Source of the DNA: a virus | DNA length: 21,243 nt | Strand: one strand, 5' to 3' | IMG/VR virus record: IMGVR_UViG_3300042471_000742 | Coordinates: 1-21,243 of that record | In this document: positions 1-21,243 of the stretch, in pieces | Layout: every line of letters starts with the position of its first letter | Position numbering within the stretch: position 1 is the first letter of the stretch | The notes under the pieces: generated by a model | Told to the model about the DNA's origin: nothing | The model's input: only the letters and a program-made list of their open reading frames with translations | The model's database searches: none | Position numbers and translations under genes: made by a program

Positions 1-1110
1 GAACTCATCCTTAGCCTTCTTAAAGAAAGGGCTGAGACGGGTCGTATCTATATCATGAATATTGATCATTGTAACTCTCATTCATCCTTTAAGGATAAAG
101 TTGAGATGAGTAATCTTTGTCAAGAAATTACTTTACCAACCTATCCAATTCAACATATTGATGGTGAAGGTGAGATTGCACTTTGCATTCTTTCCGCAAT
201 TAATGTCGGTAAAGTAAAATCGGATGAAGAACTTGAAGAACTTTGTGACCTTTCCGTTCGTGGATTGGATGAATTGATTGACTATCAAAAGTATCCTGTA
301 GAGGCAGCAGAACGTGCTACAAAGGCACGAAGATCCCTTGGCATAGGATTTATTGGTCTGGCACATTATTTGGCAAAACTTGGGTTTAATTACGATTCTC
401 AAGAAGCATGGGATGCAGTTCATGGTTTGTCTGAATCGTTCCAGTATTATCTACTGAAGGCATCTAATCAACTTGCAAAAGAAAAGGGGTATTGTGAATA
501 CTTTGGCCGCACCAAATATGCTGATGGTATTCTTCCAATTGATACATACAAAAAAGATGTAGACGAAATTTCTTCCATTCCTTACCAGCATGATTGGGAA
601 ACACTTAGAGCATCTATCTTGGAACACGGTCTCAGGCACTCAACATTGTCCGCACAGATGCCATCGGAGAGCAGTTCCGTTGTGTCAAATGCAACCAATG
701 GAATCGAGCCACCTAGAGACTACTTGTCCGTTAAGAAGTCGAAGAAAGGACCTCTTAAGCAAATTGTTCCTCAGTATCAAACACTTAAGAACAATTATAC
801 ACTTTTGTGGGATATGTCTAGCAATCGGGGTTACATTAATATTGTTGCTGTTATGCAAAAATTCTTCGATCAAGCTATTAGTGGAAACTGGTCCTATAAC
901 CCAGAGAATTATCCGGATAATGAAGTTCCTACTTCAGTAATGGCAAATGACTTTTTGACTACATACAAGTATGGGTGGAAAACTTCCTATTATCAAAATA
1001 CTTATGATATTAAAACCGATGAGGTGACGGAAGAGAAACCCAAACTTCAAGATTTGCTAAGTGAGTTAAGTTCAGTAGAGGAGGGAGAGTGTGAATCCTG
1101 TGCAGTTTAA
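1..1110 (+). CDS. nrdA: Ribonucleoside-diphosphate reductase alpha subunit, C-terminal part (5' truncated by window)
   Basis: Class Ia ribonucleotide reductase large subunit, which reduces NDPs to dNDPs for phage DNA synthesis. The reading frame is open from base 1, giving 369 residues, about the C-terminal half of a normal ~750-residue protein. Visible landmarks in fragment numbering: active-site N-L-C-Q-E (Asn38, Cys40, Glu42, matching E. coli N437/C439/E441), the partner redox cysteine in A-L-C-I-L-S (Cys62, E. coli C462), the family signature MPSESSSVVSNATNGIEPPR, the radical-transfer tyrosine pair SYYQNT (Tyr330-Tyr331), and a C-terminal redox tail CESC (Cys364, Cys367) that would be recharged by thioredoxin or glutaredoxin. 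All catalytic residues are intact and no intein or intron is visible in this half. nrdB follows 37 nt later, the order seen in T4-like phages. Confidence 0.95.
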   Translation, partial: ELILSLLKERAETGRIYIMNIDHCNSHSSFKDKVEMSNLCQEITLPTYPIQHIDGEGEIALCILSAINVGKVKSDEELEELCDLSVRGLDELIDYQKYPVEAAERATKARRSLGIGFIGLAHYLAKLGFNYDSQEAWDAVHGLSESFQYYLLKASNQLAKEKGYCEYFGRTKYADGILPIDTYKKDVDEISSIPYQHDWETLRASILEHGLRHSTLSAQMPSESSSVVSNATNGIEPPRDYLSVKKSKKGPLKQIVPQYQTLKNNYTLLWDMSSNRGYINIVAVMQKFFDQAISGNWSYNPENYPDNEVPTSVMANDFLTTYKYGWKTSYYQNTYDIKTDEVTEEKPKLQDLLSELSSVEEGECESCAV

Positions 1111-1147
1111 AATTTCTTTAACAGAAGAACAAACACAAGTCAAGGGG

Positions 1148-2278
1148 ATGACGGTTTTTAACACTGAACAAGTGAATACAAAAAAACAACCGATGTTTTT
1201 CGGAAAACCCCTTGGGATACAACGATATGATTCATACAAATATCCAGTCTTCGATAAACTGACTACACAGCAATTAGGATACTTCTGGAGACCTGAAGAG
1301 GTGTCTCTCCAGAAGGATCGTGGTGACTATCAAACTTTGCGTCCAGAACAGAAACATATTTATACATCAAACTTGAAATATCAAATTATGCTTGATTCTG
1401 TTCAGGGTCGTGGACCTGGAATGGCTTTCATTCCATATTGCTCACTACCTGAGTTGGAAGCATGTATGGAAGTATGGGGATTTATGGAGATGATCCATAG
1501 TCGTTCATACACATACATTATCAAAAATATCTATTCTGATCCAAGTGAAGTGTTTGATACGATCATTACTGATGAACGTATTCTGGAACGTGCTAAGAGC
1601 GTTACGGAGTCATATGATGATTTTATTCAAGCATCGCAAGATTATGGTTCATCCAATGCTTGGATGCACAATCTTGAAAAAGTCACATACGCACAACAAA
1701 GTCTCAATGATGTTAAACGAAAATTATACAGAGCAATCGCAAACGTTAACATTCTTGAAGGTATTCGGTTCTACGTTAGTTTTGCTTGTTCTTTCGCATT
1801 TGGTGAACTTAAGCTTATGGAAGGATCAGCTAAAATTATCTCTCTTATTGCAAGAGACGAAAACCAACATTTAGCTATTACTCAGAACATTCTGAATAAA
1901 TGGCGAGATGGTGATGATCCGGAGATGAAACAAATTATGAAAGAAGAAGAAGAGTGGACATATAAGATGTTTAATCGTGCTGTAAATGAAGAAAAACGAT
2001 GGGCAGATTATCTGTTCAAAGATGGTAGCATGATTGGACTTAACGATAAACTTCTTCAACAATACGTTGAGTGGATTGCTAATAGAAGATTAAAGGCGAT
2101 TGGATTAAAACCTCAATACGATATTTCAGCAAACAATAATCCACTTCCTTGGACTCAGCACTGGATTTCCTCTAAAGGTCTCCAGGTGGCTCCCCAGGAA
2201 ACCGAAGTAGAAAGTTATGTAGTCGGTGGAATTAAACAAGATGTGAAAAAAGACACATTTAGTGGTTTTAAATTGTAA
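1148..2278 (+). CDS. nrdB: Ribonucleoside-diphosphate reductase beta subunit
   Basis: Class Ia RNR small subunit, which holds the diiron-tyrosyl radical used by NrdA. The protein has 376 residues from the chosen ATG. Metal ligands are all present with near-E. coli numbering: Asp83 (LDS), Glu114 and His117 in M-E-M-I-H, radical Tyr121, Glu204 (NILEG), Glu238 and His241 (RDENQH). An upstream in-frame GTG at 1091 overlaps the end of nrdA, but the ATG at 1148 gives MTVFNTEQ, which matches the T4 NrdB N terminus, and AAGGGG abuts it. The gene ends 23 nt before an intrinsic terminator, so nrdA-nrdB appear to close a transcription unit. This pair converts host ribonucleotides into phage DNA precursors. 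Confidence 0.96.
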   Translation: MTVFNTEQVNTKKQPMFFGKPLGIQRYDSYKYPVFDKLTTQQLGYFWRPEEVSLQKDRGDYQTLRPEQKHIYTSNLKYQIMLDSVQGRGPGMAFIPYCSLPELEACMEVWGFMEMIHSRSYTYIIKNIYSDPSEVFDTIITDERILERAKSVTESYDDFIQASQDYGSSNAWMHNLEKVTYAQQSLNDVKRKLYRAIANVNILEGIRFYVSFACSFAFGELKLMEGSAKIISLIARDENQHLAITQNILNKWRDGDDPEMKQIMKEEEEWTYKMFNRAVNEEKRWADYLFKDGSMIGLNDKLLQQYVEWIANRRLKAIGLKPQYDISANNNPLPWTQHWISSKGLQVAPQETEVESYVVGGIKQDVKKDTFSGFKL

Positions 2279-2301
2279 CAATACGATTAAAACTTATAGA
2301 T

Positions 2302-2330
2302 AGAGGAGGTAACCCCCTCCTCTTTTTTTT
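2302..2330 (+). terminator. Intrinsic terminator after nrdB
   Basis: An 8-bp perfect stem AGAGGAGG/CCTCCTCT (2302-2309 with 2316-2323) with a 6-nt loop runs directly into eight T residues. It ends immediately before the ATG at 2331, so it should end the nrdA-nrdB transcript. Confidence 0.9.
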
Positions 2331-2486
2331 ATGATTCACATCACAGATATTTTCTCATTAAAAGCAAAAGTAGAAAAACTTAAATTTAAATTGGATGAAG
2401 AATTAATATCAAGCCACGAGAAGTGGATTGCTCATAAATATCTGAATCATGTTTTAGATTATATTGATGAGTTGCGATTACGATAA
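2331..2486 (+). CDS. Small charged hypothetical protein (51 aa)
   Basis: A 51-residue ORF beginning MIHITDIFSLKAKVEK and ending YIDELRLR. It is rich in Lys, Glu and Leu and probably helical, without a membrane segment or cysteine. It starts on the base after the nrdB terminator T-run and overlaps the next gene by 20 nt, so it seems to sit in the same unit as the GIY-YIG gene. No clear Shine-Dalgarno sequence precedes the ATG; the GGAGG in the terminator stem is too far away. I do not recognise a family. The support is reading-frame position, overlap with the next gene and codon use like its neighbours. Confidence 0.55.
   Translation: MIHITDIFSLKAKVEKLKFKLDEELISSHEKWIAHKYLNHVLDYIDELRLR
2433..2440 (+). 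promoter_or_regulatory. T4-type late promoter box (CATAAATA)
   Basis: CATAAATA differs from the T4 late consensus TATAAATA at the first base only. It lies inside the 51-aa ORF, 26 nt upstream of the GIY-YIG start codon, a spacing that would give a short leader. In AT-rich DNA such an octamer can occur by chance. Confidence 0.4.
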
Positions 2487-2904
2487 TCCGTGGTATTATA
2501 ATGGAGAACCTTTTGAATCCAAAGATGTTGAAGACTATTTTGGATTTGTTTATTTAATAGAAAACAAATTCAATGGTCGAAAATACATAGGTAGAAAATA
2601 TCTGTGGCAATTTAGAACTCCAAAAGGAAAAAATCGTAAAGTCAAATCGGAATCAGATTGGAAAAAATACTATGGGTCTTGTCCGGAACTTAAAGAAGAC
2701 ATTGAAAAATTTGGCAGAGAAAATTTTAGTAGAACTATCTTATCATTACATAAAACAAAGGGCAAAACAAACTATGAAGAAACACGACAACTCTTCGTCA
2801 ACAATGTCCTCACAGAGTCCCTTGACAACGGAGTCCCAGCATATTATAATTCAAACGTCATGTCCCGATATTTCAGAAAAGATTACTATGACAGCAACGA
2901 CTGA
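2467..2904 (+). CDS. GIY-YIG family nuclease
   Basis: A 145-residue protein with a GIY-YIG nuclease core: the GIY strand appears as F-V-Y-L-I-E (Val28-Tyr29-Leu30) and the YIG strand as K-Y-I-G-R-K (Tyr40-Ile41-Gly42) followed by the conserved Arg43. Downstream N-Y-E-E-T-R-Q-L-F can supply the metal-binding glutamate. These folds nick or cut DNA; members include UvrC N-terminal domains, T4 DenA and Seg homing enzymes. No DNA-binding NUMOD-type repeat follows, so it is more like a compact stand-alone nuclease than an obvious homing endonuclease. The start chosen is ATG; an ATT one codon earlier is not needed. It overlaps the previous gene by 20 nt and the next by 17 nt. A role in host DNA degradation, repair or mobility cannot be separated from the sequence. 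Confidence 0.75.
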   Translation: MSCDYDNPWYYNGEPFESKDVEDYFGFVYLIENKFNGRKYIGRKYLWQFRTPKGKNRKVKSESDWKKYYGSCPELKEDIEKFGRENFSRTILSLHKTKGKTNYEETRQLFVNNVLTESLDNGVPAYYNSNVMSRYFRKDYYDSND

Positions 2905-3061
2905 AGACATTGTGGCACATGTAAGATCGTGGTCTCTTGACCGTGCTGCAGATAAAAGCATTTCAAAAACAGATGCCCGCGCCATTCTTGCAGAGTTTTA
3001 TGAGTGGATTGAACCTGAAGACGACGAACTCGAAATTGTCTCTTTGGAACCAGAGGATTGA
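2888..3061 (+). CDS. Small acidic hypothetical protein (57 aa)
   Basis: A 57-residue ORF starting MTATTEDIVAHVRSW, with a very acidic C terminus (EPEDDELEIVSLEPED). It overlaps the end of the GIY-YIG gene by 17 nt and ends 29 nt before an intrinsic terminator, so it is probably the last gene of that unit. The frame is open further upstream, but that part is out of phase with the real nuclease gene, and the ATG here is the natural start. No membrane segment, cysteine or recognisable family. An acidic small phage protein could be a DNA mimic or an inhibitor of a host protein, but nothing here proves it. Confidence 0.65.
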   Translation: MTATTEDIVAHVRSWSLDRAADKSISKTDARAILAEFYEWIEPEDDELEIVSLEPED

Positions 3062-3066
3062 CAAGT

Positions 3067-3074
3067 CCTAAATA
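3067..3074 (+). promoter_or_regulatory. Possible late promoter box (CCTAAATA)
   Basis: CCTAAATA, a variant of the T4 late box, lies just past the stop of the 57-aa gene. Only 16 nt separate it from the start of a terminator stem, so transcription from it would either make a very short RNA or read through to the lysozyme gene. Confidence 0.3.
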
Positions 3075-3090
3075 ATCACTTATAATGTTT

Positions 3091-3119
3091 AAGCAATCCT
3101 TAAAAAAGATTGCTTTTTT
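3091..3119 (+). terminator. Intrinsic terminator
   Basis: AAGCAATC (3091-3098) pairs perfectly with GATTGCTT (3108-3115), with a 9-nt A-rich loop and a T-run to 3119. It should end the GIY-YIG unit. The palindrome with flanking A and T runs could also work in the opposite direction, although no opposite-strand gene is nearby. Confidence 0.85.
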
Positions 3120-3143
3120 ATTATGAGACTTTGAGTGCGATTT

Positions 3144-3186
3144 AGAGCCCAGGAGATTGCCCCTTGAGAAAGGGGAAGTGCGCTCT
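3144..3186 (+). other. Structured leader upstream of the lysozyme gene
   Basis: An outer stem AGAGC (3144-3148) / GCTCT (3182-3186) encloses a perfect 6-bp hairpin CCCCTT-GAGA-AAGGGG (3160-3175) with a GNRA-class tetraloop. It sits between a terminator and the tail-lysozyme gene, whose start codon is weak. It may be a 5' leader structure that stabilises or gates that mRNA. The element is seen in sequence only; its function is inferred. Confidence 0.45.
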
Positions 3187-3191
3187 CTCTA

Positions 3192-3857
3192 TTGGGATGT
3201 AGAGTTCAATTAAAACTAGTGCAAAATTTCTTTACAGTAACCCTGCCTCTTTTGGCAACGGTTACAACCAGCTCGGCAACACTGCCTTCAGTGTTTCCTC
3301 CTCCACCAGTGAATAATCCACCTTTCGCAATTGTTCAAGAGGAGCCTACATCAAAGACAGCAATCCGTGAGGTTGCTCCCGAAAAACCTAAAGAGACAAG
3401 GTTAATTTGTAAAGGGTGTAATGAAAATGAAAATGCTACCCTGGCATATTTCCAGGATCGTGGTATTAAAGACAGAAACGCCCTTGCTACCATCATGGGC
3501 AATATTCGTCAGGAATCAACTTTTGTTCCTAATGTTTGCGAAGGTGGTAGTAGGACCAGTTGGCATAGCTGCTACGGCGGTTATGGACTGATCCAATGGA
3601 CATCTGCCAATAGATATTATGGATTGGGTGATTTTGCTAAGAAGTATGGTGGTTCACCATCATCACTTCACACGCAACTTCGTTATCTAACAAATGAAGT
3701 TCAATGGAAAGAGATTGAGGGCAGGATGAAAACTCCTGGTAAGTCTATCAATCGTTACATGAACTATGCGTATGATTGGATTGGTTGGGGGCATCATGGT
3801 GCTCGCACTTCGTATGCTCATGATTATGCTTCCAAACTGATTACGGTAGAAGTTTGA
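3192..3857 (+). CDS. Secreted tail-lysozyme-domain protein (peptidoglycan hydrolase)
   Basis: The protein has a hydrophobic N-terminal segment resembling a signal peptide (about residues 9-28, ending in small residues), a Pro-rich linker (about 33-70) and a C-terminal lysozyme-like domain (about 80-180) of the phage tail lysozyme type. Typical features are LATIMGNIRQEST, whose glutamate (Glu108 counting from the TTG) is the likely catalytic acid, and YGLIQWTSANRYYGL. It should cleave peptidoglycan, either as an endolysin exported by signal peptide or as a virion-borne wall-opening enzyme. The start is uncertain: TTG at 3192 adds basic residues suited to a signal n-region, whereas GTG at 3219 gives a shorter form. 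A codon TTA sits at 3210, just where a start giving M-K-L-V-Q-N-F-F would be expected. Neither start has a clear Shine-Dalgarno sequence. A small membrane protein gene follows 58 nt later. Confidence 0.82.
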   Translation: MGCRVQLKLVQNFFTVTLPLLATVTTSSATLPSVFPPPPVNNPPFAIVQEEPTSKTAIREVAPEKPKETRLICKGCNENENATLAYFQDRGIKDRNALATIMGNIRQESTFVPNVCEGGSRTSWHSCYGGYGLIQWTSANRYYGLGDFAKKYGGSPSSLHTQLRYLTNEVQWKEIEGRMKTPGKSINRYMNYAYDWIGWGHHGARTSYAHDYASKLITVEV

Positions 3858-3880
3858 TACAATAGAATAAACAATCGAAT

Positions 3881-3888
3881 ACTAAATA
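3881..3888 (+). promoter_or_regulatory. Late promoter box (ACTAAATA)
   Basis: ACTAAATA, a variant of the T4 late box, lies in the gap between the lysozyme gene and the next ORF. The expected transcription start would fall in or next to the hairpin at 3891-3912. Confidence 0.45.
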
Positions 3889-3890
3889 TT

Positions 3891-3912
3891 GGGGAGTGCT
3901 GCAGAACTCCCC
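3891..3912 (+). other. Hairpin directly before the 3916 gene
   Basis: GGGGAGT (3891-3897) pairs perfectly with ACTCCCC (3906-3912) around an 8-nt loop; three T residues and then the ATG at 3916 follow. It resembles a terminator but the T-run is too short to be convincing. As part of the leader it would sit three bases from the start codon, where it could hinder ribosome loading. Confidence 0.55.
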
Positions 3913-3915
3913 TTT

Positions 3916-4326
3916 ATGTTTAAATTTAATATTGGAAAAGTTTCCAATAAAACTATTATAACAACGGGTATTGTATTATCGACTCTTATTGCAGCACTTT
4001 CACAATGCACTGGAATTCATGAAAAAAATCTTTGGGATTTATTGGACGAAATTCAAAGAAGATATTTCCCACAAACAATTATTAATGAGTTTATACTTAA
4101 AGATCCTGAAAAACTGAATCGTAGAATTCAAAGGGATGTGGATAAAGCAATACATAATGTGGAACCTGAATATGATAGAATCATTCGAGAAGCAGATCGT
4201 AAATTTCAACCCCGATATCAGAACTTGCAAAACGATGAGACTGTGTGCTATACTGATGAATGTAAGTCATTAGCACCTCCTATGAGAATTTGTGCTTCTT
4301 GGGTTGACACCTGTCCCAAGGACTGA
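3916..4326 (+). CDS. Small membrane-anchored or exported protein next to lysozyme
   Basis: A 136-residue protein from ATG 3916: MFKFNIGKVSNKTI, then one hydrophobic segment (about residues 15-31, ending near a cysteine in S-Q-C), then a highly charged, probably helical stretch (about 35-105), and a Cys-containing tail (CYTDECK, MRICASWVDTC). That topology, an N-terminal anchor plus a charged external helix downstream of a muralytic gene, resembles an inner-membrane spanin (Rz) or a small lipoprotein, but I cannot recognise a family. Four cysteines near the C terminus could form disulphides if exported. The end of the gene carries a consensus promoter (4304-4332) for the tRNA cluster. A GTG/TTG extension upstream would run through the leader hairpin and is unlikely. 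Confidence 0.7.
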   Translation: MFKFNIGKVSNKTIITTGIVLSTLIAALSQCTGIHEKNLWDLLDEIQRRYFPQTIINEFILKDPEKLNRRIQRDVDKAIHNVEPEYDRIIREADRKFQPRYQNLQNDETVCYTDECKSLAPPMRICASWVDTCPKD

Positions 4327-4332
4327 TATGAT
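4304..4332 (+). promoter_or_regulatory. Sigma-70 type promoter for the tRNA cluster
   Basis: TTGACA (4304-4309), 17-nt spacer, TATGAT (4327-4332). It overlaps the last codons of the upstream gene and fires into tRNA-Arg, whose first base is 17 nt downstream. This is the early or host-type promoter class. Confidence 0.8.
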
Positions 4333-4348
4333 AAGTAGGTAAACAAAT

Positions 4349-4422
4349 GGGCTAGTAACTCAGTGGAACAGAGTAACGCTCTTCTAAAGCGTGAGTCGTT
4401 GGTTCGAATCCAACCTAGCCCG
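4349..4422 (+). tRNA. tRNA-Arg(UCU)
   Basis: Acceptor stem GGGCTAG/CTAGCCC, D-arm ACTC/GAGT, anticodon stem ACGCT/AGCGT with loop CTTCTAA (anticodon TCT), T-arm GTTGG-TTCGAAT-CCAAC, discriminator G. It reads AGA, a codon frequent in the AT-rich phage genes. CCA is not encoded. Confidence 0.95.
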
Positions 4423-4425
4423 TAT

Positions 4426-4507
4426 GTCGTTGTGGCGGAATTGGTAGACGCACTGGGTTTAGGTTCCAGTAGATTAATCTGTGAAGGTTCAAGTCCTTTC
4501 AACGACA
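4426..4507 (+). tRNA. tRNA-Leu(UAG)
   Basis: Acceptor GTCGTTG/CAACGAC, anticodon stem CTGGG/TCCAG with loop TTTAGGT (anticodon TAG), a long class II variable arm and T-arm with GTTCAAGTC. Starts three bases after tRNA-Arg, so both share one transcript. A promoter -35 box begins two bases after its discriminator. Confidence 0.94.
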
Positions 4508-4508
4508 C

Positions 4509-4537
4509 TTGACAATCAAACTTAAATGGTTTATGAT
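4509..4537 (+). promoter_or_regulatory. Sigma-70 type promoter inside the tRNA cluster
   Basis: TTGACA (4509-4514), 17-nt spacer, TATGAT (4532-4537), identical boxes and spacing to the promoter at 4304. An inverted repeat ACAATCA/TGATTGT (4512-4518 with 4534-4540) overlaps both boxes and could be a binding site or only a coincidence. Starts transcription about 4 nt before tRNA-Gly. Confidence 0.78.
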
Positions 4538-4547
4538 TGTTTCATAT

Positions 4548-4618
4548 GCGAATGTGGTGTAGCGGTAACATCCCATCCTTCCAAGTTGGTGTCACGGGTT
4601 CGATCCCCGTCATTCGCT
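4548..4618 (+). tRNA. tRNA-Gly(UCC)
   Basis: Acceptor GCGAATG/CATTCGC, anticodon loop CTTCCAA (anticodon TCC), T-arm ACGGG-TTCGATC-CCCGT, discriminator T. The anticodon stem CCATC/GTTGG has one T-T mismatch, which is odd but tolerable. Reads GGA. Confidence 0.9.
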
Positions 4619-4620
4619 CT

Positions 4621-4634
4621 GAACCTTCGGGTTC
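4621..4634 (+). other. UUCG-tetraloop hairpin between tRNA-Gly and tRNA-Asn
   Basis: GAACC-TTCG-GGTTC forms a 5-bp stem closed by C(UUCG)G, an exceptionally stable loop. It lies two bases after tRNA-Gly and four bases before tRNA-Asn. Likely a processing spacer or 3' end stabiliser; the following TTATT is too weak for a good terminator. Confidence 0.6.
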
Positions 4635-4638
4635 TTAT

Positions 4639-4711
4639 TCCCCTATAGCTCAATTGGCAGAGCACGGTGCTGTTAACACTGGGGTTGTTCGTTCGAGTCG
4701 GACTGGGGGAG
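4639..4711 (+). tRNA. tRNA-Asn(GUU)
   Basis: Acceptor TCCCCTA/TGGGGGA with one G-U pair, D-arm GCTC/GAGC, anticodon stem CGGTG/CACTG around CTGTTAA (anticodon GTT), T-arm GTTCG-TTCGAGT-CGGAC, discriminator G. Confidence 0.93.
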
Positions 4712-4713
4712 TA

Positions 4714-4831
4714 GGGAGGACTGGAAATGTCTGGGACTTCCTCTAAATCCTAAGTTTTCTTAGGTCGGGGACTTGATCACCCCCGTTCGTTGCGGAGAGT
4801 GTCTTCCGCGAGTGGTGGGCACTCACTACTC
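4714..4831 (+). ncRNA. Candidate structured RNA between tRNA-Asn and tRNA-Val
   Basis: About 120 nt without a plausible ORF but with successive hairpins: GAGGA/TCCTC (4716-4720 with 4739-4743); a perfect CCTAAG-TTTT-CTTAGG (4749-4764); CGGGG/CCCCG (4766-4770 with 4781-4785); GCGGA/TCCGC (4792-4796 with 4805-4809); and GAGTGGTG/CACTACTC (4810-4817 with 4824-4831, one G-U). The region is visibly richer in G and C than the flanking coding DNA. It lies within the tRNA transcript, in the same kind of setting as the stable RNAs C and D of the T4 tRNA cluster. It resembles no riboswitch or tmRNA that I know. A decayed tRNA is less likely because no T-arm consensus is left. Confidence 0.5.
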
Positions 4832-4835
4832 ATTT

Positions 4836-4907
4836 GGGCGATTGGCGCAGCGGTAGCGCAGCTGCTTTACACGCAGACGGTCATTGGTTCGAATCCGATA
4901 TTGCCCA
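4836..4907 (+). tRNA. tRNA-Val(UAC)
   Basis: Acceptor GGGCGAT/ATTGCCC with one G-U pair, D-arm GCGC/GCGC, anticodon loop TTTACAC (anticodon TAC) on a CTGC/GCAG stem, T-loop TTCGAAT, discriminator A. Reads GTA. Confidence 0.92.
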
Positions 4908-4911
4908 CTTG

Positions 4912-4919
4912 CATAAATA
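4912..4919 (+). promoter_or_regulatory. Late promoter box (CATAAATA) before dps
   Basis: CATAAATA differs from the T4 late consensus only at the first base and lies 16 nt before the Dps start codon, so the leader would be very short. It may give the ferritin gene its own late expression apart from the tRNA transcript. Confidence 0.5.
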
Positions 4920-4935
4920 TTGTAAAAAGAGTATA

Positions 4936-5370
4936 ATGGAAAAACTGTTTAAACTCTTAAGTGATGCTCAGTCATCACTTTTTGTTTTGTTTCATAAAAC
5001 TTGGGCATTTCATTGGAATGTAATTGGAGAAGATTTTACTCAACTTCATCAACTCTTTGGTGGACAATATGAAACTATGTTTGAAGAGATTGACAGACTC
5101 TCTGAACATATGAGATACTTAAATATTAAACCACTGAGTTCTCTTTCAAGAATGCTTGAGGTAACTCAAATCAAAGAAGCATCAAGTTCAACTGGAGCAA
5201 AAGAAATGCTTCAAGAGCTCTTGGATAACAACACCAAGTTTTGTGAATTAATGCAAGAGATTTCAGAAGAATCTGAAGAACAAAAACAATACGCAACTGC
5301 TAACTTGGTCCAAGATTTAATGGAATCTCATGGTAAATTTGTTTGGCAATTAAGATCACATTTACAGTGA
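4936..5370 (+). CDS. Dps-family ferritin-like DNA/iron protection protein
   Basis: A 144-residue protein with the Dps/ferritin four-helix pattern. The ferroxidase-site residues of Dps are visible: His26 in F-H-W-N-V, His38 in Q-L-H-Q-L, and Asp53 and Glu57 in I-D-R-L-S-E. Dps proteins form 12-mers that oxidise Fe(II) with peroxide and store it, limiting Fenton damage; some also bind DNA. The N terminus is short and lacks the Lys-rich tail used by E. coli Dps for DNA binding, so iron and peroxide handling seems the more likely role. The ATG at 4936 is chosen because upstream extension would run into tRNA-Val. A zinc-ribbon gene follows after 15 nt. In a cyanophage it could guard the photosynthesising host or sequester iron late in infection. 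Confidence 0.85.
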   Translation: MEKLFKLLSDAQSSLFVLFHKTWAFHWNVIGEDFTQLHQLFGGQYETMFEEIDRLSEHMRYLNIKPLSSLSRMLEVTQIKEASSSTGAKEMLQELLDNNTKFCELMQEISEESEEQKQYATANLVQDLMESHGKFVWQLRSHLQ

Positions 5371-5385
5371 ACAGGACAAAAAACA

Positions 5386-5631
5386 ATGATTATCGTAAGA
5401 TGTAGAGATTGCAATAAAGAAATTGCAAGTACAAATAAAACTCAAACTTGTGGTTGTCCAAATATGATGACTGTAAGAGGTGATAACGTATCCGCAGTTG
5501 ACTTAAGTAGAGTTATTATGGTAAACTCTACACAGAAAGAACAAAAGAACTTTCTAACAACACAAGATATTGCCTGGCAAGAGGCAAGACGCCAACGTAA
5601 AGTAAAGCGTTTGGATTTTGAAATTCGATGA
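5386..5631 (+). CDS. Small zinc-ribbon-like protein (81 aa)
   Basis: Begins MIIVRCRDCNKEIAS with a C-x2-C knuckle (Cys6, Cys9) and has a second pair C-x-C (Cys22, Cys24), giving a four-cysteine metal site in the first 25 residues. The rest is hydrophilic with a basic C terminus (EARRQRKVKRLDFEIR) that could touch nucleic acid. No enzyme domain is apparent. It sits 15 nt after the Dps gene and 10 nt before tRNA-Ser, so co-transcription with Dps is likely. Function unknown. Confidence 0.75.
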   Translation: MIIVRCRDCNKEIASTNKTQTCGCPNMMTVRGDNVSAVDLSRVIMVNSTQKEQKNFLTTQDIAWQEARRQRKVKRLDFEIR

Positions 5632-5641
5632 ATTTCTTTAT

Positions 5642-5728
5642 GGAGAGTCAATCCGATTGGTGACGGAACCTGTCTTGAAAACAGTTGAGGTGTTAAAGCC
5701 CTTGGGCGTTCGACTCGCCCACTCTCCG
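5642..5728 (+). tRNA. tRNA-Ser(UGA)
   Basis: Acceptor GGAGAGT/ACTCTCC, D-arm TCC/GGA, anticodon stem CTGT/ACAG around CTTGAAA (anticodon TGA), long class II variable arm and T-arm GGGCG-TTCGACT-CGCCC, discriminator G. Reads TCA. Confidence 0.95.
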
Positions 5729-5786
5729 TTTAAATGGTTACGAACTTAACAATTTCTTTAATAGTGTTATGAACTAAACACAATTA

Positions 5787-5819
5787 TTGACGTTTAAAAT
5801 TGTGCAATTAGTATATATT
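5787..5819 (+). promoter_or_regulatory. Probable early promoter for the small-protein operon
   Basis: TTGACG (5787-5792) with TATATA or TATATT 19-21 nt downstream. The spacing is longer than ideal. The 110-nt stretch from tRNA-Ser to the next ATG (5839) holds nothing else recognisable. Confidence 0.45.
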
Positions 5820-5838
5820 AGTAATATGCACAAAACCC

Positions 5839-5988
5839 ATGGATCAGCATACTTATGAGAACTGGGTGAAAATTAAAACAACTCTTGAATCTTCTGGTAA
5901 TATTAATAATATATTTTATAAAAGAGCAGTAGAAATTGTTAAAACACGAAGAGATCCTCTCGCAAAATATCTTGGAGATGAGAAATGA
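5839..5988 (+). CDS. Small hypothetical protein (49 aa)
   Basis: A 49-residue basic, soluble-looking peptide starting MDQHTYENWVKIKTTLES and ending PLAKYLGDEK. Its stop overlaps the next start as ATGA (5985-5988), strong evidence for translational coupling and for a real gene. It is the first of five tightly packed tiny genes running to 6651. No family recognised. Confidence 0.6.
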   Translation: MDQHTYENWVKIKTTLESSGNINNIFYKRAVEIVKTRRDPLAKYLGDEK

Positions 5989-6167
5989 TGCACGAACAAG
6001 ATGAACTTGTAAGTCGATCTGAAGTTCAGGAGATGATCGAACAATCTATTTCAACTGCAATTAAGAATCATGAGATTCGTGTGGGGTGGATTAGTGGAAT
6101 AATCGGAGCACTTTTTGTTTTTGGTATTATTCATTCAATATGGTTGATAAAGAATTTGATTCGGTAA
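5985..6167 (+). CDS. Small single-pass membrane protein (60 aa)
   Basis: An acidic N-terminal helix with a regular heptad look (MMHEQDELVSRSEVQEMIEQ, residues 1-20), then a basic patch and one transmembrane segment (about residues 34-54, WISGIIGALFVFGIIHSIWL), ending in KNLIR. Starts in an ATGA overlap with the previous gene. The layout of an amphipathic helix plus a membrane anchor is typical of small phage accessory or holin-like proteins, but no family is recognised. Confidence 0.65.
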   Translation: MMHEQDELVSRSEVQEMIEQSISTAIKNHEIRVGWISGIIGALFVFGIIHSIWLIKNLIR

Positions 6168-6168
6168 A

Positions 6169-6456
6169 ATGGAAATTTTTTATTTCATTCCTTTTATTGT
6201 TTTATTACTGATCGCAACATCTATGGTAATACAGGGTTGGATGGTCGTTCATGAATCGCACGGGTATCGTGAAAATCCAAGGGTCAAAGGGCATCCAGAG
6301 ATGAGAGGAGTTAAAAAAGGAGACGGATTAATGGTAGTAAATTTTGATAGAATGCCAGATGATGATTATAATGAACTATATAATCGTATTCAAAAATTAA
6401 AAATGGAAGAATTGTTTGAAGAACCCTCTAAGTACGAAGACGAAGAAAATGACTAA
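6169..6456 (+). CDS. Small membrane-anchored protein (95 aa)
   Basis: N-terminal transmembrane segment (about residues 3-24, IFYFIPFIVLLLIATSMVIQ) followed by a hydrophilic domain with a basic patch (RVKGHPEMRGVKKGD) and a strongly acidic C terminus. It starts one base after the stop of the 60-aa gene and overlaps the next by 8 nt. The soluble part contains L-M-V-V-N-F, a probable beta strand. No family recognised; position suggests it works with the neighbouring membrane peptides. Confidence 0.68.
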   Translation: MEIFYFIPFIVLLLIATSMVIQGWMVVHESHGYRENPRVKGHPEMRGVKKGDGLMVVNFDRMPDDDYNELYNRIQKLKMEELFEEPSKYEDEEND

Positions 6457-6538
6457 AGTATTCATATCAACAATTTTGCTTCTTAGTTCAATTGGATTGT
6501 TTATAATGTGGGGAGTTTCGCACGCATATTCACAATGA
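6449..6538 (+). CDS. Tiny membrane peptide (29 aa)
   Basis: MTKVFISTILLLSSIGLFIM followed by WGVSHAYSQ: essentially one hydrophobic helix, either a membrane anchor or a signal-peptide-like segment. It overlaps the gene before by 8 nt and the gene after by 4 nt (ATGA), which supports translation despite its size. Confidence 0.5.
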   Translation: MTKVFISTILLLSSIGLFIMWGVSHAYSQ

Positions 6539-6651
6539 TTTTTCACATCGTAGAAGCACTTGCATCAAGTCCAATCTGGTTGGGACTTTGCGGAGCAGGC
6601 TTGACAGTCGTTCCAATCCTGGGTATAATGCTTATACACCGAAATAAATAA
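6535..6651 (+). CDS. Tiny membrane peptide (38 aa)
   Basis: A 38-residue peptide beginning MIFHIVEALASSPIWLGL, with one Gly-rich hydrophobic segment (about residues 15-34) and a basic end H-R-N-K. Starts in an ATGA overlap with the 29-aa gene. Its coding sequence also contains a perfect consensus sigma-70 promoter (6601-6629), so the DNA serves two purposes. Function unknown. Confidence 0.5.
   Translation: MIFHIVEALASSPIWLGLCGAGLTVVPILGIMLIHRNK
6601..6629 (+). promoter_or_regulatory. Perfect consensus sigma-70 promoter before tRNA-Pro
   Basis: TTGACA (6601-6606), exactly 17 nt, TATAAT (6624-6629): full consensus in both boxes with ideal spacing. The expected start lies about 24 nt before tRNA-Pro. 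It is embedded in the coding region of the 38-aa peptide. Confidence 0.85.
6643..6650 (+). promoter_or_regulatory. Possible late promoter box (AATAAATA)
   Basis: AATAAATA matches seven of eight bases of the T4 late box and overlaps the stop codon of the 38-aa peptide. Could give late expression of tRNA-Pro and the antitoxin-like gene. Chance occurrence is possible. Confidence 0.3.
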
Positions 6652-6659
6652 AGGCACTT

Positions 6660-6733
6660 CGGAATGTAGCTCAGTTTGGTAGAGCACTCGCTTTGGGAGC
6701 GAGATGTCGCAGGTTCGAATCCTGTCATTCCGA
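6660..6733 (+). tRNA. tRNA-Pro(UGG)
   Basis: Acceptor CGGAATG/CATTCCG, D-arm GCTC/GAGC, perfect anticodon stem CTCGC/GCGAG around TTTGGGA (anticodon TGG), T-arm GCAGG-TTCGAAT-CCTGT, discriminator A. The C1-G72 pair is typical of bacterial proline tRNA. Confidence 0.96.
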
Positions 6734-6749
6734 TCATAAAACTCACTTT

Positions 6750-6986
6750 ATGAATAAAATGAATCAAGAAATCGACGAACTTCAGTCTTTTACAATCGAA
6801 GAGTTTCAGGCAGATTTTGATAATCTGATAGACAAAGTTCAAAATGGTGAATCATTCTTGATAAAAAGTGAGCACGGAAATGCAATAATGGTTCCTTACA
6901 ACGAAGTCATACGAATATGTGAGGAATCAAATGTGGATTTTGAAGAGATAGTTAAAATTCACACAGATCACGAAGAAGGTTCGTGA
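6750..6986 (+). CDS. Phd/YefM-like antitoxin (prevent-host-death fold)
   Basis: A 78-residue protein with the layout of the Phd/YefM antitoxin family: an N-terminal strand-helix (FTIEEFQADFDNLIDKVQNG, residues 14-33) followed by E-S-F-L-I-K-S-E-H-G-N-A and I-M-V-P-Y-N-E-V, matching the family pattern of x-EFxxNxxxxLDxVxxGE, a short beta hairpin and a V-P-Y-E-E-like end. The acidic C terminus could be the toxin-binding part. The ATG at 6750 is chosen because the frame upstream lies within tRNA-Pro. No toxin gene is adjacent: tRNA-Ile follows 7 nt later. It might neutralise a host toxin or act as a small repressor. Assignment rests on motif recognition only. Confidence 0.62.
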   Translation: MNKMNQEIDELQSFTIEEFQADFDNLIDKVQNGESFLIKSEHGNAIMVPYNEVIRICEESNVDFEEIVKIHTDHEEGS

Positions 6987-6993
6987 TTTTTAT

Positions 6994-7065
6994 GGGAATA
7001 TAGCTTAATGGTTAGAGCGGCCTGCTTATAACGGGTTAGTCTGGGTTCAACTCCCAGTATTCCTA
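6994..7065 (+). tRNA. tRNA-Ile(UAU)
   Basis: Acceptor GGGAATA/TATTCCT with a terminal G-U pair, D-arm GCTT/GAGC, anticodon loop CTTATAA (anticodon TAT), T-arm CTGGG-TTCAACT-CCCAG, discriminator A. Reads ATA, which most bacteria decode with a lysidine-modified CAU tRNA, so a true UAU anticodon is notable. Confidence 0.88.
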
Positions 7066-7069
7066 CCTT

Positions 7070-7142
7070 GCTGGTTTACCCATCTGGTGATAGGAGCGTC
7101 CTCATAAGACGATATAGGCGTGTTCGATCCACGCAACCAGCA
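7070..7142 (+). tRNA. tRNA with CAU anticodon (Met or Ile2)
   Basis: Acceptor GCTGGTT/AACCAGC, anticodon loop CTCATAA (anticodon CAT) on a CGTC/GACG stem, T-arm GCGTG-TTCGATC-CACGC, discriminator A. The D-arm is atypical: CCCA/TAGG pairs only with a C-A mismatch and lacks the usual G10. Sequence alone does not decide between elongator Met and lysidine-dependent Ile; with tRNA-Ile(UAU) four bases upstream, Met is a little more likely. Confidence 0.8.
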
Positions 7143-7143
7143 C

Positions 7144-7173
7144 TTGACAGAATCCCTGTCAAACCTGTATAAT
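7144..7173 (+). promoter_or_regulatory. Consensus sigma-70 promoter for the 7196-7638 genes
   Basis: TTGACA (7144-7149), 18-nt spacer, TATAAT (7168-7173). The -35 box begins two bases after the tRNA 3' end, as it does after tRNA-Leu. The start codon at 7196 lies 22 nt beyond the -10 box. Confidence 0.85.
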
Positions 7174-7195
7174 ACATAGGTCAACATTCAAAACA

Positions 7196-7411
7196 ATGAC
7201 TCTTACAGAAAAATTCAAGAAAGACGTTCAAACTCTTCGTGGTGCAGCAAACGGGGACTTTTATCTTGATGTAAAGAATCCGAAACTTTACAAAAAAGTC
7301 CGTCGTTATTATGAAAATGAAGGCGTAGTATTCTCTGGTGATCCTCTGGATGATTATGAGATTCTTATGGAATATGTTCTTGCCGATCTTGAAACTGTTG
7401 AGGTTGCTTAA
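7196..7411 (+). CDS. Small hypothetical protein (71 aa)
   Basis: A 71-residue protein beginning MTLTEKFKKDVQTLRGAANG, basic in the first half (KKVRRYYENEG) and acidic at the end (DDYEILMEYVLADLETVEVA). No membrane segment. It is the first gene behind a perfect early promoter, so probably made soon after infection, and its stop shares a base with the next start (TAATG). No family recognised; an early small protein directed against a host target is possible but unproven. Confidence 0.78.
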   Translation: MTLTEKFKKDVQTLRGAANGDFYLDVKNPKLYKKVRRYYENEGVVFSGDPLDDYEILMEYVLADLETVEVA

Positions 7412-7638
7412 TGAAAGTTCTTCTTGAACGCAGTGGATACCGTTTTATTCAAGATGGTATTCTCGAAATCAATGGAAAACCAGATTATCGTATGCAAAAG
7501 AAAAATGAGTGGACCAAACGTTGGAACGACATTTATCTTTTTGATAACCAAATGCAGTGTCTAACTGCTATGGAGGATCACCAATATGCACGTTGGTTGG
7601 ATCCTGATAATCCTGGTGCCTATCGTCATTATACATAG
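7411..7638 (+). CDS. Small hypothetical protein (75 aa)
   Basis: A 75-residue protein starting MKVLLERSGYRFIQDGILEI, rich in aromatic residues (WTKRWNDIYLF, ARWLDPDNPGAYRHYT). Translation is probably coupled to the gene before: the TAATG junction overlaps by one base and a GAGG sequence lies 6-7 nt before the ATG. Soluble, single domain, no recognised family. Co-expressed early with the 71-aa protein. Confidence 0.76.
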   Translation: MKVLLERSGYRFIQDGILEINGKPDYRMQKKNEWTKRWNDIYLFDNQMQCLTAMEDHQYARWLDPDNPGAYRHYT

Positions 7639-7687
7639 TCTCGGTATGACTTAAAACTAGCCCTGGTCGGTGATGAAATCCCCCTTT

Positions 7688-7927
7688 ATGGCAAAATCTA
7701 ATATATTAAGGTATGTTGGCAACATTCTCCTTTTATCGGGATATTTTATTCTGCTTTGGGGAGATCCAAAAGTTGGATTGCTTGTAAAATGCTTTGGAAA
7801 TGCTTTTGTAGTTCCATTTGCAATCAAGTATAAGTTTTGGGACATTTTAGTATTGTGTGGTTTTTATGCTGCAATTGAGATTCCAAAATTACTTCAACTA
7901 TCCTTTCCTAGTTTGTTTGTAAACTAG
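7688..7927 (+). CDS. Small multi-pass membrane protein (79 aa)
   Basis: From ATG 7688 (MAKSNILRYVGNILL) the protein is almost wholly hydrophobic, with about three membrane segments: roughly residues 7-23 (VGNILLLSGYFILLWG), 30-47 and 50-70 (LCGFYAAIEIPKLLQL). Alternative starts at 7673 (ATG) and 7670 (GTG) add six or seven residues; none has a good ribosome site. No family recognised; comparable small membrane proteins are common in phage accessory regions. Confidence 0.6.
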   Translation: MAKSNILRYVGNILLLSGYFILLWGDPKVGLLVKCFGNAFVVPFAIKYKFWDILVLCGFYAAIEIPKLLQLSFPSLFVN

Positions 7928-7950
7928 GTGGTGGAGTCAAAATGACCCCT

Positions 7951-8030
7951 TATGCCCTCGTCGTATGGGCATTATAAATGACGACTGGTGCGGATGGAGG
8001 TTACTCCCGCCTGGTTTCTTATTTCCAGTC
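7951..8030 (+). ncRNA. Candidate structured noncoding RNA with possible pseudoknot
   Basis: The stretch 7928-8119 has no gene. Within it, ATGCCC/GGGCAT (7952-7957 with 7967-7972) forms a hairpin whose loop contains GTCGT (7960-7964), complementary to ACGAC at 7981-7985, allowing a pseudoknot. A second stem GACTGG/CCAGTC (7983-7988 with 8025-8030) encloses a bulged hairpin GCG-GAT-GGAG/CTCC-CGC (7990-8010). The two pairings of 7983-7985 exclude each other, so two alternative folds exist. A strong terminator follows at 8061. It may be an independent small RNA or a 3' UTR; TATAAATG at 7973 resembles a late box. Confidence 0.38.
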
Positions 8031-8060
8031 AAAGAATAAGTGGCGAGCCTGAATTGCGCG

Positions 8061-8088
8061 AGGAGGTTGACAACAACCTCCTTTTTTT
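8061..8088 (+). terminator. Strong intrinsic terminator before the glycan region
   Basis: AGGAGGTTG (8061-8069) pairs perfectly with CAACCTCCT (8074-8082) around a 4-nt loop ACAA and runs into T residues to 8088. It should isolate the tRNA and early region from the genes downstream. Confidence 0.92.
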
Positions 8089-8119
8089 GTAATATGTAAA
8101 CAATGGGGTTTCTTTATGA

Positions 8120-8860
8120 ATGAGTAAAAAAATTGTCGTTTCAAATTATAATTGGGACTTAAATTGGTTAAAAATTAGTTATGAACATGGATTTTCCGCA
8201 AAAGATATTGTGATTTATGATAGTAGTAATGATTTAAAAGATTGGTCTCATATTGGAAAAACAATTCAAGTTCCAAACTATGGCGGAAATCAGTATGGCA
8301 TACTAAAATTTATTGTTGACAATTATGATAATCTTCCTGATAATACCATTTTTATAAAAGGAAATATTCTTTTTCATGAAAAGATTAGAGAGAAAACTTA
8401 TTCTACTCTTGATAGGTTTGTTGAAACCTTACATTCTGTTGAATTGTTTAGTTGTTGGGTAGATCAATATTTGTTAGTCGATGACCATAGACACACAGAA
8501 TTTACACCATATGAAATTCTTAAAGATGGTCGTTTAATACAACCATCATCTCATTACTTAGGTGGAATATCATCAAATTACAAATATTTTTGTGATCATA
8601 GAGACCTTTTAAATTGGTGTTTTGAAAATCCACCAAAATCTGATCCTATAGAATTCATTCCAACTTCTAATTTTTCTGTCCCAAAAGAAAATATTTTAAA
8701 GTATAGTAAAAAATTGTACGAAAAATTACTTTCAATTCTTGATTATGAGCAATCTTACTTAGATTTTTTTGTAAAACAAAATTTGCCCCCAGCAGAATTG
8801 CATGTCTTAGAAAGAATTTTTTATTTTATTTGGAGCAAAAATCTAAAGGAAAAGGAATGA
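8120..8860 (+). CDS. DUF3431-like, glycosyltransferase-associated protein
   Basis: A 246-residue soluble protein resembling the DUF3431 family. Matching features: V-V-S-N-Y-N-W-D-L-N-W-L (residues 6-17), I-V-I-Y-D (30-34), V-P-N-Y-G-G-N-Q-Y-G (51-60), D-N-Y-D-N-L-P-D-N-T-I-F-I-K-G (67-81) and a C-terminal L-E-R-I-F-Y-F-I-W-S-K (about 229-239). DUF3431 proteins have a glycosyltransferase-like fold and often sit in polysaccharide loci, but their reaction is not established. It follows the terminator by 31 nt, no promoter is obvious in that gap, and 67 nt separate it from the gapless operon, so it may be transcribed by read-through or separately. The very AT-rich codon use matches the cassette after it. 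Confidence 0.62.
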   Translation: MSKKIVVSNYNWDLNWLKISYEHGFSAKDIVIYDSSNDLKDWSHIGKTIQVPNYGGNQYGILKFIVDNYDNLPDNTIFIKGNILFHEKIREKTYSTLDRFVETLHSVELFSCWVDQYLLVDDHRHTEFTPYEILKDGRLIQPSSHYLGGISSNYKYFCDHRDLLNWCFENPPKSDPIEFIPTSNFSVPKENILKYSKKLYEKLLSILDYEQSYLDFFVKQNLPPAELHVLERIFYFIWSKNLKEKE

Positions 8861-8888
8861 TATTAACATATTTGTATTATTTGGTTAT

Positions 8889-8896
8889 AATAAATA
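8889..8896 (+). promoter_or_regulatory. Late promoter box (AATAAATA) driving the glycan operon
   Basis: AATAAATA matches T4 late TATAAATA at seven of eight positions and lies 31 nt before the ATG at 8928, where a GGAG ribosome site stands 6 nt upstream of the start. It is the only promoter-like sequence I see heading the 13-gene operon. Confidence 0.6.
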
Positions 8897-8927
8897 AAAC
8901 GATTGAAAAGTCTAATTGGAGTTAGTA

Positions 8928-10061
8928 ATGACAGTTGTACCATACAAAGGATCTAAAATTTTTAATGACGATGGAACCTTTAGAGAAAAAGATGATATAG
9001 TTCAAGGTAGAAGTTTTAGTAGCAATTCAACAAAACTTCTAAAGCATTTGGATAAATTGGAGAACTTACAGAAAGGTAAACCACCTTCTCCAGTGATGGC
9101 TCATATTTCACTTACAAATGCTTGTAATTTGACTTGTTCTTTTTGTTGTTTTGCAAATAGAGATATTTCTGAAAAACTCCCTACTGAAAAAGTTCTTCAG
9201 GCACTTGATAGTTTCAAAAAAATTGGTGTGACTGGTGTTGAATTCACTGGTGGTGGAGAACCAAGTATCCATCCAGATTTTAAAAAGATTGTAAGATATG
9301 CAAAAGATCTTGGATTTAGTTTGGGTATTTGTACAAATGGTGCCAGATTTGGATCGGATAGGCCAATCAAAAAAGATATCGTAGAACTTTTTGATTGGGT
9401 TCGTCTTGGTATGTATGGTTTTTATGAAGGATATGATTATGATTTGACTGTGTTTGAAGGAACTAATTGCAAACCATCAGCTGCTTATGTTTGGGATGAG
9501 AATTTAGAAACTTCAAAGAACCCAAATATTACCGGTGAGTGGACTGATGTAAAAAATAAAAGAGTATTATCTGAAAAGTTTCAGACAACTGAAAACTTTA
9601 TTCGCATGTTAGATTGGGTTGAGGAAAACGGTATTCCTTGTAGGATTGCTTTTAATGCAATTAAAGATGTTAAAGAAACTGAAAAGGATATTGAAACCAT
9701 CCGTGGTGTTATTGAACATTATGAACAAGATCGTGGTAGAAAGTTGAAGTATGCTTTCCTATCAGATTTTAACTTTAAAGGTGAACGTAAAAACGATCAT
9801 TGCTATATGCACATGGTTAAACCATTCTTGTTTACCGATGGATACATTTATGCTTGCCCATCTGCTGAATTATCTATTGAAAACAATTATAATTATGTTC
9901 CGGAATCTCAATTTGCTGTTTGTGATATTGATGGTATAGAAGAATTCTATAATCAACCTCCAACACTTAGACATCATGCTTGTCATTATTGCAAGTATGC
10001 TATTCAAAACGAACTTATTGATGACATTCTCACTGAAACAGAACACAATGACTTTGCCTGA
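8928..10061 (+). CDS. Radical SAM protein with SPASM/Twitch-like C-terminal cysteines
   Basis: A 377-residue radical SAM enzyme. The [4Fe-4S]/SAM site is C66-N-L-T-C70-S-F-C73 (CxxxCxxC), followed by the SAM-binding T-G-G-G-E-P (107-112). Near the C terminus, C292-X12-G305-X4-C310 fits the first part of the SPASM signature (C-X9-15-G-X4-C), and C352-X2-C355 lies further on, so one auxiliary Fe-S cluster is likely. Such enzymes carry out dehydrogenation, epimerisation, C-C or thioether bond formation, or maturation of peptides and sugars. Heading a sugar operon suggests a radical step on a nucleotide sugar or modification of a protein or peptide acceptor. ATG 8928 is chosen for its GGAG site; TTG 8916 is weaker. 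It overlaps the methyltransferase gene by 14 nt. Substrate unknown. Confidence 0.88.
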   Translation: MTVVPYKGSKIFNDDGTFREKDDIVQGRSFSSNSTKLLKHLDKLENLQKGKPPSPVMAHISLTNACNLTCSFCCFANRDISEKLPTEKVLQALDSFKKIGVTGVEFTGGGEPSIHPDFKKIVRYAKDLGFSLGICTNGARFGSDRPIKKDIVELFDWVRLGMYGFYEGYDYDLTVFEGTNCKPSAAYVWDENLETSKNPNITGEWTDVKNKRVLSEKFQTTENFIRMLDWVEENGIPCRIAFNAIKDVKETEKDIETIRGVIEHYEQDRGRKLKYAFLSDFNFKGERKNDHCYMHMVKPFLFTDGYIYACPSAELSIENNYNYVPESQFAVCDIDGIEEFYNQPPTLRHHACHYCKYAIQNELIDDILTETEHNDFA

Positions 10062-10665
10062 TAACCACCTTTTTACTAAAGACTATTATGAGGATGGTGT
10101 AAGAAAACATATTTCTGGATATGAAAATTATAAGTGGATGCCCACAAGATCAATTCCAGAAGCACTTGATATTCAAAAAAACTTCAATTTTTCAACCTGT
10201 GTAGATTACGGATGTGCAAAAGGGTTTCTTGTGAATGCTCTTAGAATTGTTGGGTGCGATGCTTATGGTGAAGATATTAGTCAATATGCTGTAGAAAACT
10301 GTCATCCAAATGTTAGAGAATATGTCTCACTTCCTAATGACAAATATTATGATTTGCTTATTTGTAAGGATGTTCTTGAGCATGTTCATGAAGAAAATTT
10401 GCCAAGGGTTCTACAATCTTTGAGAAAAAAATCCGATCAGTTCTTTTTTGTCATTCCTTTAGGTGATGAGGATAGATTTAGAATTAGAGAATATGAAGTT
10501 GATATCACTCACGTCACTAAGAAAGATGAGGAGTGGTGGATAGACTTGTTCAAGTCTCAGGGATTTAAACTAACTAATTTTTCATACTCTTTAGGGTCAA
10601 TTAAAAAGAAATGGATTGAACAGTATCCTTATGGTAATGGATTTTTTATTTTAGAAAAACTATGA
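10048..10665 (+). CDS. Class I SAM-dependent methyltransferase
   Basis: A 205-residue Rossmann methyltransferase of the Methyltransf_23-like type. Motif I is C-V-D-Y-G-C-A-K-G-F (residues 51-60), motif II-like acidic residue in G-E-D-I-S (74-78), and the D-L-L-I-C-K-D-V-L-E-H-V segment is motif IV. The N-terminal H-I-S-G-Y-E-N-Y-K region is typical of sugar or lipid-linked methyltransferases. It would place a methyl group on O, N or C of a sugar or on an acceptor. The ATG at 10048 is chosen since a longer frame would start deep inside the radical SAM gene. Overlaps: 14 nt before, ATGA (4 nt) after. Confidence 0.85.
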   Translation: MTLPDNHLFTKDYYEDGVRKHISGYENYKWMPTRSIPEALDIQKNFNFSTCVDYGCAKGFLVNALRIVGCDAYGEDISQYAVENCHPNVREYVSLPNDKYYDLLICKDVLEHVHEENLPRVLQSLRKKSDQFFFVIPLGDEDRFRIREYEVDITHVTKKDEEWWIDLFKSQGFKLTNFSYSLGSIKKKWIEQYPYGNGFFILEKL

Positions 10666-11480
10666 AATATTCAATTTACGGTGGCACAGGATTTGTTGGT
10701 GGAAACTTTTGCAGAATGTATTCTGATATTACTCTACCAATCGAAAGAAATGAAAGAGATCCTCTGACGAATAAAGTCATTTATTTTATTTCAACCGTCC
10801 ATAATTATCATGTGTATGACGATCTTCACATTGATATTGACACAAATTTAAAAGTGTTGATGGATGTTTTGGAGAGATGTAGAGATCAAGATATTGTCTT
10901 TAATTTTATCAGCTCTTGGTTTGTTTATGGGAGATCAAGGCTTCCTGCAAGAGAAACTGATACTTGCGATCCAAAAGGATTCTATTCAATTACTAAAAGA
11001 GCAGCAGAACAGTTGTTGATTTCTTTCTGTGAAACATTTGGAGTGAAGTATCGTATTCTTCGGTTATCAAATGTTTATGGAGTGGGTGATCAAAAATCAT
11101 CTGCAAAGAAAAATGCAATTCAATATATGATTGATTTGCTTAAGAAAGGTGAGGATGTTAATTTGTATGAGGGTGGATATGTCTTGAGAGATCTTATGCA
11201 TGTTGAAGATATTTGTAGAGCAATCAAATTGGTTTGTGATCATGGGGAATACAATTCCATTTACAATATTGGTAGTGGCAAACCAGTGGCAATTCGTGCT
11301 ATAATGGAGCAAGCAAAACAATATCTAAATAGTCCGAGCAAATTTAATTTCATAGATACTCCAAAATTTCACGACATTGTGCAATCTCGTGATTTTTATA
11401 TGGATGTTTCTAAACTTAAATCACTTGGATTTGAATCACAAATTTCCCTGAATGACGGTATTAAAGAATTATGTCTTTGA
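10662..11480 (+). CDS. NAD(P)-dependent sugar epimerase/dehydratase (extended SDR)
   Basis: A 272-residue extended short-chain dehydrogenase. The nucleotide site is Y-G-G-T-G-F-V-G-G (residues 6-14), the catalytic pair Tyr108-x3-Lys112 occurs in F-Y-S-I-T-K-R, and R-L-S-N-V-Y-G is the family's structural motif. These enzymes epimerise, dehydrate or reduce nucleotide sugars. It is shorter than GalE proteins (about 330), so 4-reductase or epimerase activity on a dNDP/CDP sugar would fit well, but the substrate cannot be read from sequence. It lies directly before the E1-like dehydrase gene, overlapping by 10 nt, so a joint deoxysugar pathway is plausible. Confidence 0.88.
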   Translation: MKYSIYGGTGFVGGNFCRMYSDITLPIERNERDPLTNKVIYFISTVHNYHVYDDLHIDIDTNLKVLMDVLERCRDQDIVFNFISSWFVYGRSRLPARETDTCDPKGFYSITKRAAEQLLISFCETFGVKYRILRLSNVYGVGDQKSSAKKNAIQYMIDLLKKGEDVNLYEGGYVLRDLMHVEDICRAIKLVCDHGEYNSIYNIGSGKPVAIRAIMEQAKQYLNSPSKFNFIDTPKFHDIVQSRDFYMDVSKLKSLGFESQISLNDGIKELCL

Positions 11481-12793
11481 ATCATTTAATTTCTGATTTT
11501 ATCAAAACTGCAAAAGAAAAGGACGATAATCTTTTTCCATTTATTGCTAATAAAAAAGAGTTTGATAAAGAAAAAGATTCTGTTTATTACTCTGGTCCCT
11601 ATTGGGATGATCAAGAAGTTGAAGCACTTCTCTATAGTGTCCTGAAAGGAAAGTGGCTTTCTTCTGGCGAAGCAGTCAATAAGTTTGAAAGAGAATTTTC
11701 TAAAAAGTTTAACAAGGAATATTCTGTGATGGTCAACTCTGGATCATCTGCAAATCTTGTTATGATTGCAGCACTCAAAAAATACTTTGGGTGGGCAGAT
11801 GGTGATGAGATTATCGTATCGTGTGTAGGATTTCCAACAACGATTGCACCCATTGTCCAGAATGGATTGGTGCCTGTGTTTGTGGATATTTCTTGGGATG
11901 ACTTGAATTGGGATCTGAGTGAGATTGAGAAAAAGATTACACCCAAAACCAAAGCAGTATTTTCCTCTCCTGTGCTTGGTAATCCCTATGACATTGAAAA
12001 ACTTAACGCAATTTGTGAGAAGTATTTCCTTGAATTGATTGCGGATAACTGTGATAGCCTTGGAAGTAAGTGGAAAGGAAAGTATCTGACTGATTATGCG
12101 GTTGCTTCATCCTGCTCCTTCTATCCAGCACACCATATCACCACAATTGAAGGTGGTATGGTTTCATCCAATATTAAAGAAATTGTAGATCTGGCACGTA
12201 GTTTTGCTTGGTGGGGTCGTGCATGTTATTGTGTGGGGCAGCAAAATCTTCTGTCAAATGGTGTGTGTGGAAAGAGATTTGATCGTTGGTTGAGTGGATA
12301 CAATGAGACTGTAGATCATAAGTATGTCTTCTCAAACATGGGATACAATTTGAAACCCACTGATTTCCAGGGTGCAATTGGATCTGTGCAACTTAAAAAA
12401 TTTGATGAGATTCATCAAATTCGTAGAGCAAATAAGGAAAGATTGGATGAGATTTTTCAACGTATCCCTGGAGTTCGCACTTTAACAGAATTGCCCGATG
12501 CTGAAACAAGCTGGTTTGGCACACCTTTTGTTTGCGATTCAATCACCCTCAAAAGAGATCTTGTTAAATTTCTTGAGAAGAATAAGATTCAAACTCGCAA
12601 TTACTTTGCTGGTAATGTTTTGATGCATCCAGCTTACAAACATCTTGATGATTATATTCATTATCCAAATGCCAATCAAGTCCTTGATTTTGTTTTCTTT
12701 ATCGGATCATCTCCAACTATCAATGACGATATGATTCTTTATATTGAAGAAGTGGTTGATAAATTTATTACTGTTGCACATCATCCTGTATGA
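11471..12793 (+). CDS. E1/RfbH-like CDP-sugar 3-dehydrase (DegT/DnrJ/EryC1/StrS fold)
   Basis: A 440-residue DegT-family PLP/PMP enzyme. The segment S-F-Y-P-A-H-H-I-T-T-I-E-G-G-M (216-230) has histidine where aminotransferases carry the PLP-binding lysine, the hallmark of sugar 3-dehydrases (E1, RfbH, ColD). Four cysteines, C194-X57-C252-X1-C254-X11-C266, resemble the C-X57-C-X1-C-X7-C motif that ligates the [2Fe-2S] cluster of E1 (AscC/DdhC/RfbH), and C-G-K-R-F follows as in that family. E1 removes the 3-hydroxyl of CDP-4-keto-6-deoxyhexose with an E3 reductase to begin 3,6-dideoxyhexose synthesis. The last spacing is longer here. No E3 reductase or CDP-sugar synthesis gene is in the window. 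ColD lacks the Fe-S cysteines and is the less likely alternative. Confidence 0.85.
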   Translation: MSLNHLISDFIKTAKEKDDNLFPFIANKKEFDKEKDSVYYSGPYWDDQEVEALLYSVLKGKWLSSGEAVNKFEREFSKKFNKEYSVMVNSGSSANLVMIAALKKYFGWADGDEIIVSCVGFPTTIAPIVQNGLVPVFVDISWDDLNWDLSEIEKKITPKTKAVFSSPVLGNPYDIEKLNAICEKYFLELIADNCDSLGSKWKGKYLTDYAVASSCSFYPAHHITTIEGGMVSSNIKEIVDLARSFAWWGRACYCVGQQNLLSNGVCGKRFDRWLSGYNETVDHKYVFSNMGYNLKPTDFQGAIGSVQLKKFDEIHQIRRANKERLDEIFQRIPGVRTLTELPDAETSWFGTPFVCDSITLKRDLVKFLEKNKIQTRNYFAGNVLMHPAYKHLDDYIHYPNANQVLDFVFFIGSSPTINDDMILYIEEVVDKFITVAHHPV

Positions 12794-13623
12794 AAATCTA
12801 CGATTGCTTTCAATTCTTTAATGAGTTGGATCTTCTTGAGATTCGACTTAATGTTTTAAACGATCATGTGGATTATTTTGTTTTGACAGAATCTACAGTT
12901 ACCTTTTCTGGATTGAATAAACCTCTTTATTATCAAGAGAATAAAGATCGATTTGAAAAATTCAACGATAAAATTATTCATGTCGTAGTTGAAGATACTC
13001 CAGATGGAAATCCATTTGAGAGAGATGTCTTTCAAAAGAATGCGATCATTCGTGGTCTTCAAGATTGTGAAGATGATAATATCATTTTGACGAGTGATCT
13101 TGACGAAATTCCAGACCCAGAAATTGTCGATCAGCTCATTGACGTTTGTGAGAATGATAAAGTTTATCATTTTGCTCAAGATCTCTTTTACTATTATTTG
13201 AATCTTAAAGAAGTTTCAGGTAACCTTCTTTCCTATACTGGAGAGTTTAATAATGTTGCAGAAAAGAAATGGCTTGGATCAAAGATGTGCAAGTATCAAT
13301 TTCTCAAACAGCATAATGTTAATGAGTTAAGAGCACCACACATGAAAGAGTGTGGATATCGTATTTCTCCTGGTGGATGGCACTTTACTTATGTTGGAAG
13401 TGATGGAAGTATGACTCCAGAGCAAAAGATTGCTCACAAAATTGAGTGTGCTGCCCACCAAGAATTTAATAATGATGCTGTAAAAAGTAGAATTATTGAG
13501 AATGTAAAATCAAACAAAGACATTTTCTATCGTCCTTCGGAGTTTGAAGTTGTTAAAATTGATGGATCATTTCCTCAATACATCAGAGAAAATCAAGACA
13601 AGTATCAGTATATTATCAAATGA
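12790..13623 (+). CDS. GT17-family glycosyltransferase (MGAT3-like)
   Basis: A 277-residue protein of glycosyltransferase family 17, whose known members transfer GlcNAc beta-1,4 to a mannose core. Characteristic segments: M-K-I-Y-D-C-F-Q-F-F-N-E-L-D-L-L-E-I-R (1-19), V-D-Y-F-V-L-T-E-S-T-V-T-F-S-G (27-41), and T-S-D-L-D-E-I-P-D-P (101-110) with a DxD-like acid group for the metal and nucleotide sugar. The acceptor in a phage-infected cyanobacterium is unknown. ATGA overlap (4 nt) with the 3-dehydrase gene and 4 nt with the next gene. Confidence 0.85.
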   Translation: MKIYDCFQFFNELDLLEIRLNVLNDHVDYFVLTESTVTFSGLNKPLYYQENKDRFEKFNDKIIHVVVEDTPDGNPFERDVFQKNAIIRGLQDCEDDNIILTSDLDEIPDPEIVDQLIDVCENDKVYHFAQDLFYYYLNLKEVSGNLLSYTGEFNNVAEKKWLGSKMCKYQFLKQHNVNELRAPHMKECGYRISPGGWHFTYVGSDGSMTPEQKIAHKIECAAHQEFNNDAVKSRIIENVKSNKDIFYRPSEFEVVKIDGSFPQYIRENQDKYQYIIK

Positions 13624-14513
13624 TTATCAACGAAATTAAGCACGGACAGGGGTTAGGGAATCAACTCTTCTGTTATGTTACCACAAGATGTATTGCCAAA
13701 GATAAAGGATATGACTTTGGATTTCTTGGCACCGAAAACTTAGGAGATCCAAGATTTAATTCTAAAGGATTATATTTTATGGATTTGGATTTAGGAAAAG
13801 ATCCAATAGAAGTTGAAAATACTTACACTGAAAAATCAAAAAGAATTAAGCTGAATACTTGCCATCATGATATGACGCATGGTTGTGATGTAAGTTTATA
13901 TGATTCTGATCTCGCAAATGTAAAAGATAATACTTTGATTGAAGGTATTATGCAGGATGAAAGATACTTCTATCATCATCTTGATGATATTAAACAGTGG
14001 TTAAAACTCAAACCAGAATATGATACTTATGAATATCACCAAGATGATATTTGTATTATGAATTTTCGTGGAGGAGAATATCGAAGTCTTCGTGAATTGT
14101 ATCTAACAAGAGATTATTGGATCAATGCAATTAAACATATGATGAAGATTAATCCAGAAATGGATTTTCGAATCGTGACGGAAGATATATCTGCAGCAAA
14201 TGATATGTTTCCTGAGATTGAGGCATATCATTTTGACATTGCTAAAGATTATGCGATCATCAAAAATGCAAAGTATTTAATTCTTTCCAATTCAACTTTC
14301 GGATGTTTTCCTGCATTCACAAGTGAAACTGCAGAATATGTGATTGCACCAAAGTATTGGGCACGACATAATGTGTCCGATGGATATTGGGCAACGGGGC
14401 AAAATTTATATCAAAATTGGATGTGGCAAGATCGTGAAGGGTTGCTTTTTGACTATGAGCAATGCTATAATGAGTTTGAAAATTATAAAGTAGAATCTGA
14501 TATGTATGCTTGA
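13620..14513 (+). CDS. GT11-like fucosyltransferase homologue (divergent)
   Basis: A 297-residue protein resembling alpha-1,2-fucosyltransferases. The N-terminal G-Q-G-L-G-N-Q-L-F-C-Y (9-19) matches the family G-x-L-G-N-Q-L-F-Q-Y, and I-L-S-N-S-T-F-G-C-F (221-230) matches the C-terminal S-N-S-S-F motif. The donor-binding H-x-R-R-G-D-Y motif appears as N-F-R-G-G-E-Y (148-154), so the second arginine and the aspartate have changed. It may use another donor, or have lost activity. A canonical GT11 protein is encoded two genes downstream, suggesting an ancient duplication. Overlaps: 4 nt before, 8 nt after (ATGCTTGA). Confidence 0.72.
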   Translation: MIINEIKHGQGLGNQLFCYVTTRCIAKDKGYDFGFLGTENLGDPRFNSKGLYFMDLDLGKDPIEVENTYTEKSKRIKLNTCHHDMTHGCDVSLYDSDLANVKDNTLIEGIMQDERYFYHHLDDIKQWLKLKPEYDTYEYHQDDICIMNFRGGEYRSLRELYLTRDYWINAIKHMMKINPEMDFRIVTEDISAANDMFPEIEAYHFDIAKDYAIIKNAKYLILSNSTFGCFPAFTSETAEYVIAPKYWARHNVSDGYWATGQNLYQNWMWQDREGLLFDYEQCYNEFENYKVESDMYA

Positions 14514-15171
14514 TCTATCAAATGTAACTCTACTTGCAATTACATCAGTTAAGTTTGATGAGCATATTGCTTCTCTTCAAAGGAGTATGCAGTGTGCAAA
14601 GTTTGCAAAAGTAGTTTTGGCAACTCACGAAAAACCAAATAATCTTCCTGATGATATTGTATGGGAAGATATTGGTAAGAAGATTAATTATGAGCAATTC
14701 AGTGAATATTGCATTTATCATATGACAGATCATGTGCATACTGATTTTTGTTTGCATGTACATGATGATAGTTGGATTCTTCGTCCAGATCTTTGGATTG
14801 AGGAATTCTTTGACTATGATTATATTGGTGCTCCATGGCCTTTAAGTTATGAAGCATTTGTGGATCCATTTGGTAGACACATTCGTGTGGGTAATGGTGG
14901 ATTTTCTCTTCGTAGTAAAAGATTGATGGATGTGCCGAAGCATATTCATATTCCGTTTGAAGTGAATGAAGGAAACTTCTATAAGCATATGAATGCCAAT
15001 TCATACAATGAAGATGGAAACATTTGTGTGCATAATCGACATCTCTATGAATTGATGGGTTGTAAGTTTGCACCCGTAGAAGTTGCTGCTCGTTTTTCTA
15101 CTGAAAATAATGTCCCAGAAACCGTGCAATCTTTCGGTTTTCATAAACGTTTACCTACTTGGGCTCAATGA
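14506..15171 (+). CDS. DUF5672-family putative glycosyltransferase
   Basis: A 221-residue protein matching the pattern of DUF5672: H-V-H-D-D-S-W (84-90), Y-D-Y-I-G-A-P-W-P (104-112), V-G-N-G-G-F-S-L-R-S (128-137) and E-D-G-N-I-C (about 168-173), with F-G-F-H near the C terminus. Members have a GT-A-like fold and are found in polysaccharide loci; HDD could be the metal-binding acid motif and the GNGG-FSLR the donor loop, but no reaction is established. Overlaps the previous gene by 8 nt and the next by 4 nt. Confidence 0.75.
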   Translation: MLDLSNVTLLAITSVKFDEHIASLQRSMQCAKFAKVVLATHEKPNNLPDDIVWEDIGKKINYEQFSEYCIYHMTDHVHTDFCLHVHDDSWILRPDLWIEEFFDYDYIGAPWPLSYEAFVDPFGRHIRVGNGGFSLRSKRLMDVPKHIHIPFEVNEGNFYKHMNANSYNEDGNICVHNRHLYELMGCKFAPVEVAARFSTENNVPETVQSFGFHKRLPTWAQ

Positions 15172-15920
15172 TTACATTTAATAGTCTTGGACAACTTGGA
15201 AGACTTGGAAATCAACTCTTTCAATACGCATCAACAAAAGGAATTGCTGCAAAAAATAATCAAGAGTTTATGGTCCCAAAGACGGAGCTCTTTAATCATT
15301 TTGAAATGTCTGGTGCTAATATTGGTAGAAGAAATTCCCCAGTATTTCAAGAAAACGATTTTGATTTTGATGAAGAGTTGTTTACAAAGTTTCAATATGA
15401 CGTAGATCTTTTTGGTTATTATCAATCAGAAAAATACTTCAAGCATATTGAAGACGATATTCGCAAAGACTTTGCTTTTAAGAAGCATATCTACGGACCA
15501 TGCTGGGAAATGATTCAAGAAATTCCAGAAAGAATGAGCTTGCATGTAAGACGAGGAGACTATCTGAAAAAACCAGATTGTCATCCACCTTGCACTGTTG
15601 AATATTATGAGCAAGCACTTTCTAAGTTTGATGATAGTATTCCTGTATTAATCTTTAGTGATGATCCAGAATGGTGTAGAGAGCAGGAGTTATTTTCTTC
15701 AGATCGTTTTATGATTTCTGAAGGAAACTCTGTGGAAGTTGATCTTTGTTTGATGGCAATGTGTCAGCATCATATTCTTTCAAACAGCTCACTTGCCTGG
15801 TGGGGTGCTTGGTTGGCAAATAGTCAATCGGTGGTTGCACCTCAACGGTGGTTTGGTCCTTCTCTTCCTCATAATACTGATGATCTCTATCTTGAGCATT
15901 GGGAGTTGATTGATGCCTGA
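15168..15920 (+). CDS. GT11 alpha-1,2-fucosyltransferase-like
   Basis: A 250-residue GT11 protein with all family motifs: G-R-L-G-N-Q-L-F-Q-Y (11-20), the GDP-fucose-binding L-H-V-R-R-G-D-Y (125-132), F-S-D-D-P-E-W (163-169) and I-L-S-N-S-S-L-A-W-W-G-A (203-214). It would transfer fucose or a related GDP-deoxyhexose alpha-1,2 to galactose or another hexose. ATG 15168 overlaps the upstream stop as ATGA; a TTG nine bases earlier is unnecessary. GDP-fucose would have to come from the host or genes outside the window. Confidence 0.88.
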   Translation: MITFNSLGQLGRLGNQLFQYASTKGIAAKNNQEFMVPKTELFNHFEMSGANIGRRNSPVFQENDFDFDEELFTKFQYDVDLFGYYQSEKYFKHIEDDIRKDFAFKKHIYGPCWEMIQEIPERMSLHVRRGDYLKKPDCHPPCTVEYYEQALSKFDDSIPVLIFSDDPEWCREQELFSSDRFMISEGNSVEVDLCLMAMCQHHILSNSSLAWWGAWLANSQSVVAPQRWFGPSLPHNTDDLYLEHWELIDA

Positions 15921-16638
15921 ATTTTCTATTTGCATTCCAACCTACGAATATAAAGGGAGAGGTGTTGAGTTTCTTTCTCATCTCTTAGATACACTTGAAA
16001 AGCAAACTCTTGATGACTATGAAGTCATCATTTCCGATCATAGTCAAGATGATGAGATTCAAAATTATCTTTCTAATCAAGGAGATAGATTTGATATTAA
16101 GTATTATCGAAACGAAAATAAGAGAGGAAATCTTTCAAATAATACAAACCAGTGTCTTTCAATGTCTACTGGAAGAATTATTAAACCAGTATATCAAGAT
16201 GATTTCTTTTATATAGACACTGCTCTGGAAGAAATTAAAAAAGCATTTGATACTGAAGAGTGTCAATGGTTGGCTACAGCATGTAATCATTATGATGATG
16301 AGTTGGAAATTTACTGTAGAGATTTTTATCCAAACTTTGATGAGCCAGAAGCAACATTATTTGGAAAAAATTTAATCAGTTGTCCAACAGTTATTGCATT
16401 TCTTAATGATGCAAAAATTGAATTTGATGAAAACCTAAACATGTTGATGGATTGTGAATTTTATTATAGAATGTATAAAAAATACGGCAAACCATTTTTG
16501 CTAAATCAAATTTTAATGACCAATAGATCTCACTCTGGGCAAAGCCAAAAATCAAAAGAGTTTGAAGAAAAAATTCAAGAGGAAATGATGTATTGCTATG
16601 ACTTATTCAACAAGCAAAATTATAATCTGGGGACATAA
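15913..16638 (+). CDS. GT2-family glycosyltransferase
   Basis: A 241-residue GT-A glycosyltransferase of family 2: N-terminal F-S-I-C-I-P-T-Y-E-Y (4-13), I-I-S-D-H-S-Q-D-D (39-47) for the nucleotide, R-G-N-L-S-N-N-T-N (71-79), and the metal-binding acids in V-Y-Q-D-D-F (93-98). It probably extends the glycan by inverting transfer. ATG 15913 lies in the 8-nt overlap with the GT11 gene. The end overlaps the next start by 41 nt, the longest overlap of the operon. Confidence 0.87.
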   Translation: MPEFSICIPTYEYKGRGVEFLSHLLDTLEKQTLDDYEVIISDHSQDDEIQNYLSNQGDRFDIKYYRNENKRGNLSNNTNQCLSMSTGRIIKPVYQDDFFYIDTALEEIKKAFDTEECQWLATACNHYDDELEIYCRDFYPNFDEPEATLFGKNLISCPTVIAFLNDAKIEFDENLNMLMDCEFYYRMYKKYGKPFLLNQILMTNRSHSGQSQKSKEFEEKIQEEMMYCYDLFNKQNYNLGT

Positions 16639-17464
16639 ATTACATTCCCACACACATTCTTATATTCATAATTCATATTTCAAAGCATTTAAGTCTTTGG
16701 GATATGATGTTTTTTGGTTTGATCATACAGACGATGTTTCTGGGTTTGACTTTTCAAATTGTATTTTCTTTACAGAAGATCAAGTTAAACAAGGAATGCC
16801 TTTGAGAAATGATTGCAAGTATATTGCACATCATATTTCATCAAGTTTTTTTGATGGTATTGATCATGTATTAAATCTTGGCAATTATATTGTTGACGTT
16901 GAAAAGTTTGATAAGGTAAAGGATCAAACTTACTTTGATTCCAAGACTAAAACCCTATATCAATGTTGGGCAACAGATTTGCTTCCTGACGAAATTGATG
17001 AAAAAGATTATTGTAAGTTTGATGAATCGAAGGAATATGTGCATTATATTGGATCTTTGTATGAAGAAGGTCTTGAATTTGCTCAAGAATTTGGATCAAT
17101 CCTGCAAGATCAGAATAAACAACTTAGGTTATATCGTGGAGTAAGTGATGAAGAAAATCGTGAATTGATTCGAGATTCGTTTCTTTGTCCTGACTTTCGA
17201 AATTATCATCACATTAAAGTCGGATATATACCATGCAGGATTTTTAAAACGATTAGTTATGGACAAGTTGTTGGCACAAACTCGATCAATGTTAAAAGAG
17301 TCTTTGGTGATTATGTAGTCTTTGGATCAAATCCACAAGATCTTTATCAAAATATGTTAGACTCTTTATCTGCGAAAAAAGTTTACACGCCGCAAGCAAT
17401 GTTGTTTATAAAAAATAATCATACTTACGTAAACCGTGTTAATACAATCATGGAGGTATTATGA
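16598..17464 (+). CDS. Probable GT-B-type glycosyltransferase (unclassified)
   Basis: A 288-residue protein starting MTYSTSKIIIWGHKLHSH. The N-terminal part has the alternating strand/helix pattern of a Rossmann-like domain (F-K-S-L-G-Y-D-V-F-W-F-D, about 31-42), and the C-terminal G-Y-I-P-C-R-I-F-K-T-I-S-Y-G (about 209-222) resembles the donor site of GT-B or CgeB-like proteins, where an acidic/aromatic loop is followed by a small-residue turn. No named family fits cleanly. The long overlap with the GT2 gene means the first 13 codons are in both frames. ATGA junction with the epimerase gene. Confidence 0.6.
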   Translation: MTYSTSKIIIWGHKLHSHTHSYIHNSYFKAFKSLGYDVFWFDHTDDVSGFDFSNCIFFTEDQVKQGMPLRNDCKYIAHHISSSFFDGIDHVLNLGNYIVDVEKFDKVKDQTYFDSKTKTLYQCWATDLLPDEIDEKDYCKFDESKEYVHYIGSLYEEGLEFAQEFGSILQDQNKQLRLYRGVSDEENRELIRDSFLCPDFRNYHHIKVGYIPCRIFKTISYGQVVGTNSINVKRVFGDYVVFGSNPQDLYQNMLDSLSAKKVYTPQAMLFIKNNHTYVNRVNTIMEVL

Positions 17465-18360
17465 GATCCATAGTTACTGGAGGACATGGATTTATTGGAT
17501 CAAATATTGTTGATCGACTCATCGATCTTGGGCATGAAGTTTTTGTAATTGATAATAAATCATCCAAGAGTAATCAGAATTATCATACAAATAGTCAAGC
17601 AAAAAACTTTTATCTTGACTTGTCAAATTCAATTAATTTTCCTATAATTAAGGAATTGTGTGATGAAGCAGATTATGTTTTTCATTTAGCAGCAGATGTT
17701 TCAATACAATATTGTATTGAAAATCCAATGCAATCATATTCAAATAACATCAATGCAACCTACCATATTTTAGAAGCAGCACGTTTAGCAAAAGTTAAAC
17801 GAGTTGTGTTTTCTTCCACATCTGCACTTTATGGAAGCACTGATAAAGTTTGTGTCGAAACTATGCCAGTTGAAACACTGAATACTTATTCTCTCTCTAA
17901 ATTTTCTGGAGAGAATTTAATGAAATTGTATTTTGATCTTTATGGACTTAGGACTGTTTCTCTTCGGTATTTCAATGCTTATGGTCCAAGGCAACCCGCA
18001 TCAGGACAATATGCACCTGTCATTGGAATTTTCAAAAGACAAAAAGATAACGGTGAGAGTTTAACGATTGTTGGGGATGGAAATCAAACTCGTGATTTTA
18101 TTCATGTTTCTGATATCGTAAATGCAAATATCAAAGCAGCAACAATTGACACGAATACATATGGTGAAGTGTATAATGTTGGCACTGGAGTCAATTATTC
18201 CATTAAAAAAATTGCGAGCATGATATCTGATAATCACATACATATTCCACCACGTCCAGCTGAAGCACGATTTAGTTGTGCTAATATTCACAAAATTAAA
18301 TCTGTTTATGAATGGACTCCTCAGGTAAATCTTGAAACTTGGATTAAAGAAAATCTATGA
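17461..18360 (+). CDS. GalE-like NAD-dependent UDP-sugar 4-epimerase
   Basis: A 299-residue extended SDR. Visible: T-G-G-H-G-F-I-G-S-N (6-15) for NAD, D-N-K-S-S-K after beta-2, H-L-A-A-D-V (75-80), S-S-T-S-A-L-Y-G (118-125), catalytic Tyr143-x3-Lys147 in T-Y-S-L-S-K, and L-R-Y-F-N-A-Y-G-P-R-Q. This is the motif set of UDP-glucose/GlcNAc 4-epimerases of the GalE/WbpP type. It would supply UDP-galactose or UDP-GalNAc for the transferases. A GGAGG ribosome site stands just before the ATG, inside the previous gene, so it may be well translated. ATGA overlaps at both ends. Confidence 0.88.
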   Translation: MRSIVTGGHGFIGSNIVDRLIDLGHEVFVIDNKSSKSNQNYHTNSQAKNFYLDLSNSINFPIIKELCDEADYVFHLAADVSIQYCIENPMQSYSNNINATYHILEAARLAKVKRVVFSSTSALYGSTDKVCVETMPVETLNTYSLSKFSGENLMKLYFDLYGLRTVSLRYFNAYGPRQPASGQYAPVIGIFKRQKDNGESLTIVGDGNQTRDFIHVSDIVNANIKAATIDTNTYGEVYNVGTGVNYSIKKIASMISDNHIHIPPRPAEARFSCANIHKIKSVYEWTPQVNLETWIKENL

Positions 18361-19355
18361 AAATCTTACATTTATCTCATCATATTGGATGTTTTAAGGA
18401 TCAAGAATATGTCTTGAATAATCTTGGACATGAAGTTACTTCTTTAAAAATCCTTGAATTGGGAGAAACTCTAACGGTTATTAATCCAATTGAGTCATTT
18501 AGAATGAGTGCTCCTTTAGCAAGAGTTGTGTGGAGTGAAGTCAAAGATTATTTAAATTCTTTTGATGTGGTATTGACATCAGATACTGCTCCAATTAGTA
18601 GAATTATTCTGGAAAACATTGAAGAATTTACTGGAAAACTTGTCATCTGGATTTGTAATAGGTATAACTATGAACTGTTTGGTGACACTGAATGGACAAA
18701 ACTTTTTGATAAATCTAATGACTTTCCAAATGTAAAAATTGTTCCATATACTTTGTTTGAAAAAGTCTGGGCAGAAGCAAATGGAATTCGTACAGAAAAC
18801 TGGGAGGTCATTACTCCTCTTGGAAAATGGGCAGCAACGAGTGCTCCTGTAGAAAAAAATAATGATGTTTGGGTTGGGATGTATTGGAATGATAATAAAT
18901 TTATGAACCTCAAACAAACTCTTCTTGATATGGGGGTAAAGGCTCAAGGTGGTGATGGTGAGAGATACTCTGACATCAATGAACTCAAAAGACATTATGC
19001 AATGATTACCTTGCCAGATGCTCCATCTAAACTGATTTGTTTTGAGTTAATTCATCTTGGAATTCCCGCACTTCTTCCAGCAAAACCCCTGATGAAGCAA
19101 TTGAAAAATACTGAAGGATATGGAATTCCTTTAGCACCTGCTCAGTTCGATGACAATATCATTGATGTATTAGAATGGTATGATCCAGAACTTGAAGATT
19201 GTAGATATTACTATAATAGTTTTGAAGAAATTCCGAAATTAATTACAAATATTAAACACAGTCAAGATGTCATTCGTGAAAATTGTGAGTATCATTCACA
19301 AAGATTGGAAGAAAAAATCTTAGGACAGTGGAAAAATATTTACGATAATCTATGA
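18357..19355 (+). CDS. Probable GT-B glycosyltransferase
   Basis: A 332-residue protein starting M-K-I-L-H-L-S-H-H-I-G-C-F, the usual first strand and glycine loop of a GT-B N-terminal domain, then L-G-H-E-V-T-S-L. C-terminal elements include V-W-V-G-M-Y-W-N-D-N (about 171-180) and a donor-site region L-P-D-A-P-S-K-L-I-C-F-E-L-I-H-L-G-I-P-A (about 219-238), where the glutamate of the F-E-x-I-x-x-G-I-P motif is the usual nucleotide-sugar ligand. Family is uncertain (GT1/GT4-like). ATGA junctions on both sides place it in the operon. Confidence 0.65.
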   Translation: MKILHLSHHIGCFKDQEYVLNNLGHEVTSLKILELGETLTVINPIESFRMSAPLARVVWSEVKDYLNSFDVVLTSDTAPISRIILENIEEFTGKLVIWICNRYNYELFGDTEWTKLFDKSNDFPNVKIVPYTLFEKVWAEANGIRTENWEVITPLGKWAATSAPVEKNNDVWVGMYWNDNKFMNLKQTLLDMGVKAQGGDGERYSDINELKRHYAMITLPDAPSKLICFELIHLGIPALLPAKPLMKQLKNTEGYGIPLAPAQFDDNIIDVLEWYDPELEDCRYYYNSFEEIPKLITNIKHSQDVIRENCEYHSQRLEEKILGQWKNIYDNL

Positions 19356-20002
19356 AACTCAACGAAATTAAAACTTATTACATTAATCTTGATAAGGATG
19401 AAGAGAAGAAGGAGAGTATGGAAAGGATGCTCTCTGAACTTGGATTTGATTATGAAAGATTTCCTGGAGTTCAGGCAGAATGGGGTTGTGAAAAAAGTCA
19501 TCATAAACTTCTTTCCGAAGGATTAAAGGCACCGTTCATTGTTCTTGAAGATGATTGTGTTTTGAAAAATCAAGTGATTGATCTTGGAGTTCCCGAGGAC
19601 ATTGATTTTATGTATCTTGGAATTTCTGCTTTTGGATATTATAATGGAAATATTACTGGAGTTTTATATAAACAAATGACAGATGAAGTGAGTAGAGTAT
19701 ATAATATGCTTTCTACTCATGCAATGTTGTATCTGTCAGATAACTATGCTAACATGGTAAAAAATATCGCATATTATTGTGGATATAAAGCAAATCAACA
19801 TTTTGATAAATCAATTGCTGAAATGGCAAAGTATTATGAAGTTTATGCTTTAAACAATCCAATGTTTTACCAAGATACTTATAACAAAGAAGCAACTTTT
19901 TATGATTTAAGAAAATATGAGATTTCAAAAAATATTGACCAAGTAAAAGAACCAAGTATTGTTAGACCTGAACCAATTAAATTCGATGACCAAAGCAATT
20001 AA
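19352..20002 (+). CDS. GT25-family glycosyltransferase, first copy
   Basis: A 216-residue protein of the LPS-type glycosyltransferase family 25: Y-Y-I-N-L-D-K-D-E-E-K-K (9-20), G-C-E-K-S-H-H-K-L-L (45-54) and the metal site V-L-E-D-D-C (64-69). Family members add galactose or similar sugars to LPS outer core or capsule. It is shorter than its neighbour and the region after the catalytic core is diverged. Overlaps: 4 nt before and 17 nt after. Confidence 0.83.
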   Translation: MKLNEIKTYYINLDKDEEKKESMERMLSELGFDYERFPGVQAEWGCEKSHHKLLSEGLKAPFIVLEDDCVLKNQVIDLGVPEDIDFMYLGISAFGYYNGNITGVLYKQMTDEVSRVYNMLSTHAMLYLSDNYANMVKNIAYYCGYKANQHFDKSIAEMAKYYEVYALNNPMFYQDTYNKEATFYDLRKYEISKNIDQVKEPSIVRPEPIKFDDQSN

Positions 20003-20798
20003 TACTTCAACAATCAAAAAGAAAATCAAAGGATTTGGTCCAATTTATTGGATTAATCTTGATACTGATGTTGAAAGAAAGGAAAAGGCTGAAGAACTTT
20101 TTAAGTACTACGATATTCCCAATACTCGAATTTCTGGATTTGATGGCAGAAAAGAGGATTTGAGTGTTTATCTTGAGGGTAATGTTCCACCTCAAATGAA
20201 CTCTGGTGAAGTTGGTTGTACCTTGTCTCACCTCAAAGCACTCAAATACTTTTTAGAGGAAACAAATGATGATATTGCAATCATTTGTGAAGATGATATT
20301 GTCTTTGACACCATAGAATATTGGCCCTTTAATTGGAAACTTTTTATGGAAAGTCTTCCATATGATTGGGATTGTTTGCAACTATCAATTACAAGTACGG
20401 GCAATCTTGTTGGAAATTTGCACCCAAGAATTCTTACAAATTTTTGTACAGTGTGTAATGTTTTTACAAGAAGGTATGCAGAAAAACTTGCTCATTTTCA
20501 TTTTAGAGGTGATAAGTATAAAATTGATAATGGTGTAAAACCGAGAGCAGTTGCGGATGAAATTCTGTTTAATGCTGGTAAAACATATTCAATGCCATTG
20601 TTTGTCTATCGTTATGATTTTAGTTCTAACATTCATCAAGATCATGTAGAAGTTTTTCACAAACATAATGTAGAAGCAATTATGAAATTCTGGCAAGAAA
20701 GTGGGTATCACGTTCCTATCAGTAACTTGTTGGACTATGATTATTATGATCACTATATGAAACCAGTTACTAAACCCTCTATGGGAAGTTCTTCTTGA
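19986..20798 (+). CDS. GT25-family glycosyltransferase, second copy
   Basis: A 270-residue GT25 protein: I-Y-W-I-N-L-D-T-D-V-E-R-K (20-32), G-E-V-G-C-T-L-S-H-L-K-A (74-85), the acid triad I-I-C-E-D-D-I (99-105). It shares the same three motifs in order with the preceding gene, so the pair probably arose by duplication and later split acceptor or donor specificity. ATG 19986 gives a 17-nt overlap; an upstream TTG would run far into the previous gene. It is the last gene of the operon; 102 nt follow before the porin, and they contain a new late promoter but no terminator that I can see. Confidence 0.87.
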   Translation: MTKAINTSTIKKKIKGFGPIYWINLDTDVERKEKAEELFKYYDIPNTRISGFDGRKEDLSVYLEGNVPPQMNSGEVGCTLSHLKALKYFLEETNDDIAIICEDDIVFDTIEYWPFNWKLFMESLPYDWDCLQLSITSTGNLVGNLHPRILTNFCTVCNVFTRRYAEKLAHFHFRGDKYKIDNGVKPRAVADEILFNAGKTYSMPLFVYRYDFSSNIHQDHVEVFHKHNVEAIMKFWQESGYHVPISNLLDYDYYDHYMKPVTKPSMGSSS

Positions 20799-20820
20799 CT
20801 GATCCCAAAAAAACTGTTAA

Positions 20821-20828
20821 GATAAATA
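20821..20828 (+). promoter_or_regulatory. Late promoter box (GATAAATA) for the porin gene
   Basis: GATAAATA differs from TATAAATA at the first base only. It lies 72 nt before the porin start, so the mRNA would have a leader of about 65 nt containing the hairpin at 20850. Confidence 0.6.
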
Positions 20829-20849
20829 CCGTGAAGTGACGAATGCCGC

Positions 20850-20865
20850 AACTATTTGCATAGTT
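20850..20865 (+). other. Leader hairpin of the porin gene
   Basis: AACTAT-TTGC-ATAGTT is a perfect 6-bp hairpin with a 4-nt loop in the untranslated leader. It may protect the 5' end of the transcript; no ribosome site overlaps it. Confidence 0.45.
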
Positions 20866-20900
20866 ACTCAAATGTCGTTTAGTACTAAAAAACAAACTTT

Positions 20901-21243
20901 ATGAAACTCAATCAACTGATGCTTGCACCTGTTGCTCTGGGTATGGTTGCTCCTGTTGCTGCGAATGCCGCAGAACTGAATATGGTAGCAGTCAATCAAT
21001 ACTCCGAGAATCAGGTTACAAGTATTTCTCAATTCTCTGATGTCCGTCCTACCGATTGGGCATATCAGGCACTTAACAACCTTGTAGATCGTTATGGTTG
21101 TGTTGCTGGTTATCCTAACGGCACCTTTGGTGGTGGTAAGGCGATGACTCGTTTTGAGGCAGCTGCTCTTCTGAATGCTTGCCTTGATCGTGTATCAGAA
21201 ACCACTGACGAACTTCGTCGTCTTCTTAATGAATTTCAAGGAG
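20901..21243 (+). CDS. Cyanobacterial-type SLH-domain outer-membrane porin, N-terminal part (3' truncated by window)
   Basis: The first 114 residues of a porin of the cyanobacterial iron-uptake/SomA type. A signal peptide (1-23, MKLNQLMLAPVALGMVAPVA then A-N-A) is followed by a linker and one SLH domain (about 45-97): F-S-D-V-R-P-T-D-W-A-Y-Q-A-L, Y-G-C-V-A-G-Y-P-N-G-T-F, A-M-T-R-F-E-A-A-A-L-L-N-A-C-L-D-R-V. The paired cysteines (Cys67, Cys94) are conserved in this family. The SLH domain binds peptidoglycan-linked polymer and anchors the beta barrel in the outer membrane. After it a coiled-coil segment begins (E-L-R-R-L-L-N-E-F). Codons such as CTG, CGT, GCT and ACC stand out from the AT-rich cassette before it, suggesting a later acquisition from the host. 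The barrel lies outside the window. Confidence 0.85.
   Translation, partial: MKLNQLMLAPVALGMVAPVAANAAELNMVAVNQYSENQVTSISQFSDVRPTDWAYQALNNLVDRYGCVAGYPNGTFGGGKAMTRFEAAALLNACLDRVSETTDELRRLLNEFQG

Follow-up and report, generated by a model that had tools for sequence, protein, structure and literature searches.

What does a cyanophage do with a long run of sugar-modifying genes, and how is such a run expressed and exchanged? The question is raised by a stretch of viral DNA of 21,243 nucleotides (IMG/VR record IMGVR_UViG_3300042471_000742; hereafter the window). Our reading, which we regard as somewhat probable, is that the window holds a cassette of surface-glycan genes from a T4-like cyanophage, both functional and exchangeable, which is transcribed and supplied with sugars according to the scheme set out below (Table 1).

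Table 1. Genes, RNA elements, and predicted regulatory sites in the window
Feature	Coordinates	Strand	Evidence
Three small genes: u1 (7196-7411), u2 (7411-7638), u3 (7670-7927)	7196..7927	+	Relatives precede wcaG whatever the cargo
Tentative upstream hairpin and half-domain resembling wcaG 5′ half	7905..7950	+	Sequence; overlaps end of u3
wcaG RNA (RF01761)	7952..8054	+	79 bits (gathering score 42), E 1.4e-13
Putative composite terminator/promoter (PeSL-like)	8060..8095	+	Hairpin 8060-8083, then T-tract; geometry shared by most wcaG copies surveyed
DUF3431 gene, the first after the embedded promoter	8120..8860	+	Pfam PF11913, E 3.3e-7
Predicted early promoter (TTAACA-17-TATAAT, 8863-8891) overlapped by late motif AATAAATA (8889-8896)	8863..8896	+	Sequence match
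Gene 1, radical SAM enzyme	8928..10061	+	PF04055, 7.5e-15; predicted fold resembles radical SAM/SPASM and DesII-type enzymes
Gene 2, methyltransferase	10048..10665	+	PF13489, 5e-12
Gene 3, SDR	10662..11480	+	PF01370, 1.1e-31
Gene 4, E1-type PMP/[2Fe-2S] sugar 3-dehydrase	11471..12793	+	Best PDB match 3bcx, E 6.8e-76
Gene 5, GT17 glycosyltransferase	12790..13623	+	PF04724, 3.3e-26
Gene 6, glycosyltransferase (GT11-like unproven)	13620..14513	+	PHROG 2644 'glycosyltransferase', 1.4e-14; no Pfam match
Gene 7, DUF5672	14506..15171	+	PF18922, 1.4e-19
Gene 8, GT11 glycosyltransferase	15168..15920	+	PF01531, 7.6e-28
Gene 9, GT2 glycosyltransferase	15913..16638	+	PF00535, 3.5e-12
Gene 10, GT-B-fold glycosyltransferase	16598..17464	+	Predicted model, pLDDT 91
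Gene 11, SDR, GalE-like	17461..18360	+	PF01370, 9.7e-56
Gene 12, no family found	18357..19355	+	dN/dS 0.04 vs L007
Gene 13, GT25-type	19352..20002	+	PF01755, 2.8e-6
Gene 14, GT25-type	19986..20798	+	PF01755, 1e-10; PHROG 2835, 8.5e-86
Predicted late-promoter motif GATAAATA before porin	20821..20828	+	Motif also upstream of S-SRM01 porin
SLH-domain porin start, downstream cassette border	20901..21243	+	SLH, 2.6e-11

The genes are packed without a gap. As an earlier note on this DNA had claimed, every junction overlaps (by 14, 4, 10, 4, 4, 8, 4, 8, 41, 4, 4, 4, and 17 nt), and no intergenic base lies in 8928-20798 (11,871 nt; all genes on the + strand). Thirteen junctions imply 14 genes, not the 13 counted in the note, whose own family list has 14 entries. 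If junctions overlapped as often as they do between other genes (42 of 94 in three annotated records), 13 of 13 would be improbable (p ~3e-5), whereas with the rate in six reference cassettes of cyanophage glycan genes (52 of 62 junctions) p is ~0.10. The packing is therefore genuine, yet usual for cassettes of this kind; junctions were typed from annotation tables in stretches picked by hand, opposite-strand genes were skipped, and some of the S-CAM7 genes taken as glycan are merely hypothetical by annotation. Overlaps mark 16 of 20 junctions in S-H68 and 15 of 18 in SynMITS9220M01. The DUF3431 gene, 67 nt 5′ of gene 1, is a 15th glycan-type gene and probably belongs to the same unit. The run of nucleotide-sugar and glycosyltransferase genes near tRNA genes has the makeup of a cyanophage LPS/EPS cassette, and the neighbors nrdB and Dps are homologous to Kyanoviridae records, in keeping with the earlier assignment to a glycan operon of a T4-like cyanophage.

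Pfam bears out most of the family calls made previously (radical SAM, methyltransferase, the SDRs, GT17, DUF5672, GT11 for gene 8, GT2, and GT25); the closest solved structure supports E1 for gene 4, and a predicted fold supports GT-B for gene 10, whose model matches Gtf3, SenB, and BshA in Foldseek (E down to 3.5e-5, TM-score ~0.5). Two calls gained no such support: GT-B for gene 12, which has two relatives in the data and matches nothing in Pfam, PHROG, or NCBIfam, and GT11 for gene 6, which matches one PHROG with a generic name. Against the galE model, gene 11 scores 155.9 bits, under the cut-off of 262.3.

Gene 4 resembles the E1/RfbH CDP-6-deoxy-4-hexulose 3-dehydrase (PDB 3bcx) in the replacement of the active-site lysine by histidine (SFYPAHH aligns to 3bcx) and in four cysteines at matching places (C194, C252, C254, and C266), which we take to be those that bind the [2Fe-2S] cluster in E1/RfbH. 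It differs from 3bcx by a four-residue insertion before the last cysteine (a spacing of 11 residues rather than seven), and its 379.7 bits against the RfbH model (NCBIfam NF011936) lie under the curated cut-off of 423. Unlike RfbH systems, the 14 genes include no recognised E3 reductase or CDP-glucose pathway gene: Pfam finds no E3-type family among them, gene 11 scores 46.1 bits against TIGR02622 (cut-off 278.45), and gene 3 gives no listed match to it. A CDP-glucose 4,6-dehydratase exceeds the curated cut-off in none of 40 E1-bearing records (weaker matches in 28). A complete CDP-3,6-dideoxyhexose pathway was accordingly rejected for the 14 genes, among which neither the dehydratase nor E3 was recognised. 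The description of the operon as a full sugar-making and assembly line also finds no support: among these genes Pfam recognises no nucleotidyltransferase, flippase, polymerase, or ligase, and the set is mosaic and incomplete. Because the window is a 21-kb fragment of a genome, missing pathway genes may sit elsewhere. Of 47 relatives with room, the gene 3 SDR adjoins E1 in 23, is one gene away in 3, and was not found nearby in 21, and with adjacency in just 23 an obligate pair was discarded. As to a possible host origin of E1, a genome scan gave four loci, three of them on single-cell contigs of Prochlorococcus and one in a metagenome bin from an actinobacterium; few homologues of cassette genes lie near them.

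The claim of one late promoter is partly right. A conserved late motif (NATAAATA, 8889-8896) precedes gene 1; it is overlapped by a predicted sigma-70 −35/−10 pair (8863-8891), and a second sigma-70-type promoter is predicted in the terminator hairpin at 8060-8095, 5′ of the DUF3431 gene, so that a single promoter is an incomplete description. Thirteen of the relatives with gene 1 were examined: eight have a 30-49-nt spacer and, like the window, ATAAATA 36-44 nt 5′ of gene 1; in the other five, gene 1 is within 12 nt of another gene, and three of these carry ATAAATA within that gene, at 85-95 nt, while two carry none. All promoters here are sequence matches, and a generic scan of the region finds 65 sites against 62.9 in shuffles; the predicted promoters are therefore argued from conservation and position.

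Behind wcaG lies a candidate element in which an early sigma-70 promoter overlaps an intrinsic terminator hairpin, the −35 hexamer (TTGACA, 8067-8072) falling in the hairpin loop and the −10 hexamer (TAATAT) at 8090-8095. Both the wcaG RNA and the hairpin escaped the earlier note. A scan of viral contigs found wcaG in at least 120 stretches; among the matches listed, 150 pattern matches became 119 copies after identical 140-nt stretches were removed, and the tables cover those with at least 400 nt downstream (all but seven). With downstream genes labelled 'glycan' by BLAST to hand-labelled proteins, a terminator follows 90 of 92 listed glycan-preceding copies versus 7 of 20 others, and an embedded promoter follows 79 of 92 versus 4 of 20 at a lenient score threshold of 8 (13 of the 92 fall below it), 74 versus 4 at threshold 9, and 28 versus 1 at threshold 10. 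The sample from the pattern scan only (90 listed copies with room) contains 76 glycan-preceding copies, 74 with the terminator and 63 with the embedded promoter. In 65 of 92 distinct listed tails an exact TATAAT follows the hairpin by no more than 26 nt (Markov mean 9.0, maximum 16), and among the matches listed a sigma-70 promoter overlaps the hairpin at 84 of 105 sites near wcaG versus 32 of 154 elsewhere (partly overlapping loci).

PeSLs, reportedly described by Arbiol in 2010 and Comeau in 2014, are said to be early promoters fused to stem-loop terminators in variable regions with module exchange. The element in the window shares that build and setting, and differs from known PeSLs in lying behind wcaG in cyanophages and in its tie to glycan cassettes. 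Recombination of modules, which PeSLs are said to mediate, may also occur here: the upstream side of wcaG is largely fixed and the cargo variable. PeSLs were thought unlikely to explain the S-PM2 ORFanage, according to the part of PMC4503421 available, and a whole-word match (plurals missed) to the available parts of cyanophage papers found PeSL in none, PMC4503421 having come from a looser match. Behind the S-PM2 wcaG match, a copy outside the set in which terminators and promoters were scored, the next annotated gene is called a 'putative S-layer protein'.

By the usual description, wcaG RNA belongs to the 5′ UTR, or leader, of the mRNA that encodes the gene behind it. The copy in the window precedes exopolysaccharide-type genes, like those in the available text of Weinberg et al. 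(2010; PMC2864571); unlike in that proposal, a terminator and a new promoter would here separate wcaG from the glycan genes. Within 1.8 kb 5′ of wcaG, at least one u1-u3 homologue is found for 70 of 77 glycan-preceding and 21 of 25 other listed copies (102 copies with at least 900 nt upstream; 17 of 119 were shorter and left out). Among the matches listed, the sigma-70 score is 7.92 in the 200 nt 5′ of wcaG (control 7.93) and 9.26 downstream (control 7.68), and the preceding stop codon is a median of 28 nt away. On these data wcaG looks more like the 3′ end of an upstream transcript than a glycan leader. The gap exceeds 60 nt in 35 of 113 listed copies, room for a wcaG promoter of its own. A simple pattern for the upstream half-domain fits 40 of 118 unique listed copies with room, and second weak wcaG matches occur in five other records (54 of 88 loci scanned).

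Comparison of gene order across cyanophages, which the earlier note had proposed, reveals no constant set: relatives are mosaic gene by gene, swapping, dropping, inserting, and reordering genes at gene boundaries (L005-L008, L050-L055, and L061). The cassettes of S-B43, S-H68, RB11-B, and SynMITS9220M01 have in common with the window E1 (~70% identity) or genes 1-2 (89% and 84%) and, where counted, overlaps at most junctions; their gene sets and order differ. At the downstream border the porin region is 90.5% identical to that of S-SRM01, and at locus L148 wcaG, tRNA-Gly, and porin follow one another with no glycan genes in between. LPS gene clusters have been reported in the T4-like cyanophages P-SSM2, S-SM2, and S-SSM7, likewise as large LPS-type runs close to hli03 and tRNA genes (Sullivan et al. 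2010; PMC3037559, in part); what differs from the available text of that report is a site set by wcaG and the putative composite terminator/promoter on the 5′ side and porin on the 3′ side, and a measure of selection. dN/dS is 0.02-0.22 for all 14 genes in the pairs tested (nrdB, 0.05-0.10), with dS above 1 in 17 of 38 gene pairs, genes 1, 2, 12, and 14 represented exclusively by saturated pairs and genes 9, 11, 12, and 13 by one pair each; rows below 80% identity were dropped, and the DUF3431 gene had no pair. There are thus signs of purifying selection on all 14 genes.

We propose that transcription from the u1-u3/tRNA region would end at the hairpin behind wcaG, and that the sigma-70 promoter built into this hairpin would start the transcript of the DUF3431 gene and operon early. 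The overlapping early/late promoter would then keep genes 1-14 on from the middle to the late phase, with translation coupled through overlapping stop and start codons. The enzymes would draw on host nucleotide sugars; E1 and the gene 3 SDR may remove the 3-OH from a 4-keto-6-deoxy sugar, and sugars so modified and methylated would be attached by seven to nine transferases, most likely to host LPS, altering the surface of the infected cell. The identity and destination of the glycan are our inference. As for wcaG, it would act only on read-through past the terminator, or else it would form the 3′ terminus of the upstream transcript or be processed from it. We tentatively suggest that it is a terminator-coupled 3′-end RNA marking a fixed exchange site, not an exopolysaccharide leader, the upstream genes being constant and whole glycan cassettes with their own hairpin-embedded promoter being swapped behind it.

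Other explanations of the cassette are less persuasive. A need for equal protein amounts, fixing each overlapping gene pair as in the earlier note's stoichiometry idea, seems quite unlikely: seven of the 13 junctions overlap by 4 nt, and of the 36 relatives with room 34 keep gene 2 within ~100 nt 3′ of gene 1, but overlaps are the norm for cyanophage glycan cassettes, and because relatives swap, drop, or insert genes at boundaries no fixed gene set is needed. The glycan might also decorate the virion (tail or capsid) and not host LPS. GT17 and GT25 families can modify proteins, and a late motif before gene 1 is expected for assembly genes; nevertheless, early-type promoters are predicted too, a gene for an outer-membrane porin borders the cassette downstream, and Pfam recognises no structural gene inside the cassette, and we judge this destination unlikely. 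For other cyanophages, Sullivan et al. (2010; PMC3037559, available part) did not decide between functional LPS clusters and 'stuffer DNA'. For the window, stuffer DNA is very improbable, contradicted by nrdB-like dN/dS in all 14 genes, even with the saturated pairs, and by dedicated promoter motifs; selection that keeps genes working makes mere filler unlikely.

A classical riboswitch, in which a sugar- or energy-state ligand bound by wcaG gates the terminator and sets read-through into the cassette, is a possibility that we hold to be doubtful. It would suit a compact RNA whose covarying 3-nt pseudoknot is complementary in all 119 listed copies, with six pair types (mean 64.9, maximum 76 of 119 with partners reshuffled), and a hairpin starting 3-18 nt behind the scanned wcaG end in 101 listed copies. 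The available text of Weinberg et al. (2010; PMC2864571) likewise classes wcaG as a probable cis-regulator and a probable riboswitch that appears to regulate the genes behind it; no ligand is named in the available parts of the wcaG RNA literature. Among the matches listed, the 5′ stem of the terminator pairs with its own wcaG in weak excess (15.25 versus 14.74; reached by 27 of 2000 permutations, relatedness uncontrolled), but the 3′ stem does so without excess (1935 of 2000), a weak signal for an ordinary antiterminator in wcaG. Moreover, the embedded promoter would bypass the switch, and the copies in S-CAM1, S-CREM1, S-CAM3, and L148 stand before a tRNA gene without a scored terminator.

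For the exchangeable cassette that we favor, the selection test points to working genes in this LPS-type cluster. If wcaG does mark an exchange site, its reported link to exopolysaccharide and high-light genes would reflect the cargo docked there rather than anything sensed by the RNA. Among the matches listed, the terminator/promoter geometry found at most surveyed copies offers a concrete picture of where transcripts may end and start, and would explain why wcaG stays put while its downstream neighbors change; if this is right, cyanophages exchange host-surface programmes as units.

The window reads, by the gene content of this 21,243-base IMG/VR virus record, as a T4-like cyanophage: the end of nrdA and then nrdB come first, followed by a gene for a tail-lysozyme protein, nine tRNA genes and a Dps-like gene; small genes and the sugar genes come next, and a porin begins at the far end. 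One tRNA slightly exceeds the Rfam tRNA-Sec cut-off and is most likely a long-armed tRNA-Ser. In a megablast search of 8000-21243, named phages align only piecewise: SynMITS9220M01 at genes 1-2 (80%), S-SRM01 at the beginning of the porin (90.5%), and S-CAM1 in a stretch of about 50 nt within the wcaG RNA.

The sugar genes had been described in the earlier note as a gapless operon of thirteen genes with 13 overlaps; on recount every overlap is exact, and together they separate 14 genes. Annotated junctions overlap at 52 of 62 positions in six other cyanophage glycan cassettes versus 42 of 94 among other genes, drawn from three records (p 8e-7); as 13/13 has a p of about 0.10 at the glycan-cassette rate, the window's packing lies at the upper end of the range of such cassettes. 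Pfam supports the radical SAM protein, methyltransferase, two SDRs, DegT-type protein, GT17, DUF5672, GT11 (gene 8), GT2 and two GT25, and gene 10 is a predicted GT-B (model pLDDT 91, TM-scores about 0.5); gene 12 has no family assignment. "Full assembly line" is nevertheless too strong a term, since Pfam recognised no nucleotidyltransferase, flippase, polymerase or ligase; precursors and export would have to come from the host.

Among solved structures, gene 4 is closest to E1, an enzyme of the CDP-dideoxyhexose pathway (3bcx, 6.8e-76), with ColD weaker (2gms, 1.4e-53). SFYPAHH is kept, the places of its four cysteines match 3bcx with a four-residue insertion, and its score is below the RfbH cut-off. 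E1 relatives (63-65%) also occur on Prochlorococcus single-cell contigs (L118-L120), which may be host or phage. The gene 1 model (pLDDT 76, low-to-moderate confidence) matches PqqE, DesII, BlsE and viperin-type enzymes; on this model a nucleotide sugar is a plausible substrate.

Features of the window and of two loci in related records (L003, L127)
Feature	Record	Position	Remark
tRNA-Ser (TGA)	window	5641-5729	Rfam tRNA-Sec 49 bits, cut-off 47
Small genes u1-u3	window	7196-7927 (+)	upstream of wcaG
Hairpin and half-domain	window	7905-7950	resembles wcaG 5' half
wcaG RNA (RF01761)	window	7952-8054	Rfam, 79 bits
Terminator-like hairpin with T-tract	window	8060-8083	just behind wcaG
-35 box	window	8863	
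Late motif NATAAATA	window	8889	before gene 1; overlaps sigma-70 -10 box
Genes 1-14	window	8928-20798 (+)	
ATAAATA	window	20822 (+)	before porin
SLH porin (start)	window	20901-21243	phage-borne
SLH porin	L003	16126-17586	phage-borne
wcaG, manA, abiF-type RNA	L127 (S-CREM1)	4971-5869	interleaved with tRNA genes in a 0.9-kb stretch (annotation)

The hairpin behind wcaG contains TTGACA, with TAATAT 17 nt further on, forming a predicted composite of terminator and embedded sigma-70 promoter. Copies of wcaG were surveyed by a core-pattern scan of viral contigs, independent of glycan genes, and pooled with all copies on hand (at least 119 unique copies, 112 with enough downstream sequence). Among the copies listed, the first recognised downstream gene is glycan-type in 92 of 112; the terminator is present in 90 of these 92 and the embedded promoter in 79, versus 7 and 4 of the other 20 (Fisher p 2e-10 and 2e-8, both optimistic because the copies are related). 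The listed matches of the pattern scan alone give 74/76 and 63/76. Of 92 distinct tails, 65 have an exact TATAAT behind the hairpin (Markov mean 9.0); in 74 of the 82 composites scoring at least 9, the -10 box begins 5-7 nt past the hairpin. Near wcaG, 84 of 105 terminators are composites, versus 32 of 154 similar ones elsewhere in 5.3 Mb of strand sequence; several of those 32 precede apparent starts of small early genes. Stem sequences vary widely (76 distinct terminators among 101) with pairing preserved. The anatomy is that of an element of T4-type phages called PeSL (PMC4503421); the passages of literature searched yielded no description of this geometry for wcaG.

Before gene 1 lies the late motif reported for S-PM2 (PMC2984593). 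Of 13 relatives with gene 1 that were examined, eight have a spacer before it, and all eight carry ATAAATA 36-44 nt ahead of the start (38 nt in the window); in the other five, gene 1 is within 12 nt of the preceding gene; three of them have their only ATAAATA inside that gene, at a distance of 85-95 nt, and two have none. The plus strand of 8000-21243 holds just two ATAAATA, this one and the one before the porin, with 3.1 expected under a Markov model, so the evidence is position, not number. The late motif overlaps a sigma-70 -10 box whose -35 lies at 8863, which fits the proposal that overlapping early and late promoters drive middle transcription in RB49 and S-PM2; according to the same review, no middle profile was seen when a few S-PM2 genes were followed by Q-PCR (both PMC2984593). 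The complete S-SRM01 porin matches the NCBIfam "iron uptake porin" (NF033921, 286 bits, cut-off 100). A porin adjoins the cassette downstream in the window and in a related locus (L009); in another (L148) it stands directly behind wcaG and tRNA-Gly, with no glycan gene between.

The wcaG RNA itself looks like the 3' end of the upstream unit, a reading drawn from its sequence surroundings. Relatives of u1-u3 lie upstream in 70 of 77 listed copies with glycan cargo and in 21 of 25 whose cargo is of another kind or unrecognised; the stop codon before wcaG is near (median 28 nt, quartiles -2 and 76; at most 60 nt in 78 of 113 listed copies); and sigma-70 signal is enriched downstream (9.26 vs 7.68), with no enrichment in the 200 nt upstream (7.92 vs 7.93). 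In several phages, moreover, a tRNA gene, hli genes, tail fibre genes or an S-layer gene stands behind wcaG, and the 5 kb inspected downstream has no annotated glycan gene. On this reading wcaG would reach the cassette mainly by read-through past the terminator. Where more than 60 nt lie between the preceding stop codon and wcaG, as in a third of the copies, a promoter of its own is conceivable, and the RNA could also be a riboswitch, a reading compatible with a weak antiterminator signal.

A covarying 3-nt pseudoknot joins the segment behind CGCC to the next 25 nt around the last stem; it shows six pair types and is complementary in 119/119 listed copies (1000 re-dealings of partners: 64.9 on average, 76 at most), which supports a real RNA fold. 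Stretches similar to the half-domain upstream of wcaG lie beside it in other loci, and five records have a second weak wcaG match; the half-domain and wcaG may possibly form a tandem RNA that extends beyond the Rfam model.

The cassettes are mosaic. One related locus (L005) has genes 3-11 at 88-98%, with genes 1-2 absent and gene 12 diverged (60%); in two others (L006 and L007) an additional SDR separates genes 7 and 8. Genes 1-2 occur together in 34 of 36 relatives with room for both, often inside very different cassettes. Of 47 relatives with E1, 23 have a gene 3-type SDR right beside it and 3 have one gene between the two, whereas in 21 no such SDR was found nearby.

Against relatives with at least 80% identity, dN/dS is 0.020-0.218 across all 14 genes (yardstick nrdB, 0.05-0.10), values that are rough for the 17 of 38 pairs with dS above 1, including every pair for genes 1, 2, 12 and 14. 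Closer pairs give 0.046-0.218 for genes 3-11 against L005 (dS 0.20-0.37) and 0.133 for gene 13 against L007 (dS 0.67). These low ratios speak against stuffer DNA, a suggestion quoted from PMC3037559, as an explanation of the window's cassette. The operon is of a known kind; it has more control sequence, and bears clearer signs of selection, than the earlier note suggested.

Follow-up and report, generated by a model that had tools for sequence, protein, structure and literature searches.

A wall-anchored outer-membrane porin gene carried by a virus of freshwater cyanobacteria and by related viruses, probably for surface upkeep and the entry of phosphate and ions

Introduction

A virus of freshwater cyanobacteria bears a gene for a pore of the outer membrane pinned to the cell wall, which would probably serve surface upkeep as well as phosphate and ion entry. 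The gene lies at the 3' end of a stretch of viral DNA of 21,243 nucleotides (hereafter the window), which is a whole IMG/VR virus record and whose last open reading frame is cut by the end of that record. That the gene encodes a phage-borne SLH porin of a cyanobacterial family is near certain, and the initial observation of an SLH porin gene on a phage is thereby confirmed. Concerning its function, which we infer, we read it as an auxiliary gene for an SLH-stalked porin of the SomB/OmpM kind, devoted to phosphate and ion uptake and to the upkeep of the envelope; we give this reading an even chance of being right.

The porin gene and its full-length relatives

The 5' part of the gene, 114 codons, starts with an ATG and occupies positions 20901-21243 on the + strand, in a reading frame (20901-21242) that is still open at the window end. 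This 114-aa fragment alone already scores 105.9 bits against NCBIfam NF033921, the SomB-type "iron uptake porin", for a cut-off of 100. Its product begins with a signal-peptide-like N-terminus of 24 aa (MKLNQLMLAPVALGMVAPVAANAA, 20901-20972, +), read by eye and near-invariant among the phage relatives. An SLH domain then follows (Pfam PF00395, residues 45-88, 21033-21164, +; 43.7-45.2 bits for a cut-off of 20.8), for which a peptidoglycan-linked polymer is the expected ligand, and then the start of a predicted coiled-coil stalk (21177-21243, +), placed there by the AlphaFold model of the relative L003, in which a helix spans residues 103-136 after the SLH domain. Since the window is the entire record, its own gene end is not visible: only the SLH domain and the start of the stalk can be seen in it, and the barrel is known from full-length relatives.

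Three contigs (L002-L004) carry the same 342 nt at 98.2% nucleotide identity within a complete 492-aa gene, to which the window fragment is 99% identical in amino acids. The isolate phage S-SRM01 has a complete relative annotated "porin" (QPX48248.1), which is 94% identical over the window part. Complete relatives match NF033921 over the whole profile (286 bits, 1-485 of 485) and Pfam OprB over positions 2-372 of 372, in addition to SLH, and read from the sequence they combine the signal-like N-terminus with a C-terminal F. For L003, AlphaFold predicts a helical stalk followed by 16 strands, with a barrel pLDDT of about 90 (blocks mostly 86-97) and an SLH part of low confidence, and Foldseek with this model matched OprB (4gey) and OmpM1 (8bys/8bym). 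The first-pass annotation had left it to the rest of the gene to show whether a barrel is present; modelling now places one in relatives at 99% amino-acid identity. According to Pfam and AlphaFold, the full-length relatives thus have the organization of the SomB-type class, which is one SLH domain, a stalk and a 16-strand outer-membrane barrel. PHROGs gave no match for the window fragment and, with the full-length porins as queries, nothing convincing (best E 0.82), and an Rfam search of 20700-21243 gave no match at E up to 1.

The SLH/OprB porins of cyanobacteria (SomA/SomB, Slr1841/Slr1908; NF033921) share with the phage porin the same domain order and a full-length family match. They differ from it in that the phage porin reaches at most about 50% identity with the nearest ones found and has extracellular loops shorter than the picocyanobacterial ones. 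OmpM1 of Veillonella parvula (8bym, 8bys), a tether as well as a channel, also has one SLH domain per chain, a coiled-coil stalk and an outer-membrane porin barrel, but it belongs to another phylum with another wall ligand, and the phage porin is known as a single-chain model.

Phage origin and selection

A scan of viral sequences gave at least 585 encoding stretches, 80 of which were kept for analysis. A complete porin gene is found in more than 70 viral loci; the 14 records considered whole (13 large contigs and S-SRM01) all contain exactly one copy, and 7 of these also carry a T4-type portal. A tree that also includes cyanobacterial porins unites 35 phage sequences in a single clade (SH-aLRT 99). 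Two smaller lineages of phage porins (L041/L062 and L039/L079) are placed outside of it, so that up to three acquisitions are possible. The contigs of both minor lineages are too short for the portal test, and their phage nature is taken from gene matches to S-SRM01. The nearest true host porins found share no more than about 50% identity with the phage porin. Across the whole gene, dN/dS is about 0.08-0.19, which indicates purifying selection. By its clade, the portals and this ratio, the gene has attributes of an auxiliary metabolic gene: it is host-derived, borne by bona fide phage genomes and under selection.

The gene had been called host-type, and this holds for the family, which is cyanobacterial, but not for the sequence, which belongs to a separate phage clade. 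The same is true of its codon use, said to be unlike that of the neighboring AT-rich cassette: the GC content of the fragment is indeed higher (0.45 vs 0.33-0.37), but its GC3 of 0.29 falls within the range of genes proper to this phage (0.21-0.30) and not near the 0.75 of a host porin. A gene of host-type family that is cut by a contig end might also come from an assembly chimera with a cyanobacterial chromosome, which the first-pass annotation had envisaged together with a frame broken shortly after the window. Because the same gene occurs in many independent phage contigs, complete in most of the loci, and in the isolate S-SRM01, it is not a chimera, and for the porin family we regard this origin as refuted for all practical purposes. 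The phage clade stands apart from the host porins, other contigs show the same GT25-porin order, and close relatives have full frames.

A few observations concern the databases and the start of the gene. One full-length 69% match is filed under a Microbacteriaceae MAG and groups inside the phage clade, and three cyanobacterial or cyanophage porin contigs (L085, L118, L141) are found under Microbacteriaceae and Bifidobacterium breve MAGs, where mis-binning is likely. Within the phage clade, the synonymous divergence of porin codons 1-42 is below the whole-gene value in 8 of the 8 pairs tested. This low divergence in the part for signal peptide and linker perhaps reflects a constraint at the mRNA start, or else a recombination joint.

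Promoter and leader

The porin has its own promoter. A sigma70-type element, TTGACT-N17-TAAGAT, lies at 20795-20823 on the + strand (-35 at 20795-20800, -10 at 20818-20823), and its -35 hexamer is overlapped by the stop of the preceding gene, a GT25-like gene (19959-20798, +) that is the last of a glycan operon. A sequence search places a late-type box, GATAAATA, over the -10 (20821-20828, +), so that sigma70 hexamers and NATAAATA are superimposed upstream of the porin at 20795-20828. Elsewhere in the 21 kb, the + strand has NATAAATA boxes only at 2433, 4912, 6643 and 8889, and the S-SRM01 genome has 90 of them on the + strand vs 7 on the - strand. The gene had been described as lying behind a phage late promoter. 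This is half right, since the late-type box is present but overlaps the -10 of a canonical early-type promoter, which is as frequent in relatives: among 47 distinct upstream regions, the sigma70-type element (searched as TTGA[CT]-N17-19-TAnnnT) is found in 36, the TAAATA box in 37 and both in 27. Overlap of early and late promoters has been described in cyanomyoviruses, where it could substitute for middle transcription (PMC2984593). S-SRM01 has just two copies of the fused element, one at the porin and one at 207175, about 200 nt before the annotated psbA.

The late-type box is the one feature that would suit a virion component binding the host wall through its SLH domain, a role also put forward by the first-pass annotation. 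We found no evidence for it: the signal-peptide-like start, the full barrel and the early-type promoter all oppose it, and in S-SRM01 the porin is located away from the structural genes, which makes this role highly improbable.

Some relatives have a further element. The sequence CTTAAG-N5-CTTAAG-N5-CTAAATA is found upstream of the porin in L011, L012, L029, L038, L051, L060 and L077, and this Pho-box-like tandem repeat lies at about -82 to -138, immediately before the -10 and late box. With a looser copy in L070, it is present in 8 of the 47 distinct upstream regions, vs 0.27 in shuffled sequences; upstream of the window porin it is absent. For membership in the Pho regulon, we looked for half sites of the Pho box in tandem, spaced by 11 bp and preceding a -10. 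The Pho box has the form CTTAAC, from which the phage CTTAAG repeats differ, and six picocyanobacterial genomes showed no Pho box ahead of pstS.

Downstream of the promoter, the 5'UTR contains a hairpin with a conserved loop, CGCAACTATTT (20838-20868, +), which is supported by covariation: in 18 distinct relatives, 7 of its 8 pairs changed on both sides, and its positions are 86% paired vs 18-40% in slid controls. In the window itself the hairpin is weak (z -0.09), and some relatives have other possible hairpins in its place. A conserved leader, TGTCGTTTAGTACTAAAA.. (TGTCGTTTAGTAC), then leads to the ATG (20873-20900, +); its core motif is found in 68 of 80 porin loci, and no Shine-Dalgarno sequence is evident in it. 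A small upstream open reading frame that ends on the porin ATG, noticed by eye in the window, was rejected, its frame being lost in relatives.

This leader also marks a boundary. Identity to L002-L004 (98.4%) begins at 20870, and the adjacent GT25 gene is just 64% identical to theirs in nucleotides; in amino acids, the window product is 46% identical to the GT25 encoded ahead of the porin in L003. Against S-SRM01 and L005, identity begins at 20793-20794, which is the promoter. Because identity starts at the leader or promoter beside diverged neighbors, the porin gene seems to move between phages as a mobile cassette with joints in its leader. The S-SRM01 porin has the same promoter, hairpin and leader as the window, but it is found behind a tRNA and before Dps and not behind a glycan operon. 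Its annotated start is 18 nt downstream, and the word "porin" is absent from the main text of the S-SRM01 paper.

Neighboring genes and phosphate

We compared the surroundings of 81 porin loci. Upstream of the porin there is a glycan gene in 34, a tRNA in 37 and something else in 8, and 2 are cut short; as the loci are related, such neighbor counts are not independent. The new observation is downstream, where pstS directly follows the phage porin in 31 of the 63 loci with enough sequence, vs 1 of 70 in a second phage SLH family with an 8-strand barrel, described below (Fisher p about 1e-11, uncorrected for relatedness). The encoded PstS belongs to TIGR00975 (261-266 bits), and the adjacency occurs in both contexts, on the glycan side (11/25) and on the tRNA side (16/28). 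We did not find this pairing of phage pstS and phage SLH porin in the literature searched. Among cyanobacteria, an SLH porin followed by pstS was seen in four filamentous-type loci (mostly Oscillatoria), and in six picocyanobacterial genomes no SLH porin adjoins pstS. In the 102 pstS-bearing phage records, PstS identity is below 60%.

The proposal that the phage alters the nutrient uptake of the infected cell is supported by this neighboring pstS. In Prochlorococcus, the porin PhoE is increased more than 15-fold together with PstS at low phosphate (PMC3349580), and cyanophage pstS and the Prochlorococcus phoE/pstS genes share their phosphate-acquisition logic with the porin-pstS pair. Several facts speak against phosphate. 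Half of the porin loci, among them those of the closest relatives L002-L004 and of S-SRM01, have no pstS next to the porin, and the S-SRM01 genome has no pstS match anywhere. Another is iron: the NCBIfam name designates an iron uptake porin, as does an S-CREM1 annotation, and the Slr1908 mutant of Synechocystis contains about 40% less iron (PMC8707739). However, the name NF033921 covers general SLH porins, and the neighbors compared include no recognisable iron transport gene. Because it is pstS that adjoins the porin, we favor phosphate and consider iron uptake improbable as the main role. The net charge of the barrel, tried as a sign of phosphate selectivity, has no link with the presence of pstS, which also weighs against phosphate, as do the divergent form of the Pho-box-like repeats and their absence before the window porin; the occurrence of these repeats in some relatives weighs in its favor.

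Cyanobacterial SLH porins combine the passage of inorganic ions with stabilisation of the outer membrane (PMC10628300, PMC8707739), and in phage S-PM2 the SLH gene ranks with those transcribed earliest and most strongly (PMC2984593). We infer when the window phage would express its porin, where the product would reside, what it would let through and how the phage would benefit. Early in infection, the host polymerase would transcribe the gene from its sigma70-type promoter, and a second round of transcription would probably start from the overlapping late box. The porin would be exported and inserted in the outer membrane of the infected cell, where its SLH domain would fix it to the wall. During the shut-off of host synthesis it would hold the outer membrane to the wall, and it would also act as a channel for small ions, chiefly phosphate. 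The PstS that many relatives add would capture the phosphate passed by the porin for the host PstCAB. The phosphate genes known from phages (pstS, phoA) work in the periplasm. With a pore in the outer membrane, phage control would reach the first barrier as well, and the porin-pstS pair makes a testable two-step uptake module.

A second SLH family and outer-membrane tethering

T4-like cyanophages also carry shorter SLH proteins of about 280-290 aa, which share the SLH domain and the stalk with the porin. They include S-PM2p168 ("putative S-layer protein"), whose gene is directly behind a tRNA-Gly, and S-CREM1_199 ("iron uptake porin"), and their relatives are found in 150 stretches (including L185-L264). 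They differ from the porin in that a 288-aa relative is predicted, at a moderate mean pLDDT of 66, to have an OmpA/Ail-like 8-strand barrel after the stalk in place of the 16-strand pore. The 15 large contigs tested all carry one such mini-barrel gene and no full porin. The two families are never together in the 31 records considered (these 15 contigs, S-PM2, S-CREM1 and the 14 porin records), most of which are fragments. Forty of 78 mini-barrel loci are behind a tRNA, mostly tRNA-Gly, and porins occupy such sites too, as if the two were interchangeable.

All this would also be expected if the role were mainly mechanical, the phage protein tying the outer membrane to the wall to prevent blebbing and failure during infection, with the pore secondary. 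The second family retains the SLH stalk with its predicted 8-strand barrel, and the loss of SLH/OprB porins in Synechocystis causes hypervesiculation (PMC8707739). Yet pure tethering does not predict that pstS accompanies the pore form, and the mutual exclusion could be lineage history in records that are mostly fragments; we hold a mainly mechanical role to be rather unlikely. A tentative model, possible in our eyes, is that T4-like cyanophages have one slot for a wall-anchored outer-membrane protein, filled by one and only one of two interchangeable forms. Outer-membrane tethering would be the general need, the 16-strand pore would add phosphate uptake and tend to bring pstS, and the other form would be a closed 8-strand barrel. 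Pore and closed-barrel forms would then be a natural experiment that separates tethering from transport in cyanobacterial envelopes.

Loops and the cell surface

Summed, the extracellular loops measure 111-128 aa in porins of the phage clade, vs a picocyanobacterial mean of 164, and the strands and periplasmic turns are similarly long in both. The phage porin could be thought to replace the surface, diluting the host porins used as receptors by phages or grazers and blocking superinfection along with the glycan genes, and a 2010 review proposes a protection role for the S-PM2 SLH protein (PMC2984593). The porin does directly follow the glycan operon in many loci, but slightly more have it behind a tRNA instead. 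Filamentous cyanobacterial porins have short loops too (122-136), so that short loops may be ancestral and loop trimming in the phage porins is not proven. Purifying selection acts on the loops as it does on the remainder of the porin, and they are not hypervariable. A surface replacement is thus unlikely in our view. As for the combined remodelling of the host surface that the glycan operon had suggested, the adjacency is real in those loci, but other loci have a tRNA in that place, and the porin has a promoter of its own. The window also has nine tRNA genes, at 4348-7143, and its porin sits elsewhere.
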